Below, in pieces: positions 1-64,000 of a stretch of DNA of 64,000 nucleotides (its first letter is position 1; the number at the start of each line of letters is the position of its first letter). The notes below the pieces were generated by a model. That model was not told the origin of the DNA. It did not search any database and saw only the letters and a program-made list of their open reading frames with translations. The stretch lies in the NCBI RefSeq assembly GCF_035918095.1, contig NZ_CP109137.1, forward strand, positions 8,372,001-8,436,000, in the 5' to 3' direction. Made by a program: the position numbers and the translations under genes. Source of the stretch: Streptomyces sp. NBC_01750 (GTDB lineage Bacteria > Actinomycetota > Actinomycetes > Streptomycetales > Streptomycetaceae).

Positions 1-1
1 G

Positions 2-1111
2 GAGTGTACGGCCGCCCTGGCCGGCGGGGTCGAGTTGCTGCTGCACCCCTCCCGCGGGCGGGCCGGCGCCGGGGAAGGCGTGGGAGTCGTGCTGCTCAAG
101 CCGCTGGCCCGAGCGCTGGCCGACGGCGACCGGATACACGCCGTGGTGTGCGAATCCTGGACCGGCCACTCCTTTGCCGGACCTCCCGGACGGGACCGCG
201 CGGCCACCGGATGTGCTCTGCACGAGAGCCGGCACTCCGCGGCCCGCTCGGTGGGCGAGGCAGGGGCCGCCACCGGATTCGCGGCCCTCACCAGGGCCGT
301 CCTGCAGATGCGGTACGGCACGACGGCGCCCGGACCGGACGGGGCGGGGCCGCTGTCCTGGCCGCGGTCGCAGGACGGGGAGGGGCGTGAACTGCCGCGC
401 AGGGCCGAGGTCGAGGTGTCCGGCGCGGGCGTACTCGACGCCGGTGCGGTCATCGAGGAGTTCCTGCCCCGGGAATACAACGAGCCGGGCGAGCCCGGTG
501 CCCGCCCGGCCGGTCCGGCTCCCGCGTGGGACGACACCGTGGAACGGGACGAGCTGGTGCTGTTGTCCGCCCCGACGCCGCGTCATCTCGCCGCCACCGC
601 CGCGCGGCTGGCCGACTGGCTGAGCGCCGGATACACCGAAGCCGACTGCAGCAGCGAGGGCGTGACCGTCGACCTCGGGTCGGTGGCGCGGACCCTGCGG
701 GCCGGCCGGGCCGCGCTGCCCTGCCGGATCGCGCTCACCGTCCGGGACCTCCCGGGGCTCGTCGCCGTACTGGAGGATTTCGTACGCGACCCGGCCGCGG
801 TCACAGCGACGGCGGCCACCGACGGCCCCCTGCGCTTCGCCGACCTGCGCACGAGCCGGGCCGACCCGCTGGGCCTGGGCGCGGCGCCCGAGACCCGGGA
901 CTACCTGGCCGCGCTGTGGCGCGGCGGACGCGTCGAGCAACTGGCGCAACTGTGGCTGTCCGGTGTGGAGGTGGACTGGGCCGCGCTGGAGAACCGGCCG
1001 GAGGGGAGAGCTCTCGTGGTGTCGCTGCCCGCGTCCGCGTTCCTGCGCAGGCCGCTGTGGCTCGGGTACAAGGACAGGACGCGGGAGAAGACGGCGGAGC
1101 GGGGCCGGTGA
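2..1111 (+). CDS. 3' end of a polyketide synthase gene: degenerate ketosynthase plus post-KS linker (5' end outside window)
   Basis: The open frame runs from the window edge to TGA 1109-1111, so the start lies upstream. It opens inside a ketosynthase: ALAGGVELLLHPS and then GEGVGVVLLKPLARALADGDRI are typical KS text, but the stretch normally between them is missing. The EAHGTGT block is absent, the GHLEAA histidine is replaced (SVGEAGAATG), and the usual NAHVIVEE end reads LDAGAVIEE. Both catalytic histidines are therefore lost. The later part (SVARTLRAGRAALPCRIAL, LAQLWLSGVEVDWAAL, then PLWLG) resembles the post-KS linker common in trans-AT synthases. It probably cannot condense and may act as a transfer or structural domain, or be decaying. 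The stop overlaps the GTG of the next gene (GTGA). Confidence 0.75.
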   Translation, partial: ECTAALAGGVELLLHPSRGRAGAGEGVGVVLLKPLARALADGDRIHAVVCESWTGHSFAGPPGRDRAATGCALHESRHSAARSVGEAGAATGFAALTRAVLQMRYGTTAPGPDGAGPLSWPRSQDGEGRELPRRAEVEVSGAGVLDAGAVIEEFLPREYNEPGEPGARPAGPAPAWDDTVERDELVLLSAPTPRHLAATAARLADWLSAGYTEADCSSEGVTVDLGSVARTLRAGRAALPCRIALTVRDLPGLVAVLEDFVRDPAAVTATAATDGPLRFADLRTSRADPLGLGAAPETRDYLAALWRGGRVEQLAQLWLSGVEVDWAALENRPEGRALVVSLPASAFLRRPLWLGYKDRTREKTAERGR

Positions 1112-1983
1112 CCACCTCCGCACCTGCCGGTGAGCTCACGAGGACGAGAGCCTCGGAACTCCGGCCCGTCAAGCTGTGGTTCTGCTCAAACAACGACCTG
1201 GCGCCCGGTATCGCCGCCACCTTGGCCACCCAGTGGTTCGACGAGCACGAGCAGGAGATCGCCGGACGGTTCCTCTTCGAGCGCGACCGGCGCCAGTACG
1301 TGGTCGCCCACGCGCTTGTACGGCGTGTGCTGGCGCTGGAGGCCGGTATCCCCGAGGCCGAGGCGGTCATCTGGCGCTCCTCGCGCGGGCGGCCGTTTCT
1401 GCAGAAGCCCGCGGGTGGACTGCCGCGCGGCGGTGCGGAGCTGGACTTCAACCTCTCCCACTCGCACAGCCACAACCTCCTGGGTGTGGTGCGACGGCAT
1501 CGGGTCGGGGTGGACGTGGAACGGCTCGACCGTGCTGAGCGGGGCCTCGACGCTATCGTGGAGACTTTCGCTCCCGAGGAGCGTGACTGGCTGGCCGAGG
1601 CGGCCCCCGGCCGCGCCAGGGACCGCAGGGTGTTGCGGCTGTGGACGCTGAAGGAGGCGTACTCCAAGGCGCGCGGACTGGGTCTGGGGCTGCCTTTCGA
1701 CACGTTCTCCTTCACTCTGGCCGAGGACCGTGGGGTTCTGGATTTCCGGCCGCCCGCGGACCAGGCGCACACCGCGTGGGGGTGGCGGTTCATGGAGCTG
1801 GAGCCGGTTGTGGACGTGCTGGCGGCCGTGGCCGTGCAGGCCGGCGGGTCCGAGGCGCCGGTCCTGCAGCTGCACCACGGCTTTCCCTGGGGGCGGGGTT
1901 CCCCGCGCCTGCTCGCGTTGCCGGAGCCGGTCGGTGCGGGGGGCCCGGCGGGCGGCTCGAGTGTGGCTCCGCCTGGGTATTAG
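1108..1983 (+). CDS. Sfp-type 4'-phosphopantetheinyl transferase
   Basis: This 291-residue protein should move phosphopantetheine from CoA to carrier-domain serines, activating the ACP and PCP domains of the cluster. Family motifs visible are the FNLSHSHSHNLL segment, the Mg-binding GVDVERLDR and WTLKEAYSKARGLGLGLPF (the W-x-x-KE-A-x-x-K signature). Length is slightly above the usual 220-270 because of a Gly/Ala/Pro-rich tail. The start is the GTG at 1108 that overlaps the upstream TGA in a GTGA, which implies translational coupling to the synthase fragment. An in-frame extension into the upstream gene exists but is a shadow. A cluster-borne PPTase suits the many carrier domains in this window. 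Confidence 0.93.
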   Translation: MTTSAPAGELTRTRASELRPVKLWFCSNNDLAPGIAATLATQWFDEHEQEIAGRFLFERDRRQYVVAHALVRRVLALEAGIPEAEAVIWRSSRGRPFLQKPAGGLPRGGAELDFNLSHSHSHNLLGVVRRHRVGVDVERLDRAERGLDAIVETFAPEERDWLAEAAPGRARDRRVLRLWTLKEAYSKARGLGLGLPFDTFSFTLAEDRGVLDFRPPADQAHTAWGWRFMELEPVVDVLAAVAVQAGGSEAPVLQLHHGFPWGRGSPRLLALPEPVGAGGPAGGSSVAPPGY

Positions 1984-2062
1984 TGAGGTTTTTCTGTCGC
2001 CGTGCAGAGTGCCGGGGAAGGCAGGACGGTCGGCAAGCGGCCCGACAGCGGGGGGTGTGCGG

Positions 2063-4417
2063 GTGGAGCTGGTGCGGCGCGGTGGTGAGCTCGCCCGGTT
2101 GGAGGAGCTGCTGGTGGCCTCCCGGCGAGGAGAGGGCAGCGCCGTACTCGTCTCGGGCAGTCCCGGTACCGGCAAGAGCGCACTGCTGAGGGATTTCACC
2201 GGGCGTGCCGAAGCGGCCGGTGCTCTGGTGCTGAATGCCTGCGCGACGCCCGCCGAGTCGGACCTCGCGCTGGGTGTGGCGGGGCAGTTGCTCAGCGGTG
2301 TGGGGGCGGGGGCGGGGTGGCCGGGTCCGTATGACGACGGTGGTGACGGCGGCGCCTACGGCCGGGGCGGCGGTGACGTTGCGGTCCTCTTCCACCGGGC
2401 GCTGCGTGAAGTGGCCGCTGCGGTGCCCCTCGTCGTCGCTGTCGATGATGTGCAGTACATGGACGAGCTGTCGTCGCGCTGTCTGCTGTATCTGTGCGGC
2501 CGCTTCGGTACCTCCCCGATCCTGCTGGTCATGGGTGGGCTTCCGCCCTCCCGGTCCGGGCCCGCGCGGCCGCTGGCCGAACTGCTGCGACACCCACGGT
2601 GTCTGACGGTGGATCTGCCCGTCTTCGGCGAGGATGCCGTCGCCGACTTTCTGCGTGCGCCCGCAGCCGGCGGTATGGACCCCGGCGCGGCGCTACGTCT
2701 CGCCCCCGCCTGGCACCGAGTCACCGGCGGCAATCCCCGGCTGCTGCGCGGCTTGCTCGACGACCACCGGGACTGCGCGCCGCTGCGGCCGGCCGGGCCG
2801 GTCACCGGCACCGCGTTCAGACGGGCCGTAACCGGCTGTCTGCGTCCGGCGGAGGCCGGTGAGCAGGCTGTGGCGCGCGGCCTGGCCGTTCTCGGCGATG
2901 CGGCCACAGTCACTCTGCTCGCACGGCTGCTCGGCCTGCACGAACGTGAGGTTGCCGCAGTGCTGGACTCCCTCGGGGCTACCGGCCTGCTGGCGGCGGG
3001 CAGATGGCGTCATGAGGCGGCCCGCGCCGCGGTGCTGGAGAATCTGCCCGCTGAGGAGCATGCCCGGCTGCATTCCCGCGCGGCACGACTGCTGCTCGAG
3101 GACGGCGCCGATCCTCGTACGGTGGCCCGCCATGTGCTCGCCGCGGGCGGGGCGGGAATCGGATCCGGGGCTGTGCATGGGGGCGCCGGACAGGCGGCCG
3201 GGACAGCTGCGGGGGCCGGGGAGCCGTGGGCCGTCGCGGTGTTGGCCGAGGCCGCGGAGCTGGCGATGCGGACCGGTGAAGCGCGGCTGGCGACCCGGTT
3301 CCTGCGTGCGGCCCATCCGGCGTGCACCGATGAACGGCGGCGGGCCGGGCTGCTGGAGGCGCTCGCGCGTGCCGAGTGGGAGAGCGACCCCGCTGCGGTG
3401 ACCAGGCATCTGCCCGCTCTCGAAGGGGCGCTGCGCAGCCGGGCGTTCGACACGGGCAGAGCCGCGGGACCGGTCGGGCTGCTGCTGTGGCACGGCCGTC
3501 CGGACGAGGCGGAACGGGCGCTGTCCGCACTCGGCTCCGCCGGGCCGGTAAGGGAGCTGAGGTCCTGGCTCGGGCAGGTGTACCCGCAGTCCGCACGTGC
3601 GGGAGGCGGGGATCCCGGCGCGGCCGCGGAGCGCGTGCTGGAGGGGATCGCGCTCGACCAGGCTCCGCCGACCATCGCCGCGGCTTCGCTGTCGGCGCTG
3701 GTGTACGCGGGGGAGACGCAGCGTGCTGTCCACTGGTGCACGATGCTGCTCGACGCGGAGGCGGTCCCTACGACTCCGGTACGGCGCGCGGTCGTTGCCG
3801 CGGCCGCCTCGGTGGTCCACGGCAGGACGGGCCGGTACGAGGAGGCGGCGGAGTACGCGGGGCGGGCGCTGGCGCTGCTGTCGCCCGAGGCCTGGGGGGT
3901 CGGTATCGGGATGCCGCTGTCGGCTGCGGTTGCCGCGGCGGTCTGTCTGGGCCGGTATGAGGAAGCGGCCCGGCAGTTGCGGGTGCCGGTGCCGGAGGCG
4001 ATGTTCCGTACCCGTGCCGGACTGCACTATCTGCTGGCCAGGGGCCGGTACCAGCTGGCCGTCGGCCGGCTGCGTGCCGCGCTCGGCGACTTTCACGCCT
4101 GCCGGGATCTGCTCGCGCGCTGGCGCCTGGACCTGGGCGGGGCCGTCGACTGGCGGGCTCCGGCCGCACAGGCCGAGCGGGAGCTGGGGCGCGGGCTCGC
4201 GGTGCAGGGCGCGGCGGAGGGTCCGGTCGCCGCGCTCAGCCGGGCCGAGTTCCGGGTCGCCGCGCTGGTGGCGCAGGGGTGCACCAACCGGGCCATCGCG
4301 GCCCGGCTGTATGTCACCACCAGCACTGTGGAGCAGCATCTGACCAACTCGTACCGCAAGTTGAGCGTGCGGTCGCGGGCGGATCTGGCCGCGCTCGTCA
4401 CGGCCGGATCCGTCTGA
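2063..4417 (+). CDS. LuxR-family transcriptional regulator, LAL type (large ATP-binding)
   Basis: A pathway activator of about 784 residues. Near the N-terminus is a Walker A loop (GSPGTGKSALL) with hydrophobic beta strands such as VPLVVAVDDVQ (Walker B). A long helical, TPR-like middle follows. The last about 60 residues are a LuxR helix-turn-helix: LSRAEFRVAALVAQGCTNRAIAARLYVTTSTVEQHL, then NSYRKLSVRSRADLAALV. GTG codons at 2057 and 2063 are both possible starts; 2063 puts the usual ELVRRGGEL opening at the N-terminus, and 2009 is a weaker alternative. It follows the PPTase gene by 79 bp and converges on the dehydrogenase gene. LAL proteins commonly switch on macrolide-type clusters, so it is a candidate activator besides the SARPs. 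No DNA site can be assigned to it. Confidence 0.9.
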   Translation: MELVRRGGELARLEELLVASRRGEGSAVLVSGSPGTGKSALLRDFTGRAEAAGALVLNACATPAESDLALGVAGQLLSGVGAGAGWPGPYDDGGDGGAYGRGGGDVAVLFHRALREVAAAVPLVVAVDDVQYMDELSSRCLLYLCGRFGTSPILLVMGGLPPSRSGPARPLAELLRHPRCLTVDLPVFGEDAVADFLRAPAAGGMDPGAALRLAPAWHRVTGGNPRLLRGLLDDHRDCAPLRPAGPVTGTAFRRAVTGCLRPAEAGEQAVARGLAVLGDAATVTLLARLLGLHEREVAAVLDSLGATGLLAAGRWRHEAARAAVLENLPAEEHARLHSRAARLLLEDGADPRTVARHVLAAGGAGIGSGAVHGGAGQAAGTAAGAGEPWAVAVLAEAAELAMRTGEARLATRFLRAAHPACTDERRRAGLLEALARAEWESDPAAVTRHLPALEGALRSRAFDTGRAAGPVGLLLWHGRPDEAERALSALGSAGPVRELRSWLGQVYPQSARAGGGDPGAAAERVLEGIALDQAPPTIAAASLSALVYAGETQRAVHWCTMLLDAEAVPTTPVRRAVVAAAASVVHGRTGRYEEAAEYAGRALALLSPEAWGVGIGMPLSAAVAAAVCLGRYEEAARQLRVPVPEAMFRTRAGLHYLLARGRYQLAVGRLRAALGDFHACRDLLARWRLDLGGAVDWRAPAAQAERELGRGLAVQGAAEGPVAALSRAEFRVAALVAQGCTNRAIAARLYVTTSTVEQHLTNSYRKLSVRSRADLAALVTAGSV

Positions 4418-4421
4418 CCGT

Positions 4422-4457
4422 CCGGTCGGGCCGGTCGGGCCGGTCGGGCCGGTCGGG
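4422..4457. repeat. Four tandem copies of CCGGTCGGG between convergent genes
   Basis: Four perfect head-to-tail 9-bp units (CCGGTCGGG) start five bases after the LuxR-gene stop, in the short gap before the convergent dehydrogenase gene. No good hairpin is formed, so it is not a classical terminator. It looks like a slippage-prone simple repeat. Confidence 0.85.
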
Positions 4458-4504
4458 CCGGGTGGTCAGGTCGCCGGGCCGCTCGGGCAGGCCCGGTAGG
4501 GCGA

Positions 4505-6242
4505 TCAGCTCGCGGCTGCCGCGGTGCGAAAACCCCGCCGGTTCTTGCGCCCGAGGGCGCCGCCGGCGACGAACTGCGCCAGGGCCGCCGCCGGTTCGTA
4601 CTCGGGGGTCTGGAACTGCTCGTACAGCCGGTTCTGGATGGCGAGGGACACATCGAGGCCGATGGTGTCGAGCAGGGTGAAGGGTCCCATGGGGTAACCG
4701 AATCCGTGCCGGACAGCGGCGTCGGTCTCCTCGATGTCCGTGTCGTGCCGCTCCAGCAGGGCCAGGGCGGCGCCCAGGTAGGGGAAGAGCAGGCTGTTGA
4801 CGATGAAGCCGGTGCGGTCCGGGCAACTGCACCGTGGTCCTGCCCAGTCCGCGGCAGAACGCGCGGGCTGTTGCGATGGTGGCGGGGCGCGCCGCCCGGG
4901 TGCTTACCAGTTCCACGAGCTTCATCACCGGGGCCGGGTTGAAGAAGTGGAGGCCGACGACGTCGGCGGGACGGCCGGAGGCCTCGGCGCAGGTCGAGAC
5001 GGACAGGCTGGAGGTGGTTGTCGCCAGTACCGTGCCGGGCGCGCACACCTCGCCGAGCGCGGTGAACATGGCGCGCTTGACGTCCCGTTCCTCGGCGACA
5101 GCCTCGATCACCAGGTCGCAGCCGGCGAGCGCGGCCATGGAGTCGGTGCCCTGGACGCGTGCGAGGGCGGAGGCCTTGTCCACGGCGCTGACCTTGCCCC
5201 GGCGCACACCGCGGGTCAGCGACTCGGCGATGGCCTCGACGGCCGCTGCGGCCTTGTCCGTGCTGCGGGCCACCAGCACTGTGGGGTGTCCGCCCACGGC
5301 GGTGACCTCGGCGATGCCGCGTGCCATGGCGCCCGATCCCAGTACGCCGACACGGTGTACGGGCCTGGCGAGTGTGTCGTCTTCTTCGGTGGCCGGGCCG
5401 GTGAGGGCGGCGCCCGTGTCGTCGTAGGTGTAGAAGCCTTCCCCGGTTTTGTGGCCGAGTTGCCCGGCGGCGACCATGCGGCTGAGCAGCGGGGCGGGTT
5501 CGAAGGCGCAGTCGCCGGTCTGCCGCCACAGGGCGAGGAGGGCGGAGTGCGCGGTGTCGAGCCCGATGCGGTCGAGGGTCTCCAGCGGGCCGGACGGCAT
5601 GGCGCATCCCAACCGCATGGCGGTGTCGATGGCCATGTGCGTGGCGTATTTCTCGTCGCAGAGCATGACGGCGCGGTTGAGCAGGCCGAGGACCAGGGCG
5701 GTGGCGTCGGCGGCCGGACGGGCGCCGACCGTAACAGCGGTCAGCCCCAGGGACTCCACGAGGCGGTCCGTCGCGGCGGCGACTGCCGGTGAGGTCAGGG
5801 CGGTGCGTACCGGCTCGACCGGGCCACCGGGGAGCGGCGGGGTGAACAGCCGCAGCCCCGCGATGTCGGCGGGACGGCCGGTGGAGATGGCCAGGCGTGC
5901 GACCGACAGGGAGGCGGTCGTGGTCAGGACGGGGGTGCCGGGCGGGCAGGCCGTGACGATGGTGTGCAGTACGCCGGCCTTGGCCGCGAGGTCCTCCGGC
6001 ACGGCCTCGATGACCAGACCCGCCTCGTGGAGCGGTGCGAAATCTTCTGTGAAGGTGACGTCGGGGCGGCCGGACCCGTCGGCGACGGCCTTCAGCCGTT
6101 TGCCGACGCGGGCGAGGACGTCGAGGTCGGTGTCGACGGCGACGATCCGGTGGCCTGCGGTGTGCAGCAGGCGAAGCAGGGCCTCACCGACCGAGCCCAG
6201 GCCGACGATTGCTGTGACGGGGGGTGCGCTGTGTGCGGTCAT
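4505..6242 (-). CDS. Double-length 3-hydroxyacyl-CoA dehydrogenase, interrupted by a 1-base frameshift
   Basis: Predicted to oxidise or reduce 3-hydroxybutyryl-CoA-type substrates, feeding crotonyl-CoA to the coupled Ccr. Two tandem dehydrogenase units are visible. The first has VGLGSVGEALLRLL (NAD loop) and a C-terminal part ending GQLGHKTGEGFYTYDD. The second has VGVLGSGAMARGIAEVTA and a C-terminal part with MGPFTLLDTIGLDVSLAIQ and ALGRKNRRGF. After TTVQLP the frame breaks at the G run at 4819-4823: dropping one base restores DRTGFIVNSLLFPYLG and leads to the expected end at 4505 (about 578 residues). As written, the uninterrupted frame instead runs to 4398 with a nonsense tail (614 codons). 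ATG 6240-6242 overlaps the ccr stop (ATGA). Either a sequencing error or a real lesion in the last domain. Confidence 0.85.
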
Positions 6243-7591
6243 GACGTGTGAGCCTCGCCTTCACGGAAGCGGTTGATGGCGTCGATGTGCTTCTCGCGCA
6301 GCTCCCCTTCGCGCACACCCAGACCCTCGCGGGGTGCCAGCGCCAGCACGCCGACCTTGCCCTGGTGGAGGTTGCGGTGGACCTCGTAGGCGGCCTGGCC
6401 GGTCTCCTCCAGCGGGTAGACCTTCGACAGCGTCGGGTGGATCTTGCCCTTGGCGACCAGGCGGTTGGCCTCCCACGCCTCGCGGTAGTTGGCGAAGTGC
6501 GAGCCGATGATCCGCTTCAGCGACATCCACAGGTAGCGGTTGTCGTACTCGTGGTTGTAGCCGGAGGTGGAGGCGCAGGTGACGATGGTGCCGCCCTTGC
6601 GGGTGACGTACACGCTGGCGCCGAAGGTCTCGCGGCCCGGGTGCTCGAAGACGATGTCCACGTCCTCGCCGCCGGTCAGCTCGCGGATGCGCTTGCCGAA
6701 GCGCTTCCACTCGCGCGGGTCCTGGTTGTGCTCGTCCTTCCAGAACTTGTAGCCCTCGGCGTTGCGGTCGATGATCGCCTCGGCGCCCATCGCCCGGCAG
6801 ATGTCCGCCTTCTGCGCGCTGGAGACCACACAGATCGGGTTGGCGCCACCGGCCAGCGCGAACTGGGTGGCGTATGAGCCGAGACCGCCGCTGGCGCCCC
6901 AGATCAGCACGTTGTCGCCCTGCTTCATGCCCGCGCCGTTGCGCGAGACGAGCTGGCGGTACGCGGTGGAGTTGACCAGCCCCGGAGCCGCTGCCTCCTC
7001 CCAGGTCAGATGCTCGGCCTTGGGCATCAGCTGGTTGGACTTGACGAGAGCGATCTCGGCGAGGCCGCCGAAGTTCGTCTCGAAACCCCAGATGCGCTGC
7101 TCGGGGTCGAGCATCGTGTCGTTGTGGCCGTCCGAGGACTCCAGCTCCACCGAAAGACAGTGCGCGACGACCCGGTCGCCCGGTTTCCAGCGGTTGACGC
7201 CGGGGCCGGTGCGCAGCACGACGCCCGCCAGGTCGGAACCGATGACGTGGTACGGCTGGTCGTGGCGGGCCGCGTCGGCGGAGCGTCTCGCGTAGCGCTC
7301 CAGGAACCCGAAGGTCGGCAGCGGCTCGAAGATCGAGCTCCAGACGGTGTTGTAGTTGACGGAGCTCGCCATGACGGCGACCAGGGCCTCGCCGGCGTTC
7401 GGCAGGGGCACCGGAACGTCTTGGAGGTGCAGTGACTTGCGCGGGTCCTTGTCGGCCGAGGCCATGCCCTCGAACATGCCGACGTCTTCCTTGCGGACCA
7501 CGCCTGCCCGGTAGCTCTGCGGGAGCCGCAGGTTGGAGAAGTCCCGGGGCGTCGCGTCCTCGCAGAGAACGGCACCGATGATCTCGTCCAC
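6239..7591 (-). CDS. ccr: Crotonyl-CoA carboxylase/reductase
   Basis: Ccr reductively carboxylates crotonyl-CoA to (2S)-ethylmalonyl-CoA with NADPH, making an extender unit for AT domains. The 450-residue protein has the typical length and text: NFGGLAEIALVKSNQLMPK, the nucleotide-binding GASGGLGSYATQFALAGG, and FEHPGRETFGASVYVTRKGG. GTG at 7589-7591 is chosen as start because a GGAGG lies 8 bases upstream and the protein then begins at the usual DEIIGAVL region; longer frames upstream lack family similarity. It is transcribed away from the thioesterase gene and is translationally coupled to the downstream dehydrogenase. Its presence fits the TAGH-type acyltransferase in the 32878 synthase. 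Confidence 0.95.
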   Translation of the reverse strand: MDEIIGAVLCEDATPRDFSNLRLPQSYRAGVVRKEDVGMFEGMASADKDPRKSLHLQDVPVPLPNAGEALVAVMASSVNYNTVWSSIFEPLPTFGFLERYARRSADAARHDQPYHVIGSDLAGVVLRTGPGVNRWKPGDRVVAHCLSVELESSDGHNDTMLDPEQRIWGFETNFGGLAEIALVKSNQLMPKAEHLTWEEAAAPGLVNSTAYRQLVSRNGAGMKQGDNVLIWGASGGLGSYATQFALAGGANPICVVSSAQKADICRAMGAEAIIDRNAEGYKFWKDEHNQDPREWKRFGKRIRELTGGEDVDIVFEHPGRETFGASVYVTRKGGTIVTCASTSGYNHEYDNRYLWMSLKRIIGSHFANYREAWEANRLVAKGKIHPTLSKVYPLEETGQAAYEVHRNLHQGKVGVLALAPREGLGVREGELREKHIDAINRFREGEAHTS

Positions 7592-7848
7592 GTTGATTGC
7601 CTCCGGGAGTCGGGAAAAGCGCCTTCTGAACGGTAGGAAGACCGCGGAGCGCCGGGGCACCCCAGACAGGCCCCAGGTACCGGCCCGGCCCGGCCTAGGG
7701 GGGTGTTAGGGGAAGCCGGGATCGGCGCCGGATCCGCACTGTGGGCTCAAGGCCTCACTCGGAAAGGGCCGGGGCGTGTCCGGCAGGTCCCGCCCGGCGC
7801 GCTCCGGGCGTGAGGGCACTGCTGCCGGTGAACGCCCTAGGAGAACTG
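7592..7848. promoter_or_regulatory. Divergent promoter region between ccr and the thioesterase/KASIII pair
   Basis: This 257-bp gap separates two divergent operons and must hold both promoters. It contains two TAGGGG hexamers 11 bp apart (7696-7701 and 7707-7712), preceded by CC and followed by AAGC, which could be an operator or -10 related. A single TCAAGGC at 7747 has no partner at 11-bp spacing. No -35/-10 pair can be named with confidence. Confidence 0.4.
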
Positions 7849-8613
7849 ATGACGCCCAATCCCGGCGACAGCCCCTGGTTCAGGAACTACGGTCCGGCTC
7901 CCGACGCGTGCGTACGTCTTGTCTGCCTGCCGCACGCCGGAGGCTCGGCCAGCTTCTACTTCCCTCTCGCTCGTGCTCTCTCGCCGAAGATCGAGGTGCT
8001 GGCCGTCCAGTACCCCGGCCGGCAGGACCGGCACGCCGAGCCGTGCGTCCAGAACATCGAGGACATGGCGGACCGGATCGCCGAGGCACTGGGGCCGTGG
8101 ACGGACCGTCCGTACGCGCTGTTCGGGCACAGCATGGGTGCCATGGTCGGGTTCGAGGTGGCGCGCCGGATGGAGGCCTCGGGCGAGGGGCCCCTCGAGC
8201 TGTTCGTCTCGGGCCGCCAGGCCCCTTCGCGGGACCGGGGCGAGCAGTGGCACCCCAGGACCGACGAGGAGGTCGTCGCCGAGATCAGGGCGCTGGAAGG
8301 CACCGGCGAGAGTCTTCTCGACGACCCGGAGGTGCTGCGCATGATCCTCCCCGCGCTGCGCGCCGACTACGGGGCCGTGCAGCGATACCGCTACCGGCCG
8401 GGCCCCGCGCTGGAATGCCCCGTCACCGCGATCACCGGCGACCGTGACCCCAAGGCCACGGTCGACGCGGTCCGTGCCTGGCAGGACCACACCCTGGGCG
8501 GCTTTTGCCTGCGGGTCCTGCCCGGCGGCCACTTCTACCTGGTCGGCGAGCAGGACGAGGTGCTGCGTACGGTACGCGACCGGCTGGCCGGGACTCCGGT
8601 GGCCGCGCGATGA
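7849..8613 (+). CDS. Type II thioesterase (first of three)
   Basis: A 254-residue editing hydrolase of the alpha/beta fold that would free carrier domains from wrong or stalled acyl groups. Visible: LVCLPHAGGSASFYFPLA at the N-terminus, the GHSMGAM nucleophile elbow, and the catalytic His in LPGGHFYLVG near the C-terminus, with TGDRDPKA before it supplying the Asp. The ATG at 7849 has AGGAGA just upstream; in-frame codons reach back to 7741 but lack a ribosome site. Its TGA overlaps the ATG of the KASIII gene (ATGA). Confidence 0.92.
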   Translation: MTPNPGDSPWFRNYGPAPDACVRLVCLPHAGGSASFYFPLARALSPKIEVLAVQYPGRQDRHAEPCVQNIEDMADRIAEALGPWTDRPYALFGHSMGAMVGFEVARRMEASGEGPLELFVSGRQAPSRDRGEQWHPRTDEEVVAEIRALEGTGESLLDDPEVLRMILPALRADYGAVQRYRYRPGPALECPVTAITGDRDPKATVDAVRAWQDHTLGGFCLRVLPGGHFYLVGEQDEVLRTVRDRLAGTPVAAR

Positions 8614-9629
8614 CGGTCTACTCGCCGGCCGTGGGCGGCATCGGGATCCTGGGCACCGGGTCGTACCTGCCCGAACAGGTCATGTCCAACGAGGTGGTCG
8701 GGGCCCGCGCCGGGGTGAGCGCCGAGTGGATCGAGCGCAAGACCGGCATCGTCGAACGGCGCTACGCGGCCGGTCACGAGGCGGCGTCCGACCTCGCAGT
8801 GGAGGCCGCCGTCCGGGCACTGGACGACTCCGGCACCGACGCGGCCGACATCGCCTGGATCGTCGTCGCCACATCCACCCCCGACCATCCCCAGCCGGCC
8901 ACTGCCGCGTTCGTCCAGCACCGGCTGGGCGCGCACGGTGCGGCCGCGTTCGACGTGAACGCCGTGTGCAGCGGTTTCATCGCTGCGCTGCACACCGGAG
9001 CCAGGCTGCTGGCCGCGCCCGGGAGTGATGGCGGACGGCGCCGCGCTCTGGTCATCGGCAGCGAGGTCTACTCCCGCATCATCGACCCGGCCGATCGCAG
9101 GACGGCGCCGCTGTTCGGCGACGGGGCCGGGGCCGTGGTGCTCGGTTCCGTCACCGAGGGACGCGGGCTGGTGGGCACCGCCATGCGCACCGACGGGCAT
9201 CTGCACGCGCTGATCGGTGTGACGGCGGGCGGCAGCAGGAAGCCCGCCTCGGCCAAGACCGTCGACCGCGGCGACCACTTCTTCCGTATGCAGGGGCGGG
9301 AGGTGCGGGACTTCGTCGTCCGGGAACTGCCGGACGTGGTGGCGGGCACGCTCGCCGCTTTCGGGGTACCGGCGGACGAGGTCGACCACTTCGTACCGCA
9401 CCAGGCCAACGGGGAGATGCTCCGCGGCGTGGTCGGCGCGCTCGGGCTTACCTCGGCGCGGACGCATCTGCCGGTGGACCGGCACGGCAACACCGGCGCC
9501 GCCTCGATTCCCCTGGCGCTCGACCACGCGTGCCGTCAGGGTGCCGTGGCCGATGACGAGACGGTACTGCTGGCCGGGTTCGGCGGCGGGATGACGACGG
9601 GGGCGGTCCTGCTGCGCTGGGGGCGCTGA
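8610..9629 (+). CDS. 3-oxoacyl-ACP synthase III (FabH-like, KASIII)
   Basis: A 339-residue thiolase-fold condensing or acyl-transferring enzyme. The catalytic triad is intact: Cys in NAVCSGFIAAL, His in FVPHQANGEML and Asn in RHGNTGAASIPLAL, with GFGGGMTTGAVLLRW at the end. In polyketide clusters such proteins prime a synthase with an acyl-CoA or make the first condensation. Here it may supply a starter to the N-terminal ACP of the 46205 protein (inference), or serve a fatty-acid-like side chain. It is coupled to the upstream thioesterase by an ATGA overlap. A perfect 20-bp palindrome follows the stop. Confidence 0.93.
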   Translation: MTVYSPAVGGIGILGTGSYLPEQVMSNEVVGARAGVSAEWIERKTGIVERRYAAGHEAASDLAVEAAVRALDDSGTDAADIAWIVVATSTPDHPQPATAAFVQHRLGAHGAAAFDVNAVCSGFIAALHTGARLLAAPGSDGGRRRALVIGSEVYSRIIDPADRRTAPLFGDGAGAVVLGSVTEGRGLVGTAMRTDGHLHALIGVTAGGSRKPASAKTVDRGDHFFRMQGREVRDFVVRELPDVVAGTLAAFGVPADEVDHFVPHQANGEMLRGVVGALGLTSARTHLPVDRHGNTGAASIPLALDHACRQGAVADDETVLLAGFGGGMTTGAVLLRWGR

Positions 9630-9642
9630 GCCGGTCATGGCG

Positions 9643-9662
9643 CCGACAGGACGTCCTGTCGG
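9643..9662 (+). terminator. Palindrome after the KASIII gene
   Basis: A perfect 20-bp inverted repeat (CCGACAGGAC and its complement) lies 14 bases after the stop and is followed by CCTTTCGG. A loop-less perfect dyad could fold as a hairpin in RNA. It sits between convergent genes, so bidirectional termination is plausible. Confidence 0.55.
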
Positions 9663-9683
9663 TCCTTTCGGCCGCGCGTCGCA

Positions 9684-9716
9684 GCTATTTCGCCGCTATT
9701 TCGCCGCTATTTCGCG
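9684..9716. repeat. Three tandem 11-bp repeats between convergent genes
   Basis: GCTATTTCGCC occurs at 9684 and 9695 and again at 9706 with the last base changed. The repeats are more AT-rich than their surroundings and lie downstream of both the KASIII gene and the SARP gene. No protein-coding role is apparent. Confidence 0.8.
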
Positions 9717-9737
9717 GCGGGTTCGCGGCGGGGCTGG

Positions 9738-10751
9738 TCACGGTGTGCCGGGCAGGCCCGCCACCAGGGCGTCGAAGCGCCGTGCCAGCGCCTGCTGTTC
9801 GCCCGTGAGTTCCACGATCCGCCGTTGCAGCCTGGCGATCTCGCCGCTCAGGCCAGGTGGGGGAGGGGGCGTCAGCTCGAGGGGCGGAGGGGACAGCGCG
9901 GCCAGGCCGGGGTGGTGGTTCAAGATCGCCTCCATCCGTCCGCGCAGCGCCGGGCCGGGCTCGACGCCGATGGCCTTGACCAGGCGGTGGCGCGCCCTTT
10001 CGTAGACGCCCAGCGCCTCGGCCTGCCGGCCGCACCGGTAGAGGGCGACCATCAGCAGGTCGTAGAACCGCTCGTGCAGCGGGTGATCGGCAGTCAGTTT
10101 CTCCAGCTCGCCGGTGATCTCGCCGTGCTGCGCGCTGCGCAGACTCGCCTCGTAGAGCGTCTCCAGCGTGGTCAGCCGGTTCTCCTCCAGGCGGTCGGCC
10201 TCCGCCGTGCAGAGCGGTCCGTATCTGCTGTCCTGGAGCGCGGGGCCGCGCCACAGGGACAGGGCCCGGCGCAGCAGTTCGGTGGCGTGACCGGGGTCCG
10301 TGGCGATCGCCGCGCGCCCCTGCGCGGACAGCCGGTGGAAGTGCTGCACGTCCGTGGTGGCCGGGCCCAGGCTCAGCAGATAGCCCGACGGCCAGGTGGT
10401 GATCCACTCGTGGTCCGGCGCGCAGGGTCCGCCCCTGGAGGGCAGCAGCTTGCGCAACCGTCCCACATGGGCCTGGAGCGCGTTCGCGGCGTTCGACGGG
10501 GTCTGCTCGCCCCACAGTTCCTCGATGAGCCGGTCGGTGGAGATCATCTGATCGGCCAGTACGACGAAGATGGAGAGCAGGGCACGCTGCTTGGAGCCGG
10601 GCGGCACGATGTGCGCACCGCGGTGGCCGTCGTGTATCTCCACCGGGCCCAGGAGGCGGAACTCCGTCTTTCCGTCGCTCTCGTCCTTCGTGTCCCTCGC
10701 GTCGTACCCGGCAGCGGCCGGGGCCGCCGGGCCGACGCCGGTGACGGTCAC
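9738..10751 (-). CDS. SARP-family transcriptional regulator with C-terminal coiled coil
   Basis: A Streptomyces antibiotic regulatory protein of 337 residues. An OmpR-type winged helix (FRLLGPVEIHDG, LLSIFVVLADQMISTDRLIEELWG, NALQAHVGRLRKLL) comes first, followed by the bacterial transcription activation domain (LSLWRGPALQDS, RLEENRLTTLETLYEASL, ALYRCGRQAEALGVYERARHRL). The tail carries a proline run (ELTPPPPPGL) and then a heptad-like EIARLQRRIVELTGEQQALARRF, predicted coiled coil and so probably dimerising. GTG 10749-10751 is taken as start because it overlaps the TGA of the upstream thioesterase gene (GTGA); longer frames run inside that gene. Likely an activator acting on TCGAGC/TCAAGC heptamers in this window. 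Confidence 0.88.
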   Translation of the reverse strand: MTVTGVGPAAPAAAGYDARDTKDESDGKTEFRLLGPVEIHDGHRGAHIVPPGSKQRALLSIFVVLADQMISTDRLIEELWGEQTPSNAANALQAHVGRLRKLLPSRGGPCAPDHEWITTWPSGYLLSLGPATTDVQHFHRLSAQGRAAIATDPGHATELLRRALSLWRGPALQDSRYGPLCTAEADRLEENRLTTLETLYEASLRSAQHGEITGELEKLTADHPLHERFYDLLMVALYRCGRQAEALGVYERARHRLVKAIGVEPGPALRGRMEAILNHHPGLAALSPPPLELTPPPPPGLSGEIARLQRRIVELTGEQQALARRFDALVAGLPGTP

Positions 10752-11479
10752 CGCGGCACCGCGTGCCGGGACACGGCGAGGGCAGAGCGGATGTCCTGGG
10801 TGATTCGGCCGGTCAGCGGGGCGGGGTCGGGCTGGAAGTAGAAGTGTCCGCCATCGAACAGGTGCATACCCAGGAACCGTTCGGTGCGCTCTGCCCAGCC
10901 GGCGAGGCGCTCGGGCTCCGCCACCGTGTCCCGGGTGCCTCCGAAGACCGACAGCGGTACGGGCAGCGGTGCCGGGTCGGGCGCGGGGCGCCAGTTCTCC
11001 ACGAGCCGCAGGTCGGTGCGGATGGCGGGCTCGAACAGCTCCCACAGCTCGGGGTCGTCGAGTACGAACGAGGGAGTGCCGCCCATCACGGCCAGTTCGC
11101 GGCGCAGGCCGGCGTCGGACAGCAGATGGCGTCGGGAGCCGTCGCCGCCGGGGCGGGGCGTGCCGCGTGCCGACAGGCCGAGCCAGAAGGGCGGCGTGCG
11201 GCCCTGCGCGAGCAGCCGACGGGTGAGTTCGTACGCGACGAGGCCGCCCATGCTGTGGCCGAACAGGGCGTAGGGGCCGTTCAGTTCGGGACCGAGCTCG
11301 TCGAGGAAGTGGTCCACCAGCTCGTCGGCGTCCCCGATGGGCGGCCGGTCGGCCAGCATCCCGCGGCCGGGGGCGTCCACCAGCCGTAGCTCCCAGTCGG
11401 CCGGGAAGCGGCCGGGCCAGTCGCGGTACAGCAGATGGGAACCACCGGCGTGGTGGAACACGAACAGGCGCACTTCCAT
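10748..11479 (-). CDS. Type II thioesterase (second of three)
   Basis: A 243-residue editing thioesterase: LFVFHHAGGSHLLYRDWPGRF, GHSMGGLVAYELTRRLL with the nucleophile Ser, and the catalytic His in LFDGGHFYFQPD. ATG 11477-11479 is preceded by GGAGTG at proper spacing; upstream in-frame codons look non-coding. It heads a two-gene minus-strand operon with the SARP, coupled by GTGA, and faces the second SARP across a 258-bp gap. It is quite different in sequence from the thioesterases at 7849 and 12742, so it is not a recent duplicate. Confidence 0.92.
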   Translation of the reverse strand: MEVRLFVFHHAGGSHLLYRDWPGRFPADWELRLVDAPGRGMLADRPPIGDADELVDHFLDELGPELNGPYALFGHSMGGLVAYELTRRLLAQGRTPPFWLGLSARGTPRPGGDGSRRHLLSDAGLRRELAVMGGTPSFVLDDPELWELFEPAIRTDLRLVENWRPAPDPAPLPVPLSVFGGTRDTVAEPERLAGWAERTERFLGMHLFDGGHFYFQPDPAPLTGRITQDIRSALAVSRHAVPR

Positions 11480-11551
11480 AGTCACTCCGTCGACGGTCGG
11501 TTCAGTCGGATTCCGGACAGTAACGCGTGTCGCACGGCTCCGACTGGTATT

Positions 11552-11569
11552 GCGAGCCCGGCTCAAGCG
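11552..11569 (+). promoter_or_regulatory. Putative SARP box between divergent thioesterase and SARP genes
   Basis: Heptamers GCGAGCC (11552) and TCAAGCG (11563) are exactly 11 bp apart, the arrangement SARPs bind. The 18 bases match the site at 45992 at 16 positions. A further CAAGCGTTC direct repeat (11564 and 11576) and CTTGAG at 11584 make a denser, partly palindromic region. Could control either the SARP at 11738 or the thioesterase operon. Confidence 0.6.
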
Positions 11570-11737
11570 TTCGCACAAGCGTTCTTGAGTAGGTGTCCCG
11601 GCTTGCGGAAGCCCGCAATTGGAAGCTCACTCGACCGCCGCTCGAGAACTCGCGGGCGGTGGTGCCGGGGCGGTTAGCGTGCAGAGCGCCGACGGCTATC
11701 AGCCATCGACGGAACTCGACAAGGTACGGAGGAAACC

Positions 11738-12559
11738 GTGGAGATTCAGGTTCTTGGCCCGTTGAGTGCCGACGTAAAAGGGGTATCGATCGTTCCGACC
11801 GCGGGCAAGCCACGGCAGATTCTTGCCTTGCTCGCCTTCTATCCGGGCCGGGTCATGCCCGTGCCCACCCTCATGGAGGAGATATGGGGCACCAACCTGC
11901 CCCAGAGCGCCATGACTACGCTGCAGACCTACATCCTGCAGCTGCGCCGACGTCTGGGCACCGCGATGGGTCCGGACGCGCCCGGCACGGCGAAGGAGGT
12001 CCTCGTCACCCGGCACGGCGGCTACCTGCTGCAGATTCCGCCGGAGAGCGTCGACGTGTACCACTACGAGAAGCTGGTGGCCGCGGGCCAGAGCGCCTTC
12101 GACGAAGCCGAGGACGAGAAGGCCGCGGGACTGTTCCGCGACGCGCTCGCCAAGTGGAACGGCTCCGCGCTCGTGGACGTACGGGTCGGGCCGATCCTGG
12201 AGATCGAGGTCATGCGGCTGGAGGAGAGCCGGCTCGGCACGGTGGAGCGGCGCATCGACGCCGAACTCCGTCTGGGCAGGCACACCGAACTGCTCGCCGA
12301 GCTCACCGAACTGATAGCCCGTCACCCGCAGCACGAGGGGCTCCACTCCCAGGCGATGGTGGCGCTCTACCGGTCGGGCCGCCAGGCCACGGCGCTGGAC
12401 GTCTACCGCAAGCTGAGGGCGCGGCTGATCGAGGAGCTGGGCGTCGAGCCCTCGCCGCAGTTGCAGCGGCTGCACCAGGCGATGCTCGCGGTCGACCCGG
12501 CGCTGGACGTCATGTGCGGACCGCGCCGTACCTCCACCTTCGACCTGTACGCGGCCTGA
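11738..12559 (+). CDS. SARP-family transcriptional activator (short form)
   Basis: A 273-residue regulator of the minimal SARP layout. The winged-helix DNA-binding part (MEIQVLGPLSAD, LLAFYPGRVMPVPTLMEEIWG, TTLQTYILQLRRRL, TRHGGYLLQI) is followed by a transcription activation domain (RDALAKWNGSALVDVRVG, RLEESRLGTVERRIDAEL, ALYRSGRQATALDVYRKLRARL, ELGVEPSPQLQRLHQAML). It starts with GTG at 11738 behind GGAGGA. Length and order match pathway-specific activators of the ActII-ORF4/DnrI kind. Four candidate binding sites exist in this window (11552, 12627, 22124, 45992), one right upstream of its own gene. Confidence 0.92.
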   Translation: MEIQVLGPLSADVKGVSIVPTAGKPRQILALLAFYPGRVMPVPTLMEEIWGTNLPQSAMTTLQTYILQLRRRLGTAMGPDAPGTAKEVLVTRHGGYLLQIPPESVDVYHYEKLVAAGQSAFDEAEDEKAAGLFRDALAKWNGSALVDVRVGPILEIEVMRLEESRLGTVERRIDAELRLGRHTELLAELTELIARHPQHEGLHSQAMVALYRSGRQATALDVYRKLRARLIEELGVEPSPQLQRLHQAMLAVDPALDVMCGPRRTSTFDLYAA

Positions 12560-12626
12560 GGCCTGCCGCCGGGCCGCCGGGCCGACAGGTCTGCGCGTCG
12601 CCCGGCGCGTGCGCGGCGTGCGCTCT

Positions 12627-12658
12627 TCGAGCGGATCTCGAGGCGTGTCGCCGACGCT
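12627..12658 (+). promoter_or_regulatory. Putative SARP-dependent promoter of the third thioesterase gene
   Basis: TCGAGCG at 12627 and TCGAGGC at 12638 are 11 bp apart. Exactly 8 bp after the second heptamer comes GACGCT (12653-12658), a possible -10. The same hexamer at the same spacing occurs at 22161. It lies about 85-115 bp before the ATG at 12742. Confidence 0.65.
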
Positions 12659-12666
12659 CAGGACCC

Positions 12667-12727
12667 GTGCACCTGTGCGGTCATTACGTGTGTACCTGTG
12701 CACCTCTGCGGCCGTGCACCTGTCGAG
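12667..12727 (+). repeat. Three imperfect 14-bp repeats in the leader of the third thioesterase gene
   Basis: GTGCACCTGTGCGG at 12667, GTGCACCTCTGCGG at 12698 and GTGCACCTGTCGAG at 12714 lie between the putative SARP promoter and the start codon. Spacing is uneven (31 and 16 bp). Each contains the GTGCAC dyad. Could be an operator or a replication-slippage product. Confidence 0.6.
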
Positions 12728-12741
12728 GAAGGACGCCAGCG

Positions 12742-13503
12742 ATGTCCGAAGACCAGCCGGTGCGGATCCACTGCTTCGCGCATGCCGGAGCGGGAGTCTC
12801 TTCCTTCTACAGCTGGACGGAGTCGCTGGGCCCGGACGTCCGGGCCCAGCCGATGCTGCTGCCCGGCAGGGAAGGCAGGCGCGGCGAGCCCCGGGTGACC
12901 GGCCGTGAGGCGCTGCTGGCCGACCTGGCGGGGCTGTTCGCCGATCCGGAGCCCGGACCGTACGTGCTGTACGGGCACAGCCTGGGCGCCATGATCGCCT
13001 ACACGTTGACCCGTGCGCTGCACGAGGCCGGACTGCCCGGCCCCGCTCTCCTCGCCGTGGGTGCCTGTCCGCCGCCCGACGCCGCCTCCGGTCTTTCCGA
13101 CGCCTGCGCGGCGCCGGACGAAGAGCTTCTGCGTCTGCTCGAGGAGGTGGACGGTGTGCCCGAGGGGGCTGCCCCCGGCGGCTTCTGGTACCGGGCCGTC
13201 ATGCCGGTTCTCCGCGACGACCTCGCCCTGGCCAGCTCCCTGCGGACCGCAGCCCGTAAGCCGGTGGTCGGCGGGCCGCTGTCCGTGCCGCTGCTGGTGG
13301 TGTCCGGCGCGGACGACCCGCTGGCGCAGCCCGAGACCATGGCGGGCTGGCGGCGCTGGACCGAAGGACGGGTGGTCACCCGCACTGTGCCCGGCGGTCA
13401 CTTCTTCGTACGCGACCGTGAACTGCCCCGGCTGCTCGGACGGGCCTGCCGTGTCGTACGGCGCGCCACAGCAGGCCTGGTGCCGGCCGGCGTACAGACC
13501 TGA
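12742..13503 (+). CDS. Type II thioesterase (third of three)
   Basis: A 253-residue editing thioesterase: IHCFAHAGAGVSSFYSW, GHSLGAMIAYTLTRAL with the nucleophile Ser, VVSGADDPLAQPE with the acid, and VPGGHFFVRDRE with the His. ATG 12742 follows GAGGAAGGA by about ten bases. It stands behind a SARP-like site (12627) and so is probably co-induced with the synthases. The last about 20 residues (TAGLVPAGVQT) look unstructured. Downstream lies the ACP-like remnant, 62 bp away. Confidence 0.92.
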   Translation: MSEDQPVRIHCFAHAGAGVSSFYSWTESLGPDVRAQPMLLPGREGRRGEPRVTGREALLADLAGLFADPEPGPYVLYGHSLGAMIAYTLTRALHEAGLPGPALLAVGACPPPDAASGLSDACAAPDEELLRLLEEVDGVPEGAAPGGFWYRAVMPVLRDDLALASSLRTAARKPVVGGPLSVPLLVVSGADDPLAQPETMAGWRRWTEGRVVTRTVPGGHFFVRDRELPRLLGRACRVVRRATAGLVPAGVQT

Positions 13504-13565
13504 TCACCAGGCGGACGGCGGACCTGACACGGACCGCACTGCCACCGCAGAAGGAGGGCCCCTGC

Positions 13566-13754
13566 GTGGACCGGATCGAACTCACCGAACTGACCGCCCT
13601 GCTGTGTGAATGCGCGGTCCAAGCCGAGGGGCTCGGCCTGGACGGCGACGTCCTGGACGCCCGGTTCCTCGATCCGGTCGACGACGCGCCCGCGCTGTTT
13701 CGGGCCGTCGGTATCGGCGAGCGCGGCACCGGGCGCGACGACGGCCCGGGATAG
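13566..13754 (+). CDS. Acyl-carrier-protein-like small protein lacking the attachment serine (probable remnant)
   Basis: GTG at 13566 follows AAGGAGG and opens a 62-codon frame. LTALLCECAVQAEGLGLDGDVLDARFLD closely follows the first two thirds of type II PKS carrier proteins (LL-ECA-EG-LDGDILDTPF-DLGYDSLAL). The phosphopantetheine DSL motif is replaced by DAP (VDDAPALFRAVG), and the protein then ends in GTGRDDGPG, missing helices II-III. It cannot carry a prosthetic group. Either a decaying carrier gene or a decoy protein. An IS-end-like sequence begins two bases after its stop, so truncation by a transposition event is possible. The similarity is read by eye. Confidence 0.55.
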   Translation: MDRIELTELTALLCECAVQAEGLGLDGDVLDARFLDPVDDAPALFRAVGIGERGTGRDDGPG

Positions 13755-13756
13755 AC

Positions 13757-13782
13757 CTAGGCCGTGTATCGAAAATGGATCC
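13757..13782 (+). mobile_element. Solitary insertion-sequence end (scar)
   Basis: The 26 bases starting CTAGGCCGTGTATCGAAAA differ at only three positions from those at 21690-21715, where the same sequence forms the left end of an IS5-type element with a transposase gene. Here no transposase follows, so it is a scar or solo end. CTAG may be the target site. Confidence 0.65.
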
Positions 13783-13795
13783 GGGACACTCAGGA

Positions 13796-13809
13796 CGCTC
13801 GTGTGAGCG
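13796..13809. promoter_or_regulatory. Small inverted repeat upstream of the UvrA-like gene
   Basis: CGCTC and GAGCG flank a GTGT loop about 60 bp before the GTG start at 13867. It could be an operator or part of a short terminator. The arms are only 5 bp, so this is tentative. Confidence 0.35.
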
Positions 13810-13866
13810 AGGCCCGGTGACGGCGCCTGTCGCGCGGTTCCCGGCGCGATCAGGTAATCAGGAACG

Positions 13867-16335
13867 GTGAACAAGGACGCGACCGACCCCTTCGTGCATG
13901 TCCGGGGCGCCAGTGAGAACAACCTGCGGAACATCGATGTCGACGTTCCGCGGGACGCGATGGTCGCCTTCACCGGCGTCTCCGGTTCGGGCAAGTCCTC
14001 GCTCGCCTTCGGCACGCTCTACGCGGAGGCCCAGCGGCGCTACTTCGAGTCCGTAGCACCGTACGCCCGAAGGCTGTTGCAACAGGTCGGCGCACCACAC
14101 GTGCAGGAAATCACCGGACTGCCACCGGCCGTGGCCCTGCAGCAGCGACGCGGGTCGCCCAGCTCGCGCTCGACGGTCGGCACCATCACCACACTGTCCA
14201 ATCTGCTGCGCATGCTGTACTCCCGCGCCGGCACCTATCCGCCCCGGGCCGCACGGCTGGAAGCCGAGTCGTTCTCACCCAACACCGCGGCCGGCGCCTG
14301 CCCGAAGTGCCACGGACTGGGCGTCGTGCACGACGTCGCCGAGGACCTGCTCGTCCCGGACCCCTCGCTGAGCATCCGCGAGGGGGCGATCGCCGCCTGG
14401 CCGGGCGCCTGGCAGGGCGCCAACCTGCGCAGTGTCGTGAACGGCCTGGGTATCGACATCGACCGACCGTGGCGCAGGCTCAGGAAGAAGGACCGGGACT
14501 GGCTGCTGTACACGGACGAGCAGCCCTCCGTGTACATCGAGCCGGAGGAGGACCGCGTCGACTACGGCTACCAGGGCAAGTTCTGGAGCGCCCGCAAGCA
14601 CGTCATGCACGTCCTCGCCGACTCCAAGAGCGAGAAGATGCGCGAACGGGCGCTCCGGTTCGTCAGGAGTGTGCCCTGCCCCGAGTGTCACGGCAGCGGA
14701 CTGCGGCCCGAGGCGCTCGCCGTGACCTTCGCCGGACGTTCCATCGCCGAGATCAACGCGATGCCGCTGACCGAGGTCGTGGCGCTGCTGCGGCCCGTCG
14801 CGGGGCGGTCCGAGGCCGACGCCACCACGTCGACCGCCCGATCCGGGGAGACGACCGAGGTCGCGGTCCGGATTTGCGGCGATCTGGTCGCACGGGTCGA
14901 CGTACTGCTCGACCTGGGCCTCGGATATCTCAGCCTCGGGCGCCGCTCGACGACCCTGTCGCCCGGCGAGGCGCAGCGCCTGCGGATCGCCACCCAGCTG
15001 CGCTCGGGGTTGTTCGGCGTCGTCTACGTCCTTGACGAACCCTCCGCGGGCCTGCACCCGGCTGACGCGGAACCGTTGCTGGACGTGCTGGACCGCCTCA
15101 AGGCGGCGGGCAACTCGCTGTTCGTCGTGGAGCACGACATGGACGTCGTACGGCGGGCGGACTGGGTGGTCGACATCGGCCCCGGCGCGGGCGAGGGCGG
15201 CGGACGCGTGCTGTACAGCGGCCCGGTCGCCGGTCTTGAGCGGGTCGGGGAGTCGGCCACGAGCCAGTACCTGTTCGGGCGCGCCCAGCCGCTCGATCAC
15301 CGCCCGCGCACACCGCACGGCTGGCTGCACCTGACCGGCGTCTCCCGCCACAATCTGCACGACGTGTCCGTCGACGTACCGCTCTGCGTACTGACGGCGG
15401 TGACGGGCGTGTCCGGTTCCGGAAAGTCGACGCTGGTGACGCAGGTGCTCGCCGAGGTCGTACGCGGCCACCTCGGACTCGTACCCGAGGAGCCCGACGA
15501 GGCGCAGCTGGAGGTCGACGTCCAGGACGCGTCGGGGGTCGAGTCGTTCGACCGGCTGGTCCGGGTCGACCAACGGCCCATCGGGCGAACTCCCCGGTCC
15601 AACCTGGCCACGTACACGGGGATGTTCGACGCGGTGCGCAAGCTGTACGCGGCGACGGACGAGGCCAGGGCACGCGGCTACCCGGCCGGGCGGTTCTCCT
15701 TCAACGTGCCCGAAGGACGGTGCGAGACCTGCCAGGGGGAAGGATTCGTCGCGGTGGAACTGCTGTTCCTGCCCGGCACCTACGCGCCGTGCCCGACCTG
15801 CCAGGGCGCCCGGTACAACGCCGAAACGCTGGAAGTCACCTACCGCGGCAAGAACATCACGGAAGTGCTGGCGCTGTCCGTCGACGCCGCCGCCAAGTTC
15901 CTGTCCGCCGTCCCGGCCGCCTCCCGCAGTCTGGAGACATTGCGCGAGGTGGGACTGGGATACCTGCGGCTGGGCCAGCCCGCGACGGAGCTCAGCGGTG
16001 GTGAGGCGCAACGCATCAAACTGGCCACCGAACTGCAGCGAGCCCGCCGCGGGCACGCGCTCTACCTGCTCGACGAGCCGACGGCGGGGCTGCACCCCTC
16101 GGACATCGCGCTGCTGCTGCGACAGCTGCACCGGCTCGTCGACGCCGGCAACACGGTCGTCCTCGTCGAGCACGACCTGGACACGGTCGCCACCGCCGAC
16201 TGGGTCATCGACCTCGGGCCGGGCGGCGGCGACGCGGGCGGGCGGGTGATCGCGGCGGGCCCGCCGGCCAAGGTCGCGAGGGCCCGCCGCAGCGCCACCG
16301 CGCCCTATCTCGCGGCCCGGCTCGCGCGCTCATGA
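13867..16335 (+). CDS. UvrA-like ABC ATPase (excinuclease A paralog, likely self-resistance)
   Basis: An 822-residue soluble twin-ATPase. Two nucleotide sites are visible: Walker A GVSGSGKSSLAFGTLYAEAQRRY and GVSGSGKSTLVTQVLAE; signatures LSPGEAQRLRIATQL and LSGGEAQRIKLATEL; Walker B VYVLDEPSAGLHP and LYLLDEPTAGLHP. Zinc-type cysteine pairs occur (CPKCHGLG, CPECHGSG, CETCQGEG, CPTCQGA). It is shorter than the about 950-residue housekeeping UvrA, as in class II UvrA proteins such as DrrC, which protect producers against DNA-binding products. GTG 13867 starts the conserved FVHVRGASENNLRNIDV region. If it belongs to the cluster, the product may act on DNA, but it sits at the edge of the non-biosynthetic block, so this link is uncertain. 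Confidence 0.9.
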   Translation: MNKDATDPFVHVRGASENNLRNIDVDVPRDAMVAFTGVSGSGKSSLAFGTLYAEAQRRYFESVAPYARRLLQQVGAPHVQEITGLPPAVALQQRRGSPSSRSTVGTITTLSNLLRMLYSRAGTYPPRAARLEAESFSPNTAAGACPKCHGLGVVHDVAEDLLVPDPSLSIREGAIAAWPGAWQGANLRSVVNGLGIDIDRPWRRLRKKDRDWLLYTDEQPSVYIEPEEDRVDYGYQGKFWSARKHVMHVLADSKSEKMRERALRFVRSVPCPECHGSGLRPEALAVTFAGRSIAEINAMPLTEVVALLRPVAGRSEADATTSTARSGETTEVAVRICGDLVARVDVLLDLGLGYLSLGRRSTTLSPGEAQRLRIATQLRSGLFGVVYVLDEPSAGLHPADAEPLLDVLDRLKAAGNSLFVVEHDMDVVRRADWVVDIGPGAGEGGGRVLYSGPVAGLERVGESATSQYLFGRAQPLDHRPRTPHGWLHLTGVSRHNLHDVSVDVPLCVLTAVTGVSGSGKSTLVTQVLAEVVRGHLGLVPEEPDEAQLEVDVQDASGVESFDRLVRVDQRPIGRTPRSNLATYTGMFDAVRKLYAATDEARARGYPAGRFSFNVPEGRCETCQGEGFVAVELLFLPGTYAPCPTCQGARYNAETLEVTYRGKNITEVLALSVDAAAKFLSAVPAASRSLETLREVGLGYLRLGQPATELSGGEAQRIKLATELQRARRGHALYLLDEPTAGLHPSDIALLLRQLHRLVDAGNTVVLVEHDLDTVATADWVIDLGPGGGDAGGRVIAAGPPAKVARARRSATAPYLAARLARS

Positions 16336-16464
16336 CGACGGCGCGAGGGGCTGAGCGTCGGTCAGCCGGGTTCGGGGCGCAGGGTCGCGCGCGTCGTCAT
16401 GCCGCGTTCCAGCTTGTGGCGGATATCGCTCGCGAGGTGCCCCGTCTGGGCCCATTCCGCCGGG

Positions 16465-17028
16465 TCAGCTGGGCATGGGGTGGTGCGCCCGGGCGAACTG
16501 TTCCACGACGGCGGCGCAGAAGGCAGGCAGGTCGGCCGGGCTGCGGCTGGTGACCAGCTGCCCGTCGACGACCACCTCCTGGTCGACGACCTCCGCGCCA
16601 GCGTTGCGCAGGTCGCTGCGGATGCTGGGCCAGGACGTCAGGCGGCGGCCGCGCACGGCGTCGGCTTCCGCCAGGGTCCACGGGCCGTGGCAGATCGATG
16701 CGACCGGTTTCCCGCTGGCCATGAAGTCCTTGACGAACTGCACCGCGTCGCGGTCCATGCGCAGCTGGTCAGGGTTCATAGTGCCGCCGGGCAGGAGCAG
16801 GGCGTGGTAGTCGTCGACGGAGGCGTCGGCGACCAGGCGGTCCACGGGAAAGGTTCCGGCCGCGTTGAGGTCGAACTGGCGGGCCTGGATCTCGCCGGGG
16901 TGGAGCGAGACGATCTCGGTCTTCGCGCCTGCGCCCTGCAGCGCACCGCGCGGTTGGTCGAGTTCCACGCGCTCGACGCCGTCGGTGGCCAGAATCCCCA
17001 CCAGCATCCCCCGGAGTTCCTGTGTCAT
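16465..17028 (-). CDS. DJ-1/PfpI family protein
   Basis: A 187-residue protein of the class I glutamine amidotransferase-like fold. It begins GMLVGILATDGVERVELDQPRGAL, has DDYHALLLPGGTMNPDQLR, and the nucleophile elbow ASICHGPWTLAEADAVRGRRLTSWPS with Cys followed by His. This is the PfpI/YhbO pattern, linked to stress protection and deglycation. The ATG at 17026-17028 overlaps the stop of the putative ORF upstream. General metabolism rather than biosynthesis is likely. It is the first of the minus-strand genes that interrupt the cluster. Confidence 0.9.
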   Translation of the reverse strand: MTQELRGMLVGILATDGVERVELDQPRGALQGAGAKTEIVSLHPGEIQARQFDLNAAGTFPVDRLVADASVDDYHALLLPGGTMNPDQLRMDRDAVQFVKDFMASGKPVASICHGPWTLAEADAVRGRRLTSWPSIRSDLRNAGAEVVDQEVVVDGQLVTSRSPADLPAFCAAVVEQFARAHHPMPS

Positions 17029-17516
17029 GGTACGGCTCCCTTCACGAGTCGCTGGTTGTGATGTGAGCGGTAGGGACACCCGGCAGGGCCTCTGCCCGCA
17101 TCCCTTTTCCGGACCGGGGACTGCGAGGCCCGGCCGAAGGCGCCCTGAGCGCATGTCTGCGCGTGGTCAGTGAAAGCTGCCGTCCGAGTGAGGACGACCT
17201 TCGTCCAGCCGTCGTCGCGGGCGTCGAAGTATTGGTATCCGTGTATCCGTCTGCTGCCTCGTTCGATATGAGTTCGTGAGAGACGATCCAGGACGGCTCG
17301 GCCTTCCCGGCCTTGACCAGGCCGCCAGGCCAGCTCGGTGGCGTGCCAGACGTGGGGAAGATGGATGTCGGAGAGCATCACGTAGTCGATCCGCCGCTCC
17401 CTGGCTTCTTCCGGCAACACCAGGCAGTTGTGGTCGCCGCAGGTAACGCGCAGCGGTTCGGCCCGCCCGCCTTTGTAGGGACCCACGGCGTCGTTCGCTC
17501 CCGCCCGCGCCGACAT
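17025..17516 (-). CDS. Hypothetical protein, possibly degraded
   Basis: A 163-codon frame whose TGA overlaps the ATG of the PfpI gene (ATGA). The middle looks protein-like (RVTCGDHNCLVLPEEARERR, DYVMLSDIHLPHVWHATELAW, HGYQYFDARDDGWTKVVLTR), with polar and aromatic residues unusual for a random GC-rich frame. The C-terminal 45 residues look like noise, and local GC is lower than in neighbouring genes. I do not recognise the family. It may be a fragment whose true end was lost, or a real coupled gene. Confidence 0.35.
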   Translation of the reverse strand: MSARAGANDAVGPYKGGRAEPLRVTCGDHNCLVLPEEARERRIDYVMLSDIHLPHVWHATELAWRPGQGREGRAVLDRLSRTHIERGSRRIHGYQYFDARDDGWTKVVLTRTAAFTDHAQTCAQGAFGRASQSPVRKRDAGRGPAGCPYRSHHNQRLVKGAVP

Positions 17517-17883
17517 CGGCTGTTACCCGGTCGAGATTCGCAGAGCCCCCTGCTGAGCGCCTCCGCACCCCAGGCCGAAAAGGGGCACCCCCTCTTCCCC
17601 TGGCAGAGCAGCATGAAGTGCGCAGGCATTCGTCGGCCAGCCGTGCGGCCGTCCGTCCGTCCCTCCGCAGGAGGCTGCACGACGTTGCAATGCCTCGAAT
17701 GAGAATTGCTGACCGGACGACACGACCAGCTGCGGGGAGCGGGACTGTATTGGGCACCCAGCCGAGACTGGATCAAGACCGGTCACGGCGCGTCGGCCGG
17801 TCAGAAGAGGCGGCCGAATTGGCAGGGACCTGCGGACGTGAACCAGCGTGAGCGTGCGGGGGCGCGCCATCCTGTCAACTCCT
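17517..17883. other. 367-bp stretch with no recognisable gene
   Basis: Between the hypothetical ORF and the aldo/keto reductase gene, no frame shows coding character on either strand. A CCGTCCGTCCGTCCCTCC-like microrepeat is at about 17650. The overlapping minus-strand frame 17167-17757 is Arg-rich and looks like a shadow. Confidence 0.5.
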
Positions 17884-18729
17884 TCAGAGCATCTCCAGGG
17901 GCGTGGGCCCGCTGGGCGGCGGGAACGCCTCGTCGAGGGCGTCGAGCGTCTCGGTAGGAAGGTGGAGGTCCACCGCGCCGCGGTTCTCCCGAACGTGGTC
18001 GGGTGATCCGGAACGCGGGATCACGGCCGCCCCCTGTTCCAGCAGCCAGGCGAGTGCCACCTGGGCCGGCGTGGCTCCGAGGGCCCGGGCCACGGCACCC
18101 AAAGCCTCGACCTTCAGTAGCCGCCCCTGCTCGATCGGGGAGTAGGCCATGACCGTCACCCCGGCCTCGCGGCACCAGGGGAGCAGATCCCACTCGACGC
18201 CGCGCCGGGAGAGGTTGTACAGCACCTGGTCGACGGCCACGGCGTCGCCGCCGGGGAGGGCGGTCAGCTCGACCATGTCGGCGACGTTCAGATTGCTCAC
18301 ACCCCAGTAACGGATCTTCCCCGCCTCCATCAGGTCGGTGAATCCCGCAAGGGTCTCCTCGAGTGGCCACCGTCCCCGCCAGTGCAGCAGGTAGAGGTCC
18401 AGCCGTTCCGCACGGAGCCGCCGCAGGCTGCCCTCGCAGGCGGCGACGGTGCCCTTCCGGTCGGCGTGGCCGGGCAGCACCTTGCTGACGAGGAAGACCT
18501 CCTCCCGGTGTCCCCGGAGGGCCTCCCCGACGAGCTCCTCGGCTGCGCCGTCGCCGTACATCTCCGCCGTGTCGACGACGGTCATGCCCAGGTCCACGCC
18601 CAGCCGCAGCGCGGCGATCTCCTGTTCACGCCGGGCCGGTTCCTCGCCCAGGTACCAGGTGCCCTGCCCGAGCGCCGCGACCTCCTCACCGGAGGGGAGC
18701 GCGATTGTTCTGGTCGATTCCGCAGACAT
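17884..18729 (-). CDS. Aldo/keto reductase
   Basis: A 281-residue NADPH-dependent (beta/alpha)8 oxidoreductase. The family tetrad is present: Asp and Tyr in [20 protein letters not shown], Lys in [16 protein letters not shown], and His in [10 protein letters not shown]. Cofactor-binding text follows ([54 protein letters not shown]). The ATG at 18729 has GGGAGG upstream. Substrate unknown; probably a general carbonyl reductase, since its neighbours are not biosynthetic. Confidence 0.93.
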
Positions 18730-18831
18730 CTCGGGCCTCCCGTCTGCCGCGGATCCGTGTCACGCGCGCCCGTAACGAGTGCCCAGGTCCGCGCCTCTCA
18801 GACAACCGGTGTCGCAGGCGCCGCAGGGAGG

Positions 18832-20025
18832 TCAGGAGGGGCGAGCGGACTGCGTCGAGAGCGTGCCGGGACCGGGTGCGCAGTCGCGCAACGCGCCGGC
18901 GACCGACACAACGGCGCCACAGGAGAGGACCGCCGCGAAGCCGATCATCGCGGTCTGCACGGCGAAATGCCGCAGGGCGATGCTGAACAGGACGGAGGGC
19001 AGGCCCATTCCCAGGTACGCGACGACGAAGAACACGGCGAGGACCCCCGCGCGTGAGGCGGGCTCGGCCACTGAAACGGCACGTTCGACGCCTCCCTTGA
19101 ACAGCAGCCCGGAGCCGGCTCCCGACAGGGACACGGCGACCAGGTAGAGCCAGAGCGCCGGGTGGTAGAGGGCGACGGCGCACAGGACCAAGCCGACCGG
19201 GAATACCACTGCCCCCACGGTCAGGGCCCGGGGCAGTGGGAGGCGGCCCAGCACCAGCTGGGCGACCGCCGCGGAACCGAACATGAGGAAGGCCGCCAAA
19301 GCGACCACGAGGTGCGAGTCGGTGTGCAGGGTGCCGTGGAGCACGCTCGCCCCGAGGGAGGAGATCAGGCCGAGGATCGCGAAGGCGAAGGCGCCCAGCG
19401 CGCCGGCCGCGCCGAAGGTCCGCCCGCCGCCGGGGCGCAGGACGAACCTGCTGGGCGGTTCGGCCGCGGGCAGCTCCAGGTCCACGGTCTCCGGGGTGGA
19501 CAGCACCAGCGCCAGGCACACTGCCATGGCGAGCGTGAAGATCGCCTGGGCGGTGATCAGGGGCGCGGGAAGCCACTCCGCGGCGGCTCCGGCGACCAGG
19601 GGCCCTGAGGCCAGGCCGCCGAGGTTGGCGGCGGTGGCCACGATGCCGGGCAGCACCGAACCCGCCCGTTCCGGACGGGCCTCGTGGTGGAGGTCGTGCA
19701 GGTACGTCGTCGCGGTCGAGGCCATCAGCCCCAGTCCGACGCCGTTCAGTATCCTGCCCGCGATCAGCCCCGGCAGGTCCCGCCACGCGATCAGTACGAC
19801 CGACGCGACGATGCCGACCAGCAGCGCCGGGACGATGACGCGCCGTCGGCCGAGCCGGTCCGACAGGTGTCCCAGTCCGAGGAAGGCGGCCGCTGCGCCC
19901 ACAACCATCGACGCGTACGCCACCGTGACCGTGGTCGCGCCGAAGTGGTCCCGGGCCTCGTACAGCGGCCACAGCGGGGTGGGCGCGGTGCCGAAGGCCA
20001 TCAGCACGGTGAAGGCCACCGCCAC
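18832..20025 (-). CDS. Major facilitator superfamily transporter
   Basis: A membrane exporter with about twelve hydrophobic segments. The motif between helices 2 and 3 is GHLSDRLGRRRVIVPALL, and GRILNGVGLGLMAS matches helix 4. From GTG 20025 the protein has 397 residues, but the first helix (FWFVAVAFTVLMAFG) is then cut at its N-terminus. Reading the same frame upstream gives VPARRRASHTTGFWF and no ATG or GTG. A CTG at 20172 lies 7 bases behind GAGGAGG and would add 49 residues, so a CTG start is quite possible. It is divergent from a LysR gene that probably controls it. Substrate unknown. Confidence 0.88.
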   Translation of the reverse strand: MAVAFTVLMAFGTAPTPLWPLYEARDHFGATTVTVAYASMVVGAAAAFLGLGHLSDRLGRRRVIVPALLVGIVASVVLIAWRDLPGLIAGRILNGVGLGLMASTATTYLHDLHHEARPERAGSVLPGIVATAANLGGLASGPLVAGAAAEWLPAPLITAQAIFTLAMAVCLALVLSTPETVDLELPAAEPPSRFVLRPGGGRTFGAAGALGAFAFAILGLISSLGASVLHGTLHTDSHLVVALAAFLMFGSAAVAQLVLGRLPLPRALTVGAVVFPVGLVLCAVALYHPALWLYLVAVSLSGAGSGLLFKGGVERAVSVAEPASRAGVLAVFFVVAYLGMGLPSVLFSIALRHFAVQTAMIGFAAVLSCGAVVSVAGALRDCAPGPGTLSTQSARPS

Positions 20026-20257
20026 GAACCAAAAGCCGGTCGTGTGCGAGGCACGGCGCCGGGCGGGGACGCGGGGCGGCAGGTCGGCGGGAGCGGGTGC
20101 TGGGATCGGATGGGTCGGGTCGTCGGGAGCGTCGGCTGTGGGACGGCTCAGCGGCGTCGGAACGGCAGGCAGGCGTACCCCTCCTCGGGCGGAAGCGGAT
20201 GGCGCTTTCCATCCTCCTCACCAGCCGGGATCAGTGCCAACGAATGTTTTTGCTGGG

Positions 20258-20272
20258 CTCGAGCAATGCGAG
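20258..20272. promoter_or_regulatory. Candidate LysR-type operator
   Basis: CTCG-N7-CGAG forms a dyad containing T-N11-A (T at 20259, A at 20271), the classical LysR-family box. It sits in the short region between the divergent MFS and LysR genes, just before the LysR start at 20286. Confidence 0.55.
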
Positions 20273-20285
20273 TGATACTTCTCGT

Positions 20286-21176
20286 GTGGAGCTACGTCAG
20301 CTGGAGCACTTCATCGCGGTCGCCGAGGAGCTGAGTTTCACGCGTGCCGCCCGACGGCTGCACGTGGTGCAGTCCGGGGTGTCCGCCGCGATCCGCTCCC
20401 TGGAGCGCGAGCTCGGTTGCGCGCTGTTCGAGCGCACGTCGCAGCAGGTCCGGCTCACCGGGGCGGGCGCGGCGCTGCTGCCGGAGGCTCGGGCCACCCT
20501 GCACGCCGCCCAGGTGGCCCAGGACGCCGTGCGCGACGCACAGGACACGCTGCGCGGCACGGTGAATGTGGGCGCTATGGCCTCGGTCGAGGTGGTGGAC
20601 CTGCCTGCGCTCCTCGGGCAACTGCACGCGCGGCATCCCGCGATCGACGTCCGGCTGCGGCTGGCGACGACCGGATCGGCGGGACTGGCGCACGCACTGC
20701 TCAGCGGGGACCTGGACGTGGCCTTCCTGTCGCTGCCCGAGCACAAACCCGCCGGGATCGACGCACGGGAGCTGGCCACGGTGCCGCTCATGCTGGTGGT
20801 GAGCGCCGCCCATCCGCTCGCGCAGCGGGGGGAGGTGGCACTTGCGGACCTCGCGGGGGAGCCCTTCGTGGACTTCCCGCCGGGCTACGGCAACCGCGAG
20901 GTGGTCGACCGGGCGTTCGCGGTGGCGGGCGTCGTACGCCGGGTGGCACTGGAAGTGCCCGACATCGACATGGGGGCGGCACTGGTCCGGCACGGTCTGG
21001 GCATCGCCTTCCTGCCCGCGTTCGCCGTTGCCCGCACCCCCGGCCTGCACGTCCTGGACGTCGACGGCACCATGCTCCGCTGGAGCATGCATCTCGGCAC
21101 GTCGTCGACCCGGCGGCCCAGCTCGGCCCTGCGGGCGCTGCTCGACCTGGTCGACCTCCACGTCATCGCCCTGTGA
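20286..21176 (+). CDS. LysR-family transcriptional regulator
   Basis: A 296-residue regulator: an N-terminal winged helix (VELRQLEHFIAVAEELSFTRAARRLHVVQSGVSAAIRSLERELG in overlapping family positions, shown here only as the key order LRQLEHF, FTRAARRLHV, SAAIRSLERELG) and a C-terminal periplasmic-binding-like effector domain. GTG 20286 is chosen since the family always begins with the MELRQLxxF pattern; the longer frame to 20097 overlaps the divergent gene. The adjacent transporter is the likely target. A perfect palindrome overlaps its stop codon. Confidence 0.92.
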   Translation: MELRQLEHFIAVAEELSFTRAARRLHVVQSGVSAAIRSLERELGCALFERTSQQVRLTGAGAALLPEARATLHAAQVAQDAVRDAQDTLRGTVNVGAMASVEVVDLPALLGQLHARHPAIDVRLRLATTGSAGLAHALLSGDLDVAFLSLPEHKPAGIDARELATVPLMLVVSAAHPLAQRGEVALADLAGEPFVDFPPGYGNREVVDRAFAVAGVVRRVALEVPDIDMGAALVRHGLGIAFLPAFAVARTPGLHVLDVDGTMLRWSMHLGTSSTRRPSSALRALLDLVDLHVIAL

Positions 21177-21200
21177 CGTCCGGGCCGCGGCCCGGACGTC
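21175..21200 (+). terminator. 26-bp perfect palindrome at the end of the LysR gene
   Basis: GACGTCCGGGCCG is followed at once by its exact reverse complement, overlapping the last two bases of the stop. TTCC follows. Very stable GC hairpin, consistent with termination in either direction. Confidence 0.65.
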
Positions 21201-21329
21201 TTCCGTCGGTGGTGTCCGGCCCCCCTGCGCTCGATCCGGCCGCGAGATCTGCCGCAGCGTCCGCTGACGCTCAGACTGCCGTCGTCCATAGGCGGCGTCA
21301 GACACCCTCTCGGCCCTTTCGAGGCTGGT

Positions 21330-21690
21330 GCCGGAGGCCGCGCCGATCATCGCGATCGCGGTGCGCGGGCGTGCGGCCTGTCGTCGGCGACCAGGACCAC
21401 GTGGTCGGAACGTCGGGTCAGCAGCGAGCGCATGCCCACGGCAGCGGCAGCCCGTCCCACGGTCTGCGCGAAGGAATCGTCCGCAGTCCTGTTCGGCCAC
21501 TGCACCACGACGATGTAGTGGCTGCGGTGCAGGTCGTGTCGACTGCCTCGGACCGGGCGTAGGCGCTCGCCTCGTCCGTCCCTGCCAGGAGGTCGTCGAC
21601 GAGCTCGCGGTGCAACCTCAGCTCCACTTCGGCCAGATTGCGCAGGTGCGTCAGCTCCGGGGCGAGCGACGCGGCGGCGTGTTCCAGCGC
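21330..21690 (-). pseudogene. Remnant of a PucR-type regulator, cut by an insertion sequence
   Basis: Read from 21690 leftwards, the minus strand encodes ALEHAAASLAPELTHLRNLAEV and then ELRLHRELVDDLLAGTDEAS. After a frame shift near 21540 it continues RHDLHRSHYIVVVQWPNRTADDSF, then VGRAAAAVGMRSLLTRRSDHVVLVADDRP. This is the central part of PucR/CdaR-like regulators (GAF-linked region and GGDEF-like domain). No start is present, because the sequence begins abruptly at the IS end at 21691. The C-terminal helix-turn-helix is missing and the frame breaks. Family identification is from memory of the pattern. Confidence 0.6.
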
Positions 21691-22075
21691 TAGGGCGTGT
21701 ATCGAAAGTGGATCTTGAGTGATGAATGATCACAGTTCATGGCGCGGGGAGATCTCACGGATGCACAGTGGGCGGTGTTGGTGCCGTTGTTGCCGAAGGG
21801 GAGGAAGGCAGGGCGGCCGCCCATCTGGTCCCGGCGGCAGCTCATCGACGGCATACGGTTCCGGGTCCGTACCGGTGTTCCATGGAGGGACGTCCCTGTT
21901 GAGTACGGGCCGTGGGGCCGGATCTACGACCTGTTCCGTCGATGGCAGCGGGACGGCACCTGGCACCGAGTCCTCACGGGGCTGCAGTCCCTGGTTGATG
22001 CGGAGGGCGCGATCACGTGGGATTTGAGTGTTGACTCCACGGTGTGCCGCGCTCATCAGCATGCGGCCGGGGCCG
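21691..22075 (+). mobile_element. Truncated IS5-type insertion sequence
   Basis: The left end (TAGGGCGTGTATCGAAAGTG) lies 48 bp before a transposase start. The right part of the element is gone: transposase text stops near 22075 and promoter DNA of the ligase operon follows. The same end sequence occurs alone at 13757. Confidence 0.8.
21739..22075 (+). pseudogene. 5' fragment of an IS5-family transposase
   Basis: ATG 21739 opens MARGDLTDAQWAVLVPLLP, then GRPPIWSRRQLIDGIRFRV, TGVPWRDVPVEYGPWGRIYD, LFRRWQRDGTW and WDLSVDSTVCRAHQHAAGAG. This is the DUF4096-type N-terminal half of two-frame IS5 transposases, with one catalytic Asp in the DLSVDST segment. From about 22076 the frame no longer resembles a transposase, so the second half, including the remaining acidic residues, is lost. 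The element cannot move by itself. Confidence 0.85.
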
Positions 22076-22123
22076 GGCCGGCTCTCCCTGTCCATCGGAA
22101 TCGGACAATCTCTGCGGCCCGGA

Positions 22124-22166
22124 TCGAGCGCTCTTCGAAGATTCCTCAAGTGCCCTGGCCGACGCT
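22124..22166 (+). promoter_or_regulatory. Putative SARP-dependent promoter of the ligase/oxygenase/cyclase operon
   Basis: Three heptamers sit at an exact 11-bp period: TCGAGCG (22124), TCGAAGA (22135), TCAAGTG (22146). GACGCT follows 8 bp after the last (22161-22166), the same hexamer and spacing as at 12653. The GTG start of the ligase gene is about 60 bp further on. This is the best SARP-type site in the window. Confidence 0.75.
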
Positions 22167-22223
22167 GGGGATCGCTGCTGCGGCGGACCGCAGCAGCCGG
22201 ACCGAGGGCCGGAGGAGAGTCAC

Positions 22224-23828
22224 GTGTCGAGCTTCACGTACCCGGACCTTCCGCTGGACGGACTGCTGCGCACGGCAGCCGTACGCGACCCGGACGGCAC
22301 CGCCGTACGCCGTGCGGACGCGTCGGCCGGCTTCGCGGAGCTCGACGACCTCGCCGACCGCGTCGCCGCCTACCTGGAGCGGGAGACCGGCCGCTGCGGC
22401 GCCCGGATCGGTGTGGCGAACGTGCTCGACCCGGTCTTCGCCGCCACGTACTACGGCGCCAGCCGCAGTGGCAACACCGCCGTGCTGATCAATCCGCTGA
22501 TCAAGGAGGACGGGCTGCGGCACGTCCTGGCCGCGGCCGACGTAGAGGTGGCGTTCGTCCCCACGCCGACGGCCGAGCTGCTCGTCAAGCTGAAGGGCGC
22601 GCTGCCCAGGCTGCGTACGGTCGTGGTGACCGACGCCTTGGACGGCGTGGTCCCGGCCGACGCGCTAGCGCTGCACAGCGTCCTCGATCCGGTGGCGACG
22701 CCCCGCGGCGGGCGCACCGACCCGGACTCCGTCGCCTGTATCCAGTTCACCACCGGCAGCACGGGCCGCCCCCGGGGCGTACTGCTGACGCATCGCAACC
22801 TCGTCGCGAACGCCCGGCAGACCGCCCTCGCGCACCGGCTGTCCGCGGAATCGGTCACCCTGAACCACCTGCCGCTCTACCACCTCATGCATCTCAACTC
22901 GGCGGTGTACGCCGGTGCGTGCCAGGTGCTGTGCCAGGACGCCGATCCCATCGCCTCCCTCGCCCTGGCCGCCGAGGTGGGCGCCACCCACTACTACGGG
23001 CTGCCCGCGCGGCTGCACCGGCTCGCCGCCGACGAGCGCCTGGGCACCGCGCTGCCGGGCGGATCCCGGCTCACGGCGGTGCTGTCGGGCGGCTCCGCGC
23101 TGCGGGCCGATGCCGCACGCACGCTGCGCGAGCGGCTCGGGGTTCCAGTCATCCAGGGCTACGGCATGGCCGAGTGCTCGCCCCTCACGCATTGTCAGCA
23201 GCCGGAGAGCTACCGGCCCGGAGCCGTTGGAACCACCGTGCCTGGGACCGAGTGCCGCCTCGTGGAGCCGCGGACCCGTGAGCCGGTCGACGTCTGGTCC
23301 ACCGGCGAGGTCCAGGCCAGGGGACCCCAGGTGATGGCGGGGTATCTCGGCGAGGACCGGCCGGCCCGGCTCGACGCGGACGGCTGGTTCTCCACGGGTG
23401 ACATCGGCTATCTCGACGACCGGGGCGAGCTGCATCTGACGGACCGTCTCGTCGATGTGTTCAAGTACGACAACGAAATCGTCTCGCCGAGCCTGGTGGA
23501 GCGGGTCATCAGCGCCGACCCCCGGGTCGCCGACTGCATCGTCGTCGACTGGCCCGACCCGGAGCACGGTGCGCTGGTGTGGGCCGGCGTCGTACTGCGG
23601 GACCCGCAGCCCTGCGGTCCTTACGCCCCCGGCGCACGCGGAGCACCCGGCGGGCTCGACGTCCTCGACTCGATCACCGCGCTGGCCAACGAGCGGCTCG
23701 CGCACTTCGAGCGGATCCGTCTGGTCGAAGCGCTCGACGAGGTCCCTCGCACCCCCACCGGTAAGCAGGAACGGCGCGGCCTGAGACGGCAGTTGAAGGA
23801 GCGCGCCGCCGAGCGGACCGGTGTGTGA
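22224..23828 (+). CDS. AMP-dependent acyl-CoA (or acyl-ACP) ligase
   Basis: A 534-residue adenylate-forming enzyme that would activate a carboxylic acid with ATP. Motifs in order: IQFTTGSTGRPRGVLLTHRN (P-loop), IQGYGMAECSPL (A5), GWFSTGDIGYLDDRGELHLTDR (A7-A8), and PRTPTGKQERRGLRRQL with the catalytic Lys near the end. GTG 22224 is preceded by GGAGGAGA. It heads an operon with the FAD monooxygenase and aromatase/cyclase behind a triple SARP site. It may prepare an unusual starter or side-chain acid for the synthase or KASIII (inference); the substrate cannot be read from the sequence. Confidence 0.9.
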   Translation: MSSFTYPDLPLDGLLRTAAVRDPDGTAVRRADASAGFAELDDLADRVAAYLERETGRCGARIGVANVLDPVFAATYYGASRSGNTAVLINPLIKEDGLRHVLAAADVEVAFVPTPTAELLVKLKGALPRLRTVVVTDALDGVVPADALALHSVLDPVATPRGGRTDPDSVACIQFTTGSTGRPRGVLLTHRNLVANARQTALAHRLSAESVTLNHLPLYHLMHLNSAVYAGACQVLCQDADPIASLALAAEVGATHYYGLPARLHRLAADERLGTALPGGSRLTAVLSGGSALRADAARTLRERLGVPVIQGYGMAECSPLTHCQQPESYRPGAVGTTVPGTECRLVEPRTREPVDVWSTGEVQARGPQVMAGYLGEDRPARLDADGWFSTGDIGYLDDRGELHLTDRLVDVFKYDNEIVSPSLVERVISADPRVADCIVVDWPDPEHGALVWAGVVLRDPQPCGPYAPGARGAPGGLDVLDSITALANERLAHFERIRLVEALDEVPRTPTGKQERRGLRRQLKERAAERTGV

Positions 23829-23880
23829 CCCGCCGCGGGACACCCCCGCGGGAGACGCCCCGACCCCAAGGAGCAATTCC

Positions 23881-23970
23881 ATGGCGACCTTCGTCAACGA
23901 CCTGACCGTGCACGGCCGCCCGCCGGCCGTCCCGGACCCGGGCATCGAGAGGATCGGGGCACGCGCGTGA
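23881..23970 (+). CDS. 29-residue ORF coupled to the FAD monooxygenase gene
   Basis: ATG 23881 follows AAGGAGCAATTCC, a strong ribosome site, and the frame MATFVNDLTVHGRPPAV ends at TGA 23968-23970, which overlaps the GTG start of the next gene (GTGA). The arrangement is that of a translated coupling leader. I know no family for the peptide. It could be a leader, or the stump of a deleted gene whose start signals survive. Confidence 0.45.
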   Translation: MATFVNDLTVHGRPPAVPDPGIERIGARA

Positions 23971-25661
23971 CGCGCCCCCAGGTGATCGTCGCCGGAGCCG
24001 GGCCCGTGGGTCTGACCGCGGCCCATGAACTTGCCCGCCGTGGCCTGCGGGTGCGCCTGATCGACGCGGCCACCGGCCCCGCCCGCACCAGCCGCGCCGT
24101 GGCCACGCACCCGCGCACCCTGGAGACATACGACCAGATGGGCATCGTGGACCGGGTCGTGGAGCTCGGCCGCAAGAACCGCGCGTTCACCATGTACGCC
24201 CAGGGGCGTCGGCTGGTGCGGCTGGACGCCGACTACTCGACGATGCCCACCCGCTACCCGTACACCCTGATCATCGAGCAGACCACCACCGAGGCGGTGC
24301 TGCGCGAGGCGGTGGTCCGGCTCGGCGTCGAGGTCGAATGGGGCGTGCGGCTCACGGACTTCACGCAGAGCCACGCCGGGGTACGGGTACGGCTGGAGAA
24401 GGCGGACGGCACCGAGGAGAGACTCGACACCTCGTGGCTCGTGGGCTGCGACGGAGGGCACAGCACCGTACGCAAGAGGCTGGCGCTGCCGCTGATCGGG
24501 GAGTCCAGCGAGACCTGGATGCTCGCCGACGCCCCCGTACACACCGAACTCCCGCCGGACACCATCTACTGGGCGCACACCGGCGGGCAGGCGCTGATGA
24601 TGGTGCCGTACGCCCGCGAGGGCCACTGGCGGCTGCTGGACACCGTGCCCGCCGGTCGGGCCGGGGACCCGCGGTCCGTCCAGGAGCGGCTGTCAGTCAA
24701 GCTGTCCGCCGGCCTCGGCCACGACGTGCGGGTCGGTGAGGCCGAGTGGACCTCGGTGTTCACCTTCCAGCAGCGCATGGTGCCGCGGATGCACGACGGC
24801 CGGGTCTTCGTGGCCGGGGACGCCGCGCATGTGCACAGCCCCGCCTCGGGCCAGGGCATGAACACCGGCATCCAGGAGGCCTACAACCTCGCCTGGAAGC
24901 TCGCCATGGTCGAGCAGGGTCACGCCGGGAAGGAGCTGCTCACCACCTACGGCGAGGAGCGCGTCCCGGTCGGCCGCCGGCTGCTCGGGGCGACCCGGAC
25001 CGCCACGTCGCTGGTGCAGCTGAAGAACCTGCTGGCGCCATTGGCCCTGCCGGTCGTCTTCGGTATCGTCCGCCGCGTGCCCGCCCTGCGCAGGGCCATC
25101 CAGCGCAAGGTGCTCGGCGGGATGTCGGGGCTGCGCATCGGATACACCAAGAGCTCCCTGACCACCGGAACCACTCCGACCACCGCGGGCACCGCCGCCT
25201 CCCCGTTGCCGGGCGACCGCGTCACCACGGCCGTCGCCCACCGCCCCGACGATCCCGGCTGCCAGGGCCTGCGCGACGAACTGCGCGACCCGCGCTGGTC
25301 GCTGCTGCTCGCCGCGGGCGGCACAGGACCGGGCGACGTGCCGGTGGGCGTGGCCATCACGGCGGCTGTCCAGTACGGCGAGTGGCTGTCGGTACGGACC
25401 GTCGGCGGCACAGGCCCGGACGGTCCGGCCCCGCTCAGGGACCCCGACAACACGCTGCGCACGGCGCTCGGCCTCGCGCCCGGGGGATGGCTTCTGGTGC
25501 GGCCCGACGGCTACACCGCCGCCCGCGGCTCCACGCTCACCAGGAGCAGCCTGGCACGGGCCCTCGCCCCGCTGGGCCCGGCCGAACAGCTCGCCGAAGC
25601 GGCACTGCCGGAGCCCGGCCCCGCACTCCCCGCTTCCTCCCGCTCCTCCAAGGAGCACTGA
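23967..25661 (+). CDS. FAD-dependent aromatic hydroxylase-type monooxygenase
   Basis: A 564-residue flavoprotein of the group A phenol/polyketide hydroxylases. Visible are the FAD-binding VIVAGAGPVGLTAAHELARRG, the inner CDGGHSTVRKRLAL (DG motif) and RVFVAGDAAHVHSPASGQGMNTG (GD motif). A C-terminal thioredoxin-like region follows, as in PgaE/RebC-like enzymes. It would hydroxylate or oxidatively rearrange an aromatic or polyketide intermediate with NAD(P)H and O2. GTG 23967 overlaps the stop of a tiny upstream ORF. Its TGA overlaps the ATG of another tiny ORF. The neighbouring aromatase/cyclase suggests a shared aromatic substrate. Confidence 0.92.
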   Translation: MTRPQVIVAGAGPVGLTAAHELARRGLRVRLIDAATGPARTSRAVATHPRTLETYDQMGIVDRVVELGRKNRAFTMYAQGRRLVRLDADYSTMPTRYPYTLIIEQTTTEAVLREAVVRLGVEVEWGVRLTDFTQSHAGVRVRLEKADGTEERLDTSWLVGCDGGHSTVRKRLALPLIGESSETWMLADAPVHTELPPDTIYWAHTGGQALMMVPYAREGHWRLLDTVPAGRAGDPRSVQERLSVKLSAGLGHDVRVGEAEWTSVFTFQQRMVPRMHDGRVFVAGDAAHVHSPASGQGMNTGIQEAYNLAWKLAMVEQGHAGKELLTTYGEERVPVGRRLLGATRTATSLVQLKNLLAPLALPVVFGIVRRVPALRRAIQRKVLGGMSGLRIGYTKSSLTTGTTPTTAGTAASPLPGDRVTTAVAHRPDDPGCQGLRDELRDPRWSLLLAAGGTGPGDVPVGVAITAAVQYGEWLSVRTVGGTGPDGPAPLRDPDNTLRTALGLAPGGWLLVRPDGYTAARGSTLTRSSLARALAPLGPAEQLAEAALPEPGPALPASSRSSKEH

Positions 25662-25804
25662 TGGTGACCGAGAACCACCGCGTCGCCCTGGTCAAGGGCG
25701 CCCCCGAGGAGGTCGCGGGCCTGGCGGGCCATCCGCTTCCCCGGCCCGCCGCATCGATCACGTCGCATGCGTTCAACGCCTGCGCCGGCCCGGGCGACTT
25801 CTGA
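25661..25804 (+). CDS. 47-residue ORF between the monooxygenase and cyclase genes
   Basis: ATG 25661 overlaps the upstream TGA (TGATG) and follows AAGGAGCAC, a good ribosome site. The frame MVTENHRVALVKGAPEEVAGL ends with NACAGPGDF and TGA at 25802. It reads as a translated small protein with a mixed composition, but I know no family. Together with the ORF at 23881 it is one of two tiny, well-signalled frames bracketing the monooxygenase. It may be a small accessory peptide or the truncated head of a lost gene. Confidence 0.45.
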   Translation: MVTENHRVALVKGAPEEVAGLAGHPLPRPAASITSHAFNACAGPGDF

Positions 25805-25832
25805 TCTCTCCCCCAGGAAAGGGGTGTTTGGC

Positions 25833-26789
25833 ATGGCAGGTGAGCGTGTGCATCGGATGTCGCACTCGGTCGATTTGGCCGCACCGGCGGGGGTCGTCTA
25901 CGGACTGATCGCCGACGCGGTGCGCTGGCCGCTGTTCTTCCCGCCGAACGTGCATGTCGAGCGGCTGGAGTTCGACGGCACCAACGAGCGCCTGCGCATG
26001 TGGGCGACGGCCAACGGCGAGGTCCGGTCGTGGCTCTCGCACCGGGTGCAGGACTCGCAGGACCGGCTGATCGAATTCCGCCAGCAGAACGCGCAGGCCC
26101 CGGTGGAATCGATGAACGGCACCTGGATCGTCCAGGAGCGGGGCACGGGCGCCAGCGTGCTGACGCTGCTGCACGACTTCACCGTCGTGGGCAACCGCGC
26201 CGAGGACGTGGCCTGGGCCGAGCTGGCCACCGACACCAACACCCGCTCCCAGCTGGCGAATATCAAGCGGCTGGCGGAGAGCTGGCCGCGACTGGACGAA
26301 CTGGTCCTGTCGTTCGAGGACTCGGTACGGGTCAACGGGCCGGCCGAACTGGTCTACGACTTTCTCTACCGGGTTTCCGACTGGCCCGAGCTCATCCCGC
26401 ACGTGACACGGCTCGACCTCACCGAGGACGTGCCGGGCGTCCAGGTCATGGCCATGGACACGCGCACCGCCGACGGCTCGGTGCACACCACCGAGTCGGT
26501 CCGGGTGTGCTTCCCGCATGCGGGCCGCATCGTCTACAAGCAGACCACCCCCCCGGCCCTGATGGCCGCGCACACCGGCGAGTGGTCCGTGCTGCCCGAC
26601 GAGAGCGGGGTGAGCGTCGTCTCGCAGCACAGCGTGGTCCTGCGGGAAGAGGCCGTCGCAGGCGTACTGGGACCGGAAGCGGATCTGGCGCGGGCACGCC
26701 GCTACGTACGCGAGGCGCTGGGCCGCAACTCCACCGTGACGCTCAACCTGGCCAAACGGCACGCGGAGAGCGCCGTCCGCATGCTGTGA
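25833..26789 (+). CDS. Polyketide aromatase/cyclase, didomain START (SRPBCC) type
   Basis: A 318-residue protein with two successive Bet v1-like domains. The first begins HSVDLAAPAGVVYGLIADAVRWPLFFPP (residues about 8-145). The second begins FEDSVRVNGPAELVYDFLYRVSDWPELIPHV (about 165-310). Each opens with the W-P lipid-pocket pattern of TcmN/ActVII-like cyclases. Such didomain enzymes cyclise and aromatise the first ring of poly-beta-ketones made by type II synthases. ATG 25833 follows AGGAAAGGGG. No KSalpha/KSbeta pair lies in the window, so its substrate may come from outside or from the modular synthase. Confidence 0.92.
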   Translation: MAGERVHRMSHSVDLAAPAGVVYGLIADAVRWPLFFPPNVHVERLEFDGTNERLRMWATANGEVRSWLSHRVQDSQDRLIEFRQQNAQAPVESMNGTWIVQERGTGASVLTLLHDFTVVGNRAEDVAWAELATDTNTRSQLANIKRLAESWPRLDELVLSFEDSVRVNGPAELVYDFLYRVSDWPELIPHVTRLDLTEDVPGVQVMAMDTRTADGSVHTTESVRVCFPHAGRIVYKQTTPPALMAAHTGEWSVLPDESGVSVVSQHSVVLREEAVAGVLGPEADLARARRYVREALGRNSTVTLNLAKRHAESAVRML

Positions 26790-26932
26790 GACCGGTGGAG
26801 CGTCCACTGCTGCTCCGCTCCCGCTCTAGCCGCCGGAGCCAGTCTTTGTGACGACGGACAACCTCGGAGCGGAACGGGGCAACGCAGTGGGCGCTCGCAC
26901 CTCTCCGGCCGGCCGACACCCCAAGGAGAGGC

Positions 26933-29410
26933 ATGAGCCCCTACACGATCACAGCCGAGGACACGTATGAAGCGGCAGGACCGCCGTCCGGACCGCTCCC
27001 GTGGCACCTCGCACTGATCAGCGGGGACGGGGGAGCGACCCTGGACGCCGGGCTTGCCGGGCTGAAGGCGCAGTTCGAGAACGGCCCCGTCCGCGAGGAC
27101 GTACCCGTACGCATCCGCACCGCGGGCGGCCCCGGCGGAGCCCACCGAGGCGCCGTGCTGGCGGGCGACGGCGGAGCGAGTGAGCTGGGCGCCAAGGAGG
27201 CCGCGGCCCAGGCCGCGCCTGTCGCCTTCATGTTCCCCGGCCTAGGCGACCACTACCTCGACATGGGCCGTGAACTGTACCGCGACTTCCCCGTCTTCCG
27301 GGCCGCGCTGGACGGCTGCGCCGAGGCCCTCACCCCCGAACTGGGCCTCGACATAGGCGAGGTCCTCTTCCCCGGCCCGTCGGACGGGCCGGGCGGCGTA
27401 TCGGCCCCTGCCGTGGACCTGCGCCGCATGCTCGGCCGTGACACAGAGCCGGAGAGCGCCGACGAACGCAGGCTGAACTCCACACGCCTGGCCCAGCCGG
27501 CGCTGTTCGTCATCGAGTACGCGCTGGCGAAGCTGTGGGAGTCCTGGGGCATCCGGCCCTCTGTCATGATCGGCTACAGCCTTGGCGAGTACGTCGCCGC
27601 GACCCTGGCCGGCGTGCTGTCGCTGCCTGACGCGCTCACCCTCGTCGCCCGCCGCGCGGCCCTCATCGACACGCTGCCCCAGGGCGCCATGCTCGCCGTC
27701 ATGCTGCCGGAGGAACAGGTACGGCCGCTGCTTGGCGAGCAGGTGTCGCTGTCCGCGGTCAACGGCCCCGAGTTCTGTGTGGCCGCCGGACCCGTCGCCG
27801 ACGTGGCGGAGCTGGAGCGCCGGCTCGCCGAACGGGGCGCTGTCAGCCGACGTGTCCGCTCCACCCACGCGTTCCACTCCTCGATGATGGAGCCGATCGC
27901 CGGCCCGCTCACCGAGCTGGCCGCGACCCTCACGCTGAACACCCCCCGCATCCCGTACATCTCCAACATCACCGGCCTGCCCATCACCGACGAACAGGCC
28001 ACCGACCCGGGCTACTGGGCACAGCACCTCGTCAGCCCCGTCCGGTTCGCCGACGGCCTGGGCAGCCTTCCCGCCGGGAACCTGCTGCTGGAGACCGGGC
28101 CCGGCCAGACGCTGAGCAGCCTCGCGACCGTCGTACGCGGCAGCGAGGCAGGCACCGTCGTCGCCTCGATGCGCCACCCGCTGGAGCGGCAGTCCGACAC
28201 GGCCGTCGCCCTCAAGGCGCTCGGCCGGCTGTGGCTCGGGGGCGCCGACGCGGACTGGGACGGCTTCCCCGTCGAGTCCATGGAAGTGACGGCCGCCGAC
28301 GAGCAGGCCGCACCGCCGGACGCCGCGCGCGCCCTGAGCGCGACGGAGCAGGAGCTGCACGCACTGTGGGCCAGGCTCCTGAAGACGGAACAACTGCCCC
28401 TGGACATCAGCTTCTTCGAGTTGGGCGGGAACTCGCTGCTCGCCGCCCGGCTGATCCTGCGGATCGGCCGCACCTTCGACGTGGACCTGTCGCTGCGTCA
28501 GGTGTACGAGTTCGCCACCCTCGCCACGATGGCCGCGGCCATCGACACACTGCGCACGGGCGGTGACCTGGCCGCCCTCGCCGACCAGGGAGTCGGCTCG
28601 TCGCACACGGGCAGCTCCCTCGCCCGCCACACACTGCCCAACGGCCTGGAGATCTCCCACCAGAACGAGGCGGAGACGCGCCACTTCTACGAGGACATCT
28701 TCGACCACCGCACCTACGCCAAGAACGGGATATCCATTCCCGACGGCGCCACCGTGGTCGACGTCGGCGGCAACATCGGCCTCTTCACGCTCTTCTCGCA
28801 CTACGAGGCCAAGGACGTGCGGGTCTTCACCTTCGAGCCCGCCCCGCCGCTGTTCAAGATCCTCAGCCAGAACGTCGCCGAGCACGGAGTCGACGCCCGG
28901 CTGTTCAACATCGGCATCTCCGACACCGAGACCGAGGCCAACTTCACCTTCTATCCGCGCAGCTCCGGGATGTCCTCCTTCCACCCCGACGCGGACGAGG
29001 AGAAGCACAACCTGCGCACGATCATCGCCAACCAGCAGCGGGCCGGCGCCACCGAGGGCGGCGACCAGCTCGCCACGTACGCCGACGAGCTCATCGACGT
29101 CCGCTTCGAGGCCATCGAGTTCACCGCCAGGCTGCGCCCGCTGAGCGACGTGATCCGCGAGCAGAACATCGAACGCATCGACCTCATCAAGATCGACGTG
29201 CAGAAGAGCGAGCGCCAGGTCATCGACGGCATCGCCGACGAGGACTGGCCGAAGATCCAGCAGATGGTGCTGGAGGCACACGACGCGGACGGCGAGGTCG
29301 CCCGGCTCGTCCAGCTGCTCCGGGACCGCGGCTTCACCGCCACGGCCGAGCAGGACGAGCTGTACGTCGGCACGGACATCCACAACATCTACGCCGTACG
29401 CGGCGCCTAG
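26933..29410 (+). CDS. Trifunctional acyltransferase - carrier - FkbM-type methyltransferase of the methoxymalonyl cassette
   Basis: An 825-residue fusion. Residues about 90-410 are an acyltransferase (FMFPGLGDHYLDMGREL; GYSLGEYVAATLAG with Ser216 and Tyr instead of the usual His; HAFHS at 312). About 470-545 is a carrier domain with GGNSLLAARL (Ser501). About 580-820 is an FkbM-family SAM methyltransferase (TVVDVGGNIGLFTLFSHY, IDLIKIDVQKSERQVIDGI). It heads a cassette whose next four genes are the FkbK, FkbJ, FkbI and FkbH types, but no free FkbG O-methyltransferase is present. The fused methyltransferase probably makes the methoxy group (inference). AT-ACP-methyltransferase fusions of similar role are known in soraphen biosynthesis (recalled, not checked). 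ATG 26933 follows AAGGAGAGG. Confidence 0.88.
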   Translation: MSPYTITAEDTYEAAGPPSGPLPWHLALISGDGGATLDAGLAGLKAQFENGPVREDVPVRIRTAGGPGGAHRGAVLAGDGGASELGAKEAAAQAAPVAFMFPGLGDHYLDMGRELYRDFPVFRAALDGCAEALTPELGLDIGEVLFPGPSDGPGGVSAPAVDLRRMLGRDTEPESADERRLNSTRLAQPALFVIEYALAKLWESWGIRPSVMIGYSLGEYVAATLAGVLSLPDALTLVARRAALIDTLPQGAMLAVMLPEEQVRPLLGEQVSLSAVNGPEFCVAAGPVADVAELERRLAERGAVSRRVRSTHAFHSSMMEPIAGPLTELAATLTLNTPRIPYISNITGLPITDEQATDPGYWAQHLVSPVRFADGLGSLPAGNLLLETGPGQTLSSLATVVRGSEAGTVVASMRHPLERQSDTAVALKALGRLWLGGADADWDGFPVESMEVTAADEQAAPPDAARALSATEQELHALWARLLKTEQLPLDISFFELGGNSLLAARLILRIGRTFDVDLSLRQVYEFATLATMAAAIDTLRTGGDLAALADQGVGSSHTGSSLARHTLPNGLEISHQNEAETRHFYEDIFDHRTYAKNGISIPDGATVVDVGGNIGLFTLFSHYEAKDVRVFTFEPAPPLFKILSQNVAEHGVDARLFNIGISDTETEANFTFYPRSSGMSSFHPDADEEKHNLRTIIANQQRAGATEGGDQLATYADELIDVRFEAIEFTARLRPLSDVIREQNIERIDLIKIDVQKSERQVIDGIADEDWPKIQQMVLEAHDADGEVARLVQLLRDRGFTATAEQDELYVGTDIHNIYAVRGA

Positions 29411-29429
29411 TGACGGAGTCGGACGAGTC

Positions 29430-30281
29430 ATGGAATTCGCGACCGTAGGAGTCGTAGGCGCCGGAGTCATGGGCGTCGGTGTCGCACAGAATCTCGCGCA
29501 GACCGGTCACCAGGTCGTGGTGGTCGACATATCCGACGAGGTTCTCGACAACGCACGCCGGGAACTGCGCAACAGTCTGCGCACCTACGCCCTTTTCAAC
29601 AAGAACTCCGGCATCGACATGGCGGCGGTGACGAGGAGAATCGAATTCACCACCGACTACGAGCTGCTCGCCAAGGCAGATTTCGTCGTCGAGAACGTCA
29701 CTGAGGACTGGGGCATCAAGCAGCAGGTCTACGAGAAGATCGACCGCATCTGCCGTCCCGAGGTGGTCTTCGCCGTCAACACGTCGGCGATCTCCATCAC
29801 ACGTGTCGGTTCCGCCACCACACGCGCCGAACGCGTCGTCGGCATGCACTTCATGAACCCCGTGCCCATGAAGCCGCTGGTGGAGGTGATCCGCGGCTAC
29901 CACACGACGCCGGAGACGATCGACACCGCCCGCCGCTTCCTCGCCGGCATGGGCAAGGAATGCATCGTCGTCGAGGACGTCCCGGGCTTCGTCTCCAACC
30001 GCGTCCTCATGCTCACCATCAACGAGGCCGTCTTCCTGGTCCAGGACGGCGTGACCGACGCGGCCTCCGTCGACAAGATCTTCAAGGGCTGCTTCGACCA
30101 CAGGATGGGTCCGCTGGAGACGGCCGACCTCATCGGTCTCGACACCATTCTCAAATCCGTCGAGGTGCTCTACGAGAGCTTCAACGACGACAAGTACCGG
30201 CCGGCCCCGCTGCTCAAGAAGATGGTCGCCGCCGGGCTCCTCGGGCGGAAGAGCGGCGAGGGATTCCACCGGTACCGCTGA
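29430..30281 (+). CDS. 3-hydroxyacyl-ACP dehydrogenase of methoxymalonyl-ACP synthesis (FkbK-like)
   Basis: A 283-residue NAD-dependent dehydrogenase. It has a Rossmann start (VGVVGAGVMGVGVAQNLAQTG), the VGMHFMNPVPMKPLVEVIRG catalytic segment with HFMNP, and the C-terminal helical domain (MGPLETADLIGLDTILKSVEVLYESF) ending GLLGRKSGEGFHRY. In the methoxymalonyl pathway it oxidises the glyceryl-ACP carbon after loading by the HAD protein. It starts 19 bp after the AT-ACP-methyltransferase gene and is followed by the carrier protein gene. Confidence 0.93.
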   Translation: MEFATVGVVGAGVMGVGVAQNLAQTGHQVVVVDISDEVLDNARRELRNSLRTYALFNKNSGIDMAAVTRRIEFTTDYELLAKADFVVENVTEDWGIKQQVYEKIDRICRPEVVFAVNTSAISITRVGSATTRAERVVGMHFMNPVPMKPLVEVIRGYHTTPETIDTARRFLAGMGKECIVVEDVPGFVSNRVLMLTINEAVFLVQDGVTDAASVDKIFKGCFDHRMGPLETADLIGLDTILKSVEVLYESFNDDKYRPAPLLKKMVAAGLLGRKSGEGFHRYR

Positions 30282-30336
30282 CCGACAGAGGCCACCACCG
30301 GACCTCCGGACCGAAAGACGACAGGACGGGAAAAGA

Positions 30337-30591
30337 ATGAGCACGGACAACAGGGCACGAATAGCGGAGTATCTGTCCCGCTTCTTTCCGGTGCACGATT
30401 TGAAGGACGACGACGACATCTTCGAACTCGGCTTCGTGAGTTCGATGTTCGCGATGCAGCTGGTCTCCTTTGTCGAGCACGAATTCGGCATCACGGTCGA
30501 GAACGAGGACCTGGAGCTCGAGTACTTCCGCTCGATCAGTGCCCTCGACGCATTCGTCAACGGCAAGCTGTCCGCGCCGGTGCCCCAGTAG
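30337..30591 (+). CDS. Stand-alone acyl carrier protein of methoxymalonyl-ACP synthesis (FkbJ-like)
   Basis: An 84-residue carrier. The attachment motif is DIFELGFVSSMFAMQLVSF, in the slightly unusual form typical of FkbJ proteins, with the Ser in the FVSS segment. The N-terminus (RIAEYLSRFFPVHDLKDDDD) and the terminal helix (YFRSISALDAFVNGKL) fit the four-helix fold. It would carry glyceryl, then methoxymalonyl units. Since the cassette also has a carrier domain in the 26933 fusion, two carriers are available and the unit may be passed between them. Confidence 0.92.
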   Translation: MSTDNRARIAEYLSRFFPVHDLKDDDDIFELGFVSSMFAMQLVSFVEHEFGITVENEDLELEYFRSISALDAFVNGKLSAPVPQ

Positions 30592-30611
30592 CAGGGGACG
30601 GACCGACGACG

Positions 30612-31787
30612 ATGACCACCACGCTCAGCGCGGAACAGGCCCAGGCCCAGAAGGAATTCCGGGCGTTCGCCGACCGCCACGTCGCACCGCACGCCGACGC
30701 CAACCACCGCGCCCAGCGCACCCCGCCGCAGACCGTCCGGCTGCTCGCCGACGAAGGCCTGCTCGGCCTGCCGGTACCCCAGGAGTACGGCGGCGGCGGC
30801 TGCGACGCGGTCACCCTCGGGCTGCTCGCCGGTGAACTCGGCCGGGCCTGCTCCTCGCTGCGCAGCCTGCTCACCGTCCACACGATGGTGGCGCACGCGA
30901 TCGCTCGCTGGGGCAGCCGCTCCCAGAAGGAGACCTGGCTGCCCCGTCTCGCGCGCGGTGAGCGCATCGGCGCGCTCGCCGTCTCCGAGCCCGGCGCCGG
31001 CAGTGACGCGGCGAGCGTGAGCACCTCACTCCTGCGCGACGGCGCCGGCTGGCGGCTCGAGGGCCACAAGAAGTGGACGACCTACGGGGAGACTGCCGAC
31101 CTGTTCCTGGTCCTCGGCCGCTCCGAGGAGGGGCCGACCGCGGTGCTCGTGGAGCGGGACACCCCCGCGCTGCGCACCGAACTCATCGAGGACCTGATCG
31201 GCATCAGGGCCTCGATGACGGCCGATGTGTACTTCGACGGTTGCCCGGTGCCGGCGGACAATGTGCTGGCCCGCCCCGGCCTCGGCATCTCGCACGTCGT
31301 GGGCGCCGCCCTCGACCTGGGCCGCTACACGGTCGGCTGGGGTTGCGTCGGCATCCTCGACGCCTGCCTGGAAGCGAGCGTCGACTACGCGGGCGACCGC
31401 GAGCAGTTCGGGTCGCCCATCAAGGAGCACCAGCTGATCAGGCGACTGATCAGCAACATGTACACGGACGCGAAGGCGGCCCGGCTGCTGTGCCTGGAGG
31501 CGGGCAGTCTGCGCGACGCGCGCGACCCGGGAGCCCTGGCCGCGACATCCACTGCCAAGTACTTCGCCTCGACGGCCGCCACCCGCGCGGCGGCCGACGC
31601 CGTGCAGATCCACGGCGCCAACGGATGCGGGTCCGGCTATCCCGTACAGCGCTACCTCGGCGACTCCAGGGTCATGGAGGTCATCGAGGGCAGTTCACAG
31701 ATCCATCAAGTGGGCCTTGCCGAGTACGCGTTCCAGGAACGCGTACTCGGCCGCCGCGGTCCGGCCCGTACGAAGCCCGGGAAGTGA
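30612..31787 (+). CDS. Acyl-ACP (acyl-CoA-like) dehydrogenase of methoxymalonyl-ACP synthesis (FkbI-like)
   Basis: A 391-residue flavoenzyme: ALAVSEPGAGSDAASVST (FAD/substrate loop), KKWTTYGETADLFLVLGRS, DREQFGSPIKEHQLIRRLI and IHGANGCGSGYPVQRYLGDSR toward the C-terminus, ending with EVIEGSSQIHQVGLAEYAF. In the pathway it introduces the double bond / hydroxy oxidation state on the ACP-bound C3 unit. Only 20 bp separate it from the carrier gene and 11 bp from the HAD gene, so they form one operon. No clear ribosome site lies before ATG 30612. Confidence 0.93.
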   Translation: MTTTLSAEQAQAQKEFRAFADRHVAPHADANHRAQRTPPQTVRLLADEGLLGLPVPQEYGGGGCDAVTLGLLAGELGRACSSLRSLLTVHTMVAHAIARWGSRSQKETWLPRLARGERIGALAVSEPGAGSDAASVSTSLLRDGAGWRLEGHKKWTTYGETADLFLVLGRSEEGPTAVLVERDTPALRTELIEDLIGIRASMTADVYFDGCPVPADNVLARPGLGISHVVGAALDLGRYTVGWGCVGILDACLEASVDYAGDREQFGSPIKEHQLIRRLISNMYTDAKAARLLCLEAGSLRDARDPGALAATSTAKYFASTAATRAAADAVQIHGANGCGSGYPVQRYLGDSRVMEVIEGSSQIHQVGLAEYAFQERVLGRRGPARTKPGK

Positions 31788-31798
31788 GTGAGCCAGCG

Positions 31799-32827
31799 AT
31801 GACGACAACCGTGAAATGCGTGGTCTGGGACCTCGACAACACCGTGTGGGACGGGGTGCTGCTGGAGGACGGGGACGTCAAGCTGCGGCCGGGCGTCGCC
31901 GAGGTGATCCGTACGCTGGACGAGCGCGGCATCCTGCACTCTGTCGCCAGCCGCAACGATCACGACGCCGCCCTGGCCAAACTTCAGGAGTTCGGCCTCG
32001 CCGAGTATTTCCTGTACCCGCAGATCAACTGGGGCAACAAGTCCGACTCGGTAAAGGCCGTGGCCGAGGCGATCAACATCGGCATCGACACCCTGGCCTT
32101 CGTCGACGACCAGCCCTTCGAGCGTGACGAGGTCGCCCACACACACGCGCAGGTGCTGTGCATCGACGCCCTCGACGCCGAGCGCATCCCGCAACTGCCC
32201 CAGATGCGGCCCCGGTTCGTCACCGCCGACTCCCGGGAGCGCCGCCACCTCTACCGCGCCGACGCGCAGCGCAAGCAGGCCGAGGAGACCCACCAGGGCA
32301 CCGACGAGGACTTCCTCGCCTCGCTGGACATGCGCTTCACCATTTCCGCCGCAAAGGAGCGCGACCTCCAGCGGGCCGAGGAACTGACCGTGCGCACCAA
32401 CCAGCTCAACGCCACCGGATACACCTACTCCTACGAGGAGCTGGACGCCTTCCGCCGCTCGCCCGGGCATGACCTGCTCGTCGCGGGACTCCAGGACACG
32501 TACGGCAGCTACGGGAAGATCGGCCTCGCCCTCGTCCAACGCGGCGACGCCGTATGGACGGTGAAGCTGCTGCTGATGTCCTGCCGGGTGATGTCGCGGG
32601 GCGTTGGTTCGGTCCTGCTGGGCCACCTCATCCGCAGCGCCCACGAGGCGGGCGTGAAGCTGCAGGCCGAGTTCGTGCCCACCAGCCGCAACCGGACCAT
32701 GTTCGTCACCTACAAGTTCTCCGGCTTCCGCGAGATCGCCAGGAACGGCGACGTGTCCGTGCTGGAGCACGACGGGGCACGGATCCCCAACTTCCCGCCG
32801 TACATGGACGTCACGGTCGAAGTCTGA
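31799..32827 (+). CDS. HAD-superfamily glyceryl-ACP synthase (FkbH-like)
   Basis: A 342-residue protein that would take 1,3-bisphosphoglycerate, dephosphorylate it and load D-glycerate on the carrier. The HAD motifs are [13 protein letters not shown] (DxDNT), [12 protein letters not shown] and [12 protein letters not shown]. The C-terminal half ([54 protein letters not shown]) is the FkbH-specific acyltransferase-like part, with the conserved Cys in MSCRV. ATG 31799 is chosen because the conserved text starts six residues later; a longer frame overlaps the dehydrogenase gene. It completes the cassette and precedes the large synthase by 50 bp. Confidence 0.94.
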
Positions 32828-32877
32828 CCGACGTCGCGCACCCCCCCTTTGCTCAGTGTCACTACAGGACGAGACGG

Positions 32878-35800
32878 ATGGCGGAGATGAACTCCCAGGC
32901 GAACGAGGACCGGCTTCGGCGAGCCATGGCCGCCGTCCTCCAACTCCAGCAGCGCAACGCCGAGCTGGAGATGCAGAAGTACGAGCCGGTGGCGATCGTC
33001 GCCATGGCCTGCCGGCTGCCCGGCGCGGTGAGCACCCCCGAGGAGTACTGGCGGCTGCTGGACACCGCGGGCGATGCCATCGGCCCGCTGCCGTCCCGCT
33101 GGGACGGACTCGACCTGTACGACCCCGACCCGGCGGCCATCGGCAAGAGCTACGCCCGTGAGGGCGGCTTCCTCGACCGCCTCGACGAGTTCGACGCCGA
33201 CTTCTTCGGCATCTCGCCCCGCGAGGCGATCTCCATGGAGCCGCAGCAGCGCCTCGTACTGGAGACGTCGTGGGAGGCGCTGGAACGCGCCGGGATCCGG
33301 CCCGACACCCTCAGCGGCAGCCGTACCGGCGTCTACCTGGGGGCCATGCGCTCCGACTACGACACGGGCAACGCCCCGCTGGAGAGCTTCGACGGCTACC
33401 AGGGCACCGGCATCCAGAGCAGCGTGGTGTCCGGCCGGCTCTCCTACGTCCTGGGACTCCAGGGCCCGGCGGTGACCCTGGACACCGCCTGCTCCTCCTC
33501 GCTGGTGGCCATCCACTCCGCGGTGGCCGCGCTGCGTGCCGGTGAGTGCGACCTGGCGCTGGCCGGCGGGGTCACCGTGATGGCCTCACCCGCCATGTTC
33601 GTCGAGTCCTCCAGGCTCGGGGCGATGGCCCCCGACGGGCGGTGCAAGAGCTTCTCGGCAGGCGCCGACGGGGCGATCTGGTCCGAGGGCGTGGGCATCC
33701 TCGTCCTCAAGCCCCTGGCGGCGGCGCAGCGCGACGGCGACCGTGTCCTGGCGGTCGTCCGTGGCTCCGCGGTCAACCAGGACGGCCGCAGCCAGGGGCT
33801 GACCGCCCCCAACGGGCCCGCGCAGCAGCGCGTCATCCGCGACGCGCTGGCGGCCTGCCGGCTCACTCCTGCCGACATCGACGCCGTCGACGCGCACGGC
33901 ACCGGCACTCCGCTCGGCGACCCCATCGAGGCGGGCGCCCTGGCGGAGGTTTTCGGCCCCGGCCGCGATGCCGACCGGCCGCTGTGGCTGGGCTCGTCGA
34001 AGTCGAACATCGGACACACCCAGGCGGCCGCCGGGGTCGCCGGCGTGATGAAGATGGTCCTGGCGCTCCAGCACGAGAGGCTGCCCAAGACCCTGCACGC
34101 GGACGAGCCCAGCCCGCACATCGACTGGACCGCCTGCAACATCCGGCTTCTCCAGGAGTCCCGGCCGTGGCACCGCGGCGAGCGGGTGCGCAGGGCCGGC
34201 GTCTCCTCGTTCGGCATCAGCGGCACCAACGCGCACGTGATACTCGAAGAGGCCCCCGCTCCCGCGGCGGACACGGCGCGGCAGCCCGCCGCGCCGACCG
34301 CCCCGCAGCCGGGCGTCGCCGCGGCAGCCTACCCGCTGCTGCTGTCGGGCCACGACCAGCAGGCGCTGCGTGCACAGGCCGATCGGTGGGCCGGCTGGCT
34401 GGCCGAGCATGACGACATACCGTGGCAGGACACGCTGCGCACCGCGGCGATGCACCGCACCCACCTGCAGGCACGCGCCTCGGTCCTCGCGGGCAGCGCT
34501 CGGGAGGCCGCAGCGGCCCTGGCGGCGCTCGCCGAGGGCCGCGCGCACCCCCTGGTGGTCACCGGCACGGCGCGCGAGCGCGGCAGGACCGTGTTCGTCT
34601 TCCCCGGCCAGGGATCGCAGTGGCTGGGCATGGGCCGCGCCCTGCTCGCCGAGAGCGAGGTGTTCCGGGCTGCCGTCCAGGAATGCGACGAGGCCCTGGA
34701 GCCCTGGACCGGATGGTCGGTCATGGCCCTGCTGGCCGAGCCGCAGGACGAGGGCCTGCCGCCGCTGGACCGGATCGACGTACTCCAGCCCGCCCTGTTC
34801 GCGGTGATGATCGGCCTGGCCGCGCTGTGGCGATCGCTGGGTGTCGAGCCCGCCGCCGTGGTGGGCTCCAGCCAAGGAGAGGTGCCCGCCGCAGTGGTGG
34901 CCGGGGCCCTGACGCTGAAGGACGGTGCTCGGCTGACCGCACTGCGCTCCAAGGGCCAGTTCGACGAGTGCAGCGGCCGGGGCGCGATGGCCCTGGTGGA
35001 GATGCCGGTGGGCGAGGTGGAGGAGCTGATCGCCCCGTACGGCGACGCCCTGTCCGTCGCTGTCGTCAACACCGCGGCGTCCACGGTGGTCTCGGGAGAC
35101 GTGGCGGCCGTGGAGCAGCTGCTGGCCGAGCTGGCGGGCCGCGACGTGTTCTGCCGGCGCGTCAAGTCGGACACCGCCGGGCACAGCGCGCACATCGACC
35201 CCATGCTGCCGCGGCTGCGCGAGCAGCTGACCGGTCTGAGTACGGCGCCGGGCACGATCCCCTTCTACTCGACGGTGACCGGGGGCGTCCTCGAAGGCAG
35301 CGCCCTCGACGCCGAGTACTGGTGCCGCAACGCCCGTCAGACCGTCCGCATGGACCGGGCGCTCGATCAGCTGGTCGCCGACGGATACGACGTGTTCGTC
35401 GAGGTGAGCCCGCATCCGGTGCTGGGGATGCCGCTGACCGGCGCCACCGCCCGGTCGCACGGCGCGGTCGTGGGCAGCGTGCGCCGCGACGCGGACTCCA
35501 CCGCCCAGATGCTTTCTTCCCTGGGCGCCCTGCATGCCCAGGGGTACGCGGCCGACTGGTCGCGCATCCTCGGCTCCGCCCCCCGCGGCGCCGTCGTCCC
35601 CCTGCCCACCTACGCCTTCCAGCGCACCTCCTACTGGAGCGACTTCGCCTCCTTCCGCGCCCTGGACGCCGACGCGCGCGAGGCCCTGCTGCGCAAGCAG
35701 CGGCAGCCGGTGTCCGCCGCGGCCGGCCCCGACGCGCTGCGCACCCGCCTGAGCGGCCTCGAGGAAGCTGTGCGCCACGACGCCCTGACCGCCGTCGTGT

Positions 35801-38800
35801 CGGAGGAGGCCGCCGCCGTTCTCGGCACCACCGCGCCCGTGCCGGCCGACAAGCGGCTCCAGGAACTGGGCCTGGACTCCATCATGGCGTTGCAACTGCG
35901 CAACCGGCTGTCCGAGCTGACCGGCACCGCCCTGCCCACCAACCTCGCCTTCGCCCACCCCACCCCCGATGACGTGGCCGCCTACCTGCTGCAACATGTC
36001 CTCGGGGACATGCCCCAGGCGCCGGCCGCCCCGCCGCTCGAGCGGTCAGGGCAGCGCGAGGTCCACCCGGCGACACAGGGGCAGCGCCGGCTGTGGTTCC
36101 TGGAGAAGATGCAGCCGGGCAGCGCGGAGTACAACACCCCGCTGGTCCTGCGCACCGAGCGACGGATCGACCCGGACGTCCTGTCCCAGGCCCTGCGCCG
36201 GGTGATGGACCGTCACGAAGCCCTGCGCACCGGCCTGGAGGAGCGCGACGGACAGCTCGTCCAGGTGGTACGGGACAGCTACCCGCTGCCGTTCGTCCAC
36301 GAGGATCTGTCCGGTCTCGGCGAGGCGGAGCTCGACGCACGCGTCCGGCACGAGGAACGTGTCCCCTTCGACCTGAGCGGGCCCGGTCTGCTGCGCTGTG
36401 TCCTCGCCGACACCCACGACGGCGGATCACTGATCGGCCTCTTCCTGCACCATGCCGTCACCGACGGCTGGTCGCTGTCCCTGTTCACCCGCGAACTCTT
36501 CGACACCTACGGCGCGCTGCTCGCCGGCCGTGACCTGCAGGCCACCGACGTGGCCTTCCAACTGGGCGACTACGCGGCCTGGGAACAGCGCGCTCTCCAG
36601 GAGGGCCACTTCGCGTCCTCCCTGGGCTTCTACACCTCGCAGCTCGAAGGCATGGGCCGCCTGGACCTGCCGACGCGCTCCGACGCCGACGACGGCCAGG
36701 CCGCCGACAGCGGCGCGGAGAACACCGGGTGCACTGTCGGCTTCACCCTCCCCGCCCAGCTGCGGGGGGACCTGGAAGAACTGGCCGCCCGCACCGGCGT
36801 CACCCCCTACACCGTCTACGCCAGCGCCTTCGCGGTCCTCCTGGCCCGCACCACCGGCTCCTACGACTTCGGACTCGGCACCGTGTGGGCCAACCGTCAG
36901 CTGCCCGGCGTGGAAGGCCTGCACGGATTCCTCGTCAGCACCCTGCCGCTGCGCTGCGACCTGCGCGGCGACCCGGCCTTCCACGAGCTGCTCACCACGA
37001 CCGCACCCCGTGTGATGGGCCTGCTCGAACACCAGGACGTCCCCCTGACCGAGATCGTGAAGGCCGTGGGCGGCGAACGGGCCGGCGGGGACAACCCGCT
37101 GTTCAGCGCCGTGTTCAACTACCGCGCCACCGCCATGCCCGCACTCGGCGAAGGAACGGAGGCCTGGACCTATCTTCCCGGAGCGGCCGTGGGAGGCGGG
37201 CCGCGCGGCCTCGCCAAGTCCGACATCGGGCTGACGATCGCCCCGGACGGCGAAGGCCTTCGGGGCGAACTGGAGTTCCGGCCGGACGTCCTGGACCAGG
37301 CCTCCGCACAGCGGCTGGTGACCGGCTTCCGCACCCTGCTCGACTCCGTCGTACGGGACGGCCGGCGCCCCCTCAGCGAACTGGACGTCCTCGACGACGC
37401 GGAGCTCTCCTGGCTCACCGAACAGGGCGGCCACAGCGCGCCCGAGGTCACCTCCGACACCGCGATCAACCGGATTCTCCAGCAGGCCCACCGGACCCCG
37501 GACGCCACGGCCCTGGTCGACGACGAGGGGCAGCTCACCTACCAGGAGCTCACCCGGCGGGCCTGGGGTATGGCCGCACATCTGCGGTCCGCCGGAGTCG
37601 GTGCCGACTCCCTGGTCGGCATCCATCTGCCGCGCTCCACCGAGCTGGTGGTGGCCGTGCTGGCCACCTGGCTGGCCGGCGGCGCCTACGTGCCCATGGA
37701 CCCGTCCTACCCCAAGGCCCGGCTGGATCACATGATCGAGGACAGCGGCCTCGACATGATCGTCTCGACCGGGGCGGGATCGGCGGACATCGCCGACGAC
37801 CGAATCCGGATCCTGCTCGCCGACGCCCTCCCGCAGACGGCTCACGACGCGCCGGGGGACGGCCGGGCCGCCACCGCGGCCCTGTCCGACCTGGCCTATG
37901 TGATCTACACGTCCGGCTCGACCGGCAAGCCGAAGGGTGTACAGCTCGAGCACGCGCAGTTCGCCAACTTCTGCGCGGCCATGGACGAGCGGGTCGGCGG
38001 CGGTGTCGGCGACACCTGGCTCGCCGTGACCAGCCTGTCCTTCGACATCTCCACCCTGGAACTGCTGTGGACCCTCACCCGCGGCTACCGCGTGGTGATC
38101 GCCGAAGGCGGCCCCGCCCGGTGGGCCGACTACCTGCCGTACGCGCCCACGCATCTGCAGTGCACCCCGTCGCTGGCGCGGATGCTGCTCGCGGACAGCG
38201 ACGGACGGGCGCTCGTACAAGGCCTGGACCGGATGCTGGTCGGCGGCGAAGCACTCGACCGCGGCCTGGCCCGCAAACTGCTGAGGCTGTGCCCCGACGG
38301 GCTGATGAACATGTACGGGCCCACCGAGACCACCGTGTGGTCGGCCGCCTGGAACGCGGCGCCGGGCGAAGTGGCCCTCGGTGAGCCGCTGCTGAACAAC
38401 GTGCTGTACATCCTCGACGCACAGGGCCGGCGGGTACCACGCGGCACCCGCGGCGAACTGCACATCGGCGGCCTCGGGGTGGCGCGTGGATATCTGCACC
38501 GCCCCGAGCTGACCGCCGAACGCTTCGTCGCCGACCCGTTCGCCGGCACGCCCGGCGCGCGGATGTACCGCACCGGCGACGTGGTGCGCCATCGACCGGA
38601 CGGCAGCCTGGAGTTCTGCGGGCGGGTCGACGCCCAGGTCAAGCTCCGCGGCCACCGGATCGAGCTGGGCGAGATCGAGGCCGTGGCCGGCGAGCACCCG
38701 GCCGTGGCCGAATGCGCGGCCGTGATCCGCGAGGACACGCCGTCGGATCCCCGGCTGTGCCTGTACTGGGTGCCCGCCGCGCGATACCCGGCGCTGGAGG

Positions 38801-41800
38801 AGGACCTGCAGCAGTACGTCGCCGAGCACCTGCCGTCCGCCATGGTCCCGCAGCAGTTGTTCCGTATGGAGGAGCTGCCGCACACCCCGAACAAGAAGGT
38901 CGACCGCGGCGCCCTGCTGAGGCTGCCCGCACCTGTCCAGGCACGCCCGCGGCCCACCGGTGGCAGCGGCGCCGACGACGTCGAGTCGATCGTCATCCGC
39001 GCCTGGGCGGATGTGCTCGGCCGCAGCGACATCGACCCGGACCGTGGCATCTTCGGCCTCGGTGCCAACTCGATGACGGCCGTCGACGCGCACAAGCTCA
39101 TCTGCGCCGGCCTCGGCAGGGAGTTCCCGCTCTCCGCCCTCTTCCGCCACCCGACCGTGCGCCAGCTCGCCGCCCACCTGCGCAACGAGGCACCCGCCCC
39201 GCTCACCGAGGCGACCACGGCCCGCAGGCGTCACCCCGACGAGGACATGGTGGCGATCGTCGGCATGGCCTGCCGGCTCCCCGGCGCCCCCGACATCGAC
39301 TCGTACTGGGACAACCTGCGCAACGGCATCGAGTCGATCACCCACTTCTCCGAGGACGAGCAGCGCGCCGCGGGCATCGGCGACCGGATCCTGGACGACC
39401 CCGACTACGTACCGGCCAAGGGTGTGGTGGCGGGCGCCGACCTGTTCGACGCCGGCTTCTTCGACTGCTCACCGGCCGAGGCCGAGATCATGGACCCGCA
39501 GCACCGGCTCTTCCTCGAATGCTCCTGGCAGGCGCTGGAGCACTCCGGCGTCCTGCCCTCCACCTTCACCGGCAGCATCGGAGTCTTCGCCGGCTCGGGC
39601 CAGTCCGGCTACCGCAGCAGCGAAGAAGCCGTCGAGATGTCCGACTTCTACCGCACCATGGTCGGCACCAAGAACGACTTCCTCGCCACCCGCGTGGCCC
39701 ACAAACTCAACCTCCGTGGCCCGGCCCTGACGGTCCAGACGGCCTGCTCGACCAGCCTGGTCGCCACCCACCTGGCCCGCGAGAGCCTGCTGCGCGGCGA
39801 GTGCGACATCGCCCTGGCCGGCGGCTCCTCGCTCACCGTCCCGCTGGATCTGGGCTACTTCCACCAGGCGGGACTGGTCTTCTCCCCGGACGGCAAGTGC
39901 CGCGCCTTCGACGAGAAGGGCGCGGGCACGGTCCTGGCCAACGGCGTCGCCGTCGTGGCGCTGCGCCGGCTGTCCGACGCGCTCGCGGCGGGCGACCGCA
40001 TCTACGCCGTGATCCGCGGCAGCGCCATCAACAACGACGGATCGAGCAAAGTCGGGTTCACCGCACCCAGCGTGGAGGGCCAGGCCCGCGTCGTCGCCGC
40101 CGCGCACCAGGAAGCGCGCGTGAGCGCCGACACCATCGGATACGTGGAGGCGCACGGCACCGGCACCGCGCTGGGCGACCCCATCGAGATCCAGGCGCTC
40201 CAGCAGGTGTTCGCCACCGCGGACCGGTCCGAGCCCTGCGCGATCGGTTCGGTGAAGACAAATATCGGCCACACCGACGCCACCGCGGGAGTCGCCGGCC
40301 TCATCAAGGCGGCGCTGTGCCTGCACCACGGCGAAATGGTGCCGAGCCTCAACTTCGAGAGCCCCAACCCCGAGATGGGACTCGACCCGGGCCTCTTCTA
40401 CGTCAACACCCAGTCCAAGCAGTGGGAAGCGGAGCAGGGCCCCCGCCGGGCGGGTGTGTCGTCCTTCGGCCTCGGCGGTACCAATGCGCACGTCGTGCTG
40501 GAGGAGCCGCCGCGCTGGGAGCCCGAAATCTCCTCTGCCCTTGATGGGCCCGCTGTGGTGCCGGTGGTGGTGTCGGGTCGGGATGTGGGGGCGTTGCGGG
40601 AGCAGGCCGGTCGTTGGGCGTCCTGGCTGGAGGGGCATGCGGGTGTGCCGTTGGCGGGTGTGGCGGTGACGGCGGCTCGTCATCGGACGCATTTCGAGCA
40701 GCGGGCGAGTGTCACTGCCGACTCGGTGGCTGGGTTGGTGGAGGGGCTGCGGGCGGTGGCTGAGGGTGTGCCGCATGCGGGTGTGGTGGAGGGGGTTGCG
40801 GGGCGTCGGGGCCGGGTGGTGTTTGTGTATCCGGGTCAGGGTTCGCAGTGGGTGGGGATGGGTCGTGAGTTGTTGGCGGGGGGTGGTGTGTTTGCGTCGG
40901 TGGTGGATGAGTGTGATGCGGCGTTGAGGCCGTTCACGGGCTGGTCGGTGCGGGATGTGCTGGCTGGGGTGGAGGGTGGTCATCCGCCGTTCGACCGGGT
41001 TGATGTGGTGCAGCCTGCGTTGTTTGCGATGGGTGTGGCGTTGTCTGCGGTGTGGCGTTCTTTGGGGGTGGAGCCTGCTGCGGTGGTGGGTCATTCGCAG
41101 GGTGAGGTGGTTGCGGCGGTGGTGAGTGGTGCGCTGTCGCTGGAGCAGGGTGCGCGGGTGGTGGCGTTGCGTTCTCGTGCGGTGTTGTCCTGTGCGGGAC
41201 AGGGCGGGATGGCGTTGGTGGGGCGTCCGTTGTTGGAGGTGGAGGGGTTTCTGGCTCCGTATGGGGATGCGTTGTCGGTGGCTGCGGTGAATACGGCGGG
41301 GTCGACGGTGGTGTCGGGTCGGGCGGTGGAGCTGGCGGCTCTGGTGGGGGAGTTGCAGGGGTCGGGTGTGTTTGCGCGTCTGATCAATGTGGATTATGCG
41401 TCTCACAATGCGCAGATGGATCCGCTGTTGCCGGGGCTGGCGGAGGGCTTTGCGGGGCTGGTGCCGGGGGAGACGGATATTGCGTTCTATTCGACGGTGA
41501 GTGGGCGGGTTGCCGGGGGCCGGGAGCTGGACGGGGGGTACTGGTGCCGGAATCTGCGGGAGCCGGTGCGGTTCGACCGTGCGCTGGAGGGTCTGCTGGA
41601 TGACGGGCACACGGTGTTCGTCGAGATTTCCGCGCATCCGGTGCTGTCGATGCCGCTGACCGATGCCGGTGCGGACCGTGGTGGTGTTGTTGTCGGTTCC
41701 CTCGCCCGTGACCGGGGAGGCATGGAACAGCTGCTGCACAATGCGGGGCTGCTCCACACGCACGGACACGAACTCGACTGGGACCGGATCCTTCCCGCCA

Positions 41801-43179
41801 CTGCCGGCACCGGGCTCGTCCCGCTGCCCACCTACGCCTTCCAGCGCGAACACCACTGGAAGCCGTCGTCCCTCATCGGCGGCAGCCCCGCGACCCCCCA
41901 GGGCCAGGCGTTCTGGGACGCCGTGAACACGGGCGAGCCGGCCCGCGTCGCCGAACTCCTCGATGCGCCCGATCATCTGCGGGCAGGCGTCGCCGAGTTG
42001 ATGCCGCTGCTGACCGAGTGGCTCGAGCGCCAGGCTGCACAGTCCGCCGACCCGCCCGGCCAGGGACCGCAGCAGGACTCCTCCTTCCGGGCGCGGCTGC
42101 TGTCCCTCGGCGAGCAGGAGCGGCTCGGCCTGGTCCTCGATCTGATCAAGTCCGAGGTCGCGCCGGTGCTCGGCCTGCCTGTCGGCAGTGTCATGGACGA
42201 CCAGCCGCTCCCGCAGCTCGGCATGGACTCCCTGATGGCGGTCGGCCTGCGCAGCCGTATCGCCCGGCTCACCGGACAGCAGGTGCCGGCCCAGCTCATC
42301 CTGGGCGACGCCGGCTGCGCGGGCCTCGGCCGCGCCATCGTCGCCGCCGCCTTGCCCGGTTCGACGGAGGGCCCGAGCCACGACACGGGGCCGGGGCGCT
42401 GGCTGCGAATCCTGAAACCGGCCCAGCAGCCGTCCGCGCGGATCGTCTGTGTCGCAGGAGCCGGCGGGACCACCGCAGCCCATGTACCGCTCATCCGGTT
42501 CCTTCCCGACGGCGTCGAGCTGCTGGGTGTCCGGATGCCGGGCCGGGAGGACCGCTTCGCCGAGCCCGCGGCGACCGACATGCGCGCCGTGATCGACGGC
42601 ATCGTCGCCGAACTCACCGGCCTCGACGCCGTACCCACGGTGCTGTACGGGCACAGCCAGGGCTCCTGGCTGGCCTGGGAACTCGCGCACGCACTCGCCG
42701 ACCGGGCGGACTGCCCGCCGCTCACACTGGTGCCGGCCTGCGGCCTGCCGCCCCGCACCCCGCCGCCGCCCGGTATGCGGCGGATGGGGGAGCTGGCCGA
42801 CACGCTGGAGACGATGTCCGTCCCGGACCTGGCGGCGGCGCTCGCGGGAATTCTTCCCGACAGCATTCTCTCCAGCGAGGAACTGCTCACCGCATACGGA
42901 GCGGCGCTGCGCGACGACACCGTACTGGGCCTGAACCACCGTGCGTCTCTCGACGCCGACGCCAGGGATCCGCTCCGATTCTCCATTCACGCCGTGGCCG
43001 CCTCCGACGATCCCGTACTGCCGGAAGAGACCGTACGGGGCTGGCAGGAATACACCCACGGAGACTTCGTGCACCGGACCATCGCCGGTACCCACGCGGC
43101 TCCCATCGACAACCACGAGGCTATGGCCGCGGAACTGCTGCAGGCCATTCCGAAGAACCAAGGAGAGAACAATGCCTGA
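32878..43179 (+). CDS. Terminal hybrid PKS-NRPS: KS-AT-ACP-C-A-PCP-KS-AT-ACP-TE
   Basis: 3433 residues. The N-terminal about 35 form a docking coiled coil. KS1 37-460 (Cys205, DAHGTGT); AT1 570-865 with GSSQGE and TAGHS (766-770), a motif typical of ethylmalonyl ATs; ACP Ser1001. C 1062-1515 (HHAVTDGWS at 1191); A 1528-2018, whose binding-pocket residues read D-I-L-Q-L-G-M-V-W, nearly the glycine code; PCP Ser2065. KS2 2124-2545 (Cys2290, ACSTSL); AT2 2648-2942 with YASHN at 2840 (methylmalonyl type); ACP Ser3118; TE from 3188 (GHSQGS, Ser3260). There is no KR in either PKS module, so beta-keto groups should remain. The TE marks it as the last protein of the line although its gene comes first. 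ATG 32887 is an alternative start. The AT2 DNA is a near-copy of two other ATs here. The stop overlaps the hydrolase start by 8 bases. Confidence 0.93.
40561..41860 (+). repeat. AT-region repeat, copy 1 (methylmalonyl-type AT of the 32878 protein)
   Basis: 1300 bp, covering the end of the KS-AT linker, the AT and the post-AT linker up to the QREHHW end. The same 1300 bp recur at 53753 and 59463 with no indels and few base differences. Codon use (GTGTTTGTGT, many GTG/GGG/TTG) is unlike the C-ending codons on both sides. Confidence 0.93.
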
Positions 43180-44056
43180 CATTGTGCGGCCGGACGGTGC
43201 ACATATCCACTACGAGGTGAGCGGCTCGGGGGAGCCGGTCCTGCTGCTGGCGCCCGGCGACGCGCTCAGCCGGATCGACGCCTGGGACGAGAATTTCTAC
43301 CACCCGGTGCGGGAGCTGGCCGAGCACTTTCAGGTGATCGCCATGGACCAGCGACACGGCGGACGCAGCAAGGCGCCGGCCACCCCCTTCTCGTACGAGC
43401 AGGCCGCAGCCGACCAACTGGCCGTGCTCGACGAGGTCGGCGCGCAGCAGGCACATGTCGTGGCCGCCGGGATCGGCTGCGCCCACGCCTGGCGGCTGGT
43501 GGCCGAGGCGCCCGAGCGCATCCGCTCGGTGGTGTGCCAGGAGCCGGTCGGCCGGGAGGAGGGAACCAACGCGTTCGCGGACTTCTTCTCGCTGTTCGAC
43601 GAGGCGATGCGGCTGCCGCGCGCGGCGTCCTTCGACGACGCGGAGACCGAGGGACTCGCCGCCGTGTTCGCGGCGGCCGCGCAGGACGGGAACTTCGCCA
43701 CCAACCCGGCAGCCGGCCCGTTCGCGCAGCGGCTGAGCGACGACACCGAATTCCACAAGGAGATCCTGGCGCTGCGGCGCGAGAAGTACATCACCCTCCT
43801 TGTGCGGTTCCGTGACGGTCTTTTCCCTGCCGGATCCCCGTACTTCTCCGTACCGGAGGAGACCGTGAGTGAATTCCCGGTGCCGCTGCTCGTGCTCCCA
43901 GGAAAGGGCGGACGGCAGCCCGAGGGCATGGCCGAGCGCATTGCCGCGCAGGCGCCTTCGGCGCGCCTTGTCGACGCGGGATTCGACTCCGCCGAAAAGC
44001 GCGCGCAGACGGTCGGGACGATTGTCGGATTCCTCAACGAGAACACCCCGAAGTAA
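43172..44056 (+). CDS. Alpha/beta-hydrolase-fold protein lacking the catalytic serine and histidine
   Basis: 294 residues with the fold of haloperoxidase/epoxide-hydrolase-like proteins: [35 protein letters not shown], and the elbow region [20 protein letters not shown]. There the usual G-x-S-x-G reads A-x-G-x-G, so the serine is glycine. The region near the C-terminus that should hold G-H reads [13 protein letters not shown], so the His is gone too. Hydrolysis is therefore unlikely; such proteins can work as cyclases, lyases or cofactor-free catalysts on polyketides (inference). ATG 43172 overlaps the synthase end. It follows the TE-bearing synthase and precedes the P450 by 8 bp, suggesting post-assembly tailoring. 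Confidence 0.85.
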
Positions 44057-44064
44057 AGGACGAC

Positions 44065-45366
44065 GTGCCCGTCATGAATTCAGTCGCCACGATCGACGTC
44101 ACCAGTGATCATCTGTACGACACGGGGTTTCCGTGGGGGGATTTCGACCGGCTCAGCAAGGAGTCGCCGGTCCACTGGTACCAGCAGCCCGGGTACGAGC
44201 CGTTCTGGCTGGTGACCCGGCACGAAGACATCAGTTTCGTCTCGCGCAACACGGAATTCTTCTCCCACCAGCAGCGCATCGGTGTGGAGACCCCCGACGA
44301 GATCGAGCCGTGGGAGATGGAGCGTGAGCGCCGCTCCGCTCTCTACGGTCACGCACCCGACCATCCTGCGGGGCTCGGGCTCATGGACGCTCCGGTGCAC
44401 AACCAGGTCCGGCAGGCCATGTACCCGTGCTTCACGCCCAAGGCCACGGCGGCCAGGCAGGAGCGCTTCTTCGAGCTCTCCACCCGGTACGTCGAGGAGT
44501 TCGTGAAACTCCTGGACGAGAACGGCACGGCGGACGTGGCGCACGGGCTGGCCGGCCGCCTCCCGCTGGCCGCCATCTTCGAGCTGCTCGGCGTGCCCGA
44601 GGAGGACTGGGACGAGCTGTTCGCCTCGCACAAGGACACCGCCTCCGCCTTCCACAAGGACTACGCGGACGAGAACGGCGAGGAGGCCATGCAGCGCTTC
44701 ATGCGCGCCATGGGCCACCTGGACCAGTACTTCTCCGAGTTGGTCCGCGCGCGCATGGCCGAGGGTGGCGGCGAGGGCACCGACGTACTCAGCCGGCTGG
44801 TCAGAGCCACGGTCCAGGACAAGCCGCTCGAGTTCCACGACATGTCGTACCAGCTCTTCAACCTGGTCCAGGCGGGCAACGGCACGACCCGTAACGCCAT
44901 CACCGGCGGCATCGAGGCCCTGCTGAAACACCCCGACCAGTTGCAGAAGCTGATCGACGACCCCGCGCTCCTCGACAGCGCGGTCGACGAGATCATCCGC
45001 TACACGTCGATCGCCATCACCCTGGTGCGTACCTGCGTCAAGGACACCGAGATCCGCGGGCAGAAGATCCGCAAGGGGGAGTCGGTCGCCCTGTTCTTCC
45101 CGGCGGCCAACCGTGACGAGGCCGTCTTCGATGACCCGTACACCTTCGACATCACCCGCAAGCCGAACCGGCACATCGCGTTCGGCGGCAACGGCGCCCA
45201 CCGCTGCATCGGCGCCTCCCTGGCCCGCGAGGAACTCAAGGCCATGTTCCGTGCCCTGCTGCCGGTTCTGCCGACGCTCGAACTGCACGGCGAGCCGCGG
45301 CAGATGGTGCTGCGGATGCTGATCCTCGAATACGTGCGACTCCCTGTCCGACGAAAGGCGAATTGA
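44065..45366 (+). CDS. Cytochrome P450
   Basis: A 433-residue bacterial class I P450. The heme loop is FGGNGAHRCIGASLAREEL, with the axial Cys. The I-helix reads LVQAGNGTTRNAITGG, with Asn where Asp/Glu often precedes TT. The K-helix E-x-x-R is in VDEIIRYTS. It oxidises an intermediate or the released product, using separate ferredoxin partners, none of which are in the window. The start is GTG 44065, four bases after AGGA; ATG 44074 is the alternative. It sits between the dead hydrolase and a small unknown protein in a tight run (8-bp gap, then 1 bp). Confidence 0.94.
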   Translation: MPVMNSVATIDVTSDHLYDTGFPWGDFDRLSKESPVHWYQQPGYEPFWLVTRHEDISFVSRNTEFFSHQQRIGVETPDEIEPWEMERERRSALYGHAPDHPAGLGLMDAPVHNQVRQAMYPCFTPKATAARQERFFELSTRYVEEFVKLLDENGTADVAHGLAGRLPLAAIFELLGVPEEDWDELFASHKDTASAFHKDYADENGEEAMQRFMRAMGHLDQYFSELVRARMAEGGGEGTDVLSRLVRATVQDKPLEFHDMSYQLFNLVQAGNGTTRNAITGGIEALLKHPDQLQKLIDDPALLDSAVDEIIRYTSIAITLVRTCVKDTEIRGQKIRKGESVALFFPAANRDEAVFDDPYTFDITRKPNRHIAFGGNGAHRCIGASLAREELKAMFRALLPVLPTLELHGEPRQMVLRMLILEYVRLPVRRKAN

Positions 45367-45367
45367 C

Positions 45368-45952
45368 ATGACCGAAGTGATCCAGGAACAAGCGACCCGG
45401 GAAGAAGCGGTACAGCAGGACGTGATCCAGGAGACCGCGCCTGAGCGCGTGCGGCCCACCACGCTGGAGGAGTACGCCTCCGGTGACGAGTCCGACCTGA
45501 ACGTCGTGCTCGGCTGGCTGGGTCCGGCGATAGACCCGGAGACGGGCGGACTGGTCGGGCCGCTGCCCGACACCTACATCGTCGCCGAGTCCAACGGCTG
45601 GCCGAAGCCGGAGGGCGAGCCCGTGGCCGCCGCGATCAACGAGGTTCTCCTCGAGGATCTCTGGAAGCGCCCGGGTCTGCTGGGCGCCGTCTTCGCCGTG
45701 TCGGAGCAGAACTGGCACAGCGGGCGCGCGCTGTCGATCTGGACGGACGAGGAGGCGCTCAACGGATTCCTCTCCTCCGAGGGGCACCGCGACGCCGTGC
45801 GGCGCATGAGGGACATCGCGTTCGAATGGGAGGGGATCCGCTGGGTGAGCACCTCGCGCGAGCTCCCCACCTTCGACGAAGTACGTGTCCGGCTGGCCGC
45901 GCAGCGGGCCGCCAGGCGCGAGGCCGCCCGCGAGCAGGACGCCGCGGCCTGA
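45368..45952 (+). CDS. Unknown protein with a ferredoxin-like (ABM/DUF3291-like) C-terminal domain
   Basis: A 194-residue soluble protein. The first 35 residues are acidic and Gln/Glu-rich, probably disordered. From about residue 100 the text GLLGAVFAVSEQNWHSGRAL and SIWTDEEALNGFLSSEGHRDAV is the pattern of dimeric alpha-beta-barrel proteins of the antibiotic-monooxygenase / DUF3291 kind, with a W-x-(D/S)-E-E-A-x-x-F-x-x-S-x-x-H stretch. The tail is Arg/Ala-rich. Function cannot be assigned: a cofactor-free oxygenase, or a cyclase or helper for the P450. ATG starts one base after the P450 stop. It is the last gene of the 26933-45952 run. Confidence 0.7.
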   Translation: MTEVIQEQATREEAVQQDVIQETAPERVRPTTLEEYASGDESDLNVVLGWLGPAIDPETGGLVGPLPDTYIVAESNGWPKPEGEPVAAAINEVLLEDLWKRPGLLGAVFAVSEQNWHSGRALSIWTDEEALNGFLSSEGHRDAVRRMRDIAFEWEGIRWVSTSRELPTFDEVRVRLAAQRAARREAAREQDAAA

Positions 45953-45991
45953 GCGGCACGAACGTGCACCTCTGAGTTCCGGCCACGCTGT

Positions 45992-46009
45992 TCGAGCCAC
46001 GCTCAAGCG
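45992..46009 (+). promoter_or_regulatory. Putative SARP box upstream of the starting synthase
   Basis: TCGAGCC (45992) and TCAAGCG (46003) are 11 bp apart. Eight bases on, CATGAT (46018) could serve as -10. The synthase ATG is at 46205, leaving a leader of about 170 bases. The 18-bp core matches the site at 11552 at 16 positions. Confidence 0.65.
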
Positions 46010-46204
46010 ACCGGAAGCATGATGAACGCTGTCTCGTACCCCGCGTTCCGGCTGATGCCGCCGGCCCGATCCGGCACGCAGCCCCGGCACAACCGGCCAC
46101 GTCACGTGGGCACAAGCCGCCACCGTGACGTGGCCGGTCTCGTTCGAACTCTTGTTTTTCATCGCTGCCGGAAGTCCGGTCCGACGAGCATCAAGGAAGA
46201 GCCG

Positions 46205-49200
46205 ATGAACTTTGCCCAGGTGAACAGCGACGCAGGTCCCGCTGCGACGACGGCCGACGACATCGCCGGACTTGTGCGCGCCGTCCTCGCCGAACTACTG
46301 GGCACACGCCCGGAGTCGGTGGCCCTCGACCGGCCTCTGCGTGAGATCGGACTTGACTCCGCCCAGCTGATGAAACTGGTCGTCATCCTGTCCCAGACCC
46401 TTGGGCGGCCCGTACCCAGCTGGGTCGTCTGGCAGTACCCGACCGTGGCCGCACTCGCCGCCCACCTCGCAGGCGACACCTCTTCCGCCGCGGCCCACCA
46501 CGCGCCCGCCCGGCCGGGCACGGCGCAGGCGGCCGAGCCCGTCGCCATCATCGGCCTCGGCTGCCGGCTGCCTGGCGGCGTCGAGACCCCCGACGCCCTG
46601 TGGCAGGGCCTGCTCAACGGCCTGGATGCCGTACGGGAGGTCCCCCGCGACCGCTGGAACGCCCAGGAGTGGCTCGACCCCGACCCCCGCGCGACCGGCA
46701 TGATGAACACCCGCTGGGGAGGCTTCCTCGACAACGTGGCCGACTTCGACGCCGGGCTGTTCAGCATCTCGCCCGCCGAGGCCCGGCAGATGGACCCGCA
46801 GCAACGGATGGCGCTGGAGAGCACCTGGGCCGCCGTCGAGGACGCCCGGATCGTCCACGGCGACCTCGCGGGCTCCCGTACCGGTGTCTTCCTCGGCACC
46901 ATGGCGCAGGAGTACCACCTGGCCACAGGCGCCGACCCGGCAGCCATCGGGACCCACTCGGCGGTCGGCTGGGACAACTCGATCATCGCGGCGCGGATCG
47001 CGTACACCCTCGGTCTGCACGGCCCCGCCCTGGCCGTCGCCACCGCGTGCAGCTCCTCGCTGACCGCGACACACCTCGCCGTCCAGAGCCTGCGCAGCGG
47101 CGAGTCCGACCTTGCCCTGGCGGGCGGTGTCAATGTCCTGCTGCACCCCAACACCACCGTCGCCATGACCAAGTTCGGCGGCATGAACCCCGACGGGCAG
47201 TGCCGCGCCTTCGACGCCGACGCCGCCGGCTACGTACGCGGCGAGGGCTGCGGCATCATCGTCCTGCGCCGCCTGTCCGACGCACTCGCCGCGGGCGACC
47301 GCATCTACGCCGTGATCCGGGGCAGCGCCGTCAACAACGACGGCGCCTCCAACGGGCTGACCGCACCCAACCCGCAGGCACAGATCGAGGTGCTGCGCCG
47401 GGCATGGCAGAACGCCGGTATCGACCCCAGGGACGTCGCGTACGTCGAGGCGCACGGCACCGGTACCCCGCTCGGCGACCCCATCGAGGCCGGGGCACTG
47501 GGCAGCGTCTTTGCCGAGGGCCGCCAGGAGGCCCTGCGGATCGGCTCCGCCAAGACCAACTTCGGCCACCTGGAGCCCGCCGCCGGCGTCCTGGGCCTGA
47601 TGAAGACCGCACTCGCCCTGCACCACGGCGAACTCCCCGCCAGCCTGCACTTCGACACCCCCAGCCCGCACATCGACTTCGAGGCCAACCGGCTCGAGGT
47701 CGTCGCCGCCCGCCAGGGATGGCCGGGCGACAAGCGCCGGTACGCGGGCGTCAGCGGCTTCGGGTTCGGCGGCACCAACGCCCACGTCGCACTCGAAGAG
47801 GCTCCCTACCGCAGACGGCTGCTCGTACCGCTGGCCGCCGACAGCGAGGAAGAGCTGCGCGAGACCGCGGCCACCCTCGCCGAACGGGCCAGGACCGGCC
47901 GCGCCTGGTACGCACCTGAACTCCTGGCGGCCGGCACCGGCGAGCAGCGCGTCGTCGCCGCGGTCACCGACCACCACGGTCTCGCCGACGCCCTGCAGGC
48001 CCGTATCGACGCCCACACACCGCGCCCGTCCGGCGCGGCACGCCCCGAACTCGCCTTCCTCTTCTCGGGACACGGCGGACAGTGGCTCGGCATGGGCCGC
48101 GACCTGCTCGCCGAGCCCGCCTTCCGGGCTGCGCTGGAGGAGTGCGACCGAGCCGTACGCGCGGTCGCCGGCTGGTCCGTGACCGAGGAGCTGCTCGCCG
48201 ACGCCGACAGCTCCCGCCTCGACGCCACCGACGTCATCCAGCCCCTGTTGTTCTCTCTCCAGGTTGCCTACGCCCGGACCCTGCAGGCCTGGGGCCTTGA
48301 GCCCACCGTCGTCGTCGGACAGAGCGTCGGAGAGGTGGCCGGAGCGGTCGCCGCCGGGGCACTCTCGCTGGACGAAGGCGCCCGGGTCATCACCCTCTGG
48401 TCGCAGCTGTGCGCGGAACGCGCCTCGGGACACGGCACCCTGCTGGTCGCCGAACTCCCCCTGGACGAGGCGGAGCGCCTCGCCGCCGAGACCTGCGGCG
48501 AGGTGTCCGTCGCCGGGCACCTGTCACCCGGTCAGGTCTGTCTGTCCGCCCCGGCCGCCGCCGTCGACTCACTGGAGCGGACGCTCGCCGAGCGGGACAT
48601 CCCCACCCAGCGAGTCAACATCGACTATCCCGCCCACAGCCCGCAGATCGCCTCCCTCGGCCCTGAACTCGCGCGCCGCCTGGGCACCGTACGCACGCGC
48701 CCCGCCGCGGTGCCGATGTGGTCCACCGTCACCGGCGGCTTCGTCGACGGCACGTCCCTCGACGCCGCCTACTGGGTACGCAACATGTGCGAGCCCTTCC
48801 AGGTGGTCGAGGCCGTCACCGAACTCACCCGCGAACGTGACCTGCGGATCGTGGAGATCGCCCCGCACCCCGTCCTGAAGTACTCGGTCCGGCGCACCCT
48901 GATGGCACACCACGACGACCGCTCCACGGTCCTCGGCACCGGACACCGGGGCCGCCCGGCCCGCCAGGCGCTCGAAGACGTCGCCGCACGCCTGTGGTGC
49001 GACGGCTTCGACCTCGACTGGGGCGCCGTGACCGGCCGCCCGCAGCGCAGCGCCTCCACCGCGCCGGTGGTCCTCACCGTGTCGGGCAAGACCGCCGCGG
49101 CCCGCGGCCACAACGCGGCTCGGCTTGCCGAATACCTGCGGGGCGCCTCCGCCGCAAAGCTGCGCGATGTCGCCTACACCGCCGCCAACCACCGCTCCCA

Positions 49201-52200
49201 CCTCGAACAGCGGGCCGTGGCCGTCGCCGCGTCCGCCGACGAGGCGGTGGATGGGCTGCGGGCGGTGGCTGAGGGTGTGCCGCATGCGGGTGTGGTCGAA
49301 GGTGCGGCACTGGCCGGGGGTGAGCTGGCGGTGTTGTTCACCGGGCAGGGCAGTCAGCGGATCGGTATGGGGCGTGAGCTGTATCAGTCGTTCCCGGTGT
49401 TCCGGCAGGTCTTCGACGAGGTGTGTGTTGCTCTGGAGCCGCATCTGCGGATGCCGTTGGCGGCTGTGGTGTTTGCCGATCCTGATGGTGTGGATGCCCC
49501 GTTGGTTCATGAGACGGAGTTTGCGCAGCCTGCGTTGTTTGCGTTCGAGGTGGCGTTGTTCCGGTTGTGGCAGTCGTTCGGTGTGGAGCCGGAGGCGGTT
49601 GCGGGGCATTCGGTGGGTGAGCTGGTTGCTGCGCATGTGGCGGGTGTGCTGAGTCTGGCGGATGCTGCGCGGTTGGTGGCTGCGCGGGGGCGGCTGATGC
49701 AGGGTTGTGAGCCGGGCGGGGTGATGGTGTCGTTGGAGGCCTCGGAGGCTGAGGTCGTGGCGGTGCTGGCGGGAGCCGGGGGCCGGGTGTCGATCGGTGG
49801 GCTGAACGGGCCGGCGCAGACGGTGGTCAGTGGTGATGAGGCGGCGGTCGCGGTGCTGGTGGAGCATTTCACCGGTCTGGGGCGCAGGACCCGTCGTCTG
49901 GAGGTGTCGCACGCCTTCCACAGTGCGCATATGGATTCGATGCTGGCCGATTATGCGGCTGTGGCGGCCAGTTGCTCGTTTGCGGCGCCGCGGATGTCGC
50001 TGGTGTCGAGTGTTGACGGTTCTGTCATGGGGTCGGGTCTGGCTGCGGGTGAGGGGGTGCGTGATCCGCGGTACTGGGTGCGTCAGGTTCGGGAGGCGGT
50101 CCGGTTCCTGGATGTGGTGCGGACTTTGGAGAGTTCTGGGATCGGCCGTTTTCTGGAGTGCGGTCCGGCCCCGGTGCTGTCGGCGATGGCGGCGGGCTGT
50201 GTCACCGGGGAGGGTGCGGTTTTTGTCGCTTCGCAGTCGCAGCGTGGGGGTGAACAGGCTGATGAGAGCCGGGACATGTTCCGGGCGGTGGGCATTCTGC
50301 ACACCCATGGGCAGAGTCTGGACTTCACGCGGATCCTGCCGCCCGGCAGCACCACCGCACCGGTCGACCTGCCCACCTACGCCTTCCAGCGCGAGCGCTA
50401 CTGGATCGACGGCGCAGACCGCCCATCCCGCCACCACAGCAGCACGGACGACGCCCTGTGGCAGGCCATCGGCAGCGGCGAGGCCCAGCGCCTCGGCGAA
50501 CTCCTGGGCGTCACCGACGACAACGCGGCCGTAACCACCCTGCTGCCCTACCTCGCCACCTGGCGCGAACGCCAGGACCAGGCCGCCGACATCGCCGACT
50601 GGATGTACGAGGAGAGCTGGCAGCCGCTCACCGCCCCGCCCGCCGCCCCCGCCGTCGACGGCCACTGGCTGCTGGTCGGCCCGACTGCCGCCTCGGGGCT
50701 CGCCGAAACCCTCGCGGACGCCCTGACGGAGGCGGGCGCCTCCGCGCACATCCTCTCGGCCGCCTGTGACCGCACCGGATACGCCACGCTCCTCGCCGAC
50801 CTGAGCTCGGCGCTCGGCGACAAGACGCTGTCCGGCGTCCTCGCCCTCACCCCTGTCGACGAGACGCCGCACCCCGAGCACCCGGCCACCACCACCGGCA
50901 TCGCCCAGACCCTGGCACTCGTCCAGGCTCTCGGCGACGCGTCGGTCCGCGCGCCGCTGTGGCTGATCACACGCGGAGCCGTGCGCGCCCACGACAAGGA
51001 CCCCGCGCCCCGCCCGAACCAGACCGGCGCCTGGGGACTCGGCCACGTCGTCGCCCTGGAACACGCCAACCGCTGGGGCGGGCTGATCGATCTCCCCGCC
51101 GGCACCGACGCCGACCCGGCCGACCCCGTGGCGGCCGCCGCACTGGCAGCAGCCGCCCAGCAGCTGCCCGCCGTCCTCGCCGCACAGGCCGACGGTGAAG
51201 AACATCTGGCCCTGCGTTCCACCGGCCGCTACGTGCGCCGTCTGCACCGGGCAGCCCCCAGTACCGTCACACGGCCCTGGTCCCCCCGCGGCACCGTGTT
51301 GATCACCGGAGGCAGCGGCGCGCTGGCCGGGCACCTCGCCCGCAGCCTCGCCGACCGCGGCGCCGAGCATCTCGTCCTGGTGTCCCGGCGCGGACGCGAC
51401 GCCGAAGGCGCCGAAGAGCTCATCCACAGCCTCGAGAAGGCGGGCGCCCGCGTCACCCTCGCCTCCTGCGACGTCACCGACCGCCGGCAGCTGTCGGACC
51501 TGCTCGTCGACATCGCGTCCGACGAAGCACCGCTGCGTGCCGTCTTCCACACCGCGGGCCTCCTCGACGACCGGTTCGTCGACCGGCTGGACACCAAAGC
51601 CCTGGCCGCGGCCGCCGCACCCAAACTCGGGGCCGCCCGGCTGCTGGCCGAACTCACCCGTGACCATGAGCTCGACGCCTTCGTCCTGTACTCGTCCGTG
51701 ATCGGCACACTGGGCAACATCGGCCAGGCCAACTACGCCACGGCCAACGCCTCACTCGACGCACTGGCACACCAGCTCAGCTCCGAAGGCATCCCGGCCG
51801 TCAGCATCGGCTGGGGACCCTGGGCCGACGGAGGCATGACACACGGCGCCGCGGAAACCCAGCTGCGCCGCACCGGCCTCACCCCGATGGCCGTCGACCG
51901 GGCCCTGTCCGCCCTCGACGCCGCCCTGGCCACGAAGCGGTCCGCTGTGATCGCCCAGATCGACTGGGACCGGTGCGCCACGTCCTATACGCAGGGCAGG
52001 AACCGGCCCTTCCTGGACGAGATCACCCAGGCGCGCGCCGCCCTCACGCAGCAGACCGCCGATTCCCCGGCCGGTGACACCAACCCACTGCGCCGGACCC
52101 TGCTGGAAGTCGCCGAACCCGACCGCGAAGCGCATCTGCGCCGTCTGCTGGCGGCCGAGGCTGCGGCGGTACTCGGCATAGAGGATCCCCTCTCGCTCGA

Positions 52201-55200
52201 CCCCGAACGAGGATTCAAGGACCTCGGCTTCAACTCGATGATGGCAGTCGACTTCGCCGAACGCGTCCAGCGCCGCACCGGCGTCACCACCCCCAGGACC
52301 CTCGTCTTCGACTCCCCGGACCTGAGCTCCGCCGCCCGGTGGCTTCTCGCCGAACTCGCCCCCACACCCCCCGTCGCCCTCCCGGCCCCAGCCGGCACCG
52401 GCACCCGCGGCGGCCACCGCGGCGACGAACCGCTCGCCGTTGTCGGCGTCGGCCTGCGCATGCCCGGCGACGCACACGACCTCGACAGCCTCTGGCAGGT
52501 CCTCGCCGAGGGACGCGACACCGTCAGCACCGTCCCGGCCGACCGGTTCGACATCGACGCCTACTACGACCCGGACCCGGATGCCGAGGGCAGCACATAC
52601 GCTCGCCACGCCTCCTTCCTCGGGGACGTCGCTTCCTTCGACGCGTCGTTCTTCGGCATCAGCCCGCGCGAGGCCGAGCCGATGGACCCGCAGCACCGGC
52701 TGCTCCTCGAAGCGGCATGGCACTCCTTGGAGGACGCCGGCATCCGGCCGCGTGAGCTGCGGGACTCCCGCACCGGTGTCTTCGTCGGCGCGGGCGCGGG
52801 CGAGTACGGCAAGTACCGCCACAGCGGCGCACCCGACACCTACACACTGACCGGCGCCCTGTCGAGCTTCAACGCCGGCCGTCTCTCCTACCATCTCGGC
52901 CTCCAGGGACCCGCCCTGTCCATCGACACGGCCTGCTCGTCCTCGCTGGTCGCCCTGCACCTCGCCTGTGAAGCACTGCGCAACGACGAGTGCGAGCTCG
53001 CCCTGGCGGGCGGCGTCCAAGTCCTCGCCGACCCCGGCATGTTCGTGGCGCTCAGCCGCTCCCACGCTCTCTCGCCGGACGGCCGCAGCAAGGCTTTCTC
53101 GGCCGACGCCGACGGATACGGGCGCGGCGAAGGCGTCGGCGTCATCGCCGTGATGCGTCTGTCCGACGCGATCGAGCAGGACCGCAACATCCTCGGCGTC
53201 ATCCGTGCCACCGCCGTCAACCACGACGGCGCGAGCAGCGGCATCACCGCCCCCAATGGCACCTCCCAGCAGAAGGTCATCCGCGCCGCACTCGACTCGG
53301 CCGGGCTGTCCGCGGCCGACGTCGACTACGTCGAATGCCACGGCACCGGTACGTCTCTGGGTGACCCGATCGAGGTGCAGGCCCTGGACGCCGTGTACGG
53401 AAAGGGCCGTGAACCGGGCCGCGAACTCGGGCTCGGCACGGCGAAGAGCGTCATCGGACACCTGGAGTCGGCAGCCGGTATCGCCGGTGTGTGCAAGATG
53501 CTCGCCTCCTTCAAGAACGACGCGCTGCCCGCCACCATGCACAGCTCACCGCGCAACCCGAACATCGCCTGGGACCGGATGTCGGTCCGTGTGGTCGACG
53601 AGTTCACCCCCTGGGCGCGGGAGGAGGGTCGTCCGCGTCGGGCGGGTGTGTCGTCGTTCGGTCTGAGCGGCACCAACGCACACGTCATTGTGGAAGAGGC
53701 GCCGGTGCGGGATGGGGGCGAGGCTGCGGAGGCGGTGGCTGAGGGCCCGTATCCGGTGGTGGTGTCGGGTCGGGATGTGGGGGCGTTGCGGGAGCAGGCC
53801 GGTCGTTGGGCGTCCTGGTTGGAGGGGCATGCGGGTGTGCCGTTGGCGGGTGTGGCGGTGACGGCGGCTCGTCATCGGACGCATTTTGAGCAGCGGGCGT
53901 GTGTGGCTGCCGGGTCGGTGGCTGGGTTGGTGGATGGGTTGCGGGCGGTGGCTGAGGGTGTGCCGCGTGCGGGTGTGGTGGAGGGGGTTGCGGGGCGTCG
54001 GGGCCGGGTGGTGTTTGTGTATCCGGGTCAGGGTTCGCAGTGGGTGGGGATGGGTCGTGAGTTGTTGGCGGGGGGTGGTGTGTTTGCGTCGGTGGTGGAT
54101 GAGTGTGATGCGGCGTTGAGGCCGTTCACGGGCTGGTCGGTGCGGGATGTGCTGGCTGGGGTGGAGGGTGGTCATCCGCCGTTCGACCGGGTTGATGTGG
54201 TGCAGCCTGCGTTGTTTGCGATGGGTGTGGCGTTGTCTGCGGTGTGGCGTTCTTTGGGGGTGGAGCCTGCTGCGGTGGTGGGTCATTCGCAGGGTGAGGT
54301 GGTTGCGGCGGTGGTGAGTGGTGCGCTGTCGCTGGAGCAGGGTGCGCGGGTGGTGGCGTTGCGTTCTCGTGCGGTGTTGTCCTGTGCGGGGCAGGGCGGG
54401 ATGGCGTTGGTGGGGCGTCCGTTGTTGGAGGTGGAGGGGTTTCTGGCTCCGTATGGGGATGCGTTGTCGGTGGCTGCGGTGAATACGGCGGGGTCGACGG
54501 TGGTGTCGGGTCGGGGGGTGGAGCTGGCGGCTCTGGTGGGGGAGTTGCAGGGGTCGGGTGTGTTTGCGCGTCTGATCAATGTGGATTATGCGTCTCACAA
54601 TGCGCAGATGGATCCGCTGTTGCCGGGGCTGGCGGAGGGCTTTGCGGGGCTGGTGCCGGGGGAGACGGATATTGCGTTCTATTCGACGGTGAGTGGGCGG
54701 GTTGCCGGGGGCCGGGAGCTGGACGGGGGGTATTGGTGCCGGAATCTGCGGGAGCCGGTGCGGTTCGACCGTGCGCTGGAGGGTCTGCTGGATGACGGGC
54801 ACACGGTGTTCGTCGAGATTTCCGCGCATCCGGTGCTGTCGATGCCGCTGACCGATGCCGGTGCGGACCGTGGTGGTGTTGTCGTCGGTTCCCTCGCCCG
54901 TGACCGGGGAGGCATGGAACAGCTGCTGCACAATGCGGGGCTGCTCCACACGCACGGACACGAACTCGACTGGGACCGGATCCTTCCCGCCACTGCCGGC
55001 ACCGGGCTCGTCCCGCTGCCCACCTACGCCTTCCAGCGCGAACACCACTGGATGGAGACCAGGAAAACCTCCAACGACGCCGGCTCACTCGGCCTCGATT
55101 CCTCGCAGCACCCATGGCTCGGCGCCGCGACCCCGCTCGCCGACAGCGACAGTCATCTTCTGACCGGACGGCTCTCGCTCGCCGACCATCCCTGGCTGAA

Positions 55201-57826
55201 GGACCATGTGCTCTTCGACCAGGTCCTCGTCCCCGGCACCGGGCTCCTCGAACTGGCCGTCGCCGCCGCCAATGAGGTCGGCTCGGCAGGTGTCGCCGAA
55301 CTCACCCTGGCCGAGCCGCTGATCATCCAGGACGCGGTACGGATCCAGATCACCGTGCAGGCGGCCGAGAACGGGCGGCGCCCGATCACGATCCACAGCC
55401 GCCCGGAGAGCTCGCACACCTCGCCCGCCTCGTCGCACGCATGGACCCGCCACGCGAGCGGCGAACTGATGGAAGCGGCCACCGATCCTGCCGTAGTCAC
55501 GGCCGCCGACACCGCCGCCTTCGGCGAGCTCGCCCGGTGGCCTGTCGAAGGAGCCCAAAGAGTCGAACTGGACGGCCTGTACGACCGATTCGGCGCCCAG
55601 GGCATCGACTACGGCCCCGCATTCCGCGGCCTCAGCGAACTGTGGCGCAAGGGCGACAGAGCCTATGGCGTCGTACGCCTTCCCGAGCCCGGCACGGAGG
55701 CCGGCTTCACCCTGCACCCCGCCCTCCTGGACACCGCCCTCCATGTGATGAAGGGCGTCACCGCCCCCGGGGACGAGCCCGAAGGCGCTCTGCTGCCCTT
55801 CGAGTGGAGTGACGTCCAGCTGTACGCCATCGGCGGCGGCGAGCTGCGTATCCGTATCGACGTCGAACCCACCGGGACAGGCCAGGTGATCCGGGCCTGG
55901 GCCGTAGACGCCACCGGGGCGCCCGTCGTCAGGATCGGTCAACTTCATCTGCGCCGTGCCACCGTCGCCCAGCTGCGTGCCGCCCGCACCCTGGGCACCG
56001 ACAATCTCTACCGTCTCGGCTTCCAGCCCCTCGCCGCCACCGCACCGGCCGGCGCAGCGGCCGAGATCGTGCTCGGCGGCACGGGACACCTGGCCACGGC
56101 CCTGGGCGCCGAGCACCTGATCGGAACGGACGCGCTGTCCGCCCGGCTCGACGCACACCCGGCCGCCCCCGCCCGTATCGTCGTCGACGCCACTGGCTGG
56201 CCGCCCGTCCACAGTGCGCCCGAGGCCGCGTACAGGGCGACCGAACACGCACTGTCCGTACTCCAGGACCTGCTGTCCGACGAGAGGCTGGAGTCGACCG
56301 AACTCGTCTGGATCACCCGCGGCTCCGTCTCTGCGGCCGACGGCGATCGCGTCGACGGACTCGCGTACGCCCCGCTGTGGGGTCTCTTGCGCTGTGCCCG
56401 CTCCGAGCACCCGGAGCGCACGCTGCGCACGGTCGACCTCGGACCGGACGACAGCGACCGCGCCCTGCTGGCATCCGCGGTCGCCGTCACCGGCGAGCCG
56501 GAACTCGCCGTACGTGACGGCCAGGTGCTGGTGGCCCGGCTCGTACGGGCCGAGGAGCCGGCGAAGGACACCACGGTCCGGCCGCTCGACCCGCGGGGCA
56601 CGGTCCTGATCACCGGAGGCACCGGCGAGCTGGGCCGGGAAGTGGCACTGCGCCTCGTACGCCGCCATCAGGTCCGCCACCTGGTCCTCACGTCCCGGCG
56701 CGGCGCCGACGCGCCCGGCGCCGAGGATCTCGTACGCCGGCTCACCGACGAAGGAGCCGAATCTGTACGGGTGGTGGCCTGCGACGCCGGTCGCCGCGAC
56801 GACCTCGCGCAGGTCCTCACCCTGGCCGGCGAGGACCGGCCCTGGACCGCGGTCCTGCACCTGGCGGGGATCCTGGACGACGGCCTCGTGGTCACCCAGG
56901 ACGCGGCGCGGCTCTCCCGCGTGATGGAGCCGAAGGTGCGTGGCGCCTGCTACCTGGGCGAGCTGACCGCAGGTCTCGACCTGGCAGCCCTCGTGCTCTT
57001 CTCCTCGGCGGCAGGCACCGTCGGCACAGCCGGCCAGGGCATCTACGCCGCGGCCAACAGCTACCTCGACGCGTTCGCCGCCCGCCTGCGCACCGAGGAC
57101 CGCCCGGTCACGAGCCTCGCCTGGGGCCTGTGGCACCAGGCGGGTGTGGGCATGACCTCCCATCTCGGCCGGGCCGACCTGGACCGCATGCGCGGGCAGG
57201 GCATCGCCCCCCTCTCCTTCGAACAGGGCCTGGGACTGCTCGACACGGTCCTCGGGCGGCCCGCCGACAACTTCGTTCCGGTACAGCTCGACCTGCGCGC
57301 GGCACAACGGGAGGCCGACCAGGGCAATGCGGCACCCGCCCTGCTCCGTTCCCTCGTGCGGGCCCGGCTGCGCAAGGTGGGCAGCGGTACGGCCCCGGAC
57401 CGGCAGGGTCTGCGCGAGCAACTGATCGCCGCACCCGAGGACCGGAGGCCGGAAATGGCGACGGACCTGGTGCTGCGCGAGGTGGCCGGGGTGCTCGGCC
57501 TCGCCGGGGCCGGGTCCCTTGCCCCGAACGAGGTGCTCAAGGGTCTCGGGCTCGACTCACTCATGGCGGTGGAGCTGCGCCGCAGGCTGTCGGCGGCGAC
57601 CGGTCTGTCACTGCCCGCCACGCTTGCCTTCGATCATCCGACGCCCGAGCACATCGCCAGGCTCATCCTCGCCCGGATGGATCTGCCCGTCCCCGAGGCT
57701 GCGGGGGAGCGCAAGGCTCCCGGACCGGAGCTCACCGAAGAAGCGGCCGGCGAGGAGAAGTCGGTCGACGAACTCAGCGCGGAGCTGGACATGTTCCTCG
57801 CGGAGGCCGGGATCGACCTCGGCTGA
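46205..57826 (+). CDS. Type I PKS with tandem acyltransferases: ACP-KS-AT-AT-KR-ACP-KS-AT-DH-KR-ACP
   Basis: 3873 residues. ACP0 has Ser52 (GLDSAQLM). KS1 113-535 (Cys282, TACSSSL). ATa 615-915: GHGGQW, GQSVGE (Ser707), LWSQ with Trp732 in place of the carboxylate-binding Arg, and YPAHS (808-812); this is the pattern of loading ATs that take non-carboxylated acyl-CoA. ATb 1040-1345: GHSVGE (Ser1136), AARGRLM with Arg kept, HAFHS (1236), malonyl type. KR1 about 1697-1930 (LDD, Tyr1844); ACP1 Ser2011. KS2 2075-2500 (Cys2244); AT with YASHN (2795), methylmalonyl type; DH with His3001 and Asp3176; KR2 about 3465-3690 (LDD, Tyr3614); ACP2 Ser3785; then an acidic C-terminal docking tail. ATa next to a leading ACP suggests this protein starts the chain. 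ATG 46205 follows AAGGAAGAG. A terminator hairpin follows the stop. Confidence 0.92.
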   Translation: MNFAQVNSDAGPAATTADDIAGLVRAVLAELLGTRPESVALDRPLREIGLDSAQLMKLVVILSQTLGRPVPSWVVWQYPTVAALAAHLAGDTSSAAAHHAPARPGTAQAAEPVAIIGLGCRLPGGVETPDALWQGLLNGLDAVREVPRDRWNAQEWLDPDPRATGMMNTRWGGFLDNVADFDAGLFSISPAEARQMDPQQRMALESTWAAVEDARIVHGDLAGSRTGVFLGTMAQEYHLATGADPAAIGTHSAVGWDNSIIAARIAYTLGLHGPALAVATACSSSLTATHLAVQSLRSGESDLALAGGVNVLLHPNTTVAMTKFGGMNPDGQCRAFDADAAGYVRGEGCGIIVLRRLSDALAAGDRIYAVIRGSAVNNDGASNGLTAPNPQAQIEVLRRAWQNAGIDPRDVAYVEAHGTGTPLGDPIEAGALGSVFAEGRQEALRIGSAKTNFGHLEPAAGVLGLMKTALALHHGELPASLHFDTPSPHIDFEANRLEVVAARQGWPGDKRRYAGVSGFGFGGTNAHVALEEAPYRRRLLVPLAADSEEELRETAATLAERARTGRAWYAPELLAAGTGEQRVVAAVTDHHGLADALQARIDAHTPRPSGAARPELAFLFSGHGGQWLGMGRDLLAEPAFRAALEECDRAVRAVAGWSVTEELLADADSSRLDATDVIQPLLFSLQVAYARTLQAWGLEPTVVVGQSVGEVAGAVAAGALSLDEGARVITLWSQLCAERASGHGTLLVAELPLDEAERLAAETCGEVSVAGHLSPGQVCLSAPAAAVDSLERTLAERDIPTQRVNIDYPAHSPQIASLGPELARRLGTVRTRPAAVPMWSTVTGGFVDGTSLDAAYWVRNMCEPFQVVEAVTELTRERDLRIVEIAPHPVLKYSVRRTLMAHHDDRSTVLGTGHRGRPARQALEDVAARLWCDGFDLDWGAVTGRPQRSASTAPVVLTVSGKTAAARGHNAARLAEYLRGASAAKLRDVAYTAANHRSHLEQRAVAVAASADEAVDGLRAVAEGVPHAGVVEGAALAGGELAVLFTGQGSQRIGMGRELYQSFPVFRQVFDEVCVALEPHLRMPLAAVVFADPDGVDAPLVHETEFAQPALFAFEVALFRLWQSFGVEPEAVAGHSVGELVAAHVAGVLSLADAARLVAARGRLMQGCEPGGVMVSLEASEAEVVAVLAGAGGRVSIGGLNGPAQTVVSGDEAAVAVLVEHFTGLGRRTRRLEVSHAFHSAHMDSMLADYAAVAASCSFAAPRMSLVSSVDGSVMGSGLAAGEGVRDPRYWVRQVREAVRFLDVVRTLESSGIGRFLECGPAPVLSAMAAGCVTGEGAVFVASQSQRGGEQADESRDMFRAVGILHTHGQSLDFTRILPPGSTTAPVDLPTYAFQRERYWIDGADRPSRHHSSTDDALWQAIGSGEAQRLGELLGVTDDNAAVTTLLPYLATWRERQDQAADIADWMYEESWQPLTAPPAAPAVDGHWLLVGPTAASGLAETLADALTEAGASAHILSAACDRTGYATLLADLSSALGDKTLSGVLALTPVDETPHPEHPATTTGIAQTLALVQALGDASVRAPLWLITRGAVRAHDKDPAPRPNQTGAWGLGHVVALEHANRWGGLIDLPAGTDADPADPVAAAALAAAAQQLPAVLAAQADGEEHLALRSTGRYVRRLHRAAPSTVTRPWSPRGTVLITGGSGALAGHLARSLADRGAEHLVLVSRRGRDAEGAEELIHSLEKAGARVTLASCDVTDRRQLSDLLVDIASDEAPLRAVFHTAGLLDDRFVDRLDTKALAAAAAPKLGAARLLAELTRDHELDAFVLYSSVIGTLGNIGQANYATANASLDALAHQLSSEGIPAVSIGWGPWADGGMTHGAAETQLRRTGLTPMAVDRALSALDAALATKRSAVIAQIDWDRCATSYTQGRNRPFLDEITQARAALTQQTADSPAGDTNPLRRTLLEVAEPDREAHLRRLLAAEAAAVLGIEDPLSLDPERGFKDLGFNSMMAVDFAERVQRRTGVTTPRTLVFDSPDLSSAARWLLAELAPTPPVALPAPAGTGTRGGHRGDEPLAVVGVGLRMPGDAHDLDSLWQVLAEGRDTVSTVPADRFDIDAYYDPDPDAEGSTYARHASFLGDVASFDASFFGISPREAEPMDPQHRLLLEAAWHSLEDAGIRPRELRDSRTGVFVGAGAGEYGKYRHSGAPDTYTLTGALSSFNAGRLSYHLGLQGPALSIDTACSSSLVALHLACEALRNDECELALAGGVQVLADPGMFVALSRSHALSPDGRSKAFSADADGYGRGEGVGVIAVMRLSDAIEQDRNILGVIRATAVNHDGASSGITAPNGTSQQKVIRAALDSAGLSAADVDYVECHGTGTSLGDPIEVQALDAVYGKGREPGRELGLGTAKSVIGHLESAAGIAGVCKMLASFKNDALPATMHSSPRNPNIAWDRMSVRVVDEFTPWAREEGRPRRAGVSSFGLSGTNAHVIVEEAPVRDGGEAAEAVAEGPYPVVVSGRDVGALREQAGRWASWLEGHAGVPLAGVAVTAARHRTHFEQRACVAAGSVAGLVDGLRAVAEGVPRAGVVEGVAGRRGRVVFVYPGQGSQWVGMGRELLAGGGVFASVVDECDAALRPFTGWSVRDVLAGVEGGHPPFDRVDVVQPALFAMGVALSAVWRSLGVEPAAVVGHSQGEVVAAVVSGALSLEQGARVVALRSRAVLSCAGQGGMALVGRPLLEVEGFLAPYGDALSVAAVNTAGSTVVSGRGVELAALVGELQGSGVFARLINVDYASHNAQMDPLLPGLAEGFAGLVPGETDIAFYSTVSGRVAGGRELDGGYWCRNLREPVRFDRALEGLLDDGHTVFVEISAHPVLSMPLTDAGADRGGVVVGSLARDRGGMEQLLHNAGLLHTHGHELDWDRILPATAGTGLVPLPTYAFQREHHWMETRKTSNDAGSLGLDSSQHPWLGAATPLADSDSHLLTGRLSLADHPWLKDHVLFDQVLVPGTGLLELAVAAANEVGSAGVAELTLAEPLIIQDAVRIQITVQAAENGRRPITIHSRPESSHTSPASSHAWTRHASGELMEAATDPAVVTAADTAAFGELARWPVEGAQRVELDGLYDRFGAQGIDYGPAFRGLSELWRKGDRAYGVVRLPEPGTEAGFTLHPALLDTALHVMKGVTAPGDEPEGALLPFEWSDVQLYAIGGGELRIRIDVEPTGTGQVIRAWAVDATGAPVVRIGQLHLRRATVAQLRAARTLGTDNLYRLGFQPLAATAPAGAAAEIVLGGTGHLATALGAEHLIGTDALSARLDAHPAAPARIVVDATGWPPVHSAPEAAYRATEHALSVLQDLLSDERLESTELVWITRGSVSAADGDRVDGLAYAPLWGLLRCARSEHPERTLRTVDLGPDDSDRALLASAVAVTGEPELAVRDGQVLVARLVRAEEPAKDTTVRPLDPRGTVLITGGTGELGREVALRLVRRHQVRHLVLTSRRGADAPGAEDLVRRLTDEGAESVRVVACDAGRRDDLAQVLTLAGEDRPWTAVLHLAGILDDGLVVTQDAARLSRVMEPKVRGACYLGELTAGLDLAALVLFSSAAGTVGTAGQGIYAAANSYLDAFAARLRTEDRPVTSLAWGLWHQAGVGMTSHLGRADLDRMRGQGIAPLSFEQGLGLLDTVLGRPADNFVPVQLDLRAAQREADQGNAAPALLRSLVRARLRKVGSGTAPDRQGLREQLIAAPEDRRPEMATDLVLREVAGVLGLAGAGSLAPNEVLKGLGLDSLMAVELRRRLSAATGLSLPATLAFDHPTPEHIARLILARMDLPVPEAAGERKAPGPELTEEAAGEEKSVDELSAELDMFLAEAGIDLG
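53753..55052 (+). repeat. AT-region repeat, copy 2 (methylmalonyl-type AT of the 46205 protein)
   Basis: 1300-bp near-copy of 40561-41860 and 59463-60762. Near-identity to copy 3 reaches further, over 53617-55095 (1479 bp), from inside the KS end ([14 protein letters not shown]) to past the AT into the start of the DH linker. Confidence 0.93.
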
Positions 57827-57853
57827 GCCTCCACCTGCCCCGGCGGCCGCAGG

Positions 57854-57878
57854 CCCCCGCCTCCTGACGAGGCGGGGG
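57854..57878 (+). terminator. GC-rich terminator hairpin after the tandem-AT synthase gene
   Basis: CCCCCGCCTC, loop CTGAC, GAGGCGGGGG: a perfect 10-bp stem starting 27 bases after the stop. Typical Streptomyces terminator without a T run. Confidence 0.8.
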
Positions 57879-57943
57879 TCAGCGGCGCGCCTGCCTCCAG
57901 ATCGCTTCCACCGGCGCTCGAGGCGGGCGTCATTGGATGGTTG

Positions 57944-57969
57944 TGCCCCTGATTCACCCGTCAGGGGCA
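57944..57969. promoter_or_regulatory. Inverted repeat in the leader region of the second large PKS gene
   Basis: TGCCCCTGA and TCAGGGGCA, a perfect 9-bp stem with an 8-base spacer, about 70 bp before the ATG at 58041. It could be an operator or an RNA hairpin. A lone TCGAGGC at 57918 has no partner at 11 bp. Confidence 0.5.
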
Positions 57970-58040
57970 GCCCACACGTCGCATGACGGCCGCGTCGTCG
58001 GACCGCTGAATCGCTTGTGCCGGCCGCGCAGAAAGGCTCG

Positions 58041-61000
58041 ATGGTGTCGAACTCACAGCAGGACCGGATGGAAGCGGCTCTGCCCGCGATCCGCGCTCTC
58101 CAGAAGCGCGCCGCCGATCTGGAGGCGCAGCGCACCGAGCCGATCGCCGTGGTGTCGATGGCGTGCCGGCTGCCGGGCGGGATCGACACGCCGGAGGGCT
58201 TCTGGGAGCTGCTGGCGTCGGGCGGAGACGCCGTCGGAGGATTCCCCGAGCGCTGGAAGAGCCTGGATCTGTACGACCCGGATCCGGAGGCGGAGGGCAA
58301 GAGCTACTCCCAGCAGGGCGGGTTCCTCGACGACATCGAGCACTTCGACGCGTCGTTCTTCGGCATCAGTCCGCGCGAGGCCCTGTCGATGGACCCGCAG
58401 CAGCGACTGGTCCTGGAGTCGTCGTGGGAAGCGCTGGAGCGGGCCGGTATACGTCCCGACACGCTCGACGAGAGCCGCACCGGCGTCTATCTGGGCACCA
58501 TGGGCTCCGACTACGGCCACCTGGGCCGTGACCTGGACGCCCTCGACGGCTATGTGAGCACCGGCAAGGCGAGCAGCGTTCTGTCGGGGCGGGTGTCGTA
58601 CGCGCTGGGTCTGCAGGGCCCGGCCATCACCGTCGACACCGCGTGCTCGTCGTCGCTCGTCTCGATCCACCTGGCGGTCCAGGCCCTGCGCCAGCGGGAG
58701 TGCGAACTCGCCCTGGCCGGCGGCGTCACCCTCATGAGCGCCCCCACCCTGTTCGTGGAGTTCTCGCGGTTGAAGGCGATGGCGCCGGACGGACGGTGCA
58801 AGTCGTTCTCCGCCCACTCCGACGGCGCGGGCTGGTCCGAGGGTGTGGGTGTGCTGGTGCTGAAGCGGCTGTCGGCCGCACAGCGCGACGGTGACCGGGT
58901 GCTTGCGGTGATCCGCGGCTCCGCGGTCAACCAGGACGGCCGCAGCCAGGGACTCACCGCGCCCAACGGGCCCTCGCAGCGGCGTGTGATCCAGGACGCG
59001 CTGGCCGCGGCACGTCTGACCGCGGACGACATCGACGCGATCGAGGCGCACGGCACCGGTACGTCTCTGGGTGACCCGATCGAGGCGGGCGCGCTGGCCG
59101 AGGTGTTCGGCCCCGGGCGCGACGCGCAGCGACCGGTCTTCCTGGGCTCGTCCAAGTCCAACATCGGCCACGCGCAGGCAGCAGCAGGTGTCATCGGCGT
59201 CATCAAGACCATCCTCGCCCTGCAGAACGACCAGCTGCCCAAGACCCTTCACGCCGAAGAGCCTTCGCCGCTCATCGAGTGGGAGGAGAGCGGCCTCCAG
59301 CTCCTTCAGGAAGCCCGGCCCTGGGTGCGGGAGGAGGGTCGTCCGCGTCGGGCGGGTGTGTCGTCGTTCGGTCTGAGCGGCACCAACGCGCACGTTGTGC
59401 TGGAGGAGCCGCCGGTGCGGGATGGGGGCGAGGCTGCGGAGGCGGTGGCTGAGGGCCCGTATCCGGTGGTGGTGTCGGGTCGGGATGTGGGGGCGTTGCG
59501 GGAGCAGGCCGGTCGTTGGGCGTCCTGGTTGGAGGGGCATGCGGGTGTGTCGTTGGCGGGTGTGGCGGTGACGGCGGCTCGTCATCGGACGCATTTCGAG
59601 CAGCGGGCGTGTGTGGCTGCCGGGTCGGTGGCTGGGTTGGTGGATGGGTTGCGGGCGGTGGCTGAGGGTGTGCCGCGTGCGGGTGTGGTGGAGGGGGTTG
59701 CGGGGCGTCGGGGCCGGGTGGTGTTTGTGTATCCGGGTCAGGGTTCGCAGTGGGTGGGGATGGGTCGTGAGTTGTTGGCGGGGGGTGGTGTGTTTGCGTC
59801 GGTGGTGGATGAGTGTGATGCGGCGTTGAGGCCGTTCACGGGCTGGTCGGTGCGGGATGTGCTGGCTGGGGTGGAGGGTGGTCATCCGCCGTTCGACCGG
59901 GTTGATGTGGTGCAGCCTGCGTTGTTTGCGATGGGTGTGGCGTTGTCTGCGGTGTGGCGTTCTTTGGGGGTGGAGCCTGCTGCGGTGGTGGGTCATTCGC
60001 AGGGTGAGGTGGTTGCGGCGGTGGTGAGTGGTGCGCTGTCGCTGGAGCAGGGTGCGCGGGTGGTGGCGTTGCGTTCTCGTGCGGTGTTGTCCTGTGCGGG
60101 ACAGGGCGGGATGGCGTTGGTGGGGCGTCCGTTGTTGGAGGTGGAGGGGTTTCTGGCTCCGTATGGGGATGCGTTGTCGGTGGCTGCGGTGAATACGGCG
60201 GGGTCGACGGTGGTGTCGGGTCGGGCGGTGGAGCTGGCGGCTCTGGTGGGGGAGTTGCAGGGGTCGGGTGTGTTTGCGCGTCTGATCAATGTGGATTATG
60301 CGTCTCACAATGCGCAGATGGATCCGCTGTTGCCGGGGCTGGCGGAGGGCTTTGCGGGGCTGGTGCCGGGGGAGACGGATATTGCGTTCTATTCGACGGT
60401 GAGTGGGCGGGTTGCCGGGGGCCGGGAGCTGGACGGGGGGTACTGGTGCCGGAATCTGCGGGAGCCGGTGCGGTTCGACCGTGCGCTGGAGGGTCTGCTG
60501 GATGACGGGCACACGGTGTTCGTCGAGATTTCCGCGCATCCGGTGCTGTCGATGCCGCTGACCGATGCCGGTGCGGACCGTGGTGGTGTTGTCGTGGGTT
60601 CCCTCGCCCGTGACCGGGGAGGCATGGAACAGCTGCTGCACAATGCGGGGCTGCTCCACACGCACGGACACGAACTCGACTGGGACCGGATCCTTCCCGC
60701 CACTGCCGGCACCGGGCTCGTCCCGCTGCCCACCTACGCCTTCCAGCGCGAACACCACTGGATGGAGACCAGGAAAACCTCCAACGACGCCGGCTCACTC
60801 GGCCTGCACGGGTTCCAGCACCCCTGGCTGGGTGCGATGACAGCGACGGCGGACGACGAAGGTCTCCTCTTCACCGGACGTATCTCGCTCGCCGAACAGC
60901 CGTGGCTCAAGGACCACGCCGTCCACGACACCGTTCTCGTCCCCGGCACCGGGCTCCTCGACGTCACCCTCGCCGCCGCCGACCATGTCGGCGCAGCCGG

Positions 61001-64000
61001 CGTCACCGAACTCACCCTGCTCGAACCCCTCGTCCTGGCCGAGGACGCCACCGTCCGCCTTCAGGTCGCCGTCGGCGCGCCCGACGGTACCGGCAGCCGG
61101 ACGGTCACTCTCTACAGCCAGCCGCAGGACGCTCCCTTCGGCACGGCCTGGCGCCGGCACGCCACTGGTGTGCTGACCGAGCAGAGCACGCCGGCCGGCC
61201 CCGAGACCTTCGCCGACCTCGCGCAGTGGCCCGTCGCCGGAGCTGAGCAGCTGCCGCTCGACAGCTTCTACGACACCTTCCGTGCGCGCGGTCTGCAGTA
61301 CGGGCCCGCCTTCCAGGGCCTGACCGAACTGTGGCGCAAGGGCGACACCGCCTACGGACTCGTACGCCTTCCCGAAGGCCTCACGGCCGACGACTTCGGC
61401 ATCCACCCCGCACTTCTCGACGCCGCCCTCCACACCCTCGTGGCAGTACAGGACGAAGCCGGCACCGACGGCCGGATCCTGCTGCCCTTCGAGTGGACCG
61501 GCGTCGAACTCCACGCCGCCGCGAGCACCGAACTGCGCGTGCAGATCACGCCCGACGACGGGTCCGGTATCCGGATCACTGTGGCCGACCCTGCCGGACA
61601 GCCGGTGGCCCGTGCGGCACTGCAGCTGCGCGAGGCGAGCGTGGAACAGATCCGCGCGAACAGCCTGACCGATCACCTGTACCACGTGGACTTCCGGCCG
61701 GCAGCGCAGCTCGAACCCGTACCCCCGCAGGGCAGCACCTGGGTTCTCGGCGGGAACGGCATCCTGGCCCAGCTGCTGGAAGCAGCACATGTGGCGGACG
61801 CGGAAGCGCTCGCCACCCACCTTGCGGACGGGGACGAGGCCCCCGCCCGGCTGGTGGTGGACGCCACGACGCACCGGACAACGACAGACACCACTGACGA
61901 CGCCGACGACGCGGACGCCGCGCGGGAGGCGGCCGCCGCGGCGCTGGAGACGGTGCAGCGGCTGCTCGCCGAACCGCGCCTGGCGCAGGCCGAGCTCGTC
62001 TGGGTGACCCGTGAGGCCGTCGACGCCGGCGACGGCGACGTGCCCGATGTGGTGGGCGCCCCGGTGTGGGGTCTGCTGCGTACGGCACGCTCGGAAAACG
62101 CCGATCGGGGCGTGCGGCTGATCGACCTGGCCCGCAAGGACGGCCCGGCAGGGCCTGACAACGGGGAACTGATCGGCCGTGCCCTGGACGCGGCCGACGA
62201 GCCCGAACTCGCCATCCGTGCCGGGGAGATCCGCGCCCCGCGGCTCGTCCCCGCGGATGCCAAGACCTCCGCGGGCACCACCGGCACTATCGAGCCGGGC
62301 ACCCCGCTCGACCCGCGGGGCACGGTCCTGATCACCGGCGGCACCGGCGAGCTGGGCCGCGCCGTCGCCCGGCATCTGGTTCGCACTCACGGCGTCCAGC
62401 ATCTCGTTCTCACCTCCCGGCGCGGGCCGCAGGCACCGGGGGCCGCGGACCTGGCCGCCGAGCTGGAGGCGGCCGGGGCCGCGAGCGTACGCATCGTGGC
62501 CTGCGACGTCGCCGAACGCGATCAGGTCTCGGCCCTGCTCACCGACGTGGACGCGCAGCGCCCGTGGACGGGAATCTTCCACCTGGCCGCGGTCCTGGAC
62601 GACGGGATCGTCCAGGCGCAGGATGCGCAGCGGCTCGCCCACGTATGGGCGCCGAAGGCCGCGGGCGCGTTGCATCTGCACGACCTGTCCGGCGAACTCG
62701 GCCTGGATCTCGCCGCTTTCGTGCTCTTCTCATCGGCCGCCGGTGTCGTGGGCGGCGCGGGCCAGAGCACCTATGCGGCGGCGAACACCTTCATCGACGC
62801 TCTCGCCGTCCGCCGGCGCTCCCAGGGCCTGCCGGGCACCAGCCTGTCGTGGGGTCTGTGGGAGCAGGCCGGAATCGGCCTCACCGCGTACCTCGGCGAG
62901 GCGGAACTGGCACGTCTGCGCCGTCAGGGCGTGGGCGCCCTGACCCCGGCACAGGGCCTGGCGGCCCTCGACGCCGCCCTCGGCCACGTCCGGCCCCACC
63001 TGGTCCCGATGAAGCTGGAGCCCACGGCGCTCCAGCGCGCCGCCGACAACGGCATGGACACTCCGCCGCTGCTGCGTTCGCTGCTCAGGACCCGGCGCCG
63101 TCGAGCGGGTAGCGCCGGCGCGGCGTCCTCCGGTCTGAAGGGCCGCCTGCTGGCACTGCCGCAGGCCGACAGGCTCGCCTCCGTCACCGGCCTGGTGCGC
63201 GGCGAAGCCGCCATGGTCCTGGGCATGTCCGGCCCCGAAGCGGTCGCAGCCGGCCAGGTGTTCAAGGAGGCCGGTCTCGACTCCCTCATGGCCGTCGAGC
63301 TGCGCCGCCGGCTGTCGGCGGAGACCGGCATCGCACTCCCCGCGACCCTGGCCTTCGACTACCCCACGCCCGCCGCCATCGCCGAACTGATCCTGAACCG
63401 TATGGCGCTGGGGGCCGAGACCGGTCCGAAACCGCAGCGCGCCGAGCGCACCACCGTGCCCGACGAGCCGATCGCTGTGGTGTCAATGGCGTGCCGGTTG
63501 CCGGGCGGGATCGACACGCCGGAGGGCTTCTGGGAGCTGCTGGCGTCGGGCGGCGATGCGATCGGTACCTTCCCCGAGCGCTGGAGGGGCCTGGACCTGT
63601 TCGATCCGGACCCGGAGGCGGAGGGCAAGAGCTACGGGCAGGAGGGCGGGTTCCTCGCCGATGCCCATGTGGAGCGTTTCGACGCGTCGTTCTTCGGCAT
63701 CAGCCCGCGCGAAGCGGTGTCGATGGACCCGCAGCAGCGACTCGTCCTGGAAACGTCGTGGGAGGCGCTGGAGCGGGCGGGTGTGCGGTCCGAGGAACTC
63801 GTCGGCAGCCGGACCGGCGTCTATCTGGGCACGATGAACTCCGACTACGGCGACGTACGCGGGCATGAACTGACCTCGCTCGACGGCTACGTCGGCACCG
63901 GAAAGGCCAGCAGCATCCTGTCGGGCCGGGTTTCCTACGCCCTCGGCCTCCAGGGACCCTCCCTGACCGTCGACACGGCCTGCTCCTCCTCGCTCGTCTC
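58041..64000 (+). CDS. Type I PKS, partial: KS-AT-DH-KR-ACP-KS(...) (3' end outside window)
   Basis: 1986 residues are visible, open to the window end. A docking coiled coil ([20 protein letters not shown]) is followed by KS1 36-450 (Cys202, TACSSSLVS). AT about 560-850: GHSQGE (Ser653) and YASHN (753), methylmalonyl type. DH about 927-1220: His959 in [11 protein letters not shown] and Asp1127 in [12 protein letters not shown] about 1427-1650: GTGELG, LDD, Tyr1578. ACP Ser1748 (GLDSLMAV). A second KS starts at 1811, reaching Cys1981 at the window end. The module should give an alpha-methyl, alpha-beta-unsaturated unit; the LDD motif marks a B-type KR. ATG 58041 follows AGAAAGG. KS1 and the next KS start are also very alike ([16 protein letters not shown] in both). 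It probably receives the chain from the 46205 protein. Confidence 0.93.
59463..60762 (+). repeat. AT-region repeat, copy 3 (methylmalonyl-type AT of the 58041 protein)
   Basis: 1300-bp near-copy of the AT regions at 40561 and 53753, same length, few substitutions. With copy 2 the near-identity covers 59327-60805. Low use of C-ending codons contrasts with the DNA on both sides. Confidence 0.93.

Follow-up and report, generated by a model that had tools for sequence, protein, structure and literature searches.

The question that this locus raises is why the first module of a PKS gene carries two complete acyltransferases between its KS and its KR, and which ACP each of them serves. We analyzed the window, that is, the whole stretch of 64,000 nucleotides from Streptomyces sp. 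NBC_01750. A sequence-only reading had claimed this domain order, assigning the first acyltransferase (ATa) to a starter and the second (ATb) to malonyl. Pfam, HMMs, motifs and a fold model all confirmed two full ATs in that order, with the following features.

46205..57826, + strand: PKS gene, ACP0-KS-ATa-ATb-KR-ACP1-KS-AT-DH-KR-ACP2; longest ORF from 46019, likely start 46205
46259..46471, + strand: ACP0, leading carrier protein, Ser52 in IGLDSAQ
46535..47803, + strand: KS of module 1, with active-site Cys (TACSSSL), HGTGT and NFGH
47804..48052, + strand: KS-ATa linker, shortened, 83 residues between HMM limits
48053..48940, + strand: ATa, loading-type acyltransferase, with SGHGGQW, GQSVGE, TLWSQ (Trp732) and YPAHS
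48941..49327, + strand: ATa-ATb linker, including the linker domain that precedes ATb
49328..50203, + strand: ATb, extender acyltransferase, malonyl type by motif, with GQGSQ, GHSVGE, Arg and HAFHS
50369..50407, + strand: post-AT linker motif, 3' of ATb
51290..51829, + strand: KR of module 1
52130..52348 (approximate limits), + strand: ACP1, LGFNSMM at 52223

Pfam analysis of the ORF (46019–57826) detected three Acyl_transf_1, two KS, two KR and three PP-binding domains, and HMMs built from the window's own domains gave the string ACP-KS-AT-AT-KR-ACP-KS-AT-DH-KR-ACP, with the N-terminal ACP ahead of the KS. The start at 46205 is backed by AAGGAAGAG, which lies directly 5' of this ATG, and residues of the gene are counted from there. 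In this numbering the ACP0 serine is residue 52 and the Trp of ATa residue 732, both as originally placed, and GQSVGE, YPAHS, and GHSVGE and HAFHS of ATb begin at residues 705, 808, 1134 and 1236, respectively. The HMM limits of ATa (about 48053–48940) and ATb (about 49328–50203) differ from those first given by fewer than 40 bases. KSQ-type initiation was rejected, since the module 1 KS keeps its Cys (TACSSSL) and has no Gln replacement; the KS active site was likewise Cys, not Gln, in 56 of 56 tandem proteins.

We compared the residue at the Arg site among 409 AT domains, kept after those shorter than 230 aa had been left out. Arg occupied this site in 271 of 273 extender ATs and in all 56 ATb domains, whereas it was absent from 48 of 56 ATa domains, of which 38 carried Trp; the N-terminal loading ATs also had mostly Trp (17/20). 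The residue rule is not absolute, because Arg was kept in 8 of the 56 ATa domains. The avermectin loading AT precedes its own ACP at the N-terminus. Its sequence (AVES 1, PDB 4rl1) has TLWSQ and PAHSP where the window's ATa has them but differs at the active site, which reads GHSLGE against GQSVGE. Together, the Arg-site counts and these motifs support, at the level of sequence comparison, a predicted starter loader in ATa and a predicted malonyl loader in ATb.

Phylogenetic analysis of 88 of the 409 domains grouped the window's ATa within a 16-row clade made up of ATa domains only (support 100/98), among them those of Sorangium and Pendulispora. Thus the window's ATa lies outside the extender ATs, as had been expected of a loading type, yet the supposed kinship with ordinary N-terminal loading ATs did not hold: it stands apart from those sampled, which in all trees were others than that of avermectin, and belongs to a clade of tandem-module ATa domains. 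Ordinary N-terminal loading ATs are of the AT-ACP type, as in BafAI, and ATa sits after the KS. In AU tests made on the 88-row tree, one clade joining ATa with loading-type ATs was rejected (p 0.001), although the sets were named after the tree had been seen; one consisted of the 16 clade rows (15 with Trp, 1 with Leu), the other of six loading-type rows (5 with Trp, 1 with Met), two of which the layout rule labels extender. Since the ATa clade stands apart from ordinary N-terminal loading ATs, its Trp apparently arose separately from theirs. A single clade of all ATa domains gave p 0.30, so that one origin of all of them is neither rejected nor shown. A second tree, enlarged with chosen loci, had 107 rows.

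ATa and ATb (at C1:8421319) are only 32% identical, and each is preceded by a short alpha/beta segment in an AlphaFold2 model of linker-ATa-linker-ATb. The alignment for this model had 20 rows, 19 of them picked from the 80 loci of the contig search described below. Structure prediction had been proposed as a check on the two domains, and both folded confidently (mean pLDDT 88.9); pTM was 0.60, so their relative placement is not fixed. Foldseek matched the model to solved KS-AT and AT structures, with TM-scores of 0.84–0.92 against single-AT structures (target length). The ATa-ATb linker matched CurL-like_PKS_C at 1018–1080 and a RhiE-like linker at 1022–1086 (ORF numbering). Analysis of the KS-ATa linker gave a gap value of 84, compared with a median of 107 in 285 ordinary KS-AT pairs, and the post-AT motif followed ATb in 42 of 56 tandem proteins but ATa in none of the 56. 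With a short KS linker and a post-AT motif that comes after ATb and never after ATa, ATa appears to have been added to an ordinary KS-AT module at the junction of KS and linker.

The homologue search drew 824 matches from the 1813 best candidates, and examination of the best 120 of the 824 revealed a tandem AT in 55 and the whole domain string in 25. A pattern search of genome contigs kept 80 of 382 loci, all of named records, and 27 of these 80 had the tandem; its patterns were derived from ATa, which biases motif counts in these 80 loci, and the counts relied on are those of the 409-domain set. Seven candidates per genome were scored for the genus tally. In plasmid relatives, the genes around the module differ.

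The earlier statement that no standard PKS layout resembles this one proved wrong, since ACP-KS-AT-AT-KR-ACP is in print for MiuA, the miuraenamide PKS of Paraliomyxa miuraensis SMH-27-4 (PMC10051162), and for JomP1, the jomthonic acid PKS of Streptomyces caniferus (ACP-KS-AT1-AT2-KR-ACP; PMC6117699). The MiuA line, like that of the window, proceeds from PKS to NRPS; its first AT is assigned to the starter, for which acetyl is proposed, and soraphen, myxothiazol, myxalamid and chondramide are given as further examples of this loading type (PMC10051162). By published description, the starter modules of soraphen, myxothiazol, myxalamid, stigmatellin, chondramide, ajudazol, aurafuron and gulmirecin resemble that of the window, being two-AT modules or of this loading type (PMC10051162, PMC6117699, PMC10646177), and an N-terminal ACP is stated for those of ajudazol, aurafuron, chondramide and gulmirecin (PMC10646177). 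A locus from the miuraenamide strain (L031), presumed from strain and layout rather than by accession to be miuA, showed the same layout. Its ATb has Arg and HAFHS, and its ATa has GHG, GQSIG and, at the Arg site, Ser where the window has Trp; the two ATa domains are 43% identical and fall in different ATa branches of the 107-row tree. In JomP1 the first AT is "conjectured" to load the starter acid, and a Gly + His change in the GQGSQ-site motif of the second was read as possible inactivity (PMC6117699); by contrast with this description, the window's ATb keeps GQGSQ, Ser, Arg and His. The kidamycin loading PKS Kid13 also has two ATs in its starter module but, as AT-KSQ-AT-ACP, lacks the N-terminal ACP of the window's ACP-KS-AT-AT (PMC10646177). 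The parts consulted of PMC4768178, PMC6274090, PMC2008767, PMC6164871, PMC10913735 and PMC7242659 contained nothing decisive on tandem starter modules.

The surrounding cluster contains the following genes.

26933..32827, + strand: probable alkoxymalonyl-ACP set, consisting of an AT-ACP-FkbM protein, a hydroxyacyl-CoA dehydrogenase, an ACP, an acyl-CoA dehydrogenase and a HAD-type FkbH-like protein
32887..43179, + strand: PKS-NRPS gene, KS-AT-ACP-C-A-PCP-KS-AT-ACP-TE
58041..64000, + strand: following PKS gene with two modules, of which the second continues past the window end

The PKS-NRPS gene probably ends the assembly line. The cluster also encodes a separate AT-ACP protein (26933–29410) and contains repeated AT blocks with 95.8–98.9% DNA identity. 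Comparison of the surrounding genes and of the plasmid relatives tied no starter-making gene to the module. For a product name, a literature search by the cluster's gene set matched no paper, and a second search yielded none that fitted the cluster among the titles and abstract beginnings of the best 10 of 104 matches.

We therefore return to what the two ATs do. We propose that the module initiates the chain of a PKS-NRPS line and belongs to the tandem-AT starter type, the first descriptions of which came from myxobacteria; we give this reading a probability of roughly 0.8. A starter placed by ATa on the N-terminal ACP and malonyl placed by ATb on ACP1 is a mechanism already proposed in the published accounts of such modules. 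Which ACP each AT serves, what the starter is and in which order the steps run are our inferences, and the loading of ACP0 by ATa is predicted from the Arg-site residue and from kinship. ATa would move a monocarboxylic acyl group, perhaps short and branched, from CoA onto Ser52 of ACP0, from which the KS would receive it; ATb would charge ACP1 with malonyl, the KS would condense the two, and the KR would reduce the product.

That ATa is instead a relic that does not acylate ACP0, with the starter supplied by ATb, by a stand-alone AT or through direct KS acylation, seems unlikely. The window's ATa has GHGGQ where extender ATs have GQGSQ, for the second AT of JomP1 a Gly + His change there was taken to hint at a possible loss of activity (PMC6117699), and the separate AT-ACP protein could be such a stand-alone source; but GHG is present in 46 of 56 ATa domains, catalytic Ser and His are retained in all 56, and 63 columns are invariant across eight chosen ATa domains. 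All 56 tandem proteins also have a leading ACP close to the N-terminus; the ACP motif expression missed 17 of these ACPs. We consider it quite improbable that both ATs feed ACP1 with two different extenders to give two products. Kid13 offers a precedent in that its two ATs cooperate to load two units, but with a KSQ (PMC10646177), which the KS of module 1 is not; moreover, the Arg retained by extender ATs is missing from ATa, and the N-terminal ACP would be left without a loader.

Duplication of an AT by an assembly or sequencing artefact had been named as a danger to the whole claim, and the near-identical AT blocks in the cluster show that repeats of this kind exist. The 32% identity of ATb to ATa means, however, that ATb is no mis-assembled repeat, and the recurrence of the order in other genomes, among the homologues and contig loci counted above, already refutes this explanation, to which we attach almost no weight.

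Under the preferred reading, with ATa as starter loader, a broader history can be put forward, for which we see even odds. Starter selection by loss of Arg would have evolved separately in a distinct GHG/GQSxGE lineage of ATs, this lineage would have entered an ordinary module, behind its KS and ahead of the KS-AT linker, and complete tandem starter modules would later have been passed between Myxococcota and Actinomycetota; ATb would retain the canonical linker frame, and ATa would be a plug-in domain reaching an ACP beyond the KS.

These results indicate that many actinomycetes share a layout for which most reports come from myxobacteria, and a sequence signature is now at hand for starter-loading ATs located after a KS. 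In such clusters, tools that assume one AT per module would misassign both the starter and the first extender. If the anatomy of an inserted ATa is right, exchange of ATa with the extender AT left untouched becomes a testable engineering question, and, if the plug-in reading is true, the domain could move between modules as a unit.

Translation of the PKS gene at 46205–57826 (+), together with a Pfam scan and domain HMMs, revealed ACP0-KS-ATa-ATb-KR-ACP1 followed by KS-AT-DH-KR-ACP2, where ACP0 is the leading carrier protein, ACP1 and ACP2 are those of modules 1 and 2, and ATa and ATb are the first and second ATs of module 1. AAGGAAGAG lies directly upstream of the ATG at 46205, the numbering of Ser52 (ACP0) and Trp732 (ATa) is correct from this start, and the module-1 KS has its active Cys. 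The tandem ATs in one module are real and were correctly described by the sequence-only reading, as the Pfam and HMM domain order shows. The source genome comprises 8.98 Mb in 3 contigs, and the surrounding cluster contains the following.

6239–9629: crotonyl-CoA carboxylase/reductase (CCR), KS III and thioesterase
26933–32827: probable alkoxymalonyl-ACP set
32887–43179: PKS-NRPS gene with a thioesterase at its end
58041 onward: next PKS gene, two modules in one open frame
L101 (a locus beyond the window): third PKS gene, two modules

We infer that the assembly line runs from the gene at 46205–57826 through those at 58041 and L101 to the PKS-NRPS gene. Immediately ahead of the alkoxymalonyl set are genes for an acyl-CoA ligase, an FAD monooxygenase and a cyclase-like protein. 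A largely parallel cluster is plasmid-borne in Streptomyces sp. NBC_00162; there the CCR genes and the alkoxymalonyl set flank type II PKS genes for a KS, a chain-length factor, two carrier proteins and an aromatase/cyclase (L002, 8353–14954). The YASH-type AT blocks of three modules (40441–41860, 53609–55309 and 59319–61019) share 95.8–98.9% DNA identity, and their AT domains are identical or nearly so; such near-identity suggests that gene conversion or duplication took place recently.

The sequence-only reading knew no standard PKS layout of this kind, but two papers already print ACP-KS-AT-AT-KR-ACP, for MiuA (PMC10051162) and for JomP1 of Streptomyces caniferus (PMC6117699). In MiuA the KS separates the loading AT from its ACP, a loading type assigned also to soraphen, myxothiazol, myxalamid and chondramide (PMC10051162); the JomP1 layout was termed rare and known from myxobacteria, with the first AT conjectured to serve the starter and the second the extender (PMC6117699). 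Ajudazol, aurafuron and gulmirecin have further two-AT starter modules (PMC10646177). Both layout and proposed mechanism were already published, an actinomycete included. The proposal that ATa would charge ACP0 with a monocarboxylic starter and ATb would charge ACP1 with malonyl is sensible, but the starter module is of a known kind.

The residue survey covered 409 AT domains, taken from the window and from 120 homologues among the matches listed. Arg at the position of Trp732 serves to bind an extender unit through its free carboxylate. Among these matches, the position was W 38, R 8, M 5, Y 3, L 1 and Q 1 in ATa domains (n = 56), R in all 56 ATb domains, R 271 and W 2 in extender ATs (n = 273), W 17, R 2 and M 1 in N-terminal loading ATs (n = 20), and R in 4/4 KSQ-module ATs. 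GHG replaced GQG in 46/56 ATa domains versus 4/273 extender ATs, and GQS replaced GHS in 48/56 versus 2/273, likewise among the matches listed. Alignment of the window ATa with the avermectin loading AT (PDB 4rl1) showed an identical TLWSQ and a common PAHSP. According to PMC5355916, VPAHS (avermectin) and VAVHS (myxalamid) are loading motifs with isobutyryl and 2-methylbutyryl as units, and LAAHS marks isobutyryl loaders; YPAHS of ATa would weakly favour a short branched acyl starter. ATb is putatively of malonyl type, from its HAFHS motif. The window ATa has GHGGQ at the GQGSQ site, and this weakens a simple starter-loader reading, since a Gly and His change there in the second AT of JomP1 was read by its authors as possible inactivity (PMC6117699).

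A tree of 88 rows placed the window ATa within a 16-row clade of ATa domains only (support 100/98), with Sorangium and Pendulispora inside, and grouped ATb with further ATb domains and a number of extender ATs. Grouping of this ATa clade with six loading-type ATs was rejected: a joint clade of its 16 rows (15 Trp, 1 Leu) and those six (5 Trp, 1 Met), sets chosen after the tree was seen, cost 118 log units (p = 0.001). Trp at the Arg site required 3 changes on this tree, and a single clade of all 28 sampled ATa domains was not rejected (p = 0.30). A 107-row tree again placed the window ATa among ATa rows only (22 rows, 99/93), with the miuraenamide-strain ATa in a separate, moderately supported group of 10 ATa rows (90/96), mostly myxobacterial where named, with one Actinosynnema, and bearing Met, Ser or Arg at the position of Trp732. 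The loading ATs of the polyenes eurocidin and rimocidin are reported to accept acyl-CoA starters despite grouping with extender ATs (PMC12843615), and are an independent case of a switch to starter loading.

The KS–ATa gap was 22–39 in 13 and 66–99 in 43 of the 56 tandem proteins, against a median of 107 in ordinary KS-AT pairs (n = 285). A YxFQ...YW-type post-AT motif followed ATb in 42/56, ATa in 0/56 and ordinary ATs in 240/285, and the CurL-like and RhiE-like Pfam linker matches of module 1 both precede ATb. These short gaps, the motif after ATb only and the linker positions suggest an ordinary KS-AT module into which ATa was inserted, between its KS and its linker. The earlier statement that each AT has its own linker is fair, because a short alpha/beta linker also precedes ATa in the structure model, which predicted both ATs with high confidence (mean pLDDT 88.9) and in which their relative placing is unreliable (pTM 0.60).

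In a scan of 123 proteins (3 from the window and 120 homologues among the matches listed), KS-AT-AT was present in 56, ACP-KS-AT-AT-KR-ACP stood at the start of 48, and 26, the window's own counted, had the entire domain string. Named sources among these matches were Streptomyces, Actinokineospora, Actinosynnema, Sorangium, Pendulispora and Enhygromyxa; the nearest full-length relatives by ATa identity (60–65%) were named Streptomyces, as were 30/30 matches of window DNA in plasmid records. The tandem was seen in 27 of 80 genome-contig loci (80 of 382 kept), mainly among the top-scoring, including Streptomyces, Amycolatopsis, Saccharopolyspora, Crossiella, Micromonospora, Sorangium and Paraliomyxa. 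ATa matches at E 1e-80 or better occurred in 4/295 genomes of the genus, the window's own counted. From this count and the taxa of tandem homologues and loci, the tandem-AT module is uncommon per genome yet spread across at least two phyla.

Two further tandems lie in the same genome. A second cluster (L100, 14999–17116, minus; C1:6762001–6781000) has ACP-KS-AT-AT-DH-KR with GHSIGE and Arg in both ATs, which share 99.6% identity with one another and 99.6–100% with the AT of the next module; a loading AT may have been overwritten recently, or this tandem may serve a different purpose. The third (L099, 4902–9290; C1:8768001–8782000) is ACP-KS-AT-AT-ACP, its ATs 36% identical, with GQSVGE in the first, GHSMGE in the second and, by offset rather than alignment, His at the Arg site of the first. 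In Streptomyces griseofuscus pSGRIFU1 (L014, 8022–9929) the domain scan found two short AT fragments after ATa, which may represent a disrupted ATb or a problem with the reading frame. An ACP-KS-AT-DH-KR string with one AT occurs in Herpetosiphon aurantiacus and a Herpetosiphonaceae bin (L034, 8001–8915; L032), the AT of L034 having GQSVG and a retained Arg; these modules are possibly relatives of the tandem type. The module remains of interest for ATa itself, which belongs to a lineage of its own, has the anatomy of an inserted domain and is spread among actinomycetes.
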